Source: Bartonella machadoae (GTDB lineage Bacteria; Pseudomonadota; Alphaproteobacteria; Rhizobiales; Rhizobiaceae). Taken from it: DNA of 64,000 nt. The position numbers and the translations under genes were made by a program. The notes under the pieces are model-generated. The model did not search any database, was not told the origin of the DNA, and worked only from the letters and a program-made list of their open reading frames with translations. How positions within the stretch are numbered: position 1 is the first letter of the stretch; every line of letters begins with the position of its first letter. The DNA is taken from the NCBI RefSeq assembly GCF_022559585.1, contig NZ_CP087114.1, forward strand, positions 2,116,501-2,180,500, in the 5' to 3' direction. Positions 1 through 64,000 of the stretch are shown piece after piece.

Positions 1-1062
1 TTTAATCCTTTAGATTGGCTCTTAGATGAAAAGATACCCCTTTATGAAAGAGAAGCAGGTCTCGTGGAAATCGCAAGACTCCTCCTCTCTGAAAACCATA
101 AATCAACATCAACTGATCAATTCTTTACATCCCATGCGCATAATTTGCTAACGGGACTCCTTGCCCATATCGTCTTTTCTGATGAGTATGAATTAGAGGA
201 AAAAAACTTAAAAACGCTTCGCACTCTCGTATCAGAGCCAGAACCATCCGTGATTGGAAAATTGCGTTCTTTACAAAATTCATCACCCTCTCTCTTCATT
301 CGTGAAACGCTCGGTGTCTTTACAAACATGGCTGAACAAACTTTCTCTGGTGTCTATGCTACCGCTTCAAAAGATACACAATGGCTCTCGCTTTCTAACT
401 ATGCAAACCTCATAAGTGGAAATGATTTTAAAACAGACGATATTACAAAAGGGAATATCGATATCTTTTTAAATATACCATCAAAAATTCTGAAATCTTA
501 TCCAGGGGTTGGTCGTATCCTTGTTGGCTCGTTTCTCAAAGCTATGGAAGCCGCAAATGGTAACTATGAAAAAAGAGTGCTGTTCGTTTTAGATGAAATC
601 GATCTCTTAGGATATATGAACATCTTAGAAGAGGCGCGCGATAGAGGACGGAAATATGGAATATCTCTTATGCTCTTTTACCAATCGGTAGGGCAAATCG
701 AAAGACACTTTGGTCCTTCTGGTGCTATGGCATGGTTCGAAAGTTGCGCTTTTGTAAGCTATGCCGCAATCAAAGATATTAAAACGGCTGAAAACATTTC
801 TAAAGCATGTGGAAAAATGACTATTGAAGTACAAGGGTCAAGCAAAACTCTAGGAACATTAGGCGCAAAAGGAACAGAAAGCCTTAATTTCCAGCAAAGA
901 CCCTTAATCTACCCCCATGAAATAACACAAGAAATGCGCAAAGACGAGCAGATCATCCTCGTACAAGGACATCCCCCTATTCGTTGTGGACGCTCTATCT
1001 ATTTTAGACGAAAAGACTTAACAGCCTTTGCTAAGAAAAATAGATTTGCTCCGAAATCATAA
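1..1062 (+). CDS. VirD4/TraG-type conjugative coupling protein, C-terminal part (cut by window edge)
   Basis: The reading frame is open from base 1 and starts with FNPLDWLLDE, a segment typical of the nucleotide-binding region of type IV coupling proteins, so the start lies outside the window. A Walker B-like stretch LFVLDEIDLLG is encoded near bases 580-612, followed by an RGRKYGISLMLFYQS segment typical of the TraG/VirD4 RecA-like ATPase. Members of this family are inner-membrane hexameric ATPases that hand relaxosomes or effectors to a type IV secretion channel. The N-terminal membrane anchor and Walker A are not visible here. A structured repeat begins about 50 bp after the stop, and no relaxase or mating-pair genes are seen in the window. 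This is therefore the edge of a conjugative element or ICE rather than a complete system. Confidence 0.88.
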   Translation, partial: FNPLDWLLDEKIPLYEREAGLVEIARLLLSENHKSTSTDQFFTSHAHNLLTGLLAHIVFSDEYELEEKNLKTLRTLVSEPEPSVIGKLRSLQNSSPSLFIRETLGVFTNMAEQTFSGVYATASKDTQWLSLSNYANLISGNDFKTDDITKGNIDIFLNIPSKILKSYPGVGRILVGSFLKAMEAANGNYEKRVLFVLDEIDLLGYMNILEEARDRGRKYGISLMLFYQSVGQIERHFGPSGAMAWFESCAFVSYAAIKDIKTAENISKACGKMTIEVQGSSKTLGTLGAKGTESLNFQQRPLIYPHEITQEMRKDEQIILVQGHPPIRCGRSIYFRRKDLTAFAKKNRFAPKS

Positions 1063-1109
1063 TGTCTTCTAAATGGAACGCACTTCGTGCGTCCATACAT
1101 CAATTTAAT

Positions 1110-1346
1110 GAGAGGCTTTCCGCCTCTCAAACTCTGAGGAACGCTCTCCAAAATCATGACACCAGACCCGCGTTTTATGAGGGGACTAACAATCCTAGGT
1201 TCTTATGGTCAAGGAAACCCTTACAGGGCGCCTACCGGCGTCCTTGACAAAGAACCCTAACGGCTTGTTTTGTCCCTCTCACGCGGCTCCGAAATCATGA
1301 TTAAAACAAAGAGCTTGGAAGGGCAATCAAAGGGAAAAAACTGAGA
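1110..1346 (+). repeat. Structured interspersed repeat, copy R1 (forward)
   Basis: This is one of three copies in the first 9.4 kb. It begins with a 7-bp-stem hairpin (GAGAGGC...GCCTCTC) and contains a second hairpin GGGCGCC/GGCGTCC. These sit inside longer pairings GGTTCT/AGAACC and TCAAGG/CCTTGA, so the DNA or its transcript would fold into a branched structure. The short open frame that crosses it (bases 1062-1247) is conserved only because the repeat is conserved, and it is probably not coding. R1 and R2 are inverted relative to each other and match over about 237 bp, including the tail reading TTAAAACAAAGAGCTTGG. Confidence 0.9.
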
Positions 1347-1415
1347 ACTGCGTAAACATTGGAACTCTTATGAAGAACATTAATCGTTCTCATTTCTTCC
1401 TCATTATTATGCGCA

Positions 1416-1799
1416 TTACTTAAAAAGCATAAGATCATAATTAGGAGGAGCTAACCGTAATAGGAGCGCATCATATCCCCAATTAACTGCTAAACTGAGA
1501 AACATTATGACGATATAACCAATGACCATTGCTGTTTGATGTTCCCATGGCGCTGCACCAGATACATATCCAGTAAAAAGAATGAATAACACTAATAAAC
1601 TCCCCCCTGCTAAAAACTCTGTCAAAACAATAACCGGTTTACGAATAAGCAAAAGAAAAAGGAAAAGAAAAAAGAGGCATATTTTCAATATTTTGCGTAT
1701 TATAGACAATACTCTCCGCATGAGTGTTATTAGAATTGGATGTTTGGAAACTGGATTTTGTTTTTTTGTATCTAATTTGTTAGTAGACAGAGTGTCCAT
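1416..1799 (-). CDS. Small multi-pass membrane protein, unknown function
   Basis: A 127-residue protein. Residues 1-30 are polar and basic, followed by a strongly hydrophobic segment (about residues 38-52, rich in L/F). A second segment lies around 55-78 and a third around 88-106, giving three predicted membrane helices. No family is recognised. It lies between repeat R1 and the toxin-antitoxin pair, and all three genes of this cargo block run leftward. Similar small membrane proteins often accompany conjugative-element cargo, but nothing in the sequence ties this one to a function. The first ATG was taken as the start; a ribosome-binding site is not obvious. Confidence 0.5.
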   Translation of the reverse strand: MDTLSTNKLDTKKQNPVSKHPILITLMRRVLSIIRKILKICLFFLFLFLLLIRKPVIVLTEFLAGGSLLVLFILFTGYVSGAAPWEHQTAMVIGYIVIMFLSLAVNWGYDALLLRLAPPNYDLMLFK

Positions 1800-1871
1800 T
1801 CCCCCCTCCCATATCGCTATTAGACTTGAAATAGCCGGTGTGAGTACCGTTTGGTACTAGCTTTAAATGCT

Positions 1872-2192
1872 TTACGCAAAAACAACTTCAAGATGTCCTT
1901 CTGGTGTTTTAACTTTTTCAGAACTAACAACAATTTTGATATCATTTCCTAATTTAGTTAGACACTCAAGCATTTTCATCTCACTGATCCCACGGAATTC
2001 TCCATTTAAAAGCCTAGACAATTTAGGTTGTGTCATTTTTAAAAGTTGACTAGCTTGTTTTTGAGTTAAGTTCTTTTCTTTAAGAATTTGACTAATTTTG
2101 CAAGCAAGCTGTGCTTTAAGAAGCATTTCTCTAGAATCTGGAAAACCAAGATCTGCGTAAACATTGTAAGTACCGTGAAAAACACTAGTCAT
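1872..2192 (-). CDS. XRE-family antitoxin (HigA-like) of a type II toxin-antitoxin pair
   Basis: A 106-residue protein with an XRE helix-turn-helix at about residues 38-65: LTQKQASQLLKMTQPKLSRL followed by LNGEFRGIS. Antitoxins of this type neutralise the cognate RelE/HigB nuclease by direct binding and repress their own operon. The gene starts 3 bp after the toxin stop (2195), the toxin-first order usual for HigBA pairs, so the two are almost certainly translated from one mRNA. A perfect palindrome upstream of the toxin is the likely operator. Confidence 0.85.
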   Translation of the reverse strand: MTSVFHGTYNVYADLGFPDSREMLLKAQLACKISQILKEKNLTQKQASQLLKMTQPKLSRLLNGEFRGISEMKMLECLTKLGNDIKIVVSSEKVKTPEGHLEVVFA

Positions 2193-2194
2193 CC

Positions 2195-2545
2195 CTAACT
2201 CCTTTCTAATTGTTCTGCTAATTTAAGACGCTCTTTAATAAGATTGATATCTGGTTTTGGTGTTGCAATGCCATGGGTCGATTTCTTCTGAAAACAATGC
2301 AACACATAAATAGCCTTTTCGTATCGTATTGTGTAAACAGCACGATAAGTGCCTTGTATATCACGTTCAATAATTTCTAAAACATTTGCAGATCCAAATC
2401 CTTTAAGAACCTTGACGTTTTCTCCTCTCTTTCCATTCTGCGCAAGATAAAGAGCATAACCAATACTTTGTTGAATAACATCAGGGAGACTTTTTATGTC
2501 TTTGAGTGATGATCCAAGCCATATGATACGTTTCATTTTATTCAT
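2195..2545 (-). CDS. HigB/Gp49-like toxin of a type II toxin-antitoxin pair
   Basis: A 116-residue protein with the signature of phage-derived Gp49-like/HigB proteins of the RelE superfamily: KRIIWLGSSLKDIKSLPDVI at the N-terminus, then GYALYLAQNGKRGENVKVLKG, YRAVYTIRYEKAIYVLHCFQ and KKSTHG. Such toxins are small ribosome-dependent mRNA interferases. Two start codons are possible, ATG at 2545 or the M four residues later. It precedes its antitoxin directly and shares its promoter. The TA pair is cargo of the element between repeats R1 and R2, where it could help maintain the element. That role is an inference. Confidence 0.85.
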   Translation of the reverse strand: MNKMKRIIWLGSSLKDIKSLPDVIQQSIGYALYLAQNGKRGENVKVLKGFGSANVLEIIERDIQGTYRAVYTIRYEKAIYVLHCFQKKSTHGIATPKPDINLIKERLKLAEQLERS

Positions 2546-2554
2546 AATTATATA

Positions 2555-2572
2555 TATACCTATATAGGTATA
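2555..2572. promoter_or_regulatory. Perfect 18-bp palindrome upstream of the HigBA-like operon (likely operator)
   Basis: TATACCTATATAGGTATA is perfectly self-complementary and lies 10 bp upstream of the toxin start, overlapping where the promoter should be. Autoregulated HigA/XRE antitoxins bind palindromes in this position. The assignment as operator is an inference from position and symmetry. Confidence 0.65.
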
Positions 2573-2647
2573 ATTGCAAGTGTTTATTTTAATTCTAGGA
2601 TTCTTTATTGCTTAACACTTCTTTTAATGATAACTATAACAATAAAG

Positions 2648-2669
2648 CAGGCGCCCCCCCCTGCGCCTG
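2648..2669 (-). terminator. Hairpin terminator after the hexapeptide-protein gene
   Basis: CAGGCGC and GCGCCTG form a 7-bp stem. On the minus strand the stem is followed by CTTTATTGTT. It starts 5 bp past the stop of the minus-strand gene ending at 2674, so it separates that gene from the toxin-antitoxin operon. Confidence 0.6.
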
Positions 2670-2673
2670 TCAT

Positions 2674-3360
2674 TTATGCTGCTTCATTTTCAACAATCTT
2701 TACAACTGTATCGCCTTCATAAATTTCACAATCCTTAGGAATCCCATATATATAGCGGTAGTTTTGTTTGTGATATGAATAACCTTTTCTTTTTAAGATT
2801 GCATTGCCATGCACCAAACCTCTAATGGTGTGATAACCAGTCACTTGTGCATTGCCATAAACAGAACCGTAGACTTTAATATAACCTCCTACACTAGCAT
2901 TACCATAAACAGAACCATGAATTTTTGCTGCTCCGCATACAACGGCATTATCACAAACTTGTGCTTTTGGCTTAATACGAGCAGAACCTAAGACTTTTGC
3001 ATTTCCATAAACATGGGCATCATTGAAAACCCACGCTTTATTCGAAACATGAGCATTGTCATAAACTCTACCGTGAATATAAACACGGGTTTTATCACAT
3101 ACATAAGCATTCCCATAAACATGACCAGCTATAGCGGCATTATCACAAACTTGTGCATTGTCATAAACACGCCCCTCACCTAAAACCAATGCATTACCAG
3201 CAACCCAGCAATTTCCTTCATGAGAGAGATTTTCTTCTTTTTCAATAAAACCACCAAGATCTCCAGCCTTAACATTTCCAAAATCTCTTAAGGCACGAAT
3301 GCGATAAAGTGTGACACCTTCAATTTTTCTGGTTTCTTCTGTAAATTCATATTTTTTCAT
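2674..3360 (-). CDS. Hexapeptide/left-handed beta-helix protein (YdcK-like, phage-associated)
   Basis: A 228-residue protein from the ATG at 3360 (MKKYEFTEETR), which has AGAAAG upstream; an in-frame TTG at 3420 would add 20 residues. Residues 40-200 are a run of short imperfect repeats of the form VYGNAxVxGxA / VCDNAxVxxxA, the pattern of left-handed parallel beta-helix (polymer-forming) proteins such as YdcK. The N-terminal motif LYRIRALRDFGNVKAGDLGG is typical of this group, which is common in prophages and mobile elements; its biochemical role is not established. A compact multi-stem RNA lies immediately upstream in the same orientation and may control it. Confidence 0.75.
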   Translation of the reverse strand: MKKYEFTEETRKIEGVTLYRIRALRDFGNVKAGDLGGFIEKEENLSHEGNCWVAGNALVLGEGRVYDNAQVCDNAAIAGHVYGNAYVCDKTRVYIHGRVYDNAHVSNKAWVFNDAHVYGNAKVLGSARIKPKAQVCDNAVVCGAAKIHGSVYGNASVGGYIKVYGSVYGNAQVTGYHTIRGLVHGNAILKRKGYSYHKQNYRYIYGIPKDCEIYEGDTVVKIVENEAA

Positions 3361-3407
3361 TGGAATTTCTTTCTTATCGTAGTTTTGAATTGACTCCTTA
3401 TAAAGAA

Positions 3408-3488
3408 GCCGGGTGCTCAAAACACGGCGATAAGTCCGTTGCTACACTTTTCCCATAAAGGGTATTGTATGGTGTAACCACACCCGAC
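3408..3488 (-). ncRNA. Cloverleaf-like structured RNA in the leader of the hexapeptide gene (C4-like antisense RNA candidate)
   Basis: On the minus strand an 8-bp closing stem GTCGGGTG (3481-3488) / CACCCGGC (3408-3415) encloses three hairpins: TGGT-TAC-ACCA, CCC-TTTAT-GGG and ACGG-N8-CCGT. This is a four-way junction of about 81 nt. It lies 48 nt upstream of the ATG at 3360. The compact junction next to a phage-type gene recalls the C4 antisense RNA family of P1-like phages, but I cannot confirm that match by eye. It could also be a translational leader. Confidence 0.5.
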
Positions 3489-3701
3489 AAAATCATTATA
3501 TGTCTTTAGAACATAAAAGACAGTCAGTTTTTTAAAACATGGGAAAGATTGTTTCGTAATCTATCCGCTTATCGTTAAGTGTTTTGACCACTTGAATATT
3601 TATATAGCAAAATACGTATTTATTGTCAATTGTTTTTTACTCTTTTTTTGATATTTTTTATAATATTTTCAAATATTTATATCATAAAATACCTTATTAT
3701 T

Positions 3702-3940
3702 TTCTCAGTTTTTTTCTCTTTAAGTGCCCTTCCAAGCTCTTCGTTTTAATCATGATTCCGGAGCCGCGTGAGAGGGACAAAACAAGCCGTTAGGGTTCTT
3801 TGTCAAGGACGCCGGTAGGCGCCCTGTAAGGGTTTCCTTGACCATAAGAACCAAGGATTGTTAGTCCCCTCATAAAACGCGGGTCTGGTGTCATGATTTT
3901 GGAGAGCGTTCCTTAGAGTTTGAGAGGCGGAAAGCCTCTC
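3702..3940 (-). repeat. Structured interspersed repeat, copy R2 (inverted)
   Basis: The reverse complement of R1 with few mismatches. It includes the same terminal hairpin at 3922-3940 and the same internal nested stems. Together R1 and R2 bracket the membrane protein, toxin-antitoxin and hexapeptide genes as a ~2.8-kb inverted-repeat-bounded block. R2 ends 33 bp from the stop of the restriction-modification gene. Confidence 0.9.
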
Positions 3941-3973
3941 AGGAACATGCCCTTCACAGGGCATACTTCAAAT

Positions 3974-6900
3974 CTATTCAGTTTCTCTTAATTCTAGATT
4001 TGGAAGGCTTTTAACAATCTTCATTGTTTCTAAACTTACCGTAATAACCCTTTGGAACAATTCCAATGGATAAGCAGGGTTGCCAATGGTCTCAAGTGCA
4101 TAGCGATTGGCATCATTAACAATGCCACTCTTTTTATCAGTTTTTACACATTGACGCCCCATAACCCATTCAAGAGCAGATTTACCATTCACGATATACT
4201 CATAAGCTTCCTTGGGTATATCTGTTATCGTGATATTACTGTTATAAAAAACAGTGGTTTTATCCTTTTCCTTACTATTTTTGATTTTTGCGAATTTCAT
4301 TTCTGTAACGTAATAAAACTTTTCGGGGTTCTTGATATCTGTAAGTTTTGGATTGCCTTTTTTAAAGGTCACAGGATAAGGGTCCACCGTTTCATAATTG
4401 ACGTGCAAATTACCTAATTCACGACCCGCATTAACAAATGCCCAGAAATCCTCAGCGCTCTTTACGCAAGGGATGCGAGGGAGTTCTTTAGAGAGATTAT
4501 CAGCATAGCGAGTGCGATAATCTTCTGAATGCAAGAGACCGTAAACATAATAGAAGATATCATCTTTAGTGATTTCCTCATTAGGATAAGCAGCTTTAAA
4601 ATGTGCTAATCCCCCATCAGTGATGGCATCACGACGTTGTAAACCAGAGGTTTTGTTTTCTTCTGTAGAATTTGTAAATAAATGAGTTTGTTTTTTGTTT
4701 TTATCTTTTGAAGAAACAGCATCTTCGTAAAGGTACAATGGAAAGCATTGGCTACCGCCATCTATCATATTCAAATCAGGTAAATTTTTATTCATCAAAA
4801 CAGAAAAACCACTTCGTGCTCCTACGCCTGTAACTTGAATCACTCTATTATCAACGGCTTTTCCCATTGGAAATATAAGCGGCATTTGGGAAACTCTATG
4901 GTTAAAAATACGACTATAGTAAAGCCATTGCTGTATAAATGGACGATAAAGACTTTGAATTATGCAATCATTTTTAAATTCAGAACATTTGCCTCTTACA
5001 AACTCTTCTTTCAGACTACTACTCCAACAGATTTTTGTCGTATCAATGTTAACAAAATTGTCTACAGCCTTTGCACGTGTTTTATAGTCAGCATGTGGAT
5101 ATGTGTCATTAAAACGTTTTATTTCGTTATTATAAAAAGCAATCATATTCTTCATATTTTTTGCTAAAGATTCACGGCTTGAGTTATATACCCATGCATC
5201 ACGATTAGTTTGTAGACCACAAGAAAAATTTTCAAAGAGTTTTTTACCATGACCTTTCTTAACACCTATAGCTAAAAATGCTTTAAAACTGTCATCACGT
5301 TGATTTATCCAATCGCCATGTGTGTCTGGTGTAATGATTTGCCAACCTTGTTTGCTCCGTGTAATGCCATCAATACTATTAAGGGACTCGATTATCGTAA
5401 GCTTTTCTTGCCTCGTGAGATAATCTCCAATATCACGGAAATATATTTTACCATGCTGTTTGGATTCTGGATTTTTTACGAGAATAGAGATGGCAATGGG
5501 AGCTCGAGAGCCTTCTCCAAAAATTCCACCACTTTCTTTCTTACGTTGTTCTCCAGAAGTTCGCGCATTCCCCCGTAAATGGAAAATATAAAGGCTGCTA
5601 AATTCTTCAACCAGACATTTACGTAAACCTGTCATAGAATTTACATCTATAAAACCGGCATTTGTGACAAAACCAATAACACCACGGTCTTTTATACGGT
5701 CACTAGCCCAGCGAATAGCACGGATATAGCTATCATACAAAGCTTGCATACTCGTTGCTTTTGATTGAGCAGCATAGGTTTCACGAATGCGGTCATCTAA
5801 GAGTGGATAAGGAGTGTTTTTTGCGTTATCATTTTCGCTTTTCTGTCCAATAGAATAAGGAGGGTTACCAAAAATCACTTCAATATTTAGATTTTTCTGA
5901 AGTTCCAAATATTCACTGTTTTCTTTAAACAATTTTTGCAGCAGATTTTTCTCTTCAAGCATCTGAAACGTATCGGTTAAACCAATATGCTTAAAGGGAA
6001 TATAATCTCCCTTCATAAGACTATGATAGGTTGATTCAATATTAATCGCTGCTATGTAATAAGCTAAAAGAACAATCTCATTGGCATGGATATCATGACA
6101 GAATTTATATTCCATATCTTCTGGTTTTATCAGATTGGATTGCAAAAGCCTTGTGATGAAGGTACCTGTTCCCGTAAAGGGGTCAAGAATAGAAACACCT
6201 CGTGAACCCAAGCTCTTGCCAAATTCTTTTTGTAAAACATCATCAACAGAGCGAATAATAAAATCGACAACCTCAACGGGGGTATAAACAATCCCAAGCT
6301 TATCCGTGGTTCTTTTAAAAGCCTTAGCAAAAAAACTTTCATAAAGAGTAATGATGAGGTTTTGTCTTGCATGCGGGGTGGTAATCCCAGAGGCACGTAA
6401 CTTAACACTTTCATAGAACTCTTTAAGGTCCTTCGACGCTTCTTCAATATTGGTCTTGTCTAATTCCTTTAAGATCTTTTCCATCGCTTGTGAGATGGCA
6501 TTATTCTGAACAAATTGATTGCCATCAAACAAAGCTTCAAAAACAGGACGCGTCACAAGATGCTGTGCAAGCATCTCAATCGCTTCCTCTTGCTTGATAT
6601 CACTGTTTAAGTTGTTTTTTAATTCTTCGTGAAATGCATCAAACGCACGGCGTGCTTCGCTTGTCTCATCAGCAAGCATATTTTGCAGGCGGGTAATGTG
6701 ATTTTGCGCAATCTCAGCAACATTGCCAGCCCAATTACCCCAATAATCGGTAATAGCAAATTTCTTAGCAAGAAGTGTTCTAAGGGCATGGGGAAATTCA
6801 AAACAAAAGGAATAATTTTTTTCTTCTGTATCGCTCTTAGAAAGTTTATAGGCTGGTTTTTCAATTTCCAGTCCCATGTGTTCTGATTTTTCAGGGAATA

Positions 6901-8938
6901 AACGTTGATCTTCAACCGCAGTCATACTGTCTAAGGCAAGGATCTCTAGGGTATGACTTACATCTTGCCCTAAAATCATTTGGTTCAGGGTTATCTCAAA
7001 ATTCTCATCATGAGCAAGCAAAGCATTGATTACTTGCCAGACAACTTTGTATCTCTTATTGTATTTTAAAGCCTGTTCAGCAGAAATTCCCGCAGGAACG
7101 CCAACCGGTAAAATGATATAGCCTCTTTTCTTATTGGGAGCACGGCGCATAACACGCCCCACTGCTTGTATGACATCCACTTGGCTTTTGCGCGGGTGTA
7201 AAAACATCACCGCATCAAGAGCAGGGACATCCACACCTTCAGAAAGACAACGAACATTGGTTAACACACGGCAAGTATTGTCCCCCGCATCTTCTTTAAG
7301 CCAATCTAGGAGTTCATTGCGTCGTTTTGCACTAAAAGACCCATTAATATGGTCGAAGGTACAATCAAGAGGAGGTGTCTCTTTACGGTTCTCATAAAGA
7401 GCACGCAATTTGTTCTGAAGTTTTTTAGAATTGAATACTCTACAGATGTGTTGAGAGGTTTCAATATCTTTACAAAAAGCCAAAGCACGGCGCATGGGAT
7501 GAGGGTCATCCCCAAGATCAACTTTCAGATCGATTTTACTAAGAGCTTGGTAACAACCTATCAGCTTGGTTTCATCATCAAGAGGGAGTTCATAATTGTC
7601 ATCAGTCATAAGATGTTGCGTTGATTGAGCCACGACTTCTTCATTCACACCCAAGACAATAATCTTATAAGGTGCTAACAATTCATTCTTGACGGCTTTT
7701 GAAAAGGTATAAGTGTAAAGGGTTTTTCCATAGAAATCTTCATCATCCATAGAAGCCAGCACGGCATTAACCTCATTGGCTTGTCTTTTCTGGTTATCAG
7801 CAAAGATCTTTGGAGTTGCTGTCATGTAGAGGCGTTTTTTGCCCTGAACAATGCTGTTATCATGAACCTTGATAAACTCAGATTCATTGTCTATCCCTAA
7901 TGATGTGCCAGTGGTTCTATGGGCTTCATCACAGATGATCAGATCAAATTCAGGTAAATCATATTTCCTTTGCGCATCGGATATCACTTGGATAGAATGA
8001 TAAGTCGAAAACACCACAGTCATCACATCAGGAGAAGTTTTATTGGCTTTGCTAGCAAGCTCTTTTGCATCTGTTGTAGCAGGTAGGATAAGATCGGATG
8101 CGTTAAAATCAGCAGTATCCTCTTGGTTTTTACGCCGCTTTCCAACTTGTGTATCAGAACACACCGCAAAGGAACGCAAGGGTATCCCTGTATCGAGTGT
8201 CCATTCTCTGATGGTTTGTGACATAAGAGCAAGAGAAGGGACCAGAAATAAAACCCGCTTACCTTGACCAGCAAGAGTTTCTGCTATCTTAAGACTGGTG
8301 AAAGTTTTACCTGTTCCACAAGCCATAATCAGCTTGCCACGATCTGCTTCTTGTAAACCCTCACAGACATCTTTAAGCGCTTCTTTCTGATGATCTAAAA
8401 GCTTTTTCTTCTTTTGCTCTTTAAGGACAACATCTCCTTTTTCTTCAAAAACACTCCAATCGATTTGGCTTTTTTCGAGATCAAACAGATTAATCTGTTG
8501 AATGCGGATTTCTTGTCCTTCACAGGTATGAGAAGCATTATCACTCCAATCACTTTCAGTGCTGTCAATAAGAATGCGACGGGAGAAGATCTTTTTTCCA
8601 GAGGCAGCAATAAAGCTATCAATATCTTCTTTTTTAATGCAATAAGAGGCGTCATAGCATTTGCATTGGATGGCAGCATAGCTTTCCTGATCACGGATTT
8701 TAGCAACCAAATCAATTCCAATATCACGACCATCTTCCCCACGCTCTTTAGCCCAATCGCAATAGGTTTGAACCTTTTCGTATTCTTGGCATTGCAGCGG
8801 GTCATGGGTCAAATAAGCCATGACAAGGTTTTCGAAAAGAGTTCCTAATTCACGGGGCGATTGTGCTTTATTACGATAAGACTGTAAGAGAGAGCGTAAA
8901 GAGGATTGTTTATTATCAGAATTGAGGGTTTGAGGCAT
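3974..8938 (-). CDS. Type ISP single-polypeptide restriction-modification enzyme (nuclease-helicase-methyltransferase)
   Basis: A 1654-residue protein. Order of parts: an Mrr-like PD-(D/E)XK nuclease at the N-terminus (D76 ... Q91-C-K93); a superfamily 2 helicase with Walker A ACGTGKT at 206-212, DEAH at 337-340 and the C-terminal helicase motif QAVGRVMRRAP; a gamma-class N6-adenine methyltransferase with DPFTGTGTF near residue 916 and the catalytic NPPY near 1023; then a C-terminal target-recognition region. This is the layout of type ISP enzymes such as LlaGI, which translocate along DNA and cut when two enzymes meet. The length fits the family and all key motifs are present, so the gene looks intact. 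It stands alone and fills the space between repeats R2 and R3, consistent with defence cargo. Confidence 0.92.
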   Translation of the reverse strand: MPQTLNSDNKQSSLRSLLQSYRNKAQSPRELGTLFENLVMAYLTHDPLQCQEYEKVQTYCDWAKERGEDGRDIGIDLVAKIRDQESYAAIQCKCYDASYCIKKEDIDSFIAASGKKIFSRRILIDSTESDWSDNASHTCEGQEIRIQQINLFDLEKSQIDWSVFEEKGDVVLKEQKKKKLLDHQKEALKDVCEGLQEADRGKLIMACGTGKTFTSLKIAETLAGQGKRVLFLVPSLALMSQTIREWTLDTGIPLRSFAVCSDTQVGKRRKNQEDTADFNASDLILPATTDAKELASKANKTSPDVMTVVFSTYHSIQVISDAQRKYDLPEFDLIICDEAHRTTGTSLGIDNESEFIKVHDNSIVQGKKRLYMTATPKIFADNQKRQANEVNAVLASMDDEDFYGKTLYTYTFSKAVKNELLAPYKIIVLGVNEEVVAQSTQHLMTDDNYELPLDDETKLIGCYQALSKIDLKVDLGDDPHPMRRALAFCKDIETSQHICRVFNSKKLQNKLRALYENRKETPPLDCTFDHINGSFSAKRRNELLDWLKEDAGDNTCRVLTNVRCLSEGVDVPALDAVMFLHPRKSQVDVIQAVGRVMRRAPNKKRGYIILPVGVPAGISAEQALKYNKRYKVVWQVINALLAHDENFEITLNQMILGQDVSHTLEILALDSMTAVEDQRLFPEKSEHMGLEIEKPAYKLSKSDTEEKNYSFCFEFPHALRTLLAKKFAITDYWGNWAGNVAEIAQNHITRLQNMLADETSEARRAFDAFHEELKNNLNSDIKQEEAIEMLAQHLVTRPVFEALFDGNQFVQNNAISQAMEKILKELDKTNIEEASKDLKEFYESVKLRASGITTPHARQNLIITLYESFFAKAFKRTTDKLGIVYTPVEVVDFIIRSVDDVLQKEFGKSLGSRGVSILDPFTGTGTFITRLLQSNLIKPEDMEYKFCHDIHANEIVLLAYYIAAINIESTYHSLMKGDYIPFKHIGLTDTFQMLEEKNLLQKLFKENSEYLELQKNLNIEVIFGNPPYSIGQKSENDNAKNTPYPLLDDRIRETYAAQSKATSMQALYDSYIRAIRWASDRIKDRGVIGFVTNAGFIDVNSMTGLRKCLVEEFSSLYIFHLRGNARTSGEQRKKESGGIFGEGSRAPIAISILVKNPESKQHGKIYFRDIGDYLTRQEKLTIIESLNSIDGITRSKQGWQIITPDTHGDWINQRDDSFKAFLAIGVKKGHGKKLFENFSCGLQTNRDAWVYNSSRESLAKNMKNMIAFYNNEIKRFNDTYPHADYKTRAKAVDNFVNIDTTKICWSSSLKEEFVRGKCSEFKNDCIIQSLYRPFIQQWLYYSRIFNHRVSQMPLIFPMGKAVDNRVIQVTGVGARSGFSVLMNKNLPDLNMIDGGSQCFPLYLYEDAVSSKDKNKKQTHLFTNSTEENKTSGLQRRDAITDGGLAHFKAAYPNEEITKDDIFYYVYGLLHSEDYRTRYADNLSKELPRIPCVKSAEDFWAFVNAGRELGNLHVNYETVDPYPVTFKKGNPKLTDIKNPEKFYYVTEMKFAKIKNSKEKDKTTVFYNSNITITDIPKEAYEYIVNGKSALEWVMGRQCVKTDKKSGIVNDANRYALETIGNPAYPLELFQRVITVSLETMKIVKSLPNLELRETE

Positions 8939-9173
8939 TATAGAGCAACTCCATTACTTATGACATTGACTCATTAACATCGTAAGAATCGTAATGGCGT
9001 TTCATAAATACATTTAGAACAAATATCGAGTACTCAATAAACCAAAATGATCTTAAGTCATAACAATTGCTTTAAAAAAATTACAATCCGCTTTTGTTTA
9101 TCTATCAAGAGTTTAAATTGAGAATTTTTATGACTTCACATTTTTAACCATTCGTATTTGCCTTAGTAGTAAA

Positions 9174-9379
9174 AGCTCTTTGTTTTAATCATGATTCCGG
9201 AGCCGCGTGAGAGGGACAAAACAAGCCGTTATGGTTCTTTGTCAAGGACGCCGATAGGCGCCCTGTAAGGGTTTCCTTGACCATAAGAACCAAGGATTGT
9301 TAGTCCCCTCATAAAACGCGGGTCTGGTGTCATGATTTTGGAGAGCGTTCCTGAGAGTTTGAGAGGCGGAAAGCCTCTC
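9174..9379 (-). repeat. Structured interspersed repeat, copy R3 (inverted orientation, like R2)
   Basis: The third copy, lacking the outer ~30 bp shared by R1 and R2. The terminal hairpin GAGAGGC/GCCTCTC is at 9361-9379. It lies about 235 bp upstream of the restriction-modification gene start, so R2 and R3 form direct repeats around that gene. Such an arrangement would allow its deletion or acquisition by recombination. Confidence 0.88.
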
Positions 9380-9744
9380 ATGATAAAAGCGTAACGAAGT
9401 GACGTATAGAGAAGGGAACGCGCTCCCCATATAGCGCTGTAGTGACCAATCTATACGAACAAGTAAGCGTAATAAAAAACAACAATTTTCCATAACGAGA
9501 GTTGTCCATCATGACACGAAGTGGATTGTGGTCAAGTTTTACCTGATAAGGCTCGTTGTGGAATATTGTCTTGCTACTTTATTGAATATTTATTACGTAT
9601 TTTATACGTAAATAATAAATATGTATTTACTATTTCGGAAAAAGAACAATATTCAAGGTAGTCTTTCTTTCCAGAAAGCTAGAGAAGTGGATAATCTCTC
9701 ATAATAGGGAAAATAAAAACGTCGGATTTATTCTTTTTTGCTTC
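9380..9744. other. AT-rich intergenic stretch without a recognised gene
   Basis: No credible coding frame. The part around 9590-9650 is very AT-rich with short repeats of TACGTATTTTATACGTA type; the rest shows nothing I can name. Confidence 0.5.
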
Positions 9745-10281
9745 TCAAAAAGAATGATCTTTGTCGCATGAAAGATCTATACCGATAGCTTTAGCTTGCA
9801 TCTTTTCATAAATCTTGCGCATCGCATTCATATTGTCTTTTCTAACACTAATAATTGCCTTTTCAGCCAATGTTAAACCCGCTTTATCGAGATTTTCTAA
9901 TCGTGTATAATGAGATGCCATTGCTTTTCTCGCCTCATCATAAGGTAGACCATTTTTTCTGTGCTTTAATAGACGGTGCCCCCTATTAATCGCATCATAT
10001 TTTTCAGGATTAGAGACAAGTTCTAGGTGATCTTTAATAACATCAATTTCAGTCAATGCTGTTTTAAGACTATTAATCATTCCCTTACTATTAGCATAGC
10101 GTAACAAATCATCATCAACAAAACCACGCTCCGTATCAAGAAGTAATGGCAAATCACTGCAGCGACCAAGATTGCGTAAATTAGCGCAAAAACTCATCTG
10201 CACATCATGTAACCTTTTGGATAAGAACGTTTCCTCTATATCTTTCTTATATGCATTCCTTACCAAAAAAAATTCTTCCAA
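9745..10281 (-). CDS. Hypothetical protein, helical and soluble, in an operon with the next gene
   Basis: 178 residues, rich in K, E and L with no membrane segment; likely all-helical. No family recognised. The start is a TTG that begins one base after the upstream gene's TGA, with AGGAGGA inside the end of that gene as its ribosome-binding site, so translation is coupled. It ends with SCDKDHSF. Together with the upstream gene it lies next to a serine resolvase and probably belongs to a plasmid- or ICE-derived segment. Function unknown. Confidence 0.6.
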   Translation of the reverse strand: MEEFFLVRNAYKKDIEETFLSKRLHDVQMSFCANLRNLGRCSDLPLLLDTERGFVDDDLLRYANSKGMINSLKTALTEIDVIKDHLELVSNPEKYDAINRGHRLLKHRKNGLPYDEARKAMASHYTRLENLDKAGLTLAEKAIISVRKDNMNAMRKIYEKMQAKAIGIDLSCDKDHSF

Positions 10282-10282
10282 C

Positions 10283-10588
10283 TCAGAAATGCTGTCCTCC
10301 TATCATAACACCTTTTTCTAACCAACCTGGACCATACTCTTCATCGGCACTCTTTGTAGAAAATCCCATATCACGAATAAACTGTGCACCACGGCTCTTT
10401 CTAAGATATAAAAGAGAATGTGCGGAATGTTCAGCCATTGCTAACCATTCCCACGTTGTTTTTTTATCATTAGCCTTGGATGCTGCCTCTGCCTCAGAAA
10501 TATAGATGCTATTTTGAGATAAACCACCTGCTCGTAATTCCTCACGTTCAGCATCAGTCATATAACTTTTTGGTAATTTCTTTTCCAT
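10283..10588 (-). CDS. Hypothetical protein, first gene of a two-gene operon beside the resolvase
   Basis: 101 residues from the ATG at 10588 (MEKKLPKSYMTDAEREELR), which has AGAGGTG at a good distance. An ATG three codons earlier is possible. The sequence is soluble, with an alpha-helical, Ala/Glu-rich middle (SEAEAASKANDKK) and an aromatic C-terminal part. No family recognised. Coupled to the downstream gene by a near-overlap. Confidence 0.6.
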   Translation of the reverse strand: MEKKLPKSYMTDAEREELRAGGLSQNSIYISEAEAASKANDKKTTWEWLAMAEHSAHSLLYLRKSRGAQFIRDMGFSTKSADEEYGPGWLEKGVMIGGQHF

Positions 10589-10648
10589 AATAAACACCTC
10601 TTTATACTGGATAAATTAATCTAAAAAGAAAAAATGAACAACCAAACA

Positions 10649-11290
10649 TCATGATAATTTTTCTATAAAATCTTCAATATCTGTTTGATATTTATCCTCT
10701 AGAAAAACAGGTTGTCTGATGGCTTTAATTGATTTTATTCCATTTATTTGTCTTTTAAGTCTAAAATAAGTTATTCGAGAAATCCCTGTTTTTTTTTGAA
10801 CAACTTTTAAAGGAAACCCATTCTTAATCAACGATAATGCTATCTCTGTTTTAGGATGAGGTTTTCGTCCAAATCTTACACCTGCTTTTATTGCAGCAAC
10901 TCGACCTTCCATCGTACGCTCTAAAATACGCGCACGTTCTGCTTCCGCTACTGCTGCTAAAATCTGAATAAGCATTTTCCCTATTGCTCCTTCAGTACTA
11001 AAATTGTTTTCTAGGAAACGAAAGATAATACCCTTTTTATAACAATCATCAATAATGCGGACCATATCGGCAGTATTTCGTCCTAATCTATCCATTTTTG
11101 TACAGATAATAATATCATCTTTTTCCGCACGCCCTAATAAACGCTGTAATCCCTCACGTTTATCTGTTGAACCAGTTATCATATCAGTAAAAATACGGTC
11201 TTCACGGACACCAGCATCTTTAAGCGCGTTAATCTGAAGGGTTAACTTTTGCTGTTGGGTTGAAACTCTAGCATATCCAAGCAATGTCAT
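10649..11290 (-). CDS. Small serine recombinase (Tn3-type resolvase/invertase)
   Basis: A 213-residue protein. The N-terminal resolvase domain carries the catalytic serine in YARVSTQQQ (Ser10), then TDMITGSTDKREGLQRLL, KMDRLGRNTADMVRI and the E-helix segment AAVAEAERARILERT. A C-terminal Hin-type helix-turn-helix follows (PLKVVQKKTGISRITYFRLK). The extra ~30 residues past the HTH are a modest extension. Such enzymes resolve plasmid or transposon dimers at res sites or invert DNA. The DNA just upstream holds three dyads arranged like a Tn3 res site, so resolution is the better guess than inversion. Confidence 0.9.
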   Translation of the reverse strand: MTLLGYARVSTQQQKLTLQINALKDAGVREDRIFTDMITGSTDKREGLQRLLGRAEKDDIIICTKMDRLGRNTADMVRIIDDCYKKGIIFRFLENNFSTEGAIGKMLIQILAAVAEAERARILERTMEGRVAAIKAGVRFGRKPHPKTEIALSLIKNGFPLKVVQKKTGISRITYFRLKRQINGIKSIKAIRQPVFLEDKYQTDIEDFIEKLS

Positions 11291-11323
11291 TTTAGTCTCA
11301 TAAATTGATTTTGATAAAAATGA

Positions 11324-11433
11324 GTATCATAAATTGATTTTGATACACACGAAGTATCATAATACAAAAATATGATTTATGATACTGCTTTATGATGCTT
11401 TTGAGGAGTATCAAATATTATAATATTTGATAC
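11324..11433. promoter_or_regulatory. Candidate res site: three GTATCA...TGATAC dyads upstream of the resolvase
   Basis: Three inverted repeats share the ends GTATCA/TGATAC: 11324-11346 (23 bp), 11354-11385 (32 bp) and 11408-11433 (26 bp). They are spaced by 7 and 22 bp. The third is the core of a perfect 32-bp palindrome at 11405-11436. In Tn3/gamma-delta, res has subsites III, II and I of about 25, 34 and 28 bp, reading away from the resolvase gene, with about 22 bp between II and I. The match in size, order and spacing is close. The palindromic site would be the crossover site. The region also holds the resolvase promoter, so autoregulation is likely. Confidence 0.75.
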
Positions 11434-11499
11434 TCCAAGAAGGTTTGTTGCAAATTTTATTGCAATTTTCTAAAATTACTTTATTGGTAAGAGAGTAAC

Positions 11500-11712
11500 T
11501 TTGATCGTAGACGCAACGATCAATAGGGGTTTGAAAGCCCAAATGTTTGGTACATAAATATCAATCCCATTATGTGGGAATTCCCGGATTTCCGGGAGCT
11601 TTTGCTATGTCCAAGTGCGATAAGCACTAAAAGCAAAAGGCTGATCCAAACTCAGTGCTTTCAAACTCCCGGAATACTAATGCGAGGGCGCTCGCACCCG
11701 GTCGGGGGGGAT
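11500..11712 (+). ncRNA. Brt-like structured RNA upstream of an XRE regulator
   Basis: A ~200-nt stretch ending at the regulator's ribosome-binding site with strong nested pairing. A long-range stem joins TTTGAAAGC (11530-11538) to GCTTTCAAA (11657-11665). Inside it are CCCGGATTTCCGGG (11583-11596) and TTTTGC...GCAAAA enclosing AGTGCGATAAGCACT. After it comes GCGAGGGCGCTCGC. B. henselae carries a family of ~200-nt RNAs (Brt1-9) each directly upstream of a short XRE regulator gene (trp). Size, position and structure here agree with that family; the sequence match itself could not be checked. Confidence 0.7.
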
Positions 11713-11717
11713 TTAAA

Positions 11718-12074
11718 GTGCAAGACAAAAATCCGCATTTTAACGATATTTCTATCGGCAAAAAAATTCGCTTAAGACGAGAAATGATGGGAATTTCTCA
11801 AAAACAACTAGGCAACCAATTAGGAATAACCTTTCAACAAATCCAAAAATATGAAACAGGCTTGAATCGTGTAGGGGCAGGACGCTTGCAAGAAATTGCC
11901 AACATACTGGATGTCCCTATTACCTTTTTTTATACCGAAATCTCGACAAAAGAGAGTGTTTCATACCCTATTGATGAAGGCATATCGAGCAAAGAGGAAT
12001 ATTTACTTTTGAAAAGTTTCAGGATGCTCAAAACGAAAAAACAAAAAGCAATTTTATGGTTGATTTCTGAATAA
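11718..12074 (+). CDS. XRE-family transcriptional regulator (Trp-like, partner of the upstream Brt-like RNA)
   Basis: 118 residues from the GTG at 11718, which follows a GGGGGGG ribosome-binding site by about 7 nt. An upstream in-frame ATG at 11655 would put coding sequence through the RNA structure and is less likely. The HTH spans about residues 14-68: IGKKIRLRREMMGISQKQLG then LGITFQQIQKYETGLNRVGA. A helical C-terminus follows (EEYLLLKSFRMLKTKKQKAI). Proteins of this form in rhizobia and Bartonella are phage-repressor-like DNA-binding proteins. In B. henselae the Trp proteins with Brt RNAs have been linked to control of the adhesin BadA. The target here is unknown. Confidence 0.8.
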   Translation: MQDKNPHFNDISIGKKIRLRREMMGISQKQLGNQLGITFQQIQKYETGLNRVGAGRLQEIANILDVPITFFYTEISTKESVSYPIDEGISSKEEYLLLKSFRMLKTKKQKAILWLISE

Positions 12075-12198
12075 AATAAAAATCTTAAAATAATTTCCTA
12101 CCAAATAATAAATGATCATATAGACCTTTTTAAAAGAAGAGATTGTTAGCATGGATAATTCCCCGCAGAGAATTTATATTCAACCTCTTTCTTTATTT

Positions 12199-12550
12199 CT
12201 AAAACCCAAAAATTGCATTTTTTATCTCTTTCATCCATTTTTCGAAGAATTTCTCATTTTTGCTAAGCAAATTTGTTGTGATTTCTAGGCATTTCCAATT
12301 TTTTGAGAACTTTATTTAATTCTGCTTTAAACAGTGGTATTCTTTCATCGTTTGAGCTGATTTTGTTATTTTCCGCTATGGAAAAATCGTGAATTTTTCA
12401 TCAAATTCTTCATTCAACAAAGCGTAGAAAAAACGCTCTAAGTAGAGTTCATCTCTGTTTTTTTAGCAATCACACAGCGAAAACTCCTCCAGAGGATTTT
12501 ACAAGTTCTGTTCCGTACTTTTCAAAGATAAAATCGAAAACGAGAGCCAT
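12199..12550 (-). pseudogene. Decayed gene, family unknown
   Basis: Reading leftward from an ATG at 12550, coding-like text appears in successive frames. MALVFDFIFEKYGTELVKSS runs to a stop, then comes DELYLERFFYALLNEEFDEK in another frame. Next is ERIPLFKAELNKVLKKLEMP, and after a further shift NEKFFEKWMKEIKNAIFGF ends at 12199. At least three frame breaks or stops are needed to join them, so the gene is dead. No family is recognised; size and position beside a phage-type repressor fit an old phage gene. Confidence 0.45.
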
Positions 12551-13580
12551 TTTTTATCCCCATAGTTTGTTTAACTTCTTGAAGGACATAAGAAGAAATC
12601 CCTTTCATTTTCCCCACTCAACCGTGAAAACCCCCATTAAATCGTGAAAACCCCCATTAAATCATGAAAACAATGCAACGCATTTTTCTACTTATCATGA
12701 AGTTCCCATACTTCATCAACTTTTTGTTTAAATTCGTGATATCAAGCAACAAGAAGACACAAGGCAAAATGATAGGTTTTTGCCACTTCATAATCATAAC
12801 AATCATAGTTCCGCACGAGAGAGCATTTACATTTTCCAGAGTCTCCCATAACAATTGCATAACAATAAAATCATGATCACAAAGGTGTATGTCAACCATC
12901 ACCAATCAAGAGTGAAATGCGCTTAAAACAAGAGAATCCCCTCACAGCAGCTCTCCTATCCCCATCATCACTGTCACAACATAGAGGATAGAGACCAATT
13001 GCAACTTACAGCTTAACATTTATAGGTTGTTTTTTGAACAATAGCTCCACGCCTGTGAAGACAACAAGGAGATTCTCTCTTCTCTTTTTCTCTTAAATTC
13101 TATTAAAGCTTTTTTCTCTTAAAGAAAGGCTTTTCTTCTTCTCAAGAAGAACTTATAAAATATTTGTCGCTCTTGCAAAGACAAGCTTTCCCATGAAATA
13201 ACAACCGACAAGTAAAACAAGAATGAGTTATATCACGCGTTTTACGTTATATGACTCCTCTTATAAGCCACGACTATTTCAAGAATCTAAGCCACGTGTA
13301 AACGTATAAAAACCCCTCAAAGTGGATAAGAAAAGAGGCCCGCTTAGAAAAACGGACCCTCTACAACCCTGTGCCTCTACCACAAGAAAACTCTCTTTAA
13401 AGCACTAAAACGAAATTTAAACTACAACTTATGGTAGCACAAAATAAAAAAAAGGACAAGAAAAAACCTTCTGTTTGCTGCAAAGACTTTACGCGTCACC
13501 TTCATTGTGCATAGCAAAGCAAGAGCATTTTTGTAGCCAAGCTCAAGAATTGCGCGAAAATTTCTCTTCATTTTGTTTGC
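12551..13580. other. Gene-poor region with short repeats and one candidate terminator
   Basis: About 1 kb without an intact gene. The motif GTGAAAACCCCCATTAAATC is repeated in tandem near 12623-12663. Between 12660 and 12905 the minus strand gives coding-like text broken by stops (for example GDSGKCKCSLVRNYDCYDYE), possibly another decayed gene. At 13334-13362 the minus strand has a GC-rich hairpin (AGAGG...CCTCT with an inner loop) followed by TTTTC. This looks like a terminator, although I see no convincing gene upstream of it. Confidence 0.4.
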
Positions 13581-13617
13581 AAAAAAGAGACGGCATTGTC
13601 AACACGACCGTCTCTTT
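13581..13617 (-). terminator. Rho-independent terminator of the DsbB-like operon
   Basis: AAAGAGACGG (13584-13593) pairs with CCGTCTCTTT (13608-13617) in a 10-bp stem. On the minus strand it is followed by a run of six T. It lies about 40 bp past the stop of the DsbB-like gene. Confidence 0.8.
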
Positions 13618-13658
13618 ACGAAGCGTTAAACATCTATTGGAAAAACAAATGACAAGTT

Positions 13659-14240
13659 TTAAGGGGAAGAAGAGGACCAACTTGACAACAACTCATACCT
13701 TACGGGATCATCTTCACATTGCCCGCCACCACATTCCAGTATGGTAGAAATCAAGTTTGCCGCAATCAAAAATATAAATAAGAAGCTTGCTGTTTTGCTC
13801 AAAATTGGCAAAGGAGAAAACATTTTAATTTTGTGTGCCAATTCACCCAAGATCATGACCACAGAAACGGCCAAAATACAAAGAAGTGAGATAATAAGCG
13901 CCCAAGTATAAAAGTGCAATCCAAAGAATGTTGAACCATATCCCAAATCATCGGGTGTGATATGCAACAGCACTTGCCGAACAGCCACAATACTTGTCAC
14001 CATACATCCGAGAATGACCATTCCATAATGTGTATGTTTCACCTTATGATGAATATTAAGTAGAAATCCACACCCAGCCAGCATCAAACCAACACGTTGA
14101 AGAAGACAAAGAGGACAAGGCAACTCGAACTTTACCAGTTGATAATAAAAGGCTACGACCAAAACAATGGATAAACCGATAAGCCCTAATGTATTCATAA
14201 ATATAATGAAATGAGGATTTTTTTCTTCAACATTTTGCAT
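13659..14240 (-). CDS. DsbB-family disulfide bond formation protein
   Basis: A 193-residue integral membrane protein with four or five hydrophobic segments (about 12-35, 48-62, 72-90, 108-132, 150-168). The redox motif C42-P-L-C45 sits at the end of the first helix in FELPCPLCLLQR, as in DsbB. A second cysteine pair C170...C175 (CGGGQC) lies in the last periplasmic segment rather than in the central loop of E. coli DsbB, so it belongs to a divergent branch. DsbB proteins pass electrons from a DsbA-type thiol oxidase to quinone. It follows a small DUF5993-like gene by 10 bp, a pairing seen elsewhere, and ends at a strong terminator. Confidence 0.85.
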   Translation of the reverse strand: MQNVEEKNPHFIIFMNTLGLIGLSIVLVVAFYYQLVKFELPCPLCLLQRVGLMLAGCGFLLNIHHKVKHTHYGMVILGCMVTSIVAVRQVLLHITPDDLGYGSTFFGLHFYTWALIISLLCILAVSVVMILGELAHKIKMFSPLPILSKTASFLFIFLIAANLISTILECGGGQCEDDPVRYELLSSWSSSSP

Positions 14241-14250
14241 GATTATTCTC

Positions 14251-14403
14251 TCAAAAAGACAAGTTTAAAGTAGAAGTTGCGTGGTGATTAAAAGTAAGAA
14301 GAATGACAACTAACAAAATAGCCCACAAGGCGTAACTGATGTTATTCTTTCCACAGACAGTTGTTACTGCGGCCCCTAAAGCGATTAAAAATGGAACAAA
14401 CAT
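14251..14403 (-). CDS. DUF5993-like small membrane protein
   Basis: 50 residues from the ATG at 14403 (MFVPFLIALGAAVTTVCG), which has GGAG 11-14 nt upstream. A longer frame from 14487 lacks such a site. Two hydrophobic stretches flank the short loop GKNNIS, giving a two-helix hairpin. This size and sequence style match DUF5993 proteins, which are usually encoded next to a DsbB-like protein. The pair here is in one operon with the DsbB gene second. The role is unknown. Confidence 0.65.
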   Translation of the reverse strand: MFVPFLIALGAAVTTVCGKNNISYALWAILLVVILLTFNHHATSTLNLSF

Positions 14404-14813
14404 GGCTTCTAAATCTCCTTTCTTATTGATCGTTGGATAGGATATTGCAAAATTGGGCAAAAAAGAGACAATGATCTTATTATACACAATTGATCATACT
14501 CTTTATTAAGAGTATAGAAAGCAATCGGGTATGTAGAGTACTAAAAATGAATATCAACACGACTCTTTACTAGAGAGATCTGTTTAAGGCAGAAGAACAA
14601 GCGTCTCTTTATTGCACTTAAGTTTATAAATGCTAAAGAATGATAGGCAAGTTTTGGTAAGCATGTTGTTCTCTCGAATCGTTTTTTATACTCTTTTTTA
14701 CAAGAGTAATTCTTTTATTTTTTAAACGTATTTTTGCCACAAAATTTTCTTTTTTTAAGAAGCAATATTTGCGATTACTCTCTTTGTACTAACGTTTTTT
14801 CTTGAACACTATG
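14404..14813. other. Intergenic region with no gene seen
   Basis: It contains the divergent promoter area of the small membrane protein and AT-rich sequence up to the 13-bp repeat array. No structured RNA or coding frame was convincing. Confidence 0.4.
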
Positions 14814-15223
14814 CATCAGCAACAGGCATCAGCAACAGGCATCAGCAACAGCCATCAGCAACAGGCATCAGCAACAGCCATCAGCAACAGCCATCAGCAA
14901 CAGCCATCAGCAACAGCCATCAGCAACAGCCATCAGCAACAGCCATCAGCAACAGCCATCAGCAACAGCCATCAGCAACAGCCATCAGCAACAGCCATCA
15001 GCAACAGCCATCAGCAACAGCCATCAGCAACAGCCATCAGCAACAGCCATCAGCAACAGCCATCAGCAACAGCCATCAGCAACAGCCATCAGCAACAGCC
15101 ATCAGCAACAGCCATCAGCAACAGCCATCAGCAACAGCCATCAGCAACAGCCATCAGCAACAGCCATCAGCAACAGCAACAGCCATCAGCAACAGCCATC
15201 AGCAACAGCCATCAGCAACAGCC
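14814..15223. repeat. 13-bp tandem repeat array (about 31 copies)
   Basis: The unit CATCAGCAACAGC is repeated almost perfectly; the first two or three units end in G instead of C, and one unit near 15175 has an extra 6 bp. Because 13 is not a multiple of three, every frame cycles through the same 13-residue text (HQQQPSATAISNS), so a 156-residue open frame appears. It starts at TTG, has no ribosome-binding site, and is unlikely to be a gene. Near-identity of units points to recent slippage, so copy number should vary among strains. Confidence 0.95.
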
Positions 15224-15845
15224 ATTTGAAAACGCCTTTATTTCCATGATCATAAACCGCAAGCTAAAATGATCATAAACCGCAAGCTAAAAAAGGAAAG
15301 TTTTTTTCTTATCCACATGATTATTGAACCAAAGCAAATAGAGCGCCGTTTAATCCCAGACCCATCTGTTCTAAAAAGGGGGGAGGAAACATTTTCACTT
15401 TAACTGAAGGTTTTCTTGACGTCGCGTGCCCCATGAAAGAGCGCAAAAGTGTACAGCAGCAGTACAAGGATATTTGCGATATTTGCCCTCTCAGTAACGA
15501 GAGCCAATTTCTTTCACTTTTGGCAGTAAACAAACGCGATTGCTTTTTACCTTTAGTTTTTTGCTTTGTTTTTTACAGCCAAGCTCTATTTTTTTTGCAA
15601 AGGGGTCTTTTTGAAAAAATTATTCTGCGAAAAACATTATTCACATCACATAGCAGGGAAGATATATCAGCATTTTATGAAGCCTCCTTTATGAAGCTGT
15701 CTTCGTTCCCAAGGCACATTAAAAAAAACTGTTGTTGTGTTATCAATTGGCTTTGCAAAGAGTCTTTAAAACACTTAAAAAGAAGAGGGCAGAAGAGTAT
15801 AGTAAACGCTTCAGAGAGAGGGTAAAATTCGATAGAGGATGGTAA
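15224..15845. other. purE upstream region with a duplicated 22-bp sequence and a 28-codon frame
   Basis: ATGATCATAAACCGCAAGCT occurs twice in tandem at about 15248-15292. A 28-codon frame at 15317-15403 (MIIEPKQIERRLIPDP...) reads like protein but has no clear ribosome-binding site. The 130-codon frame at 15433-15825 looks accidental. The purE promoter should lie in the last 150 bp; no strong consensus is visible. Confidence 0.4.
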
Positions 15846-16343
15846 ATGACGAAAAAATCATATGATGTAGCGATTTTAATGGGCAGCCAATCGGATTGGC
15901 AAACGATGCGTCACAGCGCAGATATTTTGACCAGCCTTGATATTTCACATATTTCGCAGATTGTCTCGGCACACCGTACCCCTGAACGGCTTTATCAATT
16001 TGCCAAAGAAGCAAAAGCAGCGGGCTTTAAAATTTTGCTAGCCGGCGCAGGCGGTGCAGCGCATCTTCCTGGTATGTTAGCGGCGCTCACACCTCTTCCT
16101 GTTTTTGGTGTTCCAGTCCATTCGCACTCTTTATCTGGTCAAGATTCGTTGCTTTCAATTGTGCAAATGCCAGCAGGCGTCCCGGTTGGCACCTTAGCGA
16201 TTGGTAAAGCAGGCGCTATTAACGCAGCACTTTTAGCCGCCGCGGTTATGGCGGTTTATGATGACAAACTCGCACAGCGGTTACAAGATTGGCGCCAACA
16301 ACAAACAGCCAGTGTCGCGCAAATTCCAATAACTGAGGTTTAA
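15846..16343 (+). CDS. purE: N5-carboxyaminoimidazole ribonucleotide mutase PurE
   Basis: A 165-residue protein. PurE signatures are complete: [12 protein letters not shown] at the N-terminus, [10 protein letters not shown], and the [11 protein letters not shown] loop with the conserved histidine, then PVFGVPVHS and [13 protein letters not shown]. PurE is an octamer that moves the carboxylate of N5-CAIR to C4 to give CAIR in de novo purine synthesis. purK, whose product makes its substrate, begins one base after the purE stop, so the two are co-translated. Confidence 0.97.
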
Positions 16344-16344
16344 A

Positions 16345-17958
16345 ATGACACAATCCTCTCACACCCCATCCCCCTCAGCGACAACCCCCGCCGCATCCCT
16401 CGCAACACCCCCCTCCTCCTCGGCTACAGCACCCGTCACATCCCTCACCACAACTCCATCTCCCTCGGCTACAGCACCCACCGCATCTCTCACCACAATC
16501 CCCTCCTCCTCGACTACAACCCCCACCGCATCTCTCACCACAACCCCCTCCCCCTCGGCGACAACACCCACCACATCCGCCACAACCCCCTCCCCCTCGG
16601 CGACAACACCCACCACATCCGCCACAACCCCCTCCCCCTCGGCGACAACACCCACCACATCCGCCACAACCCCATCCTCCTCGGCGACAACACCCACCGC
16701 ATCTCTCACCACAACCCCCTCCCCCTCGGCGACAACCCCCACCACATCCCTCACAACAACCCCATCCCCCTCAGCGACAGCCCCCACCGCATCCGCCGCA
16801 ACAACCCCATCCCCCGCAGCGGCTACAGCCACCATCTCTCCCACAAAAACCCCTGCAAAAACCAATGTATTCCCCCTGTTGCCTTCAAACAGGGTCATCG
16901 GTTTTATAGGCGGGGGGCAATTAGCGCGTATGTTAGCGATAGCGGCGGCAGAATTAGGTTTTCGGACGGTTGTTTTTTGCCCTGAAGCGGATTGCCCAGC
17001 AGCACAAACAGCAAATGAGCACATTGTTGCACCCTATGATGATATTTCGGCACTCGATCGTTTTATTTCCCTGTGTGATATTGTGACTTATGAGTTTGAA
17101 AATCTTTCGCTTCAAACGGTTCAATATGTAGAGAACGCTACAAGTGTTTATCCCTCTTCCAAAGCTTTGGAGATTACGCAAGATCGGCTTTTTGAGAAGC
17201 AATTTTTGCAAAAGCAAGGGATAGGCACGGCGTCATGGTATGCTGTTGATGATTCCTCTTCTCTTCTTTCAGGACTTTCAGCATTAAAGGGACGTGGTCT
17301 TTTAAAGACACGTCGTTTTGGTTATGATGGAAAAAATCAGATGATGCTGGACCACCCGTCTGAACAGACGCTTGAGAAGGTCTTTACAACGTTTCAGGGA
17401 CATCCTTTAATTTTAGAAGAAGTTATTCCTTTTTTATCAGAAATCTCGGTTATCTCGGCACGCACGAAACAAGGAGACCATATTTTTTATGATTGCCCTG
17501 AAAACCAGCACAGGAATGGCATTCTTCACAAATCATTTGTTCCATCGCACGTACCACTTAACGTCCAAAATGCTGCTCAAGAAATAAGCGTAGCCGTGAT
17601 GGATGCTCTGGATTATGTTGGGGTTCTTTGCATTGAATTTTTTGTTCTCATAGATGGCGGTCTTTTGGTCAATGAATTGGCCCCTCGTGTTCATAACTCT
17701 GGTCACTGGACGCAAAAGGCGTGTGTAACATCACAGTTTGAACAGCATATCCGTGCCATTTGCGGGCTTCCTCTAGGCAGCACCTACCGTCATAGCAATT
17801 GTCAAATGACCAATCTTCTTGGCAACAATCTGCATGAGATCAAATATTTTCTCACGCAAGAACACACATCTTTACATTTATATGGCAAAAGCTCTGTTCA
17901 ACCCCTGCGCAAAATGGGGCATGTTATTCAATTAACAGGACCAGCCAGCAAATTTTGA
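16345..17958 (+). CDS. purK: N5-carboxyaminoimidazole ribonucleotide synthase PurK with a long repetitive N-terminal extension
   Basis: A 537-residue protein. From about residue 174 it is a normal PurK: NVFPLLPSNRVIGFIGGGQL (Rossmann start), the ATP-grasp segment TRRFGYDGKNQM, EEVIPFLSEISVI, and the C-terminal NELAPRVHNSGHWTQ motif. PurK carboxylates AIR using ATP and bicarbonate, feeding PurE. The first ~173 residues are a Ser/Thr/Pro/Ala repeat of ~14-residue units (TTPSPSATTPTTSA and variants) with no counterpart in the family (usual length ~355). The only start with proper spacing to purE is the ATG at 16345; no ATG, GTG or TTG lies close to the conserved core. The extension is therefore probably translated, unless an unusual internal start is used. 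Confidence 0.95.
   Translation: MTQSSHTPSPSATTPAASLATPPSSSATAPVTSLTTTPSPSATAPTASLTTIPSSSTTTPTASLTTTPSPSATTPTTSATTPSPSATTPTTSATTPSPSATTPTTSATTPSSSATTPTASLTTTPSPSATTPTTSLTTTPSPSATAPTASAATTPSPAAATATISPTKTPAKTNVFPLLPSNRVIGFIGGGQLARMLAIAAAELGFRTVVFCPEADCPAAQTANEHIVAPYDDISALDRFISLCDIVTYEFENLSLQTVQYVENATSVYPSSKALEITQDRLFEKQFLQKQGIGTASWYAVDDSSSLLSGLSALKGRGLLKTRRFGYDGKNQMMLDHPSEQTLEKVFTTFQGHPLILEEVIPFLSEISVISARTKQGDHIFYDCPENQHRNGILHKSFVPSHVPLNVQNAAQEISVAVMDALDYVGVLCIEFFVLIDGGLLVNELAPRVHNSGHWTQKACVTSQFEQHIRAICGLPLGSTYRHSNCQMTNLLGNNLHEIKYFLTQEHTSLHLYGKSSVQPLRKMGHVIQLTGPASKF
16369..16850 (+). repeat. ~42-45-bp tandem repeat inside the 5' end of purK
   Basis: About ten units based on CCCTCGGCGACAACACCCAC with a length that is always a multiple of three, so the purK frame is kept. 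The minus strand is also open (a Val/Ala/Gly-rich 221-residue frame), a side effect of the repeat composition. In-frame expansion inside a housekeeping gene suggests selection to retain downstream PurK. Confidence 0.9.
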
Positions 17959-18219
17959 CCCCCCAACAAATTTTGATAAGCGCTTTTCAGCAAAATTCTA
18001 CACACGATAACAGAGAGAAAGCATAAAAACGAACAAAGCAACCAACAAGCATTTTGCGGCATTTTCTCACCTTCTCTTGCAAACGCATACGCACACTTTC
18101 TTTTTCACGAACGCAACTCTCTAAAACCTTTCCTTCATAAGCAGCACAACACTTTTCCTCGCACAGAGAAACACACTTCCTCACCGCTCTCCACAGCTTC
18201 GCTCTCGCTGCTGACATCC

Positions 18220-19690
18220 TGCGTATACCCACATCCCAACACTCTCACCTCCTCTCAAAACGCTCCACCGCAGATTTCACCCCGCATATTGCACCTCGCC
18301 ATCCCACCCCATGCCTTCCACAGAATTGTTTTGCAAAACAGCACCTTCCTCTCTTCATAAGCTAAAAAATTTTGCAAAACAGACTTACGCTCTTCCCCTC
18401 CTTACCGCTCTTAAGGTTTCCGCCAAACATCACTATATTTTTGTTTACGCATTTTCTCAAACCTTACACCCCTTTGAAAAAAACAGCTCTGTTTTGCAAT
18501 ACACCTCTCTTAAATGCCTCCGCGAGCAACATGCGGATACCCCACCCATGCTCCCTCACCTCCTCTCAAAACACCCCACCACAGACCTCATCGCGCATAT
18601 TGCACCTCTTCTCTTCCATAAACTAAGAGAAATTTACCCCCTCTCACACGCATCATTCTTTCTCAAAACACCACCATTCCCCACATCCCTCTTAACGCTC
18701 TTAAGGCTTTCGCCCAACACCACCATATTTTGTTTGCGCATTTTCTCAAACCTTGCCCATCTCCCCTTTGAAAAGAACACCCCTATTTTGCAACACACCT
18801 TCTCTCAAACACTTCCGCAAAAAACATACGGATACCCCACCCATGCTCCCCTTTTCCTCTCGAACACTCGACCGCAGACCTCACCCCGCATGCCCCCCCT
18901 CACACCCCCCATCACAAACCTCACCGCACCAACCTCTTTCCGCAGAGTTATTTTGCAAAACAGCGCACTCTTTCTCATTCTCTCTTGCAAAACAGACTTA
19001 CGCTCTCTCACCCCCTTACCGCTCTAAAAGCTTCCGCCAAACACCATCACATTTTTGTTTGCATATTTTTCTCAAACCTTGTCCATCTCCCCTTTGAAAG
19101 CACACCCCTGTTTTGCAATACACCTCTCTCAAACGCCTCCGCAAGTAACATGCAGATACCCCGCCCATGCTCCCTCACCTCCTCTCAAAACACCCCACCA
19201 CAGATTTCACCCCGCACACCTCACCTAGCAAACCCCACCGCCTGCCTCCCACACCAATCTCCTCCCACAGAATCGTCTTGCAAATCGCACCTCTCCCCCT
19301 CCATAAACTAAGAGGAATTTACCCCCTCTCACACGCACCACCCTTTCTCACCCTCTCTTGCAAAACAGACTTACGCTCTTCCCCACATCCCTCTTAACGC
19401 TCTTAAGGCTTTCGCCCAACATCACCACATTTTTGTTTGCGCATTTTCTCAAACCTACACCCCTTTGAAAAGAACAGCTCTGTTTTCAACACATCTTCTC
19501 TCAAACACCTCCGCAAGCAACATGCGGATACCCCACCCATGCTCCCCCTCCTCTCGAACGCTCCCTCGCAGACTTCACCCCGCATATTGCACCTCGCCAT
19601 CCCACCCCATACCTTTCACACTAATCTCCTCCCGCAGAATTGTTTTGCAAATAGTACCTCTTCCTCCCATAAGCTAAGAGAAATTTATCA
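18220..19690. repeat. Four to five degenerate copies of a ~300-380-bp C-rich repeat
   Basis: Recurrent landmarks, for example GCTCTTAAGGCTTTCGCC, TTTTGTTTGCGCATTTTCTC and GGATACCCCACCCATGCTCC, start near 18405, 18697, 19019 and 19396. A partial copy begins near 18220. Long plus-strand frames in it (up to 238 codons) change frame from copy to copy and show no conserved protein, so I do not call them genes. The stretch 17960-18220 before it is similar C-rich sequence without a gene. Confidence 0.8.
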
Positions 19691-20036
19691 GAGATCTGTG
19701 CTTGACAAGAAGAAGACTTTTTGCTAGAAGGGGCGCAGTTTTTTTGCAATTTTTGCTTATTTATTGTGTTTATCAAAGGTGTGAGGGCGTGCCTTTTAGG
19801 GTGCGTCTTTATTTTGTGATCACAATGGAAAAGTGTATAACTTGGTGTTATAGTGCAACCACGCTATTATGATACAATATTGATTATGAGCCTATAACAA
19901 AGGGTTCATTTGAGAGAGTTGACCAGTAATCTGAGCGAGTCATTTGAGAAAGCCAGATTTTTATGGAAACAATGAAAGTGTCGAGAGAGTGGTTCATTAT
20001 GTTATTGTGTTACATAGATGTTAGACGGTGAGTATC
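19691..20036. other. rpmJ upstream region
   Basis: No gene. The sequence changes from C-rich repeat to normal AT-rich intergenic DNA at about 19700. The rpmJ promoter should lie here, possibly with TTGATTATGAG/TATGATACAATAT elements near 19870, but I cannot fix it. Confidence 0.35.
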
Positions 20037-20162
20037 ATGAAGATTAAAAATTCGCTTAAAGCATTGAAGGAGCGCCACCGTAACAATCGTTTGGTGCGTC
20101 GCAAAGGTCGTGTTTATATCCTCAATAAAGTCAATCCACGTTTTAGAGCACGTCAGGGTTAA
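20037..20162 (+). CDS. rpmJ: 50S ribosomal protein L36
   Basis: 41 residues beginning [20 protein letters not shown] and ending NPRFRARQG. This is the alphaproteobacterial L36 form without the zinc-binding cysteines, a short basic protein of the large ribosomal subunit. The ATG is preceded by GACGGTGAG. It stands as a single gene 134 bp before the start of the TPR protein gene, an order I believe is common in Rhizobiales. Confidence 0.95.
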
Positions 20163-20296
20163 GGGTTTTTGTGCCTGCTTTTTGCGGGCATAAGAGCTTT
20201 TTATCTTTTGATAAGTTATTTTTAGCGATAAATTATCGTGGATTATTGCGGTTTGTAAATCTGTTGCGTAGTGCTTTTCTCTTTAGAGAATTTTTT

Positions 20297-21094
20297 ATGC
20301 CTTTTTTTCTTTTTTTAAAAGCTTTACGATTACGGGTTTTTTCTCTTTTCCAACACGGTTTTTTGCGCTCTTTTACAAATTTTCTTTTTGCTTTTTTCAG
20401 CAGTTTCTGTTTCATTTCCCCTAGCTATGGGCAAAGTCCTCCTTCTCTTCCTGAAGATCGTCCCTCTCCGCAATTGCTTTTGCCGTTAGATGAATTGATT
20501 CCCAGTCGTCCTCCCTCAGCACCGACACCATCTGACTCTGACACATCTGCGACTCTTTTAGAAGATTTTGACTTAAACGCCTCTTCCCCTGTTGACAGAG
20601 CAAAACAGCGCAAAGAGAAGGAGATCTCACGTTTACTGAAAGAATTGAAGTTTTGTGCGAATGTTCAAGAAGCAAAGAAGATAAGCGGACAACTTCAACG
20701 TTTATGGTCACAATCGGGCAGTGAGACGATTGATCTTTTGATGTCATGGGCTGAAAATGCGATCAATGAAGACGATTATGGTCTTGCCCTTGATTACATT
20801 GACAATGCCCTTGCTCTTGAGCCTTCTTATGCTGAAGTTTGGGTAAGACGTGCATGGGTTCATATTCAAATGAGTGATTTTAAACTTGCCATGCTAGATC
20901 TTAACCATGCTCTAGAACAAGAGCCGCGCAATTACATAGCGTTTTTTGAGCTTGGCGTTACCATGGAAGCAACGCAACGTCCTAAACTTGCTCTCAAAGC
21001 CTATGAAAAAGCCCTTGAATATTATCCACAAATGCAGAAGCTTCAAAAGCGCCTTGAAGTTTTGTTAGACGAGCAAACCCCTCAAGCACTTTAG
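20297..21094 (+). CDS. Exported tetratricopeptide-repeat protein
   Basis: 265 residues from the ATG at 20297 (MPFFLFLKALRLRV); a longer frame from 20171 adds 42 residues that do not look like signal sequence. Residues 1-45 form a basic plus hydrophobic signal peptide ending near SPSYGQ. A Pro/Ser-rich linker and an acidic segment follow. Residues ~140-255 form TPR helices (DYGLALDYIDNALALEPSYA, AWVHIQMSDFKLAMLDLNHA, FFELGVTMEATQRPKLALKA). TPR proteins are scaffolds, so this one probably acts in the periplasm. Two degraded copies of its 3' end follow it in tandem. Confidence 0.8.
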   Translation: MPFFLFLKALRLRVFSLFQHGFLRSFTNFLFAFFSSFCFISPSYGQSPPSLPEDRPSPQLLLPLDELIPSRPPSAPTPSDSDTSATLLEDFDLNASSPVDRAKQRKEKEISRLLKELKFCANVQEAKKISGQLQRLWSQSGSETIDLLMSWAENAINEDDYGLALDYIDNALALEPSYAEVWVRRAWVHIQMSDFKLAMLDLNHALEQEPRNYIAFFELGVTMEATQRPKLALKAYEKALEYYPQMQKLQKRLEVLLDEQTPQAL

Positions 21095-21806
21095 GCTGCG
21101 CCGCCCCTTTAAACTTACGCAAATTCTTTACACTTACCCTTTCAAAACAGCCGATCACACAATCCCCCGCTGATAGGAAAACTGAAACAAACATGGGCTC
21201 CTCTCTATGGACGAGCTCAACGTGCCACATGTATCCTTACTAACCACCTTGACCTTAACCCTGTTTGATTGCCACCATGCACCGGCACTTGAAACACGCA
21301 ACAATATCTTTTCGCTTGAAAACCACGGAAGCAACGCAACGTCCCAAACTTGCCCTCAAGACGGATGAAAAAAACCTTGAATATTACCCACAAATGCAAA
21401 AGCTTCAAAAGCACCTTGAAGTTCTATTAGACGAGCAAACCCCGCAAGCACTTTAGGCTGAATCAAACCCTTTACACTTTCCCTTTCAAAACCGCCTATC
21501 ACACATTCCCCCGCTGATAGAAAAGCAGAGACAAACATGGAATCCTCTCTATGAACGTGATCAACGTGCCACACGTACCCTTGCTAACCACCTTGAACTT
21601 AACCCTGCTTGACCTCCACCATGCACCGAAACTTGAAGCACGCAATCAACATTTTTTGCGCTTGGGAACTCATGGAAGCAACACAGCGCCCTAAACTTAC
21701 CCTCAAGACGGATGAAAAAGCCCTTGAATATCACCCACAATGGCTATCATTCTCAGAAAAGTTCCCCAATGTTACGATAACCCTTGGTCTTGAGACGATT
21801 CCTTAA
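21095..21806 (+). repeat. Two degraded tandem copies of the TPR gene 3' end
   Basis: Copy 1 ends in the frame 21265-21456 and copy 2 in 21609-21806. Both keep EATQRPKLALKTDEK-like text, and copy 1 keeps the complete tail LEVLLDEQTPQAL. Between them the nucleotide sequence GATAG(G/A)AAA...ACAAACATGG is repeated, giving a unit of about 345-360 bp that includes roughly 150-200 bp of gene end plus the following intergenic DNA. Frames upstream are broken, so these are pseudogene fragments. Confidence 0.85.
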
Positions 21807-21839
21807 AGGCATTTTTATGCCTTTCTTGAGAGTTTTTTA
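21805..21839 (+). terminator. Hairpin terminator after the TPR gene copies
   Basis: AAAGGCAT-TTTT-ATGCCTTT is a perfect 8-bp stem (21805-21824), with TTTTTT about 10 nt downstream. It is placed at the end of the last 3' copy, so it may be the original terminator moved away by the duplications. Confidence 0.6.
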
Positions 21840-21889
21840 TCCATACGATAATCGCACTTGTGATATACAAATGGGTGATTTTAATTGAT

Positions 21890-21985
21890 TTAATATAAGC
21901 AGATTTGGGAGGAGAAAATCCGAGGATATTCGAGGCTCTCATTCAACAGGCAAAACGCTGAATGATCCTTATAAATCAAACTCTT
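21890..21985. repeat. Dispersed ~100-bp repeat, copy 1 (second copy at 25437-25545)
   Basis: AGGCTCTCATTCAAC-GGCAAAAC and the following TATAAATCAA are shared with 25437-25545. The neighbouring TTGTTTCAA...GCAGGTTTGG part resembles the sequence upstream of the integrase remnants at 52.0-52.2 and 62.9-63.1 kb. These may be scars of integrase-proximal DNA. Confidence 0.55.
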
Positions 21986-22084
21986 GACCAAAGAAATCTT
22001 CGCCCCCCTTACCAGACAATATTTTATCGTGTCCTGTTATAAAGAAAGGGCTTTGAAATCATTTTCTCTCTAGCTGAAAATGGA

Positions 22085-22258
22085 AAATTGTTTTATAGTG
22101 AAAACGGGTGTTCTGCGCTTCTCGACAGGAAATAACGCATTCCTGAGACCTTAGTGATCTCCAAGGGAGCTGTCCCTGATAAGGCCCGTGGGCTTTTTCA
22201 TATGGCGCCCACCTAGTTAATAGGTTCCCGGGATCAACTTTTTCCATCGGCTGTTGTG
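22085..22258 (+). ncRNA. ssrS: 6S RNA
   Basis: About 170 nt directly upstream of the 5-formyl-THF cyclo-ligase gene, the classical 6S position. The 3' half contains GGCGCCCACCTAGTTAATAG followed by GTTCCCGGGATCAAC, the block I associate with alphaproteobacterial 6S RNAs. The 5' and 3' halves pair around a central bubble (CTTCTCGACAGGAA..., AAGGGAGCTGTCCC). 6S RNA mimics an open promoter and sequesters the housekeeping RNA polymerase holoenzyme. Ends are estimated. Confidence 0.8.
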
Positions 22259-22439
22259 GATCACCTCTTTCTTATAGAGAAAGCGTATTACAATATTTTC
22301 AAGAAATTTATGAATGTTTCGTAGGATTTTATTCTATTGCAACAGCAACATACACAAGACTTCATAGACAATGAACATTCACAAGACAAGAGGTCTTCAC
22401 AAGGGAAGAAACCTTTAAAGGCAATGGGGTAAACACACA

Positions 22440-23042
22440 ATGGAGACAACAGAACAGGAATCTGCTTCACAAATTCGTACAAAGTTACGCAAAAGTGGTT
22501 TATCCAAGCGCGATGCCCTGACCCCACAAGAACGCGCTATTTTTTCGCAGCGTGCCTGTTCCACTCTTCTTGCAAGCCTTGAAGCAAAGGGCATAGATTT
22601 TTCACGCATGATTTTTGCCGGCTATTGGCCAATAAAATCGGAAATTGACCCACGTCCTTTATTGGATGCGATTGCGTTGCGTGGTGGGCATTTAGCCTTA
22701 CCGGCAGTGCTTGATTCAACGACCATGGTTTTTCGTGCCTTTTCACAAAACACGGCGCTAGAATCGATGCGGTTTGGCACATTAGGCCCTGGAGCAGGAA
22801 ATGCGGTTGTAATACCGGATGTGGTTCTTGTTCCGCTTTCCGCATTTGACAAACAGTGTCATCGTCTTGGCTACGGAGGGGGCTATTATGATCGCGCGAT
22901 TGCAGCCCTTGAAAAACAGGGGCATCAGATCTATTTATTAGGTTTAGGTTTTTCGTGTCAGGAAGTTGAATCCATTCCCCCTGAAGAGCATGATCTTGTT
23001 TTGCAAGAAATTTGTACAGAAAAGGGTTTCTTAAAGCGTTAA
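22440..23042 (+). CDS. 5-formyltetrahydrofolate cyclo-ligase
   Basis: A 200-residue protein matching the YgfA/MTHFS family: the N-terminal basic helix RTKLRKSGLSKRDAL, FAGYWPIKSEIDPRPLL, LALPAVLD, and the nucleotide/folate-binding VLVPLSAFDKQCHRLGYGGG-YYDR signature. The enzyme converts 5-formyl-THF to 5,10-methenyl-THF with ATP in the cytoplasm. It lies downstream of 6S RNA, and the YmdB-like gene begins 3 bp after its stop, so they form one operon. Confidence 0.95.
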   Translation: METTEQESASQIRTKLRKSGLSKRDALTPQERAIFSQRACSTLLASLEAKGIDFSRMIFAGYWPIKSEIDPRPLLDAIALRGGHLALPAVLDSTTMVFRAFSQNTALESMRFGTLGPGAGNAVVIPDVVLVPLSAFDKQCHRLGYGGGYYDRAIAALEKQGHQIYLLGLGFSCQEVESIPPEEHDLVLQEICTEKGFLKR

Positions 23043-23045
23043 AAT

Positions 23046-23882
23046 GTGATTAAAACGCCTATGCGTTTTTTATTTTTAGGTGACATTGTAGGCATGACGG
23101 GGTGTAAAGTTGTTTTTGAACAGCTTCCACAGTTGATTGAGAAGTGGCATCTTGATTTTGTTGTTGTCAATGGTGAAAATGCCTCTCACGGTTTTGGGGT
23201 CAGTCAAGAGACCTATCACGATCTTTTAATGGTCGGTGTTGACGTTGTAACAACAGGCAATCACGCTTTTTCGTATCAAGAGGCATTACAATATGCACAG
23301 GAGAGCGAGCGTTTTTTACGTCCCGCCAATTTTATGAAAGAAACGCCTGGGAAGGGCTCTGGTGTTTTTACGGCCAAGAATGGAGCACGTGTTCTTGTTG
23401 CCAATCTTTTAGGGAGTGTTTTTATGCCCTGTAAGGTTGTTGATCCCTTTGAATCGGCTGAAAATATTTTATGTGCTTGTTCTTTGATGGAACAAGCGGA
23501 TGCGATTGTTTTTGACTTTCATGCCGAAACGACGAGTGAGAAGCAATGTTTTGGGCATTTTCTTGATGGTCGTGTCAGCGTTATCGTAGGCACGCATACG
23601 CATATTCCTACGGCTGATGCACAAATTTTAGAAGGCGGGAGTGCCTATTTAACGGATGCGGGGATGTGTGGAGATTATAACTCATCTCTTGGCATGGATA
23701 AAGAAGAACCTTTACACCGTTTTCTTTATAATAAAAAGCAGGATCGTTTTGAACCAGCGAAAGGTCCTGCCACCCTTTGCGGTTTAGCTGTTGAACTTTC
23801 AGACCGCACGGGTTTAGCGGAAAAGGTCTCCGCCGTACGGATAGGTCCACATTTAAAGCCTGAAATTCCAGATTTTTGGTAG
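23046..23882 (+). CDS. YmdB-family metallophosphoesterase
   Basis: 278 residues from GTG at 23046; the ATG at 23061 (MRFLFLGDIVGM) is an alternative nearer the family start. The binuclear metal motifs of the YmdB/TIGR00282 group are present: GDIVGMTG, VNGENASHGFG, TTGNHAF, DFHAETTSEK and GTHTHIPTAD, with the closing motif YLTDAGMCG. Family members hydrolyse 2',3'-cyclic nucleotides and affect RNA turnover and biofilm in Bacillus. The substrate here is unknown. Co-transcribed with the cyclo-ligase gene. Confidence 0.92.
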   Translation: MIKTPMRFLFLGDIVGMTGCKVVFEQLPQLIEKWHLDFVVVNGENASHGFGVSQETYHDLLMVGVDVVTTGNHAFSYQEALQYAQESERFLRPANFMKETPGKGSGVFTAKNGARVLVANLLGSVFMPCKVVDPFESAENILCACSLMEQADAIVFDFHAETTSEKQCFGHFLDGRVSVIVGTHTHIPTADAQILEGGSAYLTDAGMCGDYNSSLGMDKEEPLHRFLYNKKQDRFEPAKGPATLCGLAVELSDRTGLAEKVSAVRIGPHLKPEIPDFW

Positions 23883-23929
23883 AGTTTTCTCTTCCCCCTG
23901 CGGTCGACCTGTCCTCGCCCCTTCAGCTG

Positions 23930-24520
23930 CCTTTCCTTACCCCTCCTGTCACCTTCCTTTATCTCTTCAGCCACCTTCTTTCCCCCTTTGATTGCTTTCT
24001 CTTCTTACCTCTTCAATCACTTGTCCCCATCCCTGCGGTCGCGCCTTCCCTTATCCCTTCAGCTACCTTCTTGCCCCCTCTGATCGCTTTCTCTTCTTAC
24101 CTCTTCAATCACTTGTCCCCATCCCTGCGGTCGCGCCCTCCCTTATCTCTTCAGCTACCTTCTTGCCCCCCTTTTGATCGCGCTTTCTCTTCTTATCCCT
24201 TCAATCAGTTGTCCTTATCCCTCCGGTCGCGCCCTCCCTTATCTCTTCAGCTACCTTCTTGCCCCCCTTTTGATCGCGCTTTCTCTTCTTATCCCTTCAA
24301 TCAGTTGTCCTTATCCCTCCGGTCGCGCCCTCCCTTATCCCTTCAGCTACCTTCTTGCCCCCTCTGATCGCTTTCTCTTCTTACCTCTTTCATCACTTGT
24401 CCCCATCCCTCCGGTCGCGCCCTCCCTTATCTCTTCAGCTACCTTCTTGCCCCCTCTGATCGCTTTCTCTTCTTATCCCTTCAATCAGTTGTCCTTATCC
24501 CTGCGGTCGGCTTGCCCTCG
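23930..24520 (+). repeat. ~92-97-bp tandem repeat, about six copies
   Basis: Units begin CTTCAGCTACCTTCTTGCCC at about 24057, 24149, 24245, 24341 and 24433. A more diverged unit lies before them. The frames in it (SLRSRPPLSLQLPSCPP...) shift between units and have no ribosome-binding site. The array directly follows the YmdB-like gene stop. Confidence 0.85.
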
Positions 24521-25869
24521 CATCTTCGTCTGCCTTTCCTCATCTCCCTTTGAGCCTCTTTCTCCAACGTTATCTTTCAAGAACTATTTTGAGCAATATG
24601 ACCTTCTCATCCCCTCAAAATTTACCTCACCCACATGAAGCGGGCGTGAACATAACGAACGACAAAATTGGCATGAGAAACGAACACCCAGAATTGCGCA
24701 AAATTCTGTTAGTGTTAAAATTTTTATGATTTTAAAAGTGAAGAGAAAGAGGCCACATTGGGATATTTCTGCGGGGAAACATGAAAACCTCTTCCCTAAG
24801 AACTTTGATATACGATAACTTCTTCTTAAGCAAGGAAAACTTTAAAGTTTTTTATTTTCCAGAGATTTTATTCCTATAAGCAATGCTCCTGAGAAATATC
24901 CATGCGAAATAAAGGACAAAATTGCCCTCTGTTTTTGAGGTTAGCACTTTTAAAAATTTGTTACGAGCGCGCCTTTCTCTTTGCGAACGCTTACCACATC
25001 ACACTGTTCCCTCATCACCACAATATGAGGCATTTTCTTTTGTTGAGAAATCGGTATAAAAAAGCAAAGAGAGAGCGAACTCTTGGCAATTTCTTGCAAA
25101 AGCCTGCGTCTCTTTATTGCAAACACCCTGCGCCTTTATGGTTCAATTCTTTTTCGTATTTTTGTTCAAAAATTCTTCCCAAGAGATGCACTCCCCTTTT
25201 AAGATTTTCCCTCTGTTTTGAAACCTTTCTTCTATGCGCATTTTTTTGCCTATAAAGCTGTCGTTAAAATATCGATTTTATTTTGCAGCTTATCGCGCAC
25301 CGGATGAGAGAGCTCTCACATACCTATTGACCATCCCCCAATATCGCGACAACCCTTGATATTGCGACACTTCATAAGCAATTTTTACGCCATTCTTCTC
25401 TCTTTTTATCCCTATGCTAATCCCCCTTATGGCGTGCAAGAGGTAGTTTTGATTGTTTCAACATAAAGCAGGTTTGGCATGAGAGAATGTTAGGATACTC
25501 TAGGCTCTCATTCAACCGGCAAAACAATAAAGTATCATTATAAATCAATGTATTGAAATGAATATCCATGGTATTCGTAGCGTTAAAAGCTCTAAACTCG
25601 AGCAGCCTTTTGCTTTTAATGGCATATGACACCTAAAAAGAGAACTTACACAACACGGAACATGTGACAGAGTAAACGCATTTCCATACGAGAATTAAAC
25701 GCGTTTCATTTTGCGATCAATCATCACCTCTACGAGCGCCCTCCTTACTATTGACCTATTCCCGCTAAAGGACGAAGATTTCTATCCGAATGATTTACCA
25801 ACCGGTTTCTCTCGGCATATTTTTTCTCTTAGCATATTCTATTGCTAAACACCCCTGAGTTTTTTGTGC
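24521..25869. other. Gene-poor region without intact genes
   Basis: The only sizeable frame (24902-25255, 117 codons, + strand) lacks a recognisable domain and a good ribosome-binding site. 25437-25545 is the second copy of the ~100-bp dispersed repeat. The remainder is AT-rich with no structure I can name. Confidence 0.4.
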
Positions 25870-26710
25870 TCCTCTCTGTTATCCCCCCTTGAAAACTTAC
25901 CACCCTCTTTAACCACACTTCATCACTCAATTTTGATATGGCATCACCACTCATGCATATCAAAAATCCTTCCAATATCCCCACACAAACCCCAAAGCCC
26001 CCACATATTTACCCCCTTCCCATGGTGTAAACACCGCGCACATATGCAAAAGCCCCTCATATCCCCCGTCCTTCTATCGTGCCCACACAGCACCTCTTTT
26101 TCCAACAACGGAGGATATTCTAAGCATCTTGAATCCTATCCCCCACGAACACGCATATCTCAACCCTGCAAAGCTTCGCACCAACCCGCCCCTCCAATCT
26201 CTCCACTCTCACCCGTCATCCAGCACGCCCCACACGCATATGATCCCCCGTGCACATTCCAAAAGCCTCCCAACACCCTCCACACATGCCTCACTGCATA
26301 CCCCTCCACTTCACATGTCCCCTACATGCTGCTTGTTCTCTTGAGCATACTCCAACACCCTCTTCTCCTCTCAAATGCCCTCATCCCCCTCACAGATACT
26401 TCCCCCATGCGAATATCCCACACAGCCCCCAAAGCCCCCGCAGTTCGTCCCCCTTTCCTTGCGTAAACACAGCGCTCCTTTTCCTAACAACTGCAAATGT
26501 TGTTAAGCACCGTTCCAACCCCCACGAACACGCATATCTCAACCCCGCAAAACTTCGCACCAACCCAACCCTCCACTCTCTCTCACCCGCACATGACATC
26601 CTCCTCACAGATGTGGTCCCTTCCATACTGCTTTCTCCCTTGAGCATACTCCAACGCCCCCTCGCTCGCCTGCCATCCAGCACACCCCGCACGCATTTGT
26701 CCCCTCTAAC
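25870..26710. repeat. C-rich degenerate repeat family, cluster 1
   Basis: Two copies of a ~300-bp unit recognised by TTGAGCATACTCCAAC (near 26343 and 26641), with other shared pieces such as CCCACGAACACGCATATCTC and TTCGCACCAACCC. The same family recurs at 29.9-31.4 and 32.1-33.4 kb. Frames on both strands are composition artefacts. Confidence 0.8.
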
Positions 26711-26819
26711 CCACAGTATTTTTACAGCAAAACATGATAATCTCAGGAGAAAGGCAATAACAATGAAAAGGGTCTTGATTGATTTTTTATAAGCCCCCCC
26801 TCACAAACACCTCAGCCTA

Positions 26820-27966
26820 CTCTCCACAATCACACCATCATCCCGCCATTGTGTGAGAGCACAAACACGCCTTCAGTTTTCTGGTAAAATTCCCCGAAGA
26901 GCCCAAAAGAAAAGGCATCCCCTCAAAAGACACAAAGGGGAAGGCACGAAAGGTAAGATACGAAGGGGGCTAAAGCTGTAACACGTAGGATGAGAGCCCC
27001 ACAATTGGCTAATTTTGCCTCCAAATGTTCAAAGCCCAAAAGTTCAAAATCGCAATCGCGCTGCTCTCTACAATCACACCATCATCCCCCATTGCTTAAG
27101 AGCACAAACACGCCTTCAGTTTTCCGGTAAAATTCCCCGAAGAGCCCAAAAGAAAAGGCATCCTCCCCAAAAGACACAAAGGGGAAGGCACGAAAGGTAA
27201 GATACGAAGGGGGCTAAAGCTGTAATGCGTTTTATGAGAGCCCCACAATTTTCTCATTTTCCTCCAAATGTTCAAAGCCCAAAATGTTCAAAATCGCAAT
27301 CGCGCTGCTCTCCACAATCACACCCTCATCCTCCATTGCTTGAGAGCACAAACACACCTTCAGTTTTCCGGTAAAACTCCCCGAAGATCTCAAAGGAAAA
27401 GGCATCCCCCCCAAAAGACACAAAGGGGAAGGCACAAAAGGTAAGATACGAAGGGGGCTAAAGCTGTAACGCGTTTTATGAGAGCCCCACAATTTTCTCA
27501 TTTTCCTCCAAATATTCAAAGCCCAAAAGTTCAAAACCGCAATCGCGCTGCTCTCCACAATCACACCCTCATCGCCCATTGCTTGAGAGCACAAACACGC
27601 CTTCAGTTTTCCGGTAAAACTCCCCGAAGATCCCAAAGGACAAGGCATCCTCCCCAAAAGACACAAAGGGGAAGGCACAAAAGGTAAGATACGAAGGGGG
27701 CTAAAGCTGTAACGCGTTTTATGAGAGCCCCACAATTTTCTCATTTTCCTCCAAATGTTCAAAGCCCAAAATGTTCAAAATCGCAATCGCGCTGCTCTCC
27801 ACAATCACACCATCATCGCCCATTGCTTGAGAGCACAAACACGCCTTCAGTTTTCCGGTAAAGTTCCCCAAAGTTCTCAAAGGAAAAGGCATCCCCCCTA
27901 AAAGACACAAAGGGGAAGGCACGAAAGGGAAAACATGAAGGGAGCTAAGCTGTAACGCGTTTTATG
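26820..27966 (-). repeat. ~244-bp tandem repeat containing copies of the murA 3' end
   Basis: Four full units start with GAGAGCCCCACAAT at 26992, 27235, 27480 and 27723, with a partial unit before them; murA itself ends in the same sequence at 27967. Each unit holds about 55 bp of the murA 3' coding end (minus-strand text GFEHLEENEKIVGLS, matching the real RGFEHLEAKLANCGALI) plus ~190 bp of following DNA. Units are nearly identical, so the expansion is recent. The minus-strand frames spanning it are by-products. Confidence 0.9.
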
Positions 27967-29240
27967 AGAGCCCCACAATTGGCTAATTTTGCCTCCAAAT
28001 GTTCAAAACCGCGATCGAGATGATAGACGCGGTTGACAATGGTTTCACCCTTTGCGGCCAGAGCAGCAATCACAAGGGAGACAGAGGCGCGCAAATCGGT
28101 TGCCATCACGGGTGCGCCTTGCAATTGCTCTGTTCCATAGACAGTTGCTGTTTGCCCATCAAGTTTGATCTGAGCACCCAAACGGGAAAGTTCTTGCACA
28201 TGCATAAAGCGATTTTCGAAAATTGTTTCGGTAATGTGAGAAATTCCCTGTGCCCTTGTCATCAACGCCATGAATTGGGCTTGGAGATCGGTTGGAAAAT
28301 CGGGATAAGGTCCCGTTTTGATATCGACGGGCATTATTTTTGTTTGCCGTGGATTTCGTTTCACATGAATTCCCTGAGGTTCTATTTGAATATCGAGTCC
28401 TGTTTTTTGCAAGACTTTAAGCACTTGGGTAAGATGGTTAGGGTTTGCATTTTTGAGAAACACATCCCCACCCGTCATAGCCACGGCCATAGCATAGGTT
28501 CCAGCTTCAATACGATCAGGAATGACACGCACTCTCGCGCCATGGAGTTTTTTCACGCCCTCGATTGTGAGTGTTTTCGTTCCTTCCCCGACGATTTTTG
28601 CCCCCATAGCATTGAGTGTCCGAATAAGATTAGCCACTTCTGGTTCACACGCCGCATTATCGAGCACGGTTGTCCCCTTAGCCATCGCAGCAGCCATCAG
28701 CATCACATGTGTCCCCCCGACAGTCACTTTAGGGAAATGGTAATGTGCACCTTTTAATCCCCTTGGCGCTTTAGCATGGGCATATCCATTTTCGATAGCA
28801 ATATGGGCACCTAAAGTTTTGAGTCCCTCAAGAATAAAGTCGACGGGTCTTGTTCCGATAGCGCATCCTCCAGGCAGGGAGACATAGGCTTCTCGACATC
28901 GAGCGAGCAGGGGTCCAATGACCCAAAAGCTTGCGCGCATTTTTTTCACCAGTTCGTATGGCGCACGTGTTGTGGCTATTTTTTGCGCGGTAAAATGGAT
29001 TGTTCGAGCATCCATACAATCGTTGTGACATTCCTGTCCATCAACAGCATATCCGACACCATGATTATTAAGAATACGAATAAGCAATTCAACATCAACA
29101 AGATGGGGAATATTTTCTAAAGTAAGCGTTTCCTCACTCAGCAAAGACGCAATCATGAGGGGCAAGGCAGCATTTTTTGCTCCTGAAATAGGAATTGTTC
29201 CCTTCAGTTTTTCCCCACCAACAATTTGAATAGAATCCAT
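27945..29240 (-). CDS. murA: UDP-N-acetylglucosamine 1-carboxyvinyltransferase MurA
   Basis: 431 residues from the ATG at 29240 (MDSIQIVGGEKLKG); an in-frame start 13 codons upstream is less likely. It has the EPT-fold sequence of MurA: K22-N23 in ISGAKNAALP, the loop PGGCAIGTRPVD with the catalytic cysteine (residue 126, equivalent to E. coli Cys115), VGGTHVMLMAA, IPDRIEAGTYA and PYPDFPTDLQAQ. It catalyses the first committed step of peptidoglycan synthesis, transfer of enolpyruvate from PEP to UDP-GlcNAc, and is the target of fosfomycin. Its 3' end has been copied several times downstream. Confidence 0.97.
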   Translation of the reverse strand: MDSIQIVGGEKLKGTIPISGAKNAALPLMIASLLSEETLTLENIPHLVDVELLIRILNNHGVGYAVDGQECHNDCMDARTIHFTAQKIATTRAPYELVKKMRASFWVIGPLLARCREAYVSLPGGCAIGTRPVDFILEGLKTLGAHIAIENGYAHAKAPRGLKGAHYHFPKVTVGGTHVMLMAAAMAKGTTVLDNAACEPEVANLIRTLNAMGAKIVGEGTKTLTIEGVKKLHGARVRVIPDRIEAGTYAMAVAMTGGDVFLKNANPNHLTQVLKVLQKTGLDIQIEPQGIHVKRNPRQTKIMPVDIKTGPYPDFPTDLQAQFMALMTRAQGISHITETIFENRFMHVQELSRLGAQIKLDGQTATVYGTEQLQGAPVMATDLRASVSLVIAALAAKGETIVNRVYHLDRGFEHLEAKLANCGALIKRVTA

Positions 29241-29426
29241 TGGTATTTTCCCTTTTTCCCTTTGTGTTTCCCCTTCCAAAGGTTTTACCCCCGAGAAGTT
29301 ATTTTTGTTATAATTTAGACTGGCATCGACAGCTTTAGGATGAATCCTAAATTCTAGAACGACTCCCTAAACTCTAGAACGAATCATTGTGGAATTTGGT
29401 TGCGCATGAGCCATAGAGGAGATTTT

Positions 29427-29570
29427 TTAATTTTCTGTTTGTGCTCTTTTTCGACTCTGCTCTTTACGGCGTTTCAAGTTTTGACGCAATTGTTGCGCCA
29501 GTCTTTCTTGTCGCCGTTTTTCTTTTTCATCTTTATGGTTAAATTTTTGTTGTTCTTGTGTCATGATCAT
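29427..29570 (-). CDS. Small basic coiled protein upstream of murA
   Basis: 47 residues (or 45 from the second ATG at 29564), beginning MTQEQQKFNHKDEKEKRRQE and continuing RLAQQLRQNLKRRKEQSRKR. It is almost entirely charged and helical. Small basic proteins with a RLAxQLRxNLxRRKxQ core precede murA in many Rhizobiales, which supports a real gene rather than chance. It lies 190 bp upstream of murA in the same direction. Function unknown. Confidence 0.7.
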   Translation of the reverse strand: MIMTQEQQKFNHKDEKEKRRQERLAQQLRQNLKRRKEQSRKRAQTEN

Positions 29571-29737
29571 TACGCAACCTTTTATGAGCTTTTTTTAAAC
29601 AACTCACGGCATTTTTATAAGAGATTTTTTTTATAAGAAATCTGTGTCATGACACAAAAGGGATATTCTTTCAAGAATGCAGAAATGTTCTCTTGCCTAT
29701 TTTATAACAATATGGCACAAGACAGCGATTACAAAGG

Positions 29738-29812
<75 letters not shown>

Positions 29813-29939
29813 TTCTAGGCACTCTTTTATTTACCCTGTTATCTTCATCATATTCTTATTTCACAACACGCCACGCAATGATATGCCCTAAAGGTATTTT
29901 CTAGCAGCGTCCTCTTTTTGAATCTTTTAACGATATCAT

Positions 29940-31400
29940 CAGAGCTTTTCCGACAGCTCTCTCCTCCCGCCTCTCACCCGCGCACATCCCCCCTCACACA
30001 GGCATGCCCCATACAGTTTTCCCTCTTGAGCATCCTTCAACACCCTCCCCTCCTGTCAAACGCCCCCCATATAGTTCGCCCGACGCTCTCTCACAGGTGC
30101 GGCACCCCATCCTCATGCCAACACCTACACGAGCCCCAAAGTCCCTGCGTATCCGTCCCTCTTCCCATCGCGCAAACACCACGCGCCCTTTTCTCCAACA
30201 ACTACGGACATTTTAAAGCACCCTCTCATCCCACGAACATGCCTATCTCAAGCCCCTCAACGCTTCGTCCCAACGCTTCACCTCAACGCACCTCTCCACC
30301 CTCTCTCACTCACCCGTGCATGGCATCCCTACACACATGCGGACACCGTGTGCACATCATAAACCTCCCAACACCTCCACCCATGCCTCACCGCATATCC
30401 CTTCACTTCACATGTGCCCCTCCATGCTGCTTTCTCTCTTGAGCATACTCCAACATCTTCTCCTCCTCCCAAATGCCCCATATGCCTCACCCACGCCCCG
30501 AAGCCCTCGCATATCCGTCCCCGCCTCCCCATCACGCAAACACCACGCGCCCTTTTCTCCAACAACTACGGACATTTCAAGCATCCTCCCACCCCATAAA
30601 CACACATATCTCAGCCCCGCAAAGCTTCACCCCAACGCACCTCTCCCCCTCTCTCACTCACGCGCGCATGGCATCCTTTTCACACAGGTATCCCCTATAC
30701 AGTTTTCTCTCTTGAGCATACTCCAACACCTTCTCCTCCTCTCAAATGCCCCCCATATAGTTCGCCCGACGCTCTCTCACACATTTGGCACCCCATCCTC
30801 ATGCCAACACCTCCACGCATGCCCCAAAGCCCCCGTATATCCATCCCCCCTTCCCATCACGCAAATACCATGCACATACGCAAAAACCTTTCATATCCCC
30901 GTCATTCTATCGTGCGAACACAGCACTCCTTTTCAACAACGAAAAATATTTTTAAGCACCGTTCCAGCCCCCACGAACATGCGTATCTCACTCCCCCAAC
31001 ACTTCACCTCAACGCGCCTCTCCATCCTCTCTCACCCGTGCATGGCATCCCCCTCACACATGTACCCCCCATGTACACCCATAAACCTCCCAACACCTCC
31101 ACGCATGCCTCACCGCATATCTCTTCACTTCACATGAGCCTCCCATACTACGTTCCCACTTGGTCATACTCCAACGCTCTTCCCTCCCGTCAAATGCCCC
31201 AAAGCCCCCCCATCTCCATACCCCTTTCCCATCGCGCAAACACAGCACTCCTTTTTCAACAACGAAGAATATTTTTAACACCGTTCCAGCCCCCACGAAC
31301 ACGCAGCATATCTCAGCCCCACAATGCTTCACCCCAACACGCCCCTCCACCCTCTCTCACCCGTATTCCCCACCAGTGCACATTTTTGTGTACGCATTTT
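29940..31400. repeat. C-rich degenerate repeat family, cluster 2
   Basis: At least four units, marked by CTTGAGCAT(A/C)CTCCAAC or TTGGTCATACTCCAAC near 30024, 30440, 30713 and 31162, each with CCTCACCGCATATC(C/T)CTTCACTT-like pieces. Frames of up to 273 codons appear on both strands because C-rich repeats lack stops. I do not regard them as genes. Confidence 0.8.
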
Positions 31401-31424
31401 AGTTATATGCTTTTTTCTCACACC

Positions 31425-32075
31425 TCACTCGAGAACATATTGCCTTTTCATACCAAGCGCTGTCTCAGAAGACTTAATTTTCTGTACCATAATCTGTAAA
31501 TCCTCATTAAAACGGCTAATTTCACTTTCCAGTTTTCGAATATAGGCTTCATCACGATAGGCGCGTTTAATCAAAGGCGGCATATCCGGCCAATAGAGCA
31601 TTAAATCCACCCATTCACGTTGCGCAATCCACAATCCTCCCTGACATTGCGCTTTATGCTCTGGTGGAAAGCCTTTTTGGTAGAAGTGAGGGATAAGAAT
31701 TTCTGGTTTTTTTGTTTTAATTTCCAACAATCCATTTTTTCCAATGAAAGCATCGGGAGAAAAACCTTTCATCCGATCATCCGCAAGCACAAACCCAACA
31801 CACTCAGGTTGCGTATTTGTGAGTGTACCATAAAGCTTGCGTGCGGTTGGTTCCAATTCTGTTCCACGTCGCATAGAGAGTGTTGTTCCCTCATCGACAG
31901 TTTTTCCAGTAATTCTTTCTCCAGCGAGTTTCATCATAACAGCATGATATCTTGAAGTTTTTTGCCCCTGTTTTTTCCGTGCCATCACCATTTCAAACAA
32001 AGAAGCGGTAATCAAGCCATTACGCGCTTGCAACCATTGTTCTGTTCCCTGAAGACAATCAATAACTATTGGCAT
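31425..32075 (-). CDS. YqaJ/lambda-exonuclease family recombinase (phage)
   Basis: 216 residues from the ATG at 32075 (MPIVIDCLQGTEQW), which has GGGGG seven nt upstream. The YqaJ signature GTEQWLQARNGLITAS opens the protein. The PD-(D/E)XK nuclease core follows with SPDAFIG and the LLEIKTKK (ExK) motif, then HKAQCQGGLWIA. Such enzymes are 5'-3' exonucleases that make 3' tails for phage single-strand annealing recombination. The C-terminal 50 residues are helical. No annealing protein is seen beside it. It stands between two C-rich repeat clusters as a surviving prophage gene. Confidence 0.88.
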   Translation of the reverse strand: MPIVIDCLQGTEQWLQARNGLITASLFEMVMARKKQGQKTSRYHAVMMKLAGERITGKTVDEGTTLSMRRGTELEPTARKLYGTLTNTQPECVGFVLADDRMKGFSPDAFIGKNGLLEIKTKKPEILIPHFYQKGFPPEHKAQCQGGLWIAQREWVDLMLYWPDMPPLIKRAYRDEAYIRKLESEISRFNEDLQIMVQKIKSSETALGMKRQYVLE

Positions 32076-32159
32076 AAACATCCCCCTTTTTAGACCTTGT
32101 CTTTAAGGCACTTTTTATTTCAGCACCTTGACTCTTTCTTAAAAACATCTGCTTTTAAC

Positions 32160-33330
32160 AAGCATATTTTTGCAACACGCTTTCCCCCAACACGCCCCTC
32201 CACCCTCTCTCACCCGCGCATAGCACCCCCTCACATAGGTATCCCCCATACCCCTCACACACCACTCATCCAATGTTCTCCAGCCCCTCGCACGTATCCC
32301 TCACTCGGTGCCCCCATCACACATGCGGTCGCCATATACACCAAAAATCTCTCATCATCCCCACCCATGCCTCACCGCATATCCCTTCACTTCACATGTA
32401 CTCCCACATGCTGCTTTCCCTCTTGGTCATACTCCTCAACGCCTTCCCCTCCTGTCAAACGCCCCAAAGCCCCCGCGTCTCCATCTCCCTTCCCATCGCG
32501 CAAACAGCACGTGCCCTTTTTTCCAACAACTGCGGACATTAAAAGCATCCTCCCCCCCACAAACACACATAGCGGAGCCTAGCAAAGCTCTTTGCCCCAA
32601 CGCACCTCTCCACCCCCTCTCACCCGCGCATGGCACCCTTTCACAAATGCAGTTCCCATCCACACCCAAAAATCTCTCACCATCCCCACCCATGCCCACC
32701 ACAGATCCCTTCACTTCAACATGTGCCCCCCACATGCTTCTTTCTCTCTTGAGCATACTCCAACCCTCTCCTCCTCTCACCCCCCCATTCCCTTCACAGA
32801 TGCTCCTCCCATGAACACCTCATGCCAACACCCCCACACATGCCTCAAAGCCCCCACATATCCGTCCCCCTTCCATCGTGCGAACACAACACCCCTTTCT
32901 CCAACAACTGCGAATATTTTAAAGCCCCCCATCCCACGAACATGCGCCTATCTCAGCCCAGCAAAGCTTCACTCCAACGCGCCTCTCCCCTCTCAATCAC
33001 CCGCGCATGGCACCTCCTCACAAATGCAGTTCCCATCCACACCCAAAAGTCTCTCACCATCCCCACCCATGCCTCACCGCATATCCCTTCACTTCAACAT
33101 GTGCCCCTCCATGCTGCTTTCTCTCTTGAGCATACTCCAACGTCCTCCCTGTCAAACGCCCCATATGCCTCACTCAGCGCACTCTCCACACATGCAGCAC
33201 CTCCCCACACCCCCACGTAAACACCTCATGCCAACACCCCCACACGAGCCCCCAAGCCCTCGCGTATCCGTCCGCCTTCCCGTCGTGCGAACACCGCGCG
33301 CATACGCAAGAGCCCCCATATCCCCCTGTT
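32160..33330. repeat. C-rich degenerate repeat family, cluster 3
   Basis: At least three units marked by the CATACTCC(T)CAAC landmark near 32425, 32751 and 33129, with CACATGCTGCTTTC and CCCAACGC(A/G)CCTCTCC pieces. It is the same family as clusters 1 and 2. No gene seen. Confidence 0.8.
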
Positions 33331-33397
33331 TTTTGAGCATAAGGTCTTCTCTCACGCATGCTGTCGCACAATTCTCACACGTGCTGTTGCGCAATTT

Positions 33398-33595
33398 TTA
33401 TTCGTGCTGTTGCACGATAGAAAAATCATCGCGTTGGTATTTTTCTGCTAAATTTTTCGCAACACCCGCAGCAGCCTTCTCTGAAATGAAGAGGATTGCA
33501 TGGCATCTTTGCGGTTCGAGTCTGATTGTATTTTGGCTCTTTCCAGCATAATAAAGTGGAAATCCCTGATAAACAGTCTGAAGATAATTTGCCAT
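33398..33595 (-). CDS. Small hypothetical phage-region protein
   Basis: 65 residues from the ATG at 33595 (MANYLQTVYQGFPLYY), with GGTGG upstream; a GTG four codons earlier is possible. Soluble, ending with YQRDDFSIVQQHE. It begins just past the end of the acidic gene at 33601 and so sits second in that operon. No family recognised. The text SEKAAAGVAKNLAEKY suggests a helix. Confidence 0.6.
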   Translation of the reverse strand: MANYLQTVYQGFPLYYAGKSQNTIRLEPQRCHAILFISEKAAAGVAKNLAEKYQRDDFSIVQQHE

Positions 33596-33600
33596 GATTT

Positions 33601-33993
33601 TTACCACCAGTAATCATCCAAGACATCACAAGGACGCAAACGATGCTGTTTTTCGTAGGAACCATAGTAATGATCTTCATAATCACGCGCGGCTTCTTCA
33701 TCTAACCAGACATGGTAAGCATCACTATTGAGGATAAAAGGTTGAAGTTGGCTATTTTGCTCGTCCATTTCATAATTTGCGACATAGATATCGGCGAGTT
33801 GTTCCGTCACATCTTCGGCATGAAGAGTGGTAAGATCGAGGCGCAAGATTTTTTGCACGGTCTCATATTCTTCAATAATTTCGATGACTTCTTCACCCTG
33901 TTCGATTGGTCCCTCATAGGCATCGCTCTTTTCTTCCTCACAAAGAATGATAATGATTTCATCCTCTTTAACGAATGGAATGTTTTTCATCAT
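33601..33993 (-). CDS. Acidic hypothetical protein under likely phage-repressor control
   Basis: 130 residues from ATGATG at 33993 with GGGGGG just upstream; a longer frame from 34089 would run through the operators and is rejected. The protein is very acidic (IPFVKEDEIIIILCEEEKSD, ...EEVIEIIEEYETV) and ends CDVLDDYWW. No family recognised. Its promoter area contains a -35-like TTGACT and -10-like TATAAG 16 bp apart on the minus strand, with an operator-like site between them. Expression is therefore probably repressed in the lysogenic state. Acidic early phage proteins are often inhibitors of host DNA-binding proteins, but nothing here proves that. Confidence 0.65.
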   Translation of the reverse strand: MMKNIPFVKEDEIIIILCEEEKSDAYEGPIEQGEEVIEIIEEYETVQKILRLDLTTLHAEDVTEQLADIYVANYEMDEQNSQLQPFILNSDAYHVWLDEEAARDYEDHYYGSYEKQHRLRPCDVLDDYWW

Positions 33994-34060
33994 TTCCCCC
34001 CTTTCGATAGTTGATAAAGCACAGCTTTGTCTTGACAAGGCTGAATATAGCATTACCCTT

Positions 34061-34080
34061 ATATCCTCTATGGGGGATAA
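34061..34080. promoter_or_regulatory. Phage repressor operator candidate 1
   Basis: ATATCCTCTATGGGGGATAA. Aligned with the two other sites it gives a 20-bp consensus TTATCCTCTA-N4-GGATAA with dyad symmetry. It lies between the -35-like and -10-like elements of the minus-strand acidic gene. Confidence 0.6.
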
Positions 34081-34090
34081 GTCAATCATT

Positions 34091-34110
34091 TTATCCTCAA
34101 TAAAAGATAA
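34091..34110. promoter_or_regulatory. Phage repressor operator candidate 2
   Basis: TTATCCTCAATAAAAGATAA, one imperfect half. It lies 10 bp from site 1 in the space between the leftward acidic gene and the rightward small gene at 34243. Confidence 0.55.
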
Positions 34111-34242
34111 TATTTTGAGTCTTTATGACGTATGAACAACATCTGTGAACAAAACCCTGTCCTCTTTTGTTCACCTAGTACTCTTACGATGTTCTCTATT
34201 TGTTCTTACCTAACGCAACCACCAACAGACAGGAGAGCGAAA

Positions 34243-34383
34243 ATGAGTGATTTAAAATTGATAGAATACTGGAGCACTCTTGATACAAAGACACAAAAAG
34301 AACTTATTCTGATACTTCGGCAGTTGGTCGCCGCAAAAGAGTCAAGATTGCCTTCCTCTCCTCAGGAGAGAGTTTTGAGATGA
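34243..34383 (+). CDS. Small phage-region protein convergent with the repressor
   Basis: 46 residues from the ATG at 34243 (MSDLKLIEYWSTLDTKTQ), with AGGAG 9-13 nt upstream. A longer frame from 34132 lacks a site. Helical and charged, ending SSPQERVLR. Its last 80 bp overlap the 3' end of the repressor gene on the other strand, so transcription of either could interfere with the other. No family recognised. Confidence 0.55.
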   Translation: MSDLKLIEYWSTLDTKTQKELILILRQLVAAKESRLPSSPQERVLR

Positions 34384-34621
34384 GTTCGATAAATTCTTTA
34401 TCTTCGGGACTGCCCCCCTGACCATAAAGAATATAATTCATACTGATGTTAATTTCGTTGCAAATGCGCGAGAGGGATTCGATTGTTGGTTCTTTTCCTT
34501 CAGAGAGAATAGAATGAAGGTACCCAGCACCTTTACCAGCTGCGAGGGAGACAGATCTTTTTGACCGGCCACTTTTTTCAAGAGCAGCACGTAATCTTTG
34601 ACGCCAACCATCGATATTCAT
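34304..34621 (-). CDS. Phage CI/Cro-like XRE repressor
   Basis: 105 residues. The helix-turn-helix is at about residues 17-45: SGRSKRSVSLAAGKGAGYLH, then SILSEGKEPTIESLSRI. The C-terminal tail is helical (SPEDKEFIELISKLSPEERK). There is no peptidase domain, so it is not a LexA-type cleavable CI. It is transcribed leftward, opposite to the replication gene at 35088, with one operator-like site between them. Two more lie beyond its 3' end near the early leftward gene. This is the usual layout of a lysogeny switch. Confidence 0.8.
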   Translation of the reverse strand: MNIDGWRQRLRAALEKSGRSKRSVSLAAGKGAGYLHSILSEGKEPTIESLSRICNEINISMNYILYGQGGSPEDKEFIELISKLSPEERKAILTLLRRPTAEVSE

Positions 34622-34682
34622 AGTCTCACCATATAGCGCGTCTTTTTAAAAAAACACGTCCTTTTTGTAAAACGGGCTTGCA

Positions 34683-34702
34683 TTATCCTCTAAAAAGGAT
34701 AA
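34683..34702. promoter_or_regulatory. Phage repressor operator candidate 3
   Basis: TTATCCTCTAAAAAGGATAA, with 7-bp perfect arms TTATCCT/AGGATAA. It lies 62 bp upstream of the repressor start, between the repressor and the rightward replication genes, suitable for autoregulation. Confidence 0.65.
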
Positions 34703-35087
34703 AATTAAGCAAACAAATTTACTTTTTTGAGGGGGGGAACAAACATTCATCTGCAAATCAAGAGAAGTTTTCACCATAACAAAGGAAGCAAAAAGGCGTT
34801 CCCTAAAAGCGCCAAGCAAGCCTCTATATTTAAAAATCTTTTTACTCTTTATCTTTGCCATCTGCGCATCTCAAACGATAAGGCGGCATGCATCTAAGCA
34901 CGGCAAACGACTGTTATACTTCATAAAGCAACACCTAAAGAGTCATCATTTAACAAAAAATCGCAAAAACCAAAACACTGTATATTAAAGCGTAAAAACT
35001 TTAATCGAATGCAAAAAAACACATAAAAACGCTTTTTGCGTTTTTTTGATCAATAACAGATATAAACAGAAGAGAATGGATTGCAGC
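34703..35087. other. Repressor/replication intergenic region
   Basis: AT-rich, with no convincing gene. A 71-codon minus-strand frame (34646-34861) would cover the operator and is doubtful. The direction of transcription changes here. Rightward promoters for the replication genes should lie in 34900-35040, where TATATTAAAG and TTTTTTGCGTTTTTTT-type tracts occur. Confidence 0.4.
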
Positions 35088-36242
35088 ATGAAACAGGCCA
35101 ATCACCAAGAAACTTCCCACTATGAATCATCTACGCTTCCTTATGTTTGTTGGTATCAGAATGATTTTCTAGGGGGAGTGCGTGGAATGCGCGCCCACGA
35201 AATTGGAATTTATACGATTCTTCTCAATGAAATGTATGCACGCGGTCGTCCTCTAGAGTTATCGGTAGAACGTTTAGCGCGTCTTTGCGGTTGTGACAAG
35301 CGAACTTTTGTAAATGTTTTAGACATGCTGATTGAAGAGGGCAAGATTTTAAATTTACCGCATGGACTATGGAATAAACGTTGTGAAAGCATCTTTCAAG
35401 AGCGCGCAAAATTGCTTGCACAGAAATCCTTTGCGGGACGTTCTTCAGCGAAAAAACGCAAACAAATCAATGCAGAGTTTGAACGACTGCTCAACGAGAG
35501 TGCAAGAGATGATGAACAAAGCTCAAAATCTCAGAAGGGAGAAGAAAAGGAAACACCTCACGGTGTTTCAGAAAAGAAATTGTTTTTGATTGAATCGAAA
35601 GAAGGAAAAGAAAGAACCACCGAGGCGGAGAAGTCTTGTTTCCCGCCCACCCTGTGTCAAGCTTCACCCCCCACATCCAGCGAACACCCTCTCACATCTT
35701 CCCCCCCCTCCTCTTGCCAAGAGGCAAATGACACCACCGATTTTAGCGAGGAAAAAGACACTTTTCCCTCCTCTGATGAAACAGCACAAAACCCTGCTTC
35801 TTGTTGTCCTCACACAAAGAACGCCTGCTCCTCAGTCCCTGCCTCCACTCTCACAACCAACACCTCTCACGCGGTCAGCAAAACGCAAAGCCGTGCAACA
35901 TCCGCCAAGGAAAGAACGAGCACAGGAGCAATAACGAAGGGACACCGTCTTCCCGCCGATTGGCAAGCAGACATTGATGCCGCGATTTCAGAAGGCTTGA
36001 GTGAAGAACAAGCCCGTTGGCAAGAAAAGAAATTTCGCGATTATTGGCAAGCCAAAAGCGGCAAAGAAGCGCTTAAAGTGGATTGGCAAGCGACATGGCG
36101 CAATTGGTTTCGCCGAGAGATTGAACGCATCAAAGAACATCAGGAAAGACTTGCCATTTTTAGCCAACACTCTCCCTCACAGCAGCATAACAGCGACAAT
36201 GATGCTCTTTACCGCTCTCTTATCAACTACCAAACACCTTAA
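35088..36242 (+). CDS. DUF1376-type phage replication initiator-like protein
   Basis: 384 residues from the ATG at 35088 (MKQANHQETSHYESSTLPYV); an ATG 14 codons upstream is possible. Residues ~15-110 match the DUF1376/YdaU winged-helix domain: YVCWYQNDFLGGVRGM, EIGIYTILLNEMYARG, ARLCGCDKRTFVNVLDMLIE. A long Ser/Thr/Pro/Glu-rich linker follows. A C-terminal block HRLPADWQADIDAAISEGLS with DWQATWRNWFRREIER closes the protein. The arrangement of winged helix plus C-terminal DNA-binding block is usual for phage replication proteins that recruit the helicase. It is followed by the primase-helicase gene and its truncated copies. Confidence 0.8.
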   Translation: MKQANHQETSHYESSTLPYVCWYQNDFLGGVRGMRAHEIGIYTILLNEMYARGRPLELSVERLARLCGCDKRTFVNVLDMLIEEGKILNLPHGLWNKRCESIFQERAKLLAQKSFAGRSSAKKRKQINAEFERLLNESARDDEQSSKSQKGEEKETPHGVSEKKLFLIESKEGKERTTEAEKSCFPPTLCQASPPTSSEHPLTSSPPSSCQEANDTTDFSEEKDTFPSSDETAQNPASCCPHTKNACSSVPASTLTTNTSHAVSKTQSRATSAKERTSTGAITKGHRLPADWQADIDAAISEGLSEEQARWQEKKFRDYWQAKSGKEALKVDWQATWRNWFRREIERIKEHQERLAIFSQHSPSQQHNSDNDALYRSLINYQTP

Positions 36243-36261
36243 AACACCCATGAACTGAAGC

Positions 36262-36513
36262 ATGATTGTCGCAATCAAACAAAAACTAACCGCACAAGCA
36301 GACACGAGTGTACAAAGGCTTTTGCCAAAAGGGAAAAGACGCGGCAATGATTGGATTGTAGGAAGTACACGCGGCGAAGAAGGGCAAAGTTTATCGGTGT
36401 GCTTAAGCGGTCATAAAGCGGGACTTTGGTATGATTTTGCAGAAGGCACGGACGCCTTGCCAAACGGCACGAACATCTCTTTCCAAACGGCAAAACGCAA
36501 CAGCAATGATTAG
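36262..36513 (+). pseudogene. Truncated copy 1 of the primase-helicase 5' end
   Basis: 83 codons repeating primase residues ~7-66 (IKQKLTAQADTSVQRLLPKG ... HKAGLWYDFAEG) and then a different 21-residue tail (TDALPNGTNISFQTAKRNSN). The start region differs from the intact gene (MIVAIKQ instead of MNMSTIFEIKQ). Part of a 370-bp tandem repeat. Confidence 0.85.
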
Positions 36514-37010
36514 CAGACAAACAACACATAAAACGCATTTCCTCTCACGCACGCCTTAAAGCAGCGGTAAGAGGAACCCTTCACCCAAACGAGCAACAAC
36601 TACACCAACAACCACACCAATGAACATGAGTACGATTTTTGAAATCAAACAAAAACTAACCGCACAAGCAGACGCGAGTGTACAAAGGCTTTTGCCAAAA
36701 GGGAAAAGACGCGGCAATGATTGGATTGTAGGAAGTACACGCGGCGAAGAAGGGCAAAGTTTATCGGTGTGCTTAAGCGGTCATAAAGCGGGACTTTGGT
36801 ATGATTTTGCAGAAGGCACGGACGCCTTGCCAAACGGCACGAACATCTCTTTCCAAACGGCAAAACGCAACAGCAATGATTAGCAGACAAACAACACATA
36901 AAACGCATTTCCTCTCACGCACGCCTTAAAGCAGCGGTAAGAGGAACCCTTCACCCAAACGAGCAACAACTACACCAACAACCACACCAATGAACATGAG
37001 TACGATTTTT
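36271..37010 (+). repeat. 370-bp tandem duplication of the primase 5' region (two extra copies)
   Basis: The sequence from ATCAAACAAAAACTAACCGC onward repeats at 36271, 36641 and 37011 with only a few base changes. The third occurrence continues into the full gene. 370 bp is not a multiple of three, so the duplication could not be in frame. Instead each copy carries its own start. Confidence 0.9.
36620..36883 (+). pseudogene. Truncated copy 2 of the primase-helicase 5' end
   Basis: 87 codons with the same start as the intact gene (MNMSTIFEIKQKLTAQADAS) and the same novel tail as copy 1. It is followed by 106 bp before the intact gene's ATG. It keeps its own start codon, so a short N-terminal domain protein could be made. 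Confidence 0.85.
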
Positions 37011-39638
37011 GAAATCAAACAAAAACTAACCGCACAAGCAGACGCGATAGTACAAAGGCTTTTGCCAAAAGGGAAAAGACGCGGCAATGATTGGATTGTA
37101 GGAAGTACACGCGGCGAAGAAGGGCAAAGTTTATCGGTGTGCTTAAGCGGTCATAAAGCGGGACTTTGGTATGATTTTGCAGAAGGCAGAGGTGGTGACC
37201 TTTTAGACCTTTGGTGTGAAGTCAAAGGAATAAGTCTTTCTCAAGCATTAGAAGAAGTGCGTTCCACTCTCAACCTTACACGTCCCAAACCTTTTATGGC
37301 ACCTCACCGTTCCTATCGTCGTCCACCCGTTCCCACCGGCAATACACCGCAAAATTTAGTAAAAACCTATCTCAACAAAGAGCGCCATATTCCCTTAGAG
37401 ATTTTAAAACGTTACCGCATAGGAGAAGATGGAGAAAAGATCATTTTCCCCTTTTATAAACCGGATGGCACCCTTGCTTTGGTAAAAGAACGGCTTGCGC
37501 AAGCAGGTGCAAAACCTAAGCCAACAACAGCACAATGTGAACCGATTCTCTTTGGTTGGCAAGCGCTCACACACCCCACAACCACAAACCCCACAGCAAC
37601 AGCCGCACACACCACAGCCACAACCGCAAACCCCACAGCCGCAACCGCAACCACACATCCCGCAACCGCAGCCACAACCGCACACCCCACAGCCACAAAC
37701 CACACAACCGCACACCCCACAGCCGCAACCGCAAACCCCACAGCCGCAGCCGCACACCCCACAGCCACAACCGCAAACCCCACAGCCACAGCCGCACACC
37801 CCACAGCCACAACCGCACACCCCACAGCCGCAGCCGCAAACCCCACAGACGCAACCGCAAACCCCACAGCCACAGCCGCGCACCCCACAGCCGCAGCCGC
37901 ACACCCCATAGCCACAACCGCACACCCCACAGCCGCAACCGCAAACCCCACAGCCACAACCGCGCACCCCGCAGCCGCAACCGCAAACCCCACAGCCACA
38001 ACCGCGCACCCCGCAGCCGCAACCGCAACCCCCGCAGCCACAACCGCAAACCCCGCAGCCACAGCCACAAACCCCACAGCCACAACCGCAAACCCCGCAG
38101 CCACAGCCACAAACCCCACAGCCGCAACCGCAAACCACACAGCCACAGCCGCACACCCCGCAGCCACAGCCACAAACCCCACAGCCACAACCGCACACCC
38201 CACAGCCACAACCGCGCACCCCGCAGCAACAACCGCAAACCCCACAGCAACAACCGCAACCCACGCAGCCACAATCGCAAACCCCACAGCAACAACCGCA
38301 ACCCACGCAGCCACAATCGCAAACCCCGCAGCCGCAGCTGAAAACCAAGCTTTTTTTTCCACCAATCGAACCATTGTTATTACTGAAGGCGAAATTGACG
38401 CACTGTCCTTAGCGGCCTATGGATATCCGGCACTCTCGGTACCGTTTGGCGGAGGCGTTGGGGGCAAACACAATTGGATTGAAAATGAATTTGACAATTT
38501 AGAACCTTTTGAGACCATTTTTTTAGCCACCGATATGGACAAGCCGGGTGAAGAAGCCGCACGTGAAATTGCCAACAGGCTTGGTCGCCACCGTTGCTAT
38601 CGTGTACAGTTACCCTGTAAGGATGCCAATGATTGTTTGACTTCTGGTATTGATGCCGCCACCATAAAAGCAGCCTTTTTATCAGCGAAAAGCTTTGCAC
38701 CAGAAGGTCTACGCCGCGCTTCAGACTATAAAGAGCAAGTGATAGGGCTGTTTTGGCCAACCCCAGAACAACATGAAGGCTATACACTTCCCTATCCCAA
38801 GCTCAACGGTAAATTGTATTTCCGTCCAGCGGAATTGACGCTATGGAGCGGGGCAAGTGGTGCCGGAAAAAGCCAACTGTTATCAGACTGCATTCCCCAT
38901 TGGATTTCGCAAAACAGTCGCCTTTGCTTAGCCTCACTGGAAATGAAAGGAGAACAATCATTACGCCGTCTAACCAAACAGACGGGAGGGTTAGAACACC
39001 CCACCAGAGAGATGATTGAACGCATTCTCCATTTTTTAGACGAGGGACTGATTCTTTACGAGCATGTTGGGAAATCGAGTGTCGACACACTGCTTGATGT
39101 CTTTGACTATTGCCGCGCACGCTATGGTTGCGATCAATTCATTATCGACAGCCTGATGCGGCTTGGTATCTGTTCAGATGACTATGCAGGGCAAGAACAA
39201 GCGGTTTATAAAATGGTTGATTGGGCTGTTTTAAATGCCGTTCACATTCACCTTGTCGCCCACGCTCGCAAAGGAGGGCTAGAGAAAGAGGTCCCCGGCA
39301 CAGAAGATATTAAAGGCGCCTCAGAAATTGGTGCCAATGCCTTTAACATTATCACCATTTGGCGCAATCGCTCCTTAGAAGACAAAATTTTCGCCGCATC
39401 ATGCAAAGAAGAAAAAGCAGAATTAGCCAAACGCCCTGGTGTGATTATGAATATCGCAAAACAACGTTCAGGGGATTTTGAAGGCAAAATTGGTCTTTGG
39501 TTTGATCAAAAAACCTACCGCTATCGCTGCTCCTGCGAACAGTCAATAACGCCAAGGCGTTATCTTGAACGCGGGGTTACCACACCTCTCTCCAATAGCC
39601 AAGCCCATAGAACCCTCACACACCTCACCCCCTCATAA
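36990..39638 (+). CDS. Phage TOPRIM primase / DnaB-type helicase fusion with a repeat-filled linker
   Basis: An 882-residue protein. Residues 1-190 form a primase N-terminal part (GNDWIVGSTRGEEGQSLSVC, FAEGRGGDLLDLWCE, a KIIFPFYKPDGTLALVKER segment, ILFGWQAL). Residues ~193-450 are a low-complexity array of seven-residue units such as ANPTATT. The TOPRIM core starts near 462 (IVITEGEIDALSLAAYG, FLATDMDKPGEEAA). The RecA-like helicase domain has Walker A GASGAGKS near 622-629. The family (T7 gp4-like) couples primer synthesis to unwinding at the phage fork. Without the insert the length would be near 625, normal for such proteins. The 3' 79 bp overlap a minus-strand membrane protein gene, and a copy of the 3' end recurs at 40.85-41.04 kb. 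Confidence 0.88.
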   Translation: MNMSTIFEIKQKLTAQADAIVQRLLPKGKRRGNDWIVGSTRGEEGQSLSVCLSGHKAGLWYDFAEGRGGDLLDLWCEVKGISLSQALEEVRSTLNLTRPKPFMAPHRSYRRPPVPTGNTPQNLVKTYLNKERHIPLEILKRYRIGEDGEKIIFPFYKPDGTLALVKERLAQAGAKPKPTTAQCEPILFGWQALTHPTTTNPTATAAHTTATTANPTAATATTHPATAATTAHPTATNHTTAHPTAATANPTAAAAHPTATTANPTATAAHPTATTAHPTAAAANPTDATANPTATAAHPTAAAAHPIATTAHPTAATANPTATTAHPAAATANPTATTAHPAAATATPAATTANPAATATNPTATTANPAATATNPTAATANHTATAAHPAATATNPTATTAHPTATTAHPAATTANPTATTATHAATIANPTATTATHAATIANPAAAAENQAFFSTNRTIVITEGEIDALSLAAYGYPALSVPFGGGVGGKHNWIENEFDNLEPFETIFLATDMDKPGEEAAREIANRLGRHRCYRVQLPCKDANDCLTSGIDAATIKAAFLSAKSFAPEGLRRASDYKEQVIGLFWPTPEQHEGYTLPYPKLNGKLYFRPAELTLWSGASGAGKSQLLSDCIPHWISQNSRLCLASLEMKGEQSLRRLTKQTGGLEHPTREMIERILHFLDEGLILYEHVGKSSVDTLLDVFDYCRARYGCDQFIIDSLMRLGICSDDYAGQEQAVYKMVDWAVLNAVHIHLVAHARKGGLEKEVPGTEDIKGASEIGANAFNIITIWRNRSLEDKIFAASCKEEKAELAKRPGVIMNIAKQRSGDFEGKIGLWFDQKTYRYRCSCEQSITPRRYLERGVTTPLSNSQAHRTLTHLTPS
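37567..38340. repeat. 21-bp tandem repeat (about 37 copies) inside the primase gene
   Basis: The unit is CGCAAACCCCACAGCCACAAC with variants. 21 bp keeps the primase frame. No unit contains a stop in any of the six frames, so long open frames occur on both strands (261 codons on +; 314, 306 and 251 on -). These overlapping frames are artefacts of the repeat. Confidence 0.95.
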
Positions 39639-40177
39639 GCAAACAGAGGAATCACTCCAATCATGCAGGAAAACACCCCATCATTCGAGATCAAAAACCA
39701 GCGAACCCCCATATCCATCGCTCCCATACGCGCCAAACTAACGATAACCCCAACAATACCGGAAAACACCAAAAGCCTCAAAAGCCACACACAACGCGAC
39801 GCCCATTCACTGCGCACCCTCGAAAGCACAATCACAAACAGCTCCAACAAGGCAATGATCCCCGCCACTATTAAGGAAATATCCCGCATCGCTTCAGAAC
39901 ACTTTAATTTCTCATAAGCAAAAATAAGAGCAACGCCCGCAATGCAGCAAAACACCAACGCCTTTAAAAACACCAACCATTTAACAGTCGTGCTCTTTGC
40001 TCCCACTCCAATAAAACCAAGGACAGCCCCCACAACACCGCAAAGCACCAGCCCGCGCAAAAACACCTCCGACGTCACAACGGGCATCCCCGCATTTACA
40101 TAAACCCAACAAAGGACAAAAACAAAAAGACAGCAAAACTTCACTGTCGTTAAAACCACACCCCGCGAAACAACCAT
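39560..40177 (-). CDS. Multi-pass membrane protein of reiterated ~35-residue TM units, copy 1
   Basis: A 205-residue protein with about six membrane helices. Each lies in a similar unit: FLRGLVLCGVVGAVLGFIGV, FLKALVFCCIAGVALIFAYE, LLRLLVFSGIVGVIVSLARM, separated by short basic or TVKW/GVRW-type loops. The ATG has AAGGAG eight nt upstream. The last 26 codons overlap the 3' end of the primase gene on the other strand. A homologue lies at 40959-41576 and a relative at 40248-40655. No known family is recognised. Function unknown; holin-like or superinfection-exclusion roles are only guesses. Confidence 0.6.
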   Translation of the reverse strand: MVVSRGVVLTTVKFCCLFVFVLCWVYVNAGMPVVTSEVFLRGLVLCGVVGAVLGFIGVGAKSTTVKWLVFLKALVFCCIAGVALIFAYEKLKCSEAMRDISLIVAGIIALLELFVIVLSRVRSEWASRCVWLLRLLVFSGIVGVIVSLARMGAMDMGVRWFLISNDGVFSCMIGVIPLFAYEGVRCVRVLWAWLLERGVVTPRSR

Positions 40178-40247
40178 ACGCCCGCTCCTTTATAAACAAC
40201 GACAGCCATAATGCAGAAAAGCGCCTCTCATTTCAAGAAGCAAACCG

Positions 40248-40655
40248 CTATGACACAAACCACCTCATTCTCACATAAGCAAAGACAAAAATAGCTCCAA
40301 CAAGGCAAAGCAACACCAACATCTTCAAAAAGCCCCCCCGCGTCATCTCAAGACGCTTTGTTCCCACCTGAACAATGAGCAAAACAATGCCAAGAACAGC
40401 ACCCACTATAAAGGAAAACACCCACCAATTCGAGAACCAAAGCCAGTCCACGCCAATCCGCTCTGCTTGCTTATAAAGAAAATCGCTAACAGGGGTAAGA
40501 ATGAAGCCAACCCCCATATACACCCAACACATTCCCCGCGTAACCCCAAACCTCCTCATCACTTTATAAAGCAAAGCAAGGGCACTAACGATGACAGCAA
40601 AGACAATGCAACAAAACGCCAACCGCTCCAAAAAGACGCCCCACGTAATGGCCAT
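40248..40655 (-). CDS. Multi-pass membrane protein of the same TM-unit family, shorter member
   Basis: 135 residues, about four helices: FLERLAFCCIVFAVIVSALA, WVYMGVGFILTPVSDFLYK, WVFSFIVGAVLGIVLLIVQ, FLKMLVLLCLVGAIFVFAYV. It ends RMRWFVS. The leader TTATAAGGGGTGAGCT-ATG matches those of the two longer members (TTATAAAGGAG, TTATGAAGGAG), supporting real translation starts. DNA downstream of it (40200-40390) recurs upstream at 40672-40860, so the locus has grown by segment duplication. Confidence 0.55.
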   Translation of the reverse strand: MAITWGVFLERLAFCCIVFAVIVSALALLYKVMRRFGVTRGMCWVYMGVGFILTPVSDFLYKQAERIGVDWLWFSNWWVFSFIVGAVLGIVLLIVQVGTKRLEMTRGGFLKMLVLLCLVGAIFVFAYVRMRWFVS

Positions 40656-40849
40656 AGCTCACCCCTTATAAACAATAACAGCCATAATGCAGAAAAGCCC
40701 CCCTCATTTCAAGAAGCAAACCGCTATGACACAAACCACCTCATTCTCACAGAAGCAAAGACAACAACAACTCCAACAATGCAAAACAACACCAACGCCT
40801 TCAAAAAGGCCTCTCACGTCATCTCAAAGCGCTTTGCCCCCACCTGAAC

Positions 40850-41037
40850 AACGAGCAAAACAACGCTCAGGGGATTTTGAAGGCAAAATTGGTCTTTGGT
40901 TTGACCAAAAAACCTACCGCTATCGCTGCTCCTGCGAACAGTTAATAACGCCAAGGCGTTATCTTGAACGCGGGGTCAACGCCCCCCTCTCCAACCACCA
41001 AGCCCATAGGACCCTCACACACCTCACACCTTCATAA
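40850..41037 (+). pseudogene. Duplicated 3' end of the primase-helicase gene
   Basis: Encodes AKQRSGDFEGKIGLWFDQKT followed by YRYRCSCEQLITPRRYLERG and ends LTHLTPS. It repeats the last ~60 residues of the primase with few changes. It is fused upstream to unrelated sequence and has no primase function. On the other strand it supplies the C-terminus of the second long TM-unit protein, as in the original locus. Confidence 0.85.
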
Positions 41038-41576
41038 ACAAAAACAGGGATAATCCCAATCATGCAAACAAAGAACGCATTGTTCGAAATCAAAAACCAG
41101 CGCACATCCATATCCATCGCCCCTATCCGCGCCAAACTAAGGACCACGCCAACAATGCTGTACAACACCACAAATTTCAAAAGCCATACACAACGCGATG
41201 CCCCCTCACTGCGTACTCTCGAAAGCACAATCAAGAACAACGCCAGCAAAGCAATGACCCCCGCCACTTTCAAGAACACATCCCACGTCACATCAGAATG
41301 TTTTACACCTTTATAGGCAAAAAACAGGACAACGCCAGCAATGCAGCAAAACACCAGCGCCTTCAAAAACATCCACCACGTAACAGCCCTACTGTTTACT
41401 CCCACCAAAGCAAAACCAAGAACAGCCCCCATAACGGTGCACAACACCAGCGTCTGGAAAAACATCTCCCAAGTAATAACCGGACTCCCCGCAGTTACAT
41501 AAAGCACAGCAAGGAAAAGGCTTACACCACAGCAAAACGCCATGGCCTTCAAAAACATAGACCGCACAACAGCCAT
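40959..41576 (-). CDS. Multi-pass membrane protein of reiterated TM units, copy 2
   Basis: 205 residues from the ATG at 41576 with AAGGAG upstream. It is the same length as copy 1 and closely similar throughout (FLKALVFCCIAGVVLFFAYK, LSRVRSEGASRCVWLLKFVV, RVLWAWWLERGALTPRSR). The pair arose by duplication of a ~1.4-kb segment that includes the primase 3' end. Conservation of length and of the membrane pattern after divergence suggests the protein product matters. Confidence 0.6.
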   Translation of the reverse strand: MAVVRSMFLKAMAFCCGVSLFLAVLYVTAGSPVITWEMFFQTLVLCTVMGAVLGFALVGVNSRAVTWWMFLKALVFCCIAGVVLFFAYKGVKHSDVTWDVFLKVAGVIALLALFLIVLSRVRSEGASRCVWLLKFVVLYSIVGVVLSLARIGAMDMDVRWFLISNNAFFVCMIGIIPVFVYEGVRCVRVLWAWWLERGALTPRSR

Positions 41577-41599
41577 ACGCACACTCCTTCATAAGCAAA

Positions 41600-42210
41600 A
41601 TAAAAGATAAATCCAAAATGCAAAAAAACCAATCTCTCGAGAACCAAGGACTGTTCACACCAATGCGCTCCCCTTCCAAAGAAACAAAGCGACCAACAAT
41701 GCTACGCATGCATAAAGCAAATCCCCACAATCTTCCAGAATCTTCCTCGCGTAATCCCCAACCTCCTTATTCCCCAACAAAGCCCCCCAGATAAAATCAA
41801 AGGCAATACCCACGAATGCAACACCCATACCGCTTCGCCTCCCTATACGCCCCCTTACATGCCCAATCCCCTGTAAACCACCCCTTCTGATACCCTCCCT
41901 TCGAGAAATCGATAAACCCCTTCGAGAAACCAATAAATCCCCTTCGATAACCGATAAACCCCCTTCAATAAACCAAAGACAGCTTCAACAATGCGGCAAA
42001 ACGCTCCTGCCTTCAAGAATCACGCCCCTATAACCCCAACACCCCTCACGCTTTCATCAGAAAAACGAAAGAAAAGTGCCATCATAAAGAGAAACATCCA
42101 CTCATTTGAGCACCAGAGCCAGCAAATACTCCTCTGCTTTGCTCCCTCAGAAATAAACACAAGGACGGCTCCAACAATGCGGCAAAACACCATCCCCTTT
42201 GAGAACACCT
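41600..42210 (-). pseudogene. Decayed further copies of the TM-unit family
   Basis: Unit-like text recurs in changing frames: RIGVNSPWFSRDWFF, FDFIWGALLGNKEVGDYARK, FLWKGSALV, MVFCRIVGAVLVFISEGAKQ, WLWCSNEWMFLFMMALFF. Short runs of CCCCTTCGATAA-type repeats (41900-41970) interrupt it. No intact frame longer than about 90 codons keeps the pattern. Confidence 0.5.
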
Positions 42211-42289
42211 TCTGCTTAAAAAAGAGAGTGCATAAAAATTCCCGTCAAACACGGCATCACAAAGACCAGCACCCCAGCGCCCAATGTCA

Positions 42290-42515
42290 GCGCCCCCACA
42301 GCACCCAATGTCAATATACAATGCCAACAGCCGAGGAAACACCAAGAAAAGCTTCCCCACCCATGCGTATATAGCACCTTACAGCTGGAACATCAGACAA
42401 AACAGCGCCCCCACAGCACCCAATGTCAATATACAATGCCAACAGCCGAGGAGACACCAAGCAAAGCTTCCCCACCCATGGACATGCAACACCTTACAGC
42501 TGGAACATCAGACAA
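42290..42515. repeat. ~113-bp tandem duplication
   Basis: GCGCCCCCACAGCACCCAAT ... ACAGCTGGAACATCAGACAA occurs twice in tandem (about 42290-42402 and 42403-42515). It lies directly upstream of the next gene's ribosome-binding site, so it probably duplicates leader or promoter DNA. Confidence 0.85.
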
Positions 42516-42545
42516 AACGAAAATTTTTAAAGGAGAACAGAGAAC

Positions 42546-43142
42546 ATGAACCATCAAGAGAAGAAAACCCACCAAGAGGAACAAAAAAACAACACACAGA
42601 CTTTTTTTTCCGCCCAGCATAAGGAAGGGAAAGAGCAGATTGGCCACTTAAAGACACAAGAATTTGCTCTTGAAACGAGCAATCCTTATTTTCAACCAAC
42701 CCATCCAGAAAGCTCCAGCAATCCACGCACCATCAAAGCCATTGCCAATGCACAAAGTCGTCCGATTGCTCTTTTATATGCAAAAGGGCATCTCAGCAAA
42801 GCGCAATATAGGGCAGCAGAACGGTTTTATGTTTATTGGCGCCAAAATCAAGCAGACCTTCACATGAGTCCTGACTACACGCGTGAAAAAGTAGAGAGCA
42901 GTCAAGGGTACACACACCCTATTGAGCGCCAAATAGAAGCATCCAAGCATTTACAAAAGGTCAAAGTTCTGCTTGGTGTTCTTGGCTATGCACTTGTAGA
43001 AAAGGTTGTTGGTTATGATCAAGCAATCAAAGAATTAAGCGACTCAAAGCGCAAGCAAAACTCCCTTGCCGACCATTTACGAGACTGTTTAGACTTGCTC
43101 GCATTTCATTGGGGATACGCAAACCATAAAAGCTCTCAATAA
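42546..43142 (+). CDS. Phage-region protein resembling DUF6456-type regulators
   Basis: A 198-residue protein with AAAGGAG upstream of the ATG. Residues 1-60 are polar and poorly ordered. Residues 70-195 carry PIALLYAKGHLSKAQYRAAE, YVYWRQ, SPDYTREKVESS, HPIERQIEASKHLQKVKVLL and CLDLLAFHWGYA. A layout of 'mature as root, xxAGE/AAERF, ... LDxLAxHWG' resembles DUF6456-like proteins of Rhizobiales phages and regulators, where an antiterminator-like or DNA-binding role is suspected. Last intact gene of the prophage module. Confidence 0.55.
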   Translation: MNHQEKKTHQEEQKNNTQTFFSAQHKEGKEQIGHLKTQEFALETSNPYFQPTHPESSSNPRTIKAIANAQSRPIALLYAKGHLSKAQYRAAERFYVYWRQNQADLHMSPDYTREKVESSQGYTHPIERQIEASKHLQKVKVLLGVLGYALVEKVVGYDQAIKELSDSKRKQNSLADHLRDCLDLLAFHWGYANHKSSQ

Positions 43143-43299
43143 TCCCCCATCACAAAAAACAAAACAACAAAAGAGGACATCCCATAAGCAATGAGACAAT
43201 CAATAAACAATTGTAAAACCAAACATCAATAAGGGAGAACGCAACCCCCTAAAACGAATCGGCAAACGAACAAGCAACACCAACAATCCCCCCACCACA

Positions 43300-44075
43300 A
43301 AACACTTCACAGGAAAGCACACCCAACTGCCACCCCATCACAAACCACCTCGCGGGAAAGCACACCCAACTGCCACCCCATCACAAACCACCTCGCGGGA
43401 AAGCACACCCAACTGCCACCCCATCACAAACCACCTCGCAGGAATCACACACCAACAGCCATCCCATCGAAACCACCTCACAGGAATCACACACCAACAG
43501 CCATCCCATCGAAACCACCTCACAGGAATCACACACCAACAGCCATCCCATCGAAACCACCTCACAGGAATCACACACCAACTGCCACCCTATCGCAAAT
43601 CACCTCGCAGGAATCACACACCAACAGCCATCCCATCGAAACCACCTCGCAGGAATCACACACCAACAGCCATCCCATCGAAACCACCTCGCAGGAATCA
43701 CACACCAACAGCCATCCCATCGAAACCACCTCGCGGGAATCACACACCAACAGCCATCCCATCGAAACCACCTCACAGGAATCACACACCAACTGCCATC
43801 CCATCGAAACCACCTCACAGGAATCACACACCAACAGCCACCCCATCACAAACCACCTCGCAGGAATCACGCACCAACTGCCGCCCCATCACAAACCACC
43901 TCGCAGGAATCACACACCAACAGCCACCCCATCACAAACCACCTCGCAGGAATCACACACCAACTGCCACCCCACCACAAACCACCTCGCAGGAATCACG
44001 CACCAACTGCCACCCCACCACAAACCACCTCACAGGAATCACACACCAACTGCCGCCCCATCACAAACCACTTCA
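43300..44075. repeat. 42-43-bp tandem repeat array (about 18 copies)
   Basis: Unit CATCCCATCGAAACCACCTC plus ACAGGAATCACACACCAACA-GC. The first units are 43 bp with a GGGAAAGCACACCC variant; most others are 42 bp. The minus strand reads as SCEVVSMGWLLVCD repeats, the plus strand as NHTPTAIPSKPPHR repeats. Neither has a clear start. Confidence 0.92.
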
Positions 44076-44258
44076 ACAATCAACCTCTTTGAACAACCTC
44101 AACCTATACAAAAATTTGCAGTTTTCTCAGACTTTTCTACATCGTCGTTATCTGAGTACAGCTCTACTCATCAAGCTTCATCAAGCCCATGGTATTTTTT
44201 CTCATCCAAAGGCAGATTTTCAAACTTACTCTTCTGCAACATTTTCGTTTTAAAATAA
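44076..44258 (+). pseudogene. Possible C-terminal end of a decayed proline-rich protein
   Basis: The plus-strand frame leaving the 42-bp array reads INLFEQPQPIQKFAVFSDFS and continues through SSPWYFFSSKGRFSNLLFC to a stop at 44258. This text looks like real protein. It suggests that the array expanded inside a gene and destroyed its frame. No start and no family are recognised. Confidence 0.35.
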
Positions 44259-44660
44259 AAAGACTTTTCATGACAGTAGAATGCTACCGATAATACGCAC
44301 TGACCCTCTGGTACGTTCTGAGTAAAAAATATATTTAAAATACGCATCGCTGCATTTGTTCAAAACAAAACAACAAGAATGATTTTATTCTTTTGCGCAT
44401 AATATTTCATTATGTTGATTTCTTTAACGTAAGAATTTTATAAGCACATCCCTTATAAATCTTGTACGCCCCCAAAAATCAGAAAACAACGAAACAAGAA
44501 CAGCAAAATATTTTCAAACAGAAAAATATTTCTATAACTGTAGATTTTTCAGATTCTTCTGTTATGACAGAAAAAGTTTAAATTCATCATAAAATTATCA
44601 CAAATGTAGAAGATATGAGAGAGATCTTTTATATGAGATAAAGAAATTAAAATCCCATGG
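44259..44660. other. AT-rich intergenic region, no gene
   Basis: Nothing recognisable apart from short AT-rich inverted segments such as CAGAAAAATATTTCT near 44518. Confidence 0.4.
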
Positions 44661-44661
44661 G

Positions 44662-45365
44662 GTGCATCTCGAATTGAAATGCACCCTAAACTCTACGGGA
44701 TGCACCACCCTCATAAAGTGCATCCCGCCCCTCATGGGCGCATCCAACCCTCATAAGATGCACCCTAAACTCTACGGGATGCACACCCTCATAAAGTGCA
44801 TCCCGCCCCTCATGGGTGCATCCAACCCTCATAAGATGCAACCCTAAACTCTACGGGATGCACCACCCTCATAAAGTGCATCCCGCCCCTCATGGGCGCA
44901 TCCAACCCTCATAAGATGCACCCTAAACTCTACGGGATGCACACCCTCATAAAGTGCATCCCGCCCCTCATGGGCGCATCCAACCCTCATAAGATGCACC
45001 CTAAACTCTACGGGATGCACCACCCTCATAAAGTGCATCCCGCCCCTCATGGGTGCATCCAACCCTCATAAGATGCACCCTAAACTCTACGGGATGCACC
45101 ACCCTCATAAAGTGCATCCCGCCCCTCATGGGCGCATCCAACCCTCATAAGATGCACCCTAAACTCTACGGGATGCACCACCCTCATAAAGTGCATCCCG
45201 CCCCTCATGGGCGCATCCAACCCTCATAAGATGCAACCCTAAACTCTACGGGATGCACCACCCTCATAAAGTGCATCCCGCCCCTCATGGGTGCATCCAA
45301 CCCTCATAAGATGCAACCCTAAACTCTACGGGATGCACACCCCTCATAAAGTGCATCCCGCCCCT
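44662..45365. repeat. ~78-bp tandem array with internal inverted repeats (about nine copies)
   Basis: Each unit contains GTGCATCCCG ... CGGGATGCAC, a 10-bp inverted repeat separated by ~50 bp. Inside it are CCCCTCATGGGCGCATCC, AACCCTCATAAGATGCACCC and TAAACTCTA. Units differ by single bases (GGGCGCATCC or GGGTGCATCC) and by an added A or C in the linker. Each unit could form a stem-loop. Short frames on both strands are not genes. Confidence 0.92.
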
Positions 45366-45722
45366 CATGAAGTACATTCTACCCCTCATAGAATATACCC
45401 TTACCCCTTACGGGGATTCTCAACTCTCATGGATGCTGTGCTGTTATACGTCCCTCTACCATGGGCACAAAAAAGAAGTTTTTAGCTGCTCTTTTGTCAC
45501 CCATATCTCTATGAGCTCGAGAACCTTTAAAACAACCTTTACGCATCCATAAAACAGATTCTAAAAGAATTCATTAAGGCAATTAAGGGCGAATTATGTC
45601 AATTTCTAGACAAGTTTCCTCCTTTTTTATGACTGTTGCATTTTTACTATAGTTATTGAAATGAAATTTATATATAATTCATATTGATATTTATTTAGAG
45701 AAATAAATATAGGAGAAAAACT

Positions 45723-46061
45723 ATGAATATCAGATATTTTTTCATAGCGGGAGCAATTACCAGTGGTTTAGCACTTGCACTCCAAGAATCTGATCGTATA
45801 GTCAATCAAGAAAAAGATCCTATTATAACGCCTTATACTGTTGATGAAGTTTATAACAATGATTTACAGCATCTTGAACCAATAAATGGTAAATTTGATA
45901 CATTGAATATAATAATCACACACAGTAATAATGGTATGAGAGAGAGGGAAAGAGGCGATTTATACCAAACAGGAAAAAATTTACTCTATTCGTTAACTGA
46001 ATTTTTACATTCTGTTGTCATGTTTTGTGTAAAAATGTTTTTTATAAAAAAATTGGGATAG
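45723..46061 (+). CDS. Small exported or membrane protein, unknown
   Basis: 112 residues, ATG preceded by ATAGGAGAAAAACT (good ribosome-binding site). Residues 1-20 (MNIRYFFIAGAITSGLALAL) look like a signal peptide or anchor. The middle is polar, and residues 88-108 (EFLHSVVMFCVKMFFIKKLG) are hydrophobic and basic. No family recognised. It stands alone, with a bidirectional terminator ~70 bp after the stop. Confidence 0.6.
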   Translation: MNIRYFFIAGAITSGLALALQESDRIVNQEKDPIITPYTVDEVYNNDLQHLEPINGKFDTLNIIITHSNNGMRERERGDLYQTGKNLLYSLTEFLHSVVMFCVKMFFIKKLG

Positions 46062-46131
46062 AGTTGCTAACAGCTTCTAAGAAAAGAAAACAGATAAAAA
46101 CAGAGTGTGATAAATAAAATGAAATATTGAA

Positions 46132-46160
46132 AAGGCCCCGATAAAGATGGGGCCTTGGTT
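46132..46160. terminator. Bidirectional hairpin terminator
   Basis: AAGGCCCC (46132-46139) pairs with GGGGCCTT (46149-46156) around GATAAAGAT. T-rich sequence follows on both strands (GGTTTTAC on +, TTCAATATT on -). Confidence 0.75.
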
Positions 46161-46498
46161 TTACTTTGCTTTTTCTATTAATGATAAGCTGACTTTGTTT
46201 TCTCTTCTATCCCGAAAAGTTTTCTTCTCTCAACAGAAAAAAGAACAGTCACATTTTAACATCTTTTCTTTGTAGAATGATTCTCTTTTATCGAAGAGGG
46301 AGGAATTTTTTATTCTTTAAAAATTTTTTCAAAAAAAAGATAACAATCAATTAACATTTGATTTTTCCCCTCAATATCCTTCAAGATATTTTCAATCCAC
46401 TTTTTAGTTGGCGTCCTCCATGTTCCTTAAATTTTTGAAGTGTTCTTAAATTTGCATAAAGAAGCCCTTTATTGTCCCCAACCATCAAGCACTCTCAA

Positions 46499-47425
46499 CT
46501 AATCAATGCTGACATCGAGAAATTCTAGTTCACCATCCTTGATATAAACGATATCGACACAGACCTTCCTCTCTTCAACTTTAAAGGTCGCTTCCTCATC
46601 ATACACAATGAATCCTTGTTCCCTTAATTCCTGTCTTTTCCGTTCGGCGCATTTTCTCTGAAAATCTCGTTTTTTATTGCACAAATTTGGGTCTCTGACT
46701 CTAAAATACTGGTACTTATTAGCATTCAGGAATAGCTTCTCTGCCGCCTGTTCAAGCACAGCGTAACTAAACTGCTCTGTTTGTGCCATCTCTTCTGCTA
46801 TCACCACAGCCCGTTCAAGATGGCTTTCGTCAAGAGTTGCCGATTCGCTCTCAGCCTCAAAGCCGTGTCGATTGCCTTCTGCAAAGCGTTTTTGATAAGA
46901 GCGTAAAGTCTCCACATCACCGAGCAAAGCGAGAGCTGCAAGATGCAACAGAGCATAAGGTGCCCCATTGGTTTTAACAGCTAACTGATCCACGGTTTCA
47001 TCAGTTGACCAAAGTACAGTGTTGTTTTCCCAAGGCGGAGCACTATATCGAGAGCGAAACATTTCCTGAAGACTCGTATCTTCCATCACCCATTCTAAAG
47101 TTTTATCAAGCTCCTGCTGTAAACGCTCTTTCGTTACTCTTTCTTCAAAAATTTCCAGTCCTCTAGCCACAAACGTTATATGCACTCCTGGTAAAATTTG
47201 AGAATTCTCAGGGTTGATGGTCTGGCAAGCCGCGGCAAAAAGACCGGTCATCACTAAAAGCCCACGATCAAAATTTGGGCAATCTTTTCTCATTTCGTCA
47301 TGTTCGTCATTATAGAGGAAATACACTTCACGATCAGGCAAGAACAGAGTAGCCAAATGATCCCCTCGCCCCTCGATTTCCACCGACCAGCCCAAACTCT
47401 TTAAAAGCGCTGTCGCGCTTTCCAT
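46499..47425 (-). CDS. Hypothetical ~308-residue protein, duplicated (copy 1)
   Basis: 308 residues from the ATG at 47425 (MESATALLKSLGWSVEIEGR); the frame continues 45 codons upstream through repetitive AKDLGAKDLG text, but the paralogue starts at the same MESA. It is soluble and acidic. N-terminal ~100 residues: DHLATLFLPDREVYFLYNDE, then GLLVMTGLFAAACQTINPEN. The middle is helical with DETVDQLAVKTNGAPYALLH. The C-terminal part is basic then beta-like (KVCVDIVYIKDGELEFLDVS). The first domain recalls secretion-chaperone-like folds, but I cannot assign a family. Divergence from copy 2 is mostly conservative except near the C-terminus. Confidence 0.65.
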   Translation of the reverse strand: MESATALLKSLGWSVEIEGRGDHLATLFLPDREVYFLYNDEHDEMRKDCPNFDRGLLVMTGLFAAACQTINPENSQILPGVHITFVARGLEIFEERVTKERLQQELDKTLEWVMEDTSLQEMFRSRYSAPPWENNTVLWSTDETVDQLAVKTNGAPYALLHLAALALLGDVETLRSYQKRFAEGNRHGFEAESESATLDESHLERAVVIAEEMAQTEQFSYAVLEQAAEKLFLNANKYQYFRVRDPNLCNKKRDFQRKCAERKRQELREQGFIVYDEEATFKVEERKVCVDIVYIKDGELEFLDVSID

Positions 47426-47569
47426 GGTCAGAGCTTCACCATTATCACCTTCAGAAAGCTCTCCTTGTCCTTCTTCTTTCCATCCCTGTTCATCCCCACC
47501 TTTGCGCATCCCCAAATCTTTCGCTCCCAAATCTTTCGCTCCTTGGTCTTCCGTTCCCATATCTCTTTC

Positions 47570-47690
47570 CCCTCATGTTTTTACAAACGTTCTCTCATGT
47601 TCTTACAACGCTTTTTTCAATTCTCGTTTCACACGGCAATAGATTCTCACCTGCTTAAAGACACCATAATAGAGCTGTAGAATAATCATG
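47570..47690 (-). pseudogene. Remnant of the membrane-module gene
   Basis: The minus strand reads MIILQLYYGVFKQVRIYCRV followed by KRELKKAL and a stop. This matches the C-terminal end of the intact membrane protein at 49007-49576 (MIILQLYYGGFKLVRMYRRV). The rest of the gene is absent. Confidence 0.75.
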
Positions 47691-47944
47691 CTAAAAAGAG
47701 AGAAGTATCTGAAAGAAACACTGCCACAAGCATAAGCATAATCGAAGAGGGAGGAATATTTTATTCTTTAAAAATTTTCTTCAAAAAAGAGATAACAATC
47801 AATTGACTGTTGATTTTTCCCCTCAACATCCTTCAAGACATTTTCAATCCACTTTTAAAAGCGTGTTTCTGTTTTACATGTTCTTTAAAATATCCAATTG
47901 TAGAAAGAAGCCCTTTATTGTCCCCAACCATCAAGCACTCTCAA

Positions 47945-48874
47945 CTAATCAATGCTGACATCCATAAATGCTGGTTCACCATCCTTGATATAAACGATAT
48001 CGACACAATATTTCTTTCCTTCAGCTTCAATAATGATTGGCTCATCACTTACACCATCAAAGCCTTGTTCCCTTAATTCCTGTCTTTTCCGTTCGGCGCA
48101 TTTTCTCTGAAAATCTCGTTTTTTATTGCACAAATTTGGGTCTCTAAATCTAAAATCCCGATACTTATGAGCGTTCAGGAATAGCTTCTCTGCCGCCTGT
48201 TCAAGCACAGCGTAACTAAACTGCTCTGTTTGTGCCACCTCTTCTGCTATCACCACAGCCCGTTCAAGATGGCTTTCGTTAAGAGTTGCCGATTCGCTCT
48301 CAGCCTCAAAGCCGTGTCGATTGCCTTCTGCAAAGCGTTTTTGATAAGAGCGTAAAGTCTCCACATCACCGAGCAAAGCAAGAGCTGCAAGATGCAACAG
48401 AGCATAAGGTGCCTCATTGGTTTTAACAGCTAACTGATCCACGGTTTCATCAGTTGACCAAATTACAGTGTTCTTTTCCCAAGGCGGAGCACTATATCGA
48501 GAGCGCAACATTTTCTGAAGACTCGTATTCTTCTTCGCCCATTTTAAAATTCTATCAAGCTCCTGCTGTAAACGCTCTTTCGTTACTCTTTCTTCAAAAA
48601 TTTCCAGTCCTCTAGCCACAAACGTTATATGCACCACTGGTAAAATTTGAGAATTATCAGGATTAATGGTTTGACAAGCAGCGCCAAAAAGACCGGTCAT
48701 CACTAAAAGCCCACGATCAAAATTTGGGCAATCTTTTCTCATTTCGTCATGTTCATCATTATAGAGGAAATACACTTCACGATCAGGCAAGAACAGAGTA
48801 GCCAAATGATCCCCTCGCCCCTCGATTTCCACCGACCAACCCAAGCTCTTTAAAAGCGCTACCGCACTTTCCAT
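47945..48874 (-). CDS. Hypothetical ~309-residue protein, duplicated (copy 2)
   Basis: 309 residues starting MESAVALLKSLGWSVEIEGR; a stop just upstream fixes this as the N-terminal limit. Very similar to copy 1 along its whole length. The main differences are near residues 120-150 and in the C-terminal 40 residues (DGVSDEPIIIEAEGKKYCVD against a YDEEATFKVEERKVCVD region). Both copies keep an intact frame, which argues for use. Membrane-module genes lie upstream in the same orientation. Confidence 0.65.
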   Translation of the reverse strand: MESAVALLKSLGWSVEIEGRGDHLATLFLPDREVYFLYNDEHDEMRKDCPNFDRGLLVMTGLFGAACQTINPDNSQILPVVHITFVARGLEIFEERVTKERLQQELDRILKWAKKNTSLQKMLRSRYSAPPWEKNTVIWSTDETVDQLAVKTNEAPYALLHLAALALLGDVETLRSYQKRFAEGNRHGFEAESESATLNESHLERAVVIAEEVAQTEQFSYAVLEQAAEKLFLNAHKYRDFRFRDPNLCNKKRDFQRKCAERKRQELREQGFDGVSDEPIIIEAEGKKYCVDIVYIKDGEPAFMDVSID

Positions 48875-49006
48875 GGTCAGAGATTTATTATCATCAACTA
48901 CATAAATCTCTTCTTATCCTTTTTCTTTTCATCCCTGTTCATTCCCATTTTTGCTTATCCTCATGTCTCTTGTTCTTATGTCTTTCGTTCCCATATCTCT
49001 TTCCCC

Positions 49007-49576
49007 TCATGATTTTACAAACGCTCTCTCATCTTTGTGCAAGGCTTTTTTCAGTTCTCGTTTCACGCGGCGATACATTCTCACCAGTTTAAAGCCACCA
49101 TAATAAAGCTGTAAAATTATCATGCTAAAAAAAGAAGCATCTGAAACAATCAGTGCGACAAATGCAAGCGCGAAAGAAAAGAATATGATAACAGTCTCGT
49201 AGCTATCCTTATTGTTCTTTTTATACAAATTGTTTTGGAGACAGGGTATATTCTCCCATTGTGAATTTATCTCTTTTAATTTTCGTCTATTTTTTTCCAA
49301 CAAAGACCATAAGATAGAATAAAATATCATCACAACCGGTATCGAAGCAAAAGCACATACGATAAAAACTTGCCAAAACACAAGGAGAGAAAAAAGCGTG
49401 GTTTCCTGCCACACTATAAGTTTCCATTGTGCGAAGGAGGGCATAAAGAGCATTCTATTCCACAGCATAATGATCAGTGAGAGGGAAGAAATGACGATAT
49501 ATTCTCTTGCCGAAAAACCCTCTATCTCAAAAAAAAAGCACAATGCGTTATAAAATTTTGAATTTTTCTGCTTCAT
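49007..49576 (-). CDS. Small membrane protein, modules in order B-A
   Basis: 189 residues, about four helices. It opens with MKQKNSKFYN and the module-B motif FSAREYIVISSLSLIIMLWN. A second helix pair follows, then a charged coil (SLLEKNRRKLKEINSQW), as in other B modules. The C-terminal half ends with a module-A-like segment (MIILQLYYGGFKLVRMYRRV-KRELKKAL). The order is the reverse of the fused members at 49948, 53068 and 53677. Unknown function. Confidence 0.6.
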   Translation of the reverse strand: MKQKNSKFYNALCFFFEIEGFSAREYIVISSLSLIIMLWNRMLFMPSFAQWKLIVWQETTLFSLLVFWQVFIVCAFASIPVVMIFYSILWSLLEKNRRKLKEINSQWENIPCLQNNLYKKNNKDSYETVIIFFSFALAFVALIVSDASFFSMIILQLYYGGFKLVRMYRRVKRELKKALHKDERAFVKS

Positions 49577-49740
49577 TCCCCACCTTTTTCTCTTCTGCTC
49601 TCTTTACCATAATGCAATCACCCTAGGGCAATGATCATTTCATCATAGCGCAGCCGGTATGAGACAATTTACCCTCGTTTTTTGCATTTGCTCCGTTTTT
49701 ACAAGGGCACAATTTTCAATAACATGACGTTTCAAAAGCA

Positions 49741-49923
49741 TTACAAGCTCTCTGTATGCTTTTTCATTTCTCTGTTTAATTGTTGTGTCACCTTGAAATA
49801 CAGTATCCAACGCTTGATAAAAGAAGTATACAGCGCAACCACCGCTATCGTTAAAACAACATCAAGGACTATCCCGATAAAAAACAAGAGAAGGGATAAT
49901 TTCGCTATAGTCATAGCATCCAT
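49741..49923 (-). CDS. Small membrane protein, module A alone
   Basis: 60 residues: a long hydrophobic helix (KLSLLLFFIGIVLDVVLTIA), then the recurrent VALYTSFIKRWILYFKVTQQ motif and a charged tail (LNREMKKHTESL). It corresponds to the N-terminal part of the fused proteins nearby and is followed on the minus strand by the duplicated segment. Confidence 0.55.
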   Translation of the reverse strand: MDAMTIAKLSLLLFFIGIVLDVVLTIAVVALYTSFIKRWILYFKVTQQLNREMKKHTESL

Positions 49924-49947
49924 TTTTTACCCTCTTGCTTTCTCTTG

Positions 49948-50508
49948 CTAAATGGATTTCTCTCGTTGCCTAGTTAATTCTTCCAACTGCTGGATCTTTT
50001 TTTTCAACCGAGAAGTTAAGCTTGCACGAAGCACCACAATGACTGGAACGGATAGAAAAACACATACCGAAATCAAAAACAACGCCATAACAAAACAAGC
50101 AAGCACCACAAATCTCTTCTCGTCTACATGAGGCCCCGCCGATTGAAAGAAAGCGATATAAACATAAGTTTTAAAAGCCATAATGATGAGAGAGAGACAA
50201 GATACAATGCTATAATCTTTCCAAGAAAAAGCGAGCCATTTTTTAAACATCAAGGCTCTTTCCTCTGTATCCAGAAGGGAATTTTGGTACAGTTGTTCTT
50301 TTTTACTTTTTTCAAGATGACAAAAGTGCTGTGGCTGCTCTTTGATCACGCGCTTTTGTTGCTTTACCCAATAATACAACCTCAAACGTTTGAAAAAAGC
50401 ATAATAAGGCGTCACAATGATCATATTAACAAAGATGGCAAAAACCACGATACTGAGCACCATGAAAAAAAAGAACGGCATTATGAGCATTATGAGTCCT
50501 GGTCCCAT
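49948..50508 (-). CDS. Small membrane protein, fused modules A-B
   Basis: 186 residues. Module A at 1-60 (MVLSIVVFAIFVNMIIVTPY, YAFFKRLRLYYWVKQQKRVI), a polar linker, then module B from ~85 (LAFSWKDYSIVSCLSLIIMA, two more helices, and the closing coil LKKKIQQLEELTRQREKSI). Starts 5 bp after the neighbouring minus-strand gene. Confidence 0.6.
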   Translation of the reverse strand: MGPGLIMLIMPFFFFMVLSIVVFAIFVNMIIVTPYYAFFKRLRLYYWVKQQKRVIKEQPQHFCHLEKSKKEQLYQNSLLDTEERALMFKKWLAFSWKDYSIVSCLSLIIMAFKTYVYIAFFQSAGPHVDEKRFVVLACFVMALFLISVCVFLSVPVIVVLRASLTSRLKKKIQQLEELTRQREKSI

Positions 50509-50513
50509 AACGC

Positions 50514-50873
50514 TTATCCCCTAACGGCTTCGTCTTGTTGCTTTGTTGCTTCTTCTTGCTGCATTGTTTTTTTCAATTTCCGTTCCCGCATACTATGAAT
50601 TCCCCAAAGAATAGGGAAAGGTGTGAGAATGCAAAGCCAAATAAAAACTGGCAGGAGGAAAATCACATACCCCACACCGCTCCACCCCTGCAGCGTCTGG
50701 ATAGTGGTCTTTGCATAAGCAGGAACGTTTAAAGCCATCATGATGGGAAATGCGCAGAGCATTATAAAAAAGCTCTGTAATATGACTTTATAATTTTCCC
50801 ATGAAAAAACCAATGATCTTTTACATGAAAAAGAAGTCCGTCCTTTATAAGACGTTGCGTTTTTCTTCTTCAT
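50514..50873 (-). CDS. Small membrane protein, module B alone
   Basis: 119 residues beginning MKKKNATSYKGRTSFSCKRS. The module-B signature follows (LVFSWENYKVILQSFFIMLC), then a helix pair and the closing charged coil (ERKLKKTMQQEEATKQQDEA). First gene of the leftward cluster. Confidence 0.6.
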   Translation of the reverse strand: MKKKNATSYKGRTSFSCKRSLVFSWENYKVILQSFFIMLCAFPIMMALNVPAYAKTTIQTLQGWSGVGYVIFLLPVFIWLCILTPFPILWGIHSMRERKLKKTMQQEEATKQQDEAVRG

Positions 50874-51593
50874 TTTTTCCCCTGCTTTTTGACTGTTTAT
50901 TACCCTTAAGTTTTTATGCTATTTTTCACAGCGTATAAAAGGATTCTTCACTTTTCTCAACAACTGATTTTTTGAAGCGAATAACTTTAAACACACCCTC
51001 TCCATAAATTTCCCATCCCCTCTCTTATAGAATCCACGCTTTACTAGAATTTCTCAATCTGCATTGGAAGAGGAAGAGGACCACAGATATTTGCATTAAT
51101 ACGGCAAACATTCACACCCCCCTGCTTCTCAATCGCCCCCATTGACGTGTCGATGTATAAAGGAAAGATTATAACTATCGTATTTACCATTTCTTTACAA
51201 CTATTTTTTCATCCTACACGATGGCGCCTTGTTTCTTTTACAGTTATTTTTTTCTCAACAGCTTTTTTAAGGCTCCCTCTTTAATATTGCACAATATTGC
51301 ATATTGGACAGCAGCAAGTCTCTCACTCTAAAAGACTGAACTTTCCCTTTTCATGGATACTTTTTCAACAACATGTTCAACAACATATTCTGGCAAATTG
51401 TGACTGATTTTTACCCTTTACCAGCTTTTTCCCATCACCACAGCCCATTCAAACAGCCCATTCAAGATGAATTCCCTATACAAATATGAAGGCAAATGAG
51501 AGCTCTGTGGACTGTTGCAGTTTTTGCATGCTAGATGGGAGCAAGCGTATTGCGTCTCTCTGTTTGTGTCATTTCTAAAACGAGGAGGCAGCC
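50874..51593. other. Intergenic region with decayed fragments
   Basis: No intact gene. Around 51040-51120 the minus strand reads GGVNVCRINANICGPLPLPM-QIEKF to a stop, which looks like the end of a lost gene. 51480-51590 matches, inverted, the DNA after the integrase fragment at 63.5 kb. Confidence 0.4.
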
Positions 51594-52000
51594 TCATTTA
51601 GGGAGAATATAAAGACGTAAAGGTAAAAACCACTCACTCTCTTTACCATTATTTTTGCGTTCAGCTTTACGGCTTTCAAAAGCATCGAGAGCAATATCTT
51701 TTAAAGAATGCAGATTACGCCTTGCCTCACGCTTTTGTTTCTTACATTCTTTGAATAAAGTCACGCCCCTCATGCAAAACAAAACGCCATCAGGTTGCCA
51801 ATTCACGAGCCTGTTTTAAAGAAACATCTCTTAAGATACCCACGTCCATCTCACGACGCCGCCCGTAAATAATATATCGATAAATCCATTGAGCACCACC
51901 ATCTTTACGCTTATGAAGGTACAAGCCAGTACCATCATTCTCTTTGCCAGCCGTCCATATTGCGACAGCCCTTTCTATTGAAACGATTCATAAAAGGCAT
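51594..52000 (-). pseudogene. P4-type tyrosine integrase remnant (N-terminal part)
   Basis: Reading leftward from MPFMNRFNRKGC near 52000, broken frames give a DGWQRE/GTGLYLHKRKDGGAQWIYRY-like arm-binding domain. Then comes RREMDVGILRDVSLKQAREL-like text, and finally an intact stretch HSLKDIALDAFESRKAERKN to FLPLRLYILPK and a stop. This matches DUF4102/P4-type integrases. The catalytic domain is missing. Confidence 0.8.
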
Positions 52001-52200
52001 TTTGACTCTTTGTCTTTGGAGTTTGTTACTCACACGCCAGCCCCGCTTATGACGTGTAAAAAATGATAATGATTGTTTCAAAATGAGAGGATTTAAGATG
52101 AGATGAGAGGATCTCCAATATTTGGGCAATATTGGGGTTATGATACAAGTTAAAAAAGAATGAATTCTCTTTGTAAATCAATATGTTGTCCTAGATGAAC
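52001..52200. repeat. Integrase-upstream sequence, inverted copy of 62.95-63.10 kb
   Basis: TTTCAAAATGAGAGGATTTA-AGATGAGA and GCTTATGACGTG are found in reverse complement at 62.97-63.05 kb. Together with the integrase fragments this forms a ~600-bp inverted repeat around the 52-63 kb block. Confidence 0.7.
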
Positions 52201-52511
52201 AAAGTCATAAATTCATGTCTATATGCGGTAAGTTCGTTTTTTATATTCTTTAGCTCTTAAAAGTGTTTTACTTTTCTCATTTTAGATGCTAATGGAACAC
52301 TCCGCTTTTCTGTGTTGATTGGCATGATCCGTCATTCTTTTCGAAGTGTGTGACAGTGTTTACAGTGTGCGACAGTGTCTTTCCTTTTGTTGAGAAGGTG
52401 AGAAACTGAAAAGGATGAGGATGTGGTGCCATTTGCACGGTTGTTAAGAAGCATTTTCGATAGATAGCTTATTTTTTGCTTGTCTAAAATATTTATGAAG
52501 GGGGGAGCAAC

Positions 52512-53039
52512 GTGACCACAGACGAACCACAACAGCAATCTTTGCAACAGCGTGGAGGTGCGGACTTTGTCTCTCCGAGCACTTTTGCTAAAGAATCTCG
52601 GCTGCTTGCTTTTAAAGATAAGATGACTCTCTCTACAAAAGATTATGTCATATTGTTTTTCCTATCCCTTATCATATTAGTGTTTGTGGTTATTGTAGCA
52701 TGCATCCGACCTATGGAGTTGTTTCATGTGGTGTCTAAGGAACAAGCTGAGGCAATCTTTCAAGAAAGTCTTCATAAAACGCTTCTGGAAAATTTAAAAA
52801 ATATGTTCTTGATGGGATTTTCTTCCAGCGAAATGAATATGATAGAATTATATCGTGCTGCTGGGTGGAATAGCGTTTGGGCTTATCTCTTTATGATGCC
52901 GCAATTTATTTTTATGGCACCTCTCTCGCTCTTTCCACTTGTTGTTGTCCTGCGCCTTATGTTGAAGCGTGAATTGAAGGACATGGGCCAGCAATTAGAG
53001 CAGCAATTGGAAAAGTCACCCCAAGAGTACATCTTATGA
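52512..53039 (+). CDS. Small membrane protein, module B
   Basis: 175 residues. The N-terminal 35 are polar (TDEPQQQSLQQRGGADFVSP). Module B follows: MTLSTKDYVILFFLSLIILV, a periplasm-like segment of ~60 residues, a second helix FMMPQFIFMAPLSLFPLVVV, and the closing coil LKRELKDMGQQLEQQLEKS. GGGGGAGC precedes the start (a GTG/ATG choice near 52512). First gene of the rightward cluster. Confidence 0.6.
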   Translation: MTTDEPQQQSLQQRGGADFVSPSTFAKESRLLAFKDKMTLSTKDYVILFFLSLIILVFVVIVACIRPMELFHVVSKEQAEAIFQESLHKTLLENLKNMFLMGFSSSEMNMIELYRAAGWNSVWAYLFMMPQFIFMAPLSLFPLVVVLRLMLKRELKDMGQQLEQQLEKSPQEYIL

Positions 53040-53067
53040 TTTCATAGAACAGGGTAGGAAAAGAAAA

Positions 53068-53637
53068 ATGGATTTTTTGGCAACGTTATCCGTCATATTC
53101 GTCGTTGGGTCGCTGGTTATCCTTTTTAGCATGCTAAGCATTGGTGCCAATATGGCAATTGTTGCAGTTTATTACTCTTTTATTAAACGTCTTTGCCGTT
53201 CATCCGAGCTTTCCAAAACCTTTAGAAAACTCAAAAATGATGCAACACAGCGCTTCAGTGGTTACAAAAAGGCAATAGAGGAAAATGGACCATCATTTGA
53301 CGTGAAAGCTTATCTCTCTTCATTCGAAGAATCTCTGTTTCTTTCCCAAAAGGATTATAAAAGAATCTTCATTTTCTCTCTGGTTACCTTTGTCTTGATT
53401 TTCGTGCCTTTCCTCATTTCAGTCGGTATGGCAGGAGAAAAAATGGCACAAGGAATGGACATAAAACAGTTTATAGCGAGTGATCCTTTCTTATTTGCTG
53501 TGTCTTCTTTTTTCTATCTTATCGTCTTTTTGAGCATCGCGTTGGTGGCTTTTTCCTTACCGGTGATTTTAATCTTCTACGGTATACTTAATCTGAGAGT
53601 GGAAAAGAAAATGGAAAGATTGGAAAATTTTGCTTAA
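53068..53637 (+). CDS. Small membrane protein, fused modules A-B
   Basis: 189 residues. Module A: two hydrophobic stretches then VAVYYSFIKRLCRSSELSKT. Linker with KNDATQRFSGYKKAIEENG. Module B: SLFLSQKDYKRIFIFSLVTF, a second helix, and a closing coil RVEKKMERLENFA. AGGAAAAGAAAA lies before the ATG. 28 bp from the previous gene, so operonic. Confidence 0.6.
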   Translation: MDFLATLSVIFVVGSLVILFSMLSIGANMAIVAVYYSFIKRLCRSSELSKTFRKLKNDATQRFSGYKKAIEENGPSFDVKAYLSSFEESLFLSQKDYKRIFIFSLVTFVLIFVPFLISVGMAGEKMAQGMDIKQFIASDPFLFAVSSFFYLIVFLSIALVAFSLPVILIFYGILNLRVEKKMERLENFA

Positions 53638-53676
53638 AGCAGCGCAAGCGATAAATAGAATGTGAGAGGGAAAAAA

Positions 53677-54213
53677 GTGCTTGTTTTTTTAGGAATTTGG
53701 GGTCTTCTAGGACTCATCATCGCAGCCATTATCGTCGGTATGTTTATCATTGGGCTTTTTTATTCTTTCATCAAGCAGGTGAGGTTATACTTTAATATGC
53801 TTGGAGAACTGAAAAAAAACGCACCCCATCCTCTTGATTCTCAGCAACGAGGAGGCAGAAAACAAAAAGCAAAATTGGAGACAACGGTGCCTGCCTTTCG
53901 TTTGAAGGAATCTCTGTTGCTTTGGCCAAGAGAGTTGAAAATAATCTGTTGTCTCTCTCTCATCATAGCGCTTTTAGAAGCTGCATTCTTTACAGCAAAT
54001 ATGGCAGGCTGGAAAAGTGACGTGAGCTTTTTTATCGCTCTGCTCTTGAATTTTCTATCGGCCTTTTTTGTTTTTTTTGCACCGATCGTCGGGCTATTCT
54101 GCATCAAGTTGACTGGTAAATTGAAAAAAACAATCCAGCAATTGGAAGAAGGAACGGTGCGACAAGAGACATTTTGCATGCAGGATGCGCGTGGAGGAAA
54201 ACATGACGAGTAG
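53677..54213 (+). CDS. Small membrane protein, fused modules A-B
   Basis: 178 residues from the GTG at 53677 with GAGAGGG upstream. Module A: LGLIIAAIIVGMFIIGLFYS, FIKQVRLYFNMLGELKKN. Module B: LLLWPRELKIICCLSLIIAL, two further helices, closing coil KLKKTIQQLEEGTVRQE. The next gene starts inside its last codons. Confidence 0.6.
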   Translation: MLVFLGIWGLLGLIIAAIIVGMFIIGLFYSFIKQVRLYFNMLGELKKNAPHPLDSQQRGGRKQKAKLETTVPAFRLKESLLLWPRELKIICCLSLIIALLEAAFFTANMAGWKSDVSFFIALLLNFLSAFFVFFAPIVGLFCIKLTGKLKKTIQQLEEGTVRQETFCMQDARGGKHDE

Positions 54214-54388
54214 TTTTGTAACATTCTTGACCCTCAATTTTTTGACTTCGGTCATCATGAGCTTTATCGTTACCGTACCGATTTTGGTCATTTATACCTT
54301 GTTTTTCAAGCGTGCGAGGCTTTATTGTAAAGCAAAAACAGCATTAAAAGTGCTTCAAGAGTGCGATGCAAGAGTTGAAAAACAGTAA
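54203..54388 (+). CDS. Small membrane protein, module A alone
   Basis: 61 residues from the ATG at 54203 (MTSSFVTFLTLNFLTSVIMS), with GGAGG upstream, overlapping the end of the previous gene by 11 bp. The motif ILVIYTLFFKRARLYCKAKT and a short charged tail follow. With the next gene it looks like a split version of the fused proteins. Confidence 0.55.
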   Translation: MTSSFVTFLTLNFLTSVIMSFIVTVPILVIYTLFFKRARLYCKAKTALKVLQECDARVEKQ

Positions 54389-54402
54389 AATAAAAAAGTA
54401 AA

Positions 54403-54741
54403 GTGAAGCAGAATTCAATGCCTGAGAAGAAGACTTTTTCTTCGTTTTTTGAAGAAAAAAAGACCCTTTCAAAACAAGACTATAAAAGAATATTTTATAT
54501 TTCTGTGGTCATGATGACTGCTCCGTTTACCTTTTTTTTAGGATTGCAGATCGTGTGCGGATTTTTAGGATTATGCATAGGAGGCGGTTATGATTTCCTT
54601 TCCTTTACAATCTTACAGCCGCTTGCATGGATTCTTGGCTGTGCTCTTGTCTTTTCTCCGATTATTTGGGTGCTCCATATTATAGTAACGCGTAAGTTGA
54701 AAAAAATGATTCAGCAGTTGGAAGAACAGAACCAAAGGTAA
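54403..54741 (+). CDS. Small membrane protein, module B alone
   Basis: 112 residues from GTG at 54403 (an ATG at 54418 is possible). Module B: FEEKKTLSKQDYKRIFYISV, helices around 45-65 and 75-95, closing coil RKLKKMIQQLEEQNQR. Last gene of the rightward run. Confidence 0.6.
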   Translation: MKQNSMPEKKTFSSFFEEKKTLSKQDYKRIFYISVVMMTAPFTFFLGLQIVCGFLGLCIGGGYDFLSFTILQPLAWILGCALVFSPIIWVLHIIVTRKLKKMIQQLEEQNQR

Positions 54742-55219
54742 GAAAATGGTGCCCCTCCTCTCCTACAGGTAGTGAAACTCATCCCATCCTTTGCGTGAAA
54801 AGAACGAAAGCCTTTTCGCGTTTCCTCAAAGCCCTTTCGCGTTTCCTCATTGCTGTTTTTTCTAGCGATCACTTTTGATTTTTGCGTTAGAGGGATATTC
54901 TTGTGCTTTTACTTCTTTTTCAAAGAAGGAAATTATGTTATTTTTCCAAAGAGAGAAGTTATATCGTGCAAAAGAATTGTTGCAACGACCTTTTGTGATA
55001 AAAAAGCTGTAAATGCTTTCTTGCATGATACTTTGTCGTCTTTCACAATGCTTACATTGCGATGCTTGCATTGCTAGGCAATCTTGAGATTCTAGAATTA
55101 TTTTATTACCAAAGTTTTGCTGTGTCTCATCAATTTGATTTGCATGACAGGTTTTGAGGTGTACGCATCTTTAAGATCAATCTTTTTGTATAAATTTTGC
55201 TTCATAGACAATATATTAA
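54742..55219. other. Intergenic region, no gene seen
   Basis: CCCTTTCGCGTTTCCTCA is repeated near 54830. Small frames on both strands look accidental. Confidence 0.4.
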
Positions 55220-55815
55220 ACTACAAACTCGGCACCATGACGCAACCAATCCATACCTACCCCCGAACCTATTGCACTTCTCATCTCATTTCTTATGATG
55301 CCAAATCTGTGCTTTGTGCTCCGCTCTTGTCCTCTCTGCATTAGGATTTTTGGAACATTTTCTAAGAACCATAGAGAAGGAAGAGATGCCGCACCACCTC
55401 GATAGGCACTTGTCTACGGACTCCTTGATTGGGAAGAGCCTCATTGTCTTTTTTGTTATCAGTATTCTTAGCAGCGCTCATCACGGCTTCTTTTAAAATA
55501 CGGATTATTTTATAGAGACAATGCACATTAAACTAAAGCACCGGCACCATGACGCAACCAATCCATACCTACCCCCGAACCTCTTACGCTTCTCACCCCA
55601 TTTCTTATGCCAATTCGCGCTTTGTGCCCCGCTCTTATCCCTCTCTGCATTGGGACACTTTCGGAACATTTTCTGAGAACGATAGAGAAGGAAGTGATGC
55701 TACTCCGCCTCGATAGGCACTTGTCTACGAACTCCTTGATTGCGCAGAGCCTCATTGTTTTTTTGTTATCAGTATTCCTAACAGCACTCACGACTGTCTC
55801 TTTTAAAATACGGAT
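55220..55815. repeat. ~305-bp segment present twice in tandem
   Basis: GGCACCATGACGCAACCAAT ... TCTTTTAAAATACGGATTAT occurs at 55230-55510 and 55546-55815. The minus strand of each reads NTDNKK...NQGVRRQVPIE-like text broken by frameshifts, so a decayed gene is likely inside. The family is unknown. Confidence 0.7.
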
Positions 55816-55882
55816 TATTTTATGAGGAGTGGCTTTTACACACTCTACGTGCGCGTCTTAGAGGTAGTCTGGTTTCTTTTGA

Positions 55883-56122
55883 CTGGTGAAGTTGGCTCTG
55901 TATGTTCTGTTGTCATACAATGCGTCCTCCCAATAATAAAAAACTATAAATGCGGGGATTTTTCACTGCATTTTCTCTCGTCTAGACGTAATGAAAACCA
56001 ACTACAGCAATGGCATTAAATACAATTTGCAACATACTGTTAACAGCAGAATAACACATATTGATTTATTCAAAATGAATCAGTTACGCAGTGTTAATGG
56101 TAAAAATTTAAAGAGTTAAGTC
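55883..56122. repeat. Cassette spacer copy A (right part only)
   Basis: Starts at CTGGTGAAGTTGGCTCTGTA and runs to the start of the next gene. It matches the right ~240 bp of the other spacers, including the leader GTTAATGGTAAAAATTTAAA-GAGTTAA directly before the ATG. Confidence 0.85.
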
Positions 56123-56857
56123 ATGAAACTATTTTCCATAACACATGCTGTAACATTTATAATTTTTGTTTCTATACCAATATTATTGGGATGTACTAAG
56201 GTAGATAGTCTAGATAAGTATGATAAACTTTACGAAAAATATGTGCGTGAAAATTATACAGAATCGGAATACCTAGAAAGGTTAAAAATGACGAAACTCC
56301 TTATGGACGATTTTTATAAAAATATAAAACGTACCATACCCATGCCACATGACTATAGTCATTTTTGGAGATATTTAATAACATTGCCAAGTAATCCTCC
56401 AAAATTTGATATTTTAAGGCATTATCACATAGTACTTGTTTTTTGTGGGCGCTTTGCTGATTTATGGCAAGGTGATAAAAGTATGCCAACACTCACATTT
56501 AATGATTTAAAAACTGAACTTGAGAATTTTAGAATTCGTAAAGCACAATATTATGATTCTTTGCATACTCTGCACAACCGTTTTTTCCAAGCAAAATTTG
56601 AAACATACTTTAATGACCCAATGTTTGAATATGCAAAAAAGTTTTTGGATTCTCCAAATGGAATTAGCCGAAAAGAGCAAACTATTCGTACAGAGAAGAT
56701 GATATTAGATAACGAGATCATCCGTTTTAAGAACACAGCAAGAGTATGCGATCTTGCTAGAAACGTATATATTAGAATGCTACCCCAAAGAAGTGTACGA
56801 CCACCTGTGAGATACAGCTATTTTGAAAAATGGAAGCAATATTTAACAAATTTTTAA
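56123..56857 (+). CDS. Putative lipoprotein, cassette gene 1
   Basis: 244 residues. A signal peptide with lipobox LLGC at about residues 21-24 (MKLFSITHAVTFIIFVSIPI) suggests lipid anchoring. The mature part is helical and charged, with YDKLYEKYVRENYTESEYLE, PPKFDILRHYHIVLVFCGRF-ADLW and MFEYAKKFLDSPNGISRKEQ. It is homologous to cassette gene 2, which shares the leader, the signal-peptide start and the PPKFD...H..I...CGR, YAKKFL, NGIS and ARxC motifs. No known family. Confidence 0.65.
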   Translation: MKLFSITHAVTFIIFVSIPILLGCTKVDSLDKYDKLYEKYVRENYTESEYLERLKMTKLLMDDFYKNIKRTIPMPHDYSHFWRYLITLPSNPPKFDILRHYHIVLVFCGRFADLWQGDKSMPTLTFNDLKTELENFRIRKAQYYDSLHTLHNRFFQAKFETYFNDPMFEYAKKFLDSPNGISRKEQTIRTEKMILDNEIIRFKNTARVCDLARNVYIRMLPQRSVRPPVRYSYFEKWKQYLTNF

Positions 56858-56868
56858 ACGAACGATCA

Positions 56869-57463
56869 AAGTGCTTTTGAAACGCATTAAGGGCGATACG
56901 CAATGAATTTACAAGATGCGGTAGAATTTGGTCTTCACTAACAAGATACTGTATTGCTGCGTAGATTATACTGTTTATAAAAGCATTGTCATTGTGCTTC
57001 TTTTAGTGCTTTTTGCATGTAAAAAACTGTTTTGTTGCCAATTCATACCCTTACTCCTTGTCTTCTCATCACAAGAGGATGGTATTGGAGATGGTGCTTA
57101 GCACACCTTTTTACAAAGATCATTGGTGTTTATCTGTAGAAGTGTTGTGCGGCATTATACGGCTCTTGAGTCAGCATTCTTTGCTGGTGCTGTTGGTTGG
57201 TATGGTTCTGCTAGCGTTGCCCTGTTGGTGAAGTTGGCTCTGTATTGTCTGTTGTCATACAATACGTCCTCCCAATAATAAAAAACTATAAATGCGAGGA
57301 TTTTTCACTGCATTTTCTCTCGTTTAGACGGAATAGAACCAAATACAGCAATGGCATTAAATACAATTTGCAACATACTGTTAACAGTAAAATAATACAT
57401 ATTGATTTATTCAAAATGAATCAGTTACGCAGTGTTAATGGTAAAAATTTAAAGAGTTAAACG
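56869..57463. repeat. Cassette spacer copy B (~595 bp)
   Basis: Full-length spacer: GCATTAAGGGCGATACGCAA on the left, GAGGATGGTATTGGAGATGG in the middle and a gene leader on the right. Open frames are broken by stops in different places in each copy. A minus-strand frame ending at the left edge is intact only in copy D. Confidence 0.9.
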
Positions 57464-58087
57464 ATGAAATTACTTTCCATAACACGCGCCGTAGCGTTTA
57501 TAACTTTTTTTTCTCTATCAATGCTTTATACGTCAATGTCATTTGGATTTATGCATATATTTACAAGTGTCGATGATATAGAGAAGTATAATAAACTTTA
57601 TCAAGAATACGCAGAACAATACAAAGCTTTTGAACATTTTGAAAAGCAAGAAAAAGCACGACAATTTATATATAGCCGTGGCCATCAAGATTCATCTCCC
57701 AAATTTGACCTTATATGGCATCGTCATATACTTGTTATTTTATGTGGACGTTTGGTGAATTTATTGCGTGGTGATTATAATGAAGAAATGTCATGGGCAA
57801 ATCTACCCAATGTAATAAGTAGTTTACGCTATGAATATGGTTGGAGTGAAGGAGATTTTATTTGGGCGTACAATATGTCCATGGACTCTAAAGATCGAAT
57901 GATTTATTACGCGAAAAAATTTCTTAATTCTTCAAGCGGAAATGGTATTAGCCCTGAAACACAAATGATTGATGTAGTGGCTGGTGTAAATGCTGCGATA
58001 AGAACTGGTAATCCTGAACCAGGTCAACGAACAGCTCGACTTTGCAGAGACTTAAAAACGATATACAATATAATGGAACCAAGATAG
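57464..58087 (+). CDS. Putative secreted protein, cassette gene 2 (paralogue of gene 1)
   Basis: 207 residues, signal peptide MKLLSITRAVAFITFFSLSM...SFG without a lipobox cysteine. The mature part contains DDIEKYNKLYQEYAEQYKAF, SSPKFDLIWHRHILVILCGR, MIYYAKKFLNSSSGNGISPE and RTARLCRDLKTIYNIM. Cysteines in CGR and ARLCR are shared with gene 1. Function unknown. Confidence 0.65.
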   Translation: MKLLSITRAVAFITFFSLSMLYTSMSFGFMHIFTSVDDIEKYNKLYQEYAEQYKAFEHFEKQEKARQFIYSRGHQDSSPKFDLIWHRHILVILCGRLVNLLRGDYNEEMSWANLPNVISSLRYEYGWSEGDFIWAYNMSMDSKDRMIYYAKKFLNSSSGNGISPETQMIDVVAGVNAAIRTGNPEPGQRTARLCRDLKTIYNIMEPR

Positions 58088-58104
58088 AAATGGAAAGATC
58101 TTTA

Positions 58105-58709
58105 ATGGTCAAAATATTTCTGGAGTACATTAAGAGCAGTTTGTCATGAATTAACAAGGTATGGTAGAATTTGGTCTTCACTAACAAGATACTGTATTGC
58201 TGCGTAGATTGTACTGTTTATAAAGGCATTGTGCTTCTTTCATTGCTTCTTGCATGTTTAAAAACTGCTCTGTAGCAAATTCACTCCATCCCTTGTCTTC
58301 TCATCACAAGAGGATGGTATTGGAGACGGTGCTTGGCACACCTTTTACACAGAGATTATTGGTGTTTATCTGTAGAAGTGTTGTGCGACATTATACGGCT
58401 CTTGAATCAGCATTTCTTGCCGATGCCATTTGCTGGTATGGTTCTGCTAGCGTTGCCCTGTTGGTGGAGTTGGCTCTGTATGTTCTGATGTCATACAATA
58501 CGTCCTCCCGATAATAAAAAACCCCGCAAATGCGGGGATTTTGAACTGCTTTGAACTGCACTGCCCTTCGTCTAGATACAATACGACCAGTGCCGCATTT
58601 GTCATTAAATACAATTTGCAACACATTGTCAACACCAAAATAACACATATCGATATATTCAAAAAGAATCGATTAGGTAATTAAAAAATATCAATTAAGG
58701 TATAAAACA
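58105..58709. repeat. Cassette spacer copy C (~600 bp)
   Basis: The same spacer as B, with a well-preserved hairpin AACCCCGCAAATGCGGGG near 58520-58538 that is decayed in copies A and B. The last ~60 bp differ, giving a new leader for gene 3. Confidence 0.9.
58515..58542. terminator. Bidirectional hairpin terminator in spacer C
   Basis: CCCCGCA-AA-TGCGGGG with ATTTT on the plus side and TTTTTTATTAT on the minus strand. It separates the cassette genes into single-gene transcripts. Confidence 0.75.
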
Positions 58710-59231
58710 ATGTTTATAAAAACATCTTTATTCAGAAAAAGCATATTAATTATCGCACTTTTTACAACATATCTTATATTCATATTCCCTTCAAACGGAT
58801 ACACTGATGATGATTTAGATGAATTCTGCTGTTCAAAAGAAATAGTAAGACTAGAGAAAGCACGCAATGATTACCTGTATCAAAATTACCTTTGGTGGCG
58901 ACAAAGATATCTCGAGGCTGCGTGGATGAACAATCAAGCAAAACCACTACAAGAAAAATATATAAAGACTGTAATACACCAATGGCATACACTAATCATG
59001 GACCGAAATATTACATCGCATTACGTGCTAGACTATATGCACTCCGAAATAAAGCAAATGCAGTATTTAGCTAAAGCAAAACGAGATAAACAGCACGAAG
59101 AGGTATCTGAACGTCTCGATATCATTAACTCGGTTCGAAGGGATATTGCTATAAAAAAAGAAAAAGTTGAAAGGCTAGATCGTGAAATTAAAACAGTATA
59201 TAAGATACTTATTCGTTTTTTAAGTGAATAA
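58710..59231 (+). CDS. Putative secreted helical protein, cassette gene 3
   Basis: 173 residues with an N-terminal signal (KSILIIALFTTYLIFIFPSN, cleavage near NGYTDD). The mature part is helical: CCSKEIVRLEKARNDYLYQN, LWWRQRYLEAAWMNNQAKPL, and a coiled-coil tail (RRDIAIKKEKVERLDREIKT). Not similar to genes 1 and 2. Two adjacent cysteines follow the signal. Function unknown. Confidence 0.6.
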   Translation: MFIKTSLFRKSILIIALFTTYLIFIFPSNGYTDDDLDEFCCSKEIVRLEKARNDYLYQNYLWWRQRYLEAAWMNNQAKPLQEKYIKTVIHQWHTLIMDRNITSHYVLDYMHSEIKQMQYLAKAKRDKQHEEVSERLDIINSVRRDIAIKKEKVERLDREIKTVYKILIRFLSE

Positions 59232-59239
59232 TTGCACAC

Positions 59240-59828
59240 TTATGAAAAGTACTTTTGAAGTGCATTAAGAGCAACAGGCAACGAACTTACAAGATGCGGT
59301 AGAATTTGATCTTCACTCACAAGATACTGTATTACTGCGTAGATTAGACTATCTATAAAAGCATTGTGCTTCTTTGATTGCCTTTTGCATGGAAAAAACT
59401 GTTTTGTTGCCAATTCACTCCCTTTATCCCTTGTTTTTTCATCACAAGAGAATGGTATTGGAGATGGTGCTTGGCACACCTTTTACACAGAGATTATTGT
59501 TGCTTCGCAGTAGAAGTGTTGTGCGGTATTCTACAGCTTTTGAGTCAGCATTCCTTGCTGGTACCGTTTGTTGGTATGGTTCTGCTAGCGTTGCCCTGTT
59601 GGTGAAGTTGGCTCTGTATGTTCTGATGTCATACAATACGCCCTCCCGATAATAAAAAACCCCGCATTTGCGGGATTTTCACACTGCATTTTCTCTCGTT
59701 TAGACGGAATAGAACCAAATACAGCAATGGCATTAAATACCATTAGCAACACATTACCAACATTAAAATAACACATATTAATGGATTTAAAAGGGATCAG
59801 TTAAGCATATCTCTGATAGAGCATAAAC
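59240..59828. repeat. Cassette spacer copy D (~590 bp)
   Basis: Starts 8 bp after gene 3's stop. The minus strand is open for 79 codons ending exactly at the left edge (...VSEDQILPHLVSSLPVALNA), while the same region in B, C and E is interrupted. The plus strand has a 92-codon frame (ALLVKLALYVLMSYN...) that is also partly open in C. I cannot tell whether either was once a gene. Confidence 0.9.
59654..59678. terminator. Bidirectional hairpin terminator in spacer D
   Basis: CCCGCATTTGCGGG between AAAAAA and ATTTTC, the equivalent of the hairpin in spacer C. Confidence 0.7.
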
Positions 59829-59846
59829 ATGCAAAAGGTTATAAAC

Positions 59847-60455
59847 ATGTTAAAAATCTTATTAATTATCGTATTGCTCCCAATTGCTATAGGTATTATT
59901 GAAGGTCTATTTGAATCCTTACCCGATCTGATTATGTACGGTGCAATACATGCTGGTTTTATGCTATTCGGAGGGGTATTACTGTGCTTAGGATATACAT
60001 TATCTGCGCCCATGCTGACTATAGCAAATGTAATTCATGCAATTTGTAGACTTAAATTACGCAGAAGAACATGGAAAGAAACATTTTCATTCTGCGCTGT
60101 AGCATCTTTACCACCACTTATATCATCGCATATTGGATTGAGGTATATAGATGCTTACTTGAACTTTGAGCATTTAGAATCCATATGGTGTATAACAACG
60201 ATCATCTATTTTATCGCTTCACATTCGTTTATATGCACATTCGACGGCAAAGATCTTAAAAGCAAGATTATAGAGATGGTTGAATTCTATTGCGCAGTAC
60301 CTACATTGTTGTTCCTAGCTTTTTTGAACAAGTATAGTATAATACCAGCAATAATACTCGGGATATTATGGTTGTGCAGTTGGATTTCCCGTATATCTAA
60401 GAGGATACCTGATGAAAAAGAAAACTCTAATGAAAATACCTCTGGAGCGCATTAA
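59847..60455 (+). CDS. Multi-pass membrane protein, cassette gene 4
   Basis: 202 residues from the ATG at 59847 (AAAGG ten nt upstream); an ATG six codons earlier is possible. About five helices: LLIIVLLPIAIGIIEGL, HAGFMLFGGVLLCLGYTL, FCAVASLPPLISSH, WCITTIIYFIASHSFIC, FYCAVPTLLFLAFL/IIPAIILGILWLCSW. The last six codons (NTSGAH) are already spacer sequence, so the gene has been joined to the spacer edge. Unrelated to genes 1-3. Confidence 0.6.
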   Translation: MLKILLIIVLLPIAIGIIEGLFESLPDLIMYGAIHAGFMLFGGVLLCLGYTLSAPMLTIANVIHAICRLKLRRRTWKETFSFCAVASLPPLISSHIGLRYIDAYLNFEHLESIWCITTIIYFIASHSFICTFDGKDLKSKIIEMVEFYCAVPTLLFLAFLNKYSIIPAIILGILWLCSWISRISKRIPDEKENSNENTSGAH

Positions 60456-60800
60456 GGGTGATACGCAATGAATTAACAAGATGTGGTAGCATTTGATCTT
60501 CACTCACAAGATACTGTATTGTTGCGTAGATTATACTTTTTATAAAAGCATTGTGCTTCTTTTAGTGCTTCTTGCATGGAAAAAACTGTTTTGTTGCCAA
60601 TTCATACCCTTATCCCTTGTCTTCTCATCACAAGAGGATGGTATTGGAGACGATACTTGGCACAGTTTTTGCACAAAGATCATTGGTGTTTATCTGTAGA
60701 AGTGTTGTGCGGCATTATACGGCTCTTGAGTCAGCATTCCTTGCCGGTGCTGGTATGGCTCTGCTCGTGTTACCCTGTTGGTGCCGTTTTGCGGGTGTGC
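60435..60800. repeat. Cassette spacer copy E (left part only)
   Basis: Left ~365 bp of the spacer, beginning TCTGGAGCGCATTAAGGGTG inside gene 4's end. It stops near CTCTGCTCGTGTTACCCTGT. Copies A and E are thus the two truncated ends of the run. Confidence 0.85.
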
Positions 60801-61322
60801 CTTGTTTGAGATGACTTTGCCGGTATAGCTCTTCTGGTATGGCTTTGCCGGTAAAATATTTGCCATGGAAGGGTTCTAAAATCGATCTTGAACCGGTTAT
60901 ATTGAGACAGAAGAGATGGAAAAGACAAAACAACTCTGTCACACTTTGCTTACAATGAGGAGCAGGTCGATTGTTGATGGCAGAGTGGTTTGTTATCAAA
61001 ACTGAGAGCGAGAGCCCCGTAATTCTTGCAATACAATATTCTTAAATGGGCAATATTCTTAAATGGAAAGAGTATTCAATTGGTGAGACTGCAAATAATC
61101 ATGAAGAAAACAGGGTTTTTGCGAGGGGATGAAGGAGCGATATTTGTTATCAAAAGCACAAGAGATCTTGTTGAGATCCTTTCGTCACAAAAGAGGGGAA
61201 ATTCAAATGATGGTTATAAAACGGGTTGAATGCAAACAAGTGTTGAGAAAAACAAAGATCTTCTTTATACAGCGCGAGGTGAGCAATAGCTTCATAAGTG
61301 AGCAAAATGTAAAAGGGGAACA
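60801..61322. other. Region between the cassette run and the last membrane-module pair
   Basis: Short repeats of GGTATGGCTTTGCCGGT type near 60820-60860. A 65-codon frame (61129-61326) overlaps the next ATG by four bases but lacks a recognisable motif. Confidence 0.35.
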
Positions 61323-61646
61323 ATGAAGGGGAAAAATTTGGAAATGAAAAAAGAACCGCGCTCTTTTTCCTTCGAGCAAGTGTTTCTTTCAAGCAAAGAA
61401 TATAAAGTGATCTTCTGCATCGTTGTTGTTATTGTCATGCTAAGAGTGGCTTTATATGCATCCCTCCTGTTAGGATGGAAACCAACAGAGTGGCTGGCTG
61501 TTATTCTTGCCCTTATCGTGATAATTGAGAACTACATCTTCGGATGTGCTCTTCTTCTTATACCAGTTATGTTGGTGCTTCGCATCATATTGGGGTTTGT
61601 TTTGAAAAAATATCCAAAAATTGGAAAAAGCAATTCAGCAACGTGA
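61323..61646 (+). CDS. Small membrane protein, module B alone
   Basis: 107 residues beginning MKGKNLEMKKEPRSFSFEQV, with AGGGG before the ATG. Module B motif FLSSKEYKVIFCIVVVIVML, then two helices; the closing coil is shortened (FVLKKYPKIGKSNSAT). A frameshift at the end is possible, because another frame there reads KKIQKLEKAIQQREK, the expected coil. Confidence 0.55.
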   Translation: MKGKNLEMKKEPRSFSFEQVFLSSKEYKVIFCIVVVIVMLRVALYASLLLGWKPTEWLAVILALIVIIENYIFGCALLLIPVMLVLRIILGFVLKKYPKIGKSNSAT

Positions 61647-61677
61647 AAAAATACGTCAGGAGCAATAAGGGTGGAAA

Positions 61678-61893
61678 ATGCGCGGTGATCTTATAGCATT
61701 AGTTATCATGATAGCTCTGATCGTGGCTATCTTTGCAGTTTTCATTAACATGTTAATTTTTGCACTTTTTTACTCTGTTTTTAAGCGAGAGAGAATGAAT
61801 AACCAAGTAAAAAAAGAACTAAAAAGAGTGCTTCAAGAAAATCAGACAGCACTGGTGCCACCATGTCGGGAAAATAGTACCGCAGATGTGTGA
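61678..61893 (+). CDS. Small membrane protein, module A alone
   Basis: 71 residues: ALVIMIALIVAIFAVFINML, IFALFYSVFKRERMNNQVKK and a charged tail (ELKRVLQENQTAL). It follows the module-B gene by 31 bp, the reverse order of the 54.2-54.7 kb pair. Confidence 0.55.
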   Translation: MRGDLIALVIMIALIVAIFAVFINMLIFALFYSVFKRERMNNQVKKELKRVLQENQTALVPPCRENSTADV

Positions 61894-62950
61894 AAAAGTA
61901 CGCAACGCACTTTGTGATGGCCGGTGAAAATTGCTAAAAAGGTGATTGGCTTGCGCTCTATCATTATCTGATCACGAAGGGCTTTTCCTCTGTTATCATG
62001 AGAAAATGAAGGACTTGTGAGGACGCGAAAGTGAAGAACTGCTTTCAATGTGATTGTCATTTGCGCAATGAACGGTATTGTTTCCGCAGTTTGTAAGACT
62101 CTTAATCTTCATGATACGACAGCTTTGCTTGCCATACAATTGGTGCTCGTGATGCCATTGTTCTTTGTGAGGAAGGGATGGAAAATCTTTCAAAAAAGAG
62201 TGCGTGCGGGGCAATGCACGAAAGCACGAGATAAAGCTTTTAAAAGAGTGGTGGAAAATTATGATTTCCATGAATTGCTTGGTTTCCAAAAGGCTCCTCT
62301 ATTTTGAAAAAGGTGCTGCCTTTTGGGGAACAAGGAGAGCCTAGGGCTGTTGTTGCTCTGTGACGTTTTGCGACCTTTGCTTTGCTTGGCGAGCAGGAGA
62401 TCTTATGCTTTCGCACAAAGCGCTTCTGAGAAGGATAGCCATTAGGTTTTGAGTAAAAGCCTTTTCAAGGTGTGTTGCGGCTTTGGGGTTTGTTTTGGTC
62501 GAACGGTGGTTCTTTGTGTCAATCTGGCATAAGAGACCCGCATCGGTTTTGCATCGGGCTTATATCGGTCTTGCGTCGACCGAGTATCGGTTTGGTATGA
62601 GGCTTGCGTCAGACTGGCATTGGGGAAAATCTCTCAAAGGAGAGCCTAGGGCTGTTGTTGCTCTGTGACGTTTTGCGACCTTTGTTTTGCTTAGCGAACA
62701 GGAGATCTCATGCTTTTGCACAAAGCGCTTTGGAGAAGGGTAACCGTTTGGTTTTGAGTAAAAAACTCTTCAAGGTGTATGGGGCTTTGGGGGGTGTTTT
62801 GGTTGGACGGTGGTTCTTTGTGTCGATCTGGCATGAGGGTCCCTTGCATCGGTCTTGCGTCGGTCTGTTATCCGGTTTATATCGGGTTTGCACTGGTCGG
62901 GCATAAGAATTTGACAACATATTGATTTATAATGATAATTAATCGTTTTC
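61894..62950. repeat. Decayed region with a ~210-bp direct repeat and GC-skewed low-complexity DNA
   Basis: GGAGAGCCTAGGGCTGTTGT ... TGGTTCTTTGTGTC occurs at 62335-62520 and 62637-62822. Each is followed by ATCGG(T/G)(T/C)TTGC-type runs. A GTG-started frame at 62050-62307 has one hydrophobic segment (LLAIQLVLVMPLFFVRKGWK), vaguely like module A, but is doubtful. Confidence 0.65.
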
Positions 62951-63096
62951 ATATTGAATTAACCCCCCGAATATTGTAAGATTCTCTCATCTTAAATCCT
63001 CTCATTTTGAATCAATTAAAATCATGTGCTTGCACGTCATAAGCGAGGCTGGCGTGTGAGTAAAAAACTCCAAAGAAAAGAGTCAAAATACCTTTT

Positions 63097-63988
63097 ATGA
63101 ATCGTTTCAATATAAAGGGCTATCGCAATATGGCGGCTGGCAAAGAGAATGATGGTACTGGCTTGTACCTTCATAAGCGTAAAAATGGTGGTGCTCCTTA
63201 GCTTTTACAGAGATACCATTTACGGGCGGTGTCGTGAAATGGACTTGGGTGCTCTTTAAGAGATGTTTCTTTAAAACAGGCTCGTGAATTGGCAATTGGG
63301 TGGCGTTTTGTTTTGCATGAGGGTCGTGACCTCATTCAAAGAACGTGAGAAACAAAAGCGTGCGGCAATGCGTAATCTGCATTCTTTAAAAGATATTGCT
63401 CTCGATACTTTTTTTGAAAGCCGTAAAGCTGAACTCAAAAATTGATGGTAAAGACGGATGCTGGTTTTTCTTTTACGTCTTTATATTCTCCCTAAATGAG
63501 GCTGCCTCCCCGTTTCAGAAATGACACAAACAGATAGATGCAATACGCTTAACTCTGGTATACAAAAGCTGCAACAACAGAGAACACATTAATCCACCTT
63601 AATCTTTATCTCAAACATGCTGCTGCAATGGGACTGGATGTTGATCTACAAGCAATAGAAAAAAGAAAAAGCACCCACGCCCTTAGGAAAACAACAGTAT
63701 AAAACGCAAAATAGACCAGCAATGGATTGGAAAGATATACCAGCTTTTTATCAAACACTCTGCAAAACAACAACCATACCACAACTGACTTTGCGTCTGC
63801 CTATTCTGACAGGTGTTCGCACAGACCCTTTACGTCATATCCATAAAGATCAGATTGATGATGATATATGGACCATCCCTGCTGAAAATATGAAAGGAAG
63901 GCGTGATGCTACAACAGAGTTTCGTGTGACTCTATCAAATGATAGCATTAGAATTGTTGAAACCAGCACGCCTGCTTTCTCGCAATAA
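63097..63988 (+). pseudogene. P4-type tyrosine integrase remnant (longer copy)
   Basis: The frames are broken, but the order of an integrase is kept. MNRFNIKGYRNMAAGKENDG is followed by GTGLYLHKRKNGGA-like text, HSLKDIALDTFFESRKAELK-like text, LRLYILPK, and then an intact stretch 63722-63988. That stretch holds MDWKDIPAFYQTLCKTTTIP, LRLPILTGVRTDPLRHIHKD and TIPAENMKGRRDATTEFRVT. The last block contains the catalytic Arg region (TGVRTDPLR). Homologous and inverted to the fragment at 51.6-52.0 kb. Confidence 0.85.
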
Positions 63989-64000
63989 TTTTTTTCTGCA

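What the first reader, a model, noticed from the sequence alone, without database searches (positions are those of the whole stretch)
55883..60800. Cassette-like run: four different secreted/membrane genes separated by near-identical ~590-bp spacers
Five spacer copies (A-E, the outer two truncated) alternate with four genes: two related exported proteins, one unrelated secreted coiled protein and one multi-pass membrane protein. The spacers are far more alike than the genes and carry a bidirectional terminator on one side and a promoter/leader on the other. Each gene thus forms a self-contained unit. Gene 4 even takes its last codons from the spacer edge. This looks like a system in which variable genes are exchanged or duplicated between constant borders by homologous recombination. 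The products could be surface antigens, effectors or immunity proteins.
Basis: partly seen in the sequence, partly recalled or inferred. Interest (0 to 1): 0.75.

Follow-up and report, generated by a model that had tools for sequence, protein, structure and literature searches.

The report
Stacked prophage accessory-gene cassettes in Bartonella
A bacterium's chromosome carries four different envelope-protein genes lined up in copies of a small phage-gene frame, the same frame in which Bartonella prophages carry exchangeable accessory genes, possibly used to keep other phages out.

Summary
The cassette pattern is real and its origin is clear. The host is a Bartonella. The repeated spacers are pieces of two prophage genes: the tail of f2, and the head and leader of f4, which precedes the terminase genes. 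In P22-like Bartonella prophages the slot between f2 and f4 holds antisense exported or membrane genes (51 of 61 slots, nine families), sometimes with toxin-antitoxin genes (23 of 61). The window's four genes belong to three of those nine families. The array is four such units stacked outside any intact prophage. One junction recurs in all three internal spacers, so one unit was tandemly duplicated. The genes' closest relatives lie in other species' prophages while the borders mostly match each other, so cassettes were swapped. At the same chromosomal site B. harrusi has one unit; in nine other relatives fetched I found no border element between the flanking genes. Membrane cassettes evolve fast (largest family C0: median dN/dS 0.87) beside f2 and f4 (0.18, 0.15) and toxin-antitoxin cassettes (0.08-0.16). 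Function is inferred: superinfection exclusion or another envelope arms race. I rate it a new variant of a known kind, the phage moron slot.

The parts
55762..55883 (-). left end of the array: remnant of f4 continuing past the duplication junction
   Evidence: tblastn f4 55762-56073, 39%; alignment with four prophage f4 heads
55884..56122 (.). 5' border A: f4 head on the minus strand and leader with decayed terminator
   Evidence: 94% identical to border B
56123..56857 (+). gene 1 (family C0, 244 aa, hydrophobic start with lipobox-like LLGC); closest 60% aa in slot L065
56858..57225 (-). 3' border 1: frame-broken tail of prophage gene f2 (minus strand), then a short non-f2 stretch up to the junction
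57220..57237 (.). duplication junction, CCCTGTTGGTG joined to AAGTTGG
57226..57463 (.). 5' border B
58088..58461 (-). 3' border 2: broken f2 tail
58456..58473 (.). same duplication junction (one base differs after it)
58462..58709 (.). 5' border C: leader identical over 49 nt to that of the prophage at 760 kb of this genome; intact terminator hairpin
58710..59231 (+). gene 3 (family C6, 173 aa, one hydrophobic segment near the start); 58% aa to slot gene L071
59232..59599 (-). 3' border 3: broken f2 tail
59594..59611 (.). same duplication junction
59600..59828 (.). 5' border D: leader identical over 50 nt to border B; terminator hairpin
59829..60455 (+). gene 4 (family C10, 208 aa, 4 predicted membrane segments); 51% aa over 161 residues to slot gene L072
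60433..60783 (-). 3' border 4: broken f2 tail (to about 60743), then the non-f2 stretch, which here runs on into other DNA after CCCTGTTGGTG
54403..54741 (+). left flanking membrane-protein gene (f1 family) that marks the chromosomal site; 92% aa in G054
61323..61646 (+). right flanking membrane-protein gene (f1 family); 71% aa in G054

Best explanation
The locus is a tandem stack of four prophage accessory-gene (moron) units, lying outside any intact prophage in a Bartonella chromosome. SHOWN: in P22-like Bartonella prophages a fixed slot between f2 (near an SSB gene) and f4-terminase-portal holds one, in the longer slots several, antisense exported or membrane genes, sometimes with sense toxin-antitoxin genes; the window spacers are the f2 tail and f4 head and leader of that slot; one duplication junction is shared by all three internal spacers; genes and borders have different nearest relatives; a related species has a single unit at the same site. 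INFERRED: a slot fragment was left at this site, was duplicated through a TGGTG microhomology, grew to four units by unequal crossing-over, and individual cassettes (gene plus part of the leader) were replaced by homologous recombination with prophages, perhaps delivered by the Bartonella gene transfer agent. INFERRED, weaker: the products work at the cell envelope in a phage-phage or phage-host arms race, most likely blocking DNA entry of related phages as SieA does in P22, so that the stack keeps several exclusion genes after the prophage itself is gone.
For: Slot architecture in 20-kb contexts; terminase, P22-type portal PF16510 8e-124, capsid, SSB, integrase. 61 slots: 35 with exported or membrane genes only, 17 with these and toxin-antitoxin genes, 6 toxin-antitoxin only, 3 neither; 51 of the 61 hold a gene of the nine families. 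The window families C0, C6 and C10 all occur in slots. Junction and ends. Array 3' borders 80-92% to each other, at most 79% outside; 5' borders A-B 94%, C nearest to the 760-kb prophage of the same genome. Gene 2 against L060: gene 90.2% nt (dS 0.19) but borders 170 of 230 and 208 of 306; gene 2 against gene 1: borders 224 of 238 and 275 of 324, proteins 29%. Same site in G054: one unit, window 57226-60430 not there as extra units; nine other fetched loci without border element between the flanking genes. Stacks elsewhere: three in L186, two in L194 and in L048. Predicted membrane segments in 66 of 70 members of C0, C1, C5-C8, C10-C12 and in 0 of 42 of C2-C4 and C9. dN/dS contrast.
Against: No function was tested. 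PADLOC gave 0 of 10 cassette proteins and the C0 model has no fold match. There are no expression data and no convincing promoter in the gene direction. Border sequence may drift freely in the array while prophage f2 is under selection, which widens border distances to prophages; that the synonymous distance of gene 2 (0.19) is below border divergence lessens this, but it rests on one good pair. For gene 3 and L071 the borders (171 of 232, 229 of 309) and for gene 4 and L072 the borders (174 of 225, 222 of 292) are as alike as or more alike than the genes (80.6% and 65.5% nt), so the reciprocal pattern is clear only for gene 2. Gene 1 may simply be the original resident gene. High dN/dS can partly be weak constraint: genes 3 and 4 have dN/dS 1.50 and 1.25 against their nearest relatives, and only 8 of 78 C0 pairs reach Fisher p<0.05 for pN>pS and 1 reaches p<0.01, uncorrected and not independent.
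Confidence: 0.72

Rival explanations
1. Remnants of several prophages piled up at one site: each unit was left by a different integrated and then deleted prophage, with no cassette exchange.
For: The genome has many f2 copies (19 matches, array fragments included), and in L186 two slots lie within about 8 kb.
Against: All three internal spacers share one f4/f2 junction, and the 3' borders are closer to each other than to any of the other copies compared; independent deletions would give different junctions.
Confidence: 0.1
2. Plain tandem gene duplication with fast divergence: all four genes descend from one gene in place.
For: Genes 1 and 2 share leader and signal-peptide start (D6: 90% over 186 nt).
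Against: Genes 3 and 4 show no similarity to genes 1 and 2 in the all-against-all comparison, and each has relatives in slots of other genomes. The border of gene 3 carries a leader identical over 49 nt to another prophage.
Confidence: 0.04
3. A phase- or antigen-variation locus of the bacterium, in which silent cassettes recombine into an expression site facing the mammalian host.
For: Exported products, fast evolution, constant borders.
Against: The same gene families sit in prophage slots, and 23 of 61 slots also hold toxin-antitoxin genes, which is typical phage or plasmid accessory content. An expression site or silent copies were not searched for systematically.
Confidence: 0.08
4. Selfish or neutral residue: the moron stack is decaying and does nothing.
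For: f2 tails are broken in all four copies, terminators decayed in two borders, the gene 1 counterpart in G054 is split into two frames, and dN/dS of genes 3 and 4 against their nearest relatives is above 1.
Against: All four window ORFs are intact; dN/dS of gene 2 against L060 is 0.46 and of gene 1 against L065 0.42.
Confidence: 0.2

Closest known systems
Phage morons / lysogenic-conversion genes in a fixed slot (general knowledge, recalled)
   Same: Accessory gene between two conserved phage genes, opposite strand, content differs between otherwise similar phages; beside the terminase genes.
   Different: Here units are stacked up to four times outside a prophage and have exchanged genes there; the main promoter match of the border is the phage's own and reads the other way, and a cassette promoter was not shown.
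P22 SieA superinfection exclusion (PMC10883804, abstract and passages seen)
   Same: P22-like phage, small inner-membrane protein, three sequence types under 30% identical, acts on P22-like phages.
   Different: No direct sequence comparison with SieA was made; library searches show no relation. Bartonella cassettes also include exported, lipoprotein-like and J-domain types; exclusion untested.
Temperate phages acquiring DNA from defective prophages by homologous recombination (PMC3945230, search listing and start of abstract only)
   Same: Recombination between related prophages moves phage DNA.
   Different: No recombinase of the Bartonella phages was studied; the acceptor here is a chromosomal array.
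Brt RNA / trp loci of Bartonella (PMC5387305, passages seen)
   Same: Multi-copy Bartonella element with leader and possible terminator before a gene, in a plastic, prophage-bearing part of the genome.
   Different: Brt genes are followed by XRE-type regulator genes read in the same direction; here the leader reads away from the cassette. Brt sequences were not compared.
Integron gene cassettes (recalled)
   Same: Array of different genes in constant frames.
   Different: Exchange here appears to use long homology and a tandem-duplication junction; attC sites and an integron integrase were not searched for.

Membership tests
Phage moron | accessory gene of varying identity between conserved phage neighbours | tested here: met
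   61 f2-f4 slots with varied content
Phage moron | absent altogether from some related phages, whose neighbours are then adjacent | tested here: inconclusive
   3 of 61 slots have no recognised cassette, but L075 and L078 keep a gene start (read by eye) and L044 is decayed; no pristine empty slot was seen
Phage moron | own promoter and terminator | tested here: inconclusive
   the strong promoter match and terminator of the border read towards f4; gene-direction matches are weak
Phage moron | expressed from the prophage | not testable with these tools
   no RNA data
SieA-type superinfection exclusion | membrane protein of a P22-like prophage | tested here: met
   portal PF16510; predicted membrane segments in 66 of 70. 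Met for the slot families; the window copies lie outside a prophage
SieA-type superinfection exclusion | sequence or fold relation to a known exclusion protein | tested here: inconclusive
   the four window genes have no PHROG, NCBIfam or PADLOC hit at E<=0.01 and only sub-threshold Pfam hits; only C0 was folded, no match; SieA itself was not compared
SieA-type superinfection exclusion | blocks DNA injection of related phages | not testable with these tools
   needs a bench test
Integron | integron integrase and attC sites | not tested
   not searched for; the integrase pieces in the window belong to the phage-type family f16
Brt/trp loci | XRE regulator gene downstream of the leader | tested here: not met
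   none of the four window genes has a regulator hit

The most novel reading that the evidence does not exclude
The stack is a domesticated phage-exclusion bank: a chromosomal array that collects cassettes from passing prophages by homologous recombination, fed by gene transfer agent particles, and keeps several fast-evolving exclusion proteins at once without an integrase.
Probability: 0.2. Interest if true: 0.8.

Novelty: new variant of a known kind. Interest (0 to 1): 0.52.

Why it matters
It gives a clear before-and-after case (no unit, one unit, four units at one site) of how phage accessory genes become a chromosomal array. It also points to nine unnamed, mostly fast-changing families of envelope proteins in Bartonella prophages as candidates for phage exclusion, in a genus whose phage-like particles carry chromosomal DNA between cells.

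Tried and rejected
Tried: Rfam on 50000-64000: five matches up to E 1, none reaching its gathering score. Spacer against phage records: no match. PADLOC on ten cassette proteins: none. Foldseek of the C0 model (24 sequences, mean pLDDT 86.8) in PDB and BFVD: nothing at E<=0.001. Homologues: gene 2 gives 24 proteins, itself included; the 19 with a source name are all Bartonella, 4 others carry no name; gene 3 gives one other, gene 4 none. That search misses distant relatives: slots do hold C6 and C10 genes at 27-58% identity. RNA of the leader: RNAalifold on 26 of the 46 distinct leaders found no two-sided change. With arms set by a pattern in my own script, 44 of 46 leaders, one pair shows T-A, T-G and C-G, but another is G-A in 10 and another T-T in 16 of 44, so the hairpin is suggestive only. 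The leader was recognised in 43 of 61 slots plus the four window borders; 18 slots, mostly of the second phage lineage, have another leader.

Rejected: transposon spacers (they are f2 and f4 sequence); Brt loci; independent prophage remnants; in-place divergence for genes 3 and 4. My idea that L075 and L078 are empty slots was dropped: they keep gene starts.

Rows dropped and limits: one search used C0 17 of 18 and C1 15 of 16 members, f2 57 and f4 54 of 61, left out C11 and C12, and kept only pairs with dS 0.03-0.8, at least 45% amino-acid identity and 60 codons. Searches printed only part of their matches; one search scored at most 11 candidates per genome. For the site comparison I fetched 10 loci; 42 and 37 of 71 genomes match the left and right flanking gene, which belong to a multi-copy family. 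Slots without f4 (the HicAB prophages at 74, 125 and 1165 kb) are outside the 61. Four of the 61 are from the window's own genome (L041-L044), and L043 and L044 are decayed copies with no terminase nearby; not all 61 were checked for a terminase gene.
Full report
What is there. The four genes and the repeated spacers are real. A 550-base spacer query hits 15 of 41 genomes searched: 14 of one genus, this one included, and one weak hit outside it. Away from the window it hits mostly as two separate halves, one before and one after a gene of about 400-750 bases. A terminase protein from one of these places finds 67 loci, all in records titled Bartonella, so the genus is Bartonella.

What the spacers are. 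In 20-kb contexts most solitary units lie in prophages with a fixed order: SSB gene, f2 (about 175 aa, phrog_15385, unknown), the cassette on the opposite strand, f4 (about 110 aa, phrog_11043, unknown), terminase large subunit, P22-type portal (PF16510, 8e-124), one more gene, capsid. The 3' border is the last 300 or so bases of f2, and the 5' border is the start of f4 with the leader before it. In the window all four f2 tails are frame-broken, and f4 ends after 15 codons beyond the junction (minus-strand ORFs). f2 occurs at E<=0.001 in 62 of 71 genomes of the genus.

What the slot holds. I collected 61 non-redundant f2-f4 slots; the distance from f2 to f4 runs from 214 to 3063 bases, median 845. 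Of the 61, 35 hold only exported or membrane genes, 6 only toxin-antitoxin genes, 17 both, 3 neither; one of the 35, L082, is a singleton outside the nine families, so 51 hold a gene of these, and 12 hold two or more. The nine opposite-strand families are C0 (window genes 1 and 2), C1 (with or without a J-domain, PF00226 3e-26), C5, C6 (gene 3), C7, C8, C10 (gene 4), C11 and C12. The other genes are MazEF-like (PF04014, PF02452), HI1420-type antidote (PF21716), HicAB (PF07927 and phrog_497, in prophages outside the 61), and RelBE-like, HigA-like and others named by eye only. By a crude hydropathy rule 66 of 70 members of the nine families have a predicted membrane segment (C6 only 3 of 6, C12 1 of 2), against 0 of 42 members of C2, C3, C4 and C9. 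IMG/VR viral contigs hold C0 relatives in 4 loci. In Rhizobium phages, the nearest for the portal (52.6%) and the only ones with an f2 relative (7 records, N-terminal half only, 30-34%), I looked at two of the seven records: between it and the terminase lie several small genes on the same strand.

How the array arose. CCCTGTTGGTG stands at the end of each of the four 3' borders (57220, 58456, 59594, 60773), and each unit begins with TGGTG(A/G)AGTTGG (55884, 57226, 58462, 59600). In the three internal spacers the two are fused. To the left of unit 1 the sequence goes on along f4; to the right of unit 4 it goes on into other DNA. So a single unit was duplicated between two TGGTG words; the mechanism is inferred. 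The full junction was found in this genome only, among 71. In the other nine fetched loci no border element lies between the flanking genes; in L056 border elements exist, but elsewhere, and in L210 the gene order differs. Orthology of these flanks is by best match within a multi-copy family.

Cassette exchange. The four 3' borders are 80-92% identical to each other and at most 79% to any other copy compared. Of the 5' borders, A and B are 94% identical; C is nearest to the prophage at 760 kb of the same genome (86%) and only 74-75% to its array mates; D is nearest to L043 (82% over 159 columns) and 80% to B. The leader of C is identical over 49 bases to that prophage, and B and D share 50 identical bases. 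Gene 2 is 90.2% identical in DNA to the slot gene L060 (dS 0.19), while its borders match at 170 of 230 and 208 of 306 positions; against unit 1 the borders match at 224 of 238 and 275 of 324 while the proteins share 29%. For genes 3 and 4 the nearest slot genes are too distant for this reciprocal test to be clear; for them the argument is that unrelated genes stand between borders of one array. Stacks of two or three units also occur in Ca. B. washoeensis (L186), B. raoultii (L194) and B. rattimassiliensis (L048), and decayed in this genome (L044); names rest on contig lengths.

Evolution of the products. Pairwise dN/dS medians: C0 0.87 (32 of 80 pairs above 1), C10 1.09 (2 pairs), C8 0.63 (6), C5 0.56 (20, 5 above 1), C1 0.49 (21), C7 0.38 (15), C6 0.37 (4, 1 above 1); f2 0.18 (728 pairs) and f4 0.15 (284), none above 1; toxin-antitoxin cassettes C2 0.13, C3 0.13, C4 0.08, C9 0.16, none above 1. 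So the contrast is strong for C0 and moderate for C1, C6 and C7. In 13 C0 genes, residues 61-100 and 181-200 are above 1 pooled, the other stretches at or below 1; pN exceeds pS in 30 of 78 pairs, with Fisher p<0.05 in 8 and p<0.01 in 1. That one, L070 and L126, differs by 1 synonymous and 40 nonsynonymous changes after residue 34 (p 0.002, uncorrected). Pairs are not independent. I read this as strong evidence for fast evolution and moderate evidence for diversifying selection.

Function. The window genes have no hit at E<=0.01 in PHROGs, NCBIfam or PADLOC and only sub-threshold Pfam hits. The C0 model is all-helical and matches no fold in PDB or BFVD at E<=0.001. The guess rests on context: envelope proteins of a P22-like prophage, many sequence types, toxin-antitoxin genes in the same slot, fast evolution. 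[quoted passage not shown] Bartonella particles that carry chromosomal DNA are described in PMC2697382 and PMC3610622 (passages) and would be a natural carrier for cassettes; that link is my inference. Among the papers listed by the searches (at most 20 shown each) no title or abstract start describes this slot or array; I read none of them beyond what is named here.

Noticed in passing
window 58462-58662 and prophage copies such as L055 10192-10410: Read towards f4, the border has TTGACA-N17-TTTAAT (exact in 38 of 61 slots), a leader of about 80 nt with a possible hairpin, a terminator CCCCGCAAATGCGGGGTTTTTT, then f4. It resembles a late promoter with an early terminator, as in lambda pR' (recalled), ahead of the terminase operon.
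   Followed up: partly
window 51423-52033 (-) and 63203-63994 (+): Fragments of a phage-type integrase lie as inverted repeats about 11 kb apart around the array and its neighbour genes.
   Followed up: partly
window 46499-54741 and 61323-62307: A multi-copy family of small membrane proteins (f1) flanks the array; slot family C11 is weakly similar to it (best E 2.6e-6).
   Followed up: partly
own genome about 74, 125 and 1165 kb (L045, L046, L188): Three prophage regions with the same HicB cassette gene beside f2; in the two mapped ones other genes stand in place of f4 and terminase.
   Followed up: no
L187 (G054) 7394-8374: The f2 tail is repeated in tandem, about 310 bases per copy, after a single unit.
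   Followed up: partly
window 55215-55823 and 62332-62843: Two more sets of direct repeats spaced about 305-312 bases, 85-89% identical, beside the array.
   Followed up: no
L043 10214-10783, L042 10370-10735, L048 9989-10546: Cassettes with a DnaJ-type J-domain followed by membrane segments; the C-terminal part of the one in L048 is shared with cassettes of family C1 that lack the J-domain.
   Followed up: partly
L048 from 10915 and unit 1 of L187: C0 cassette genes split into two frames; described only.
   Followed up: no
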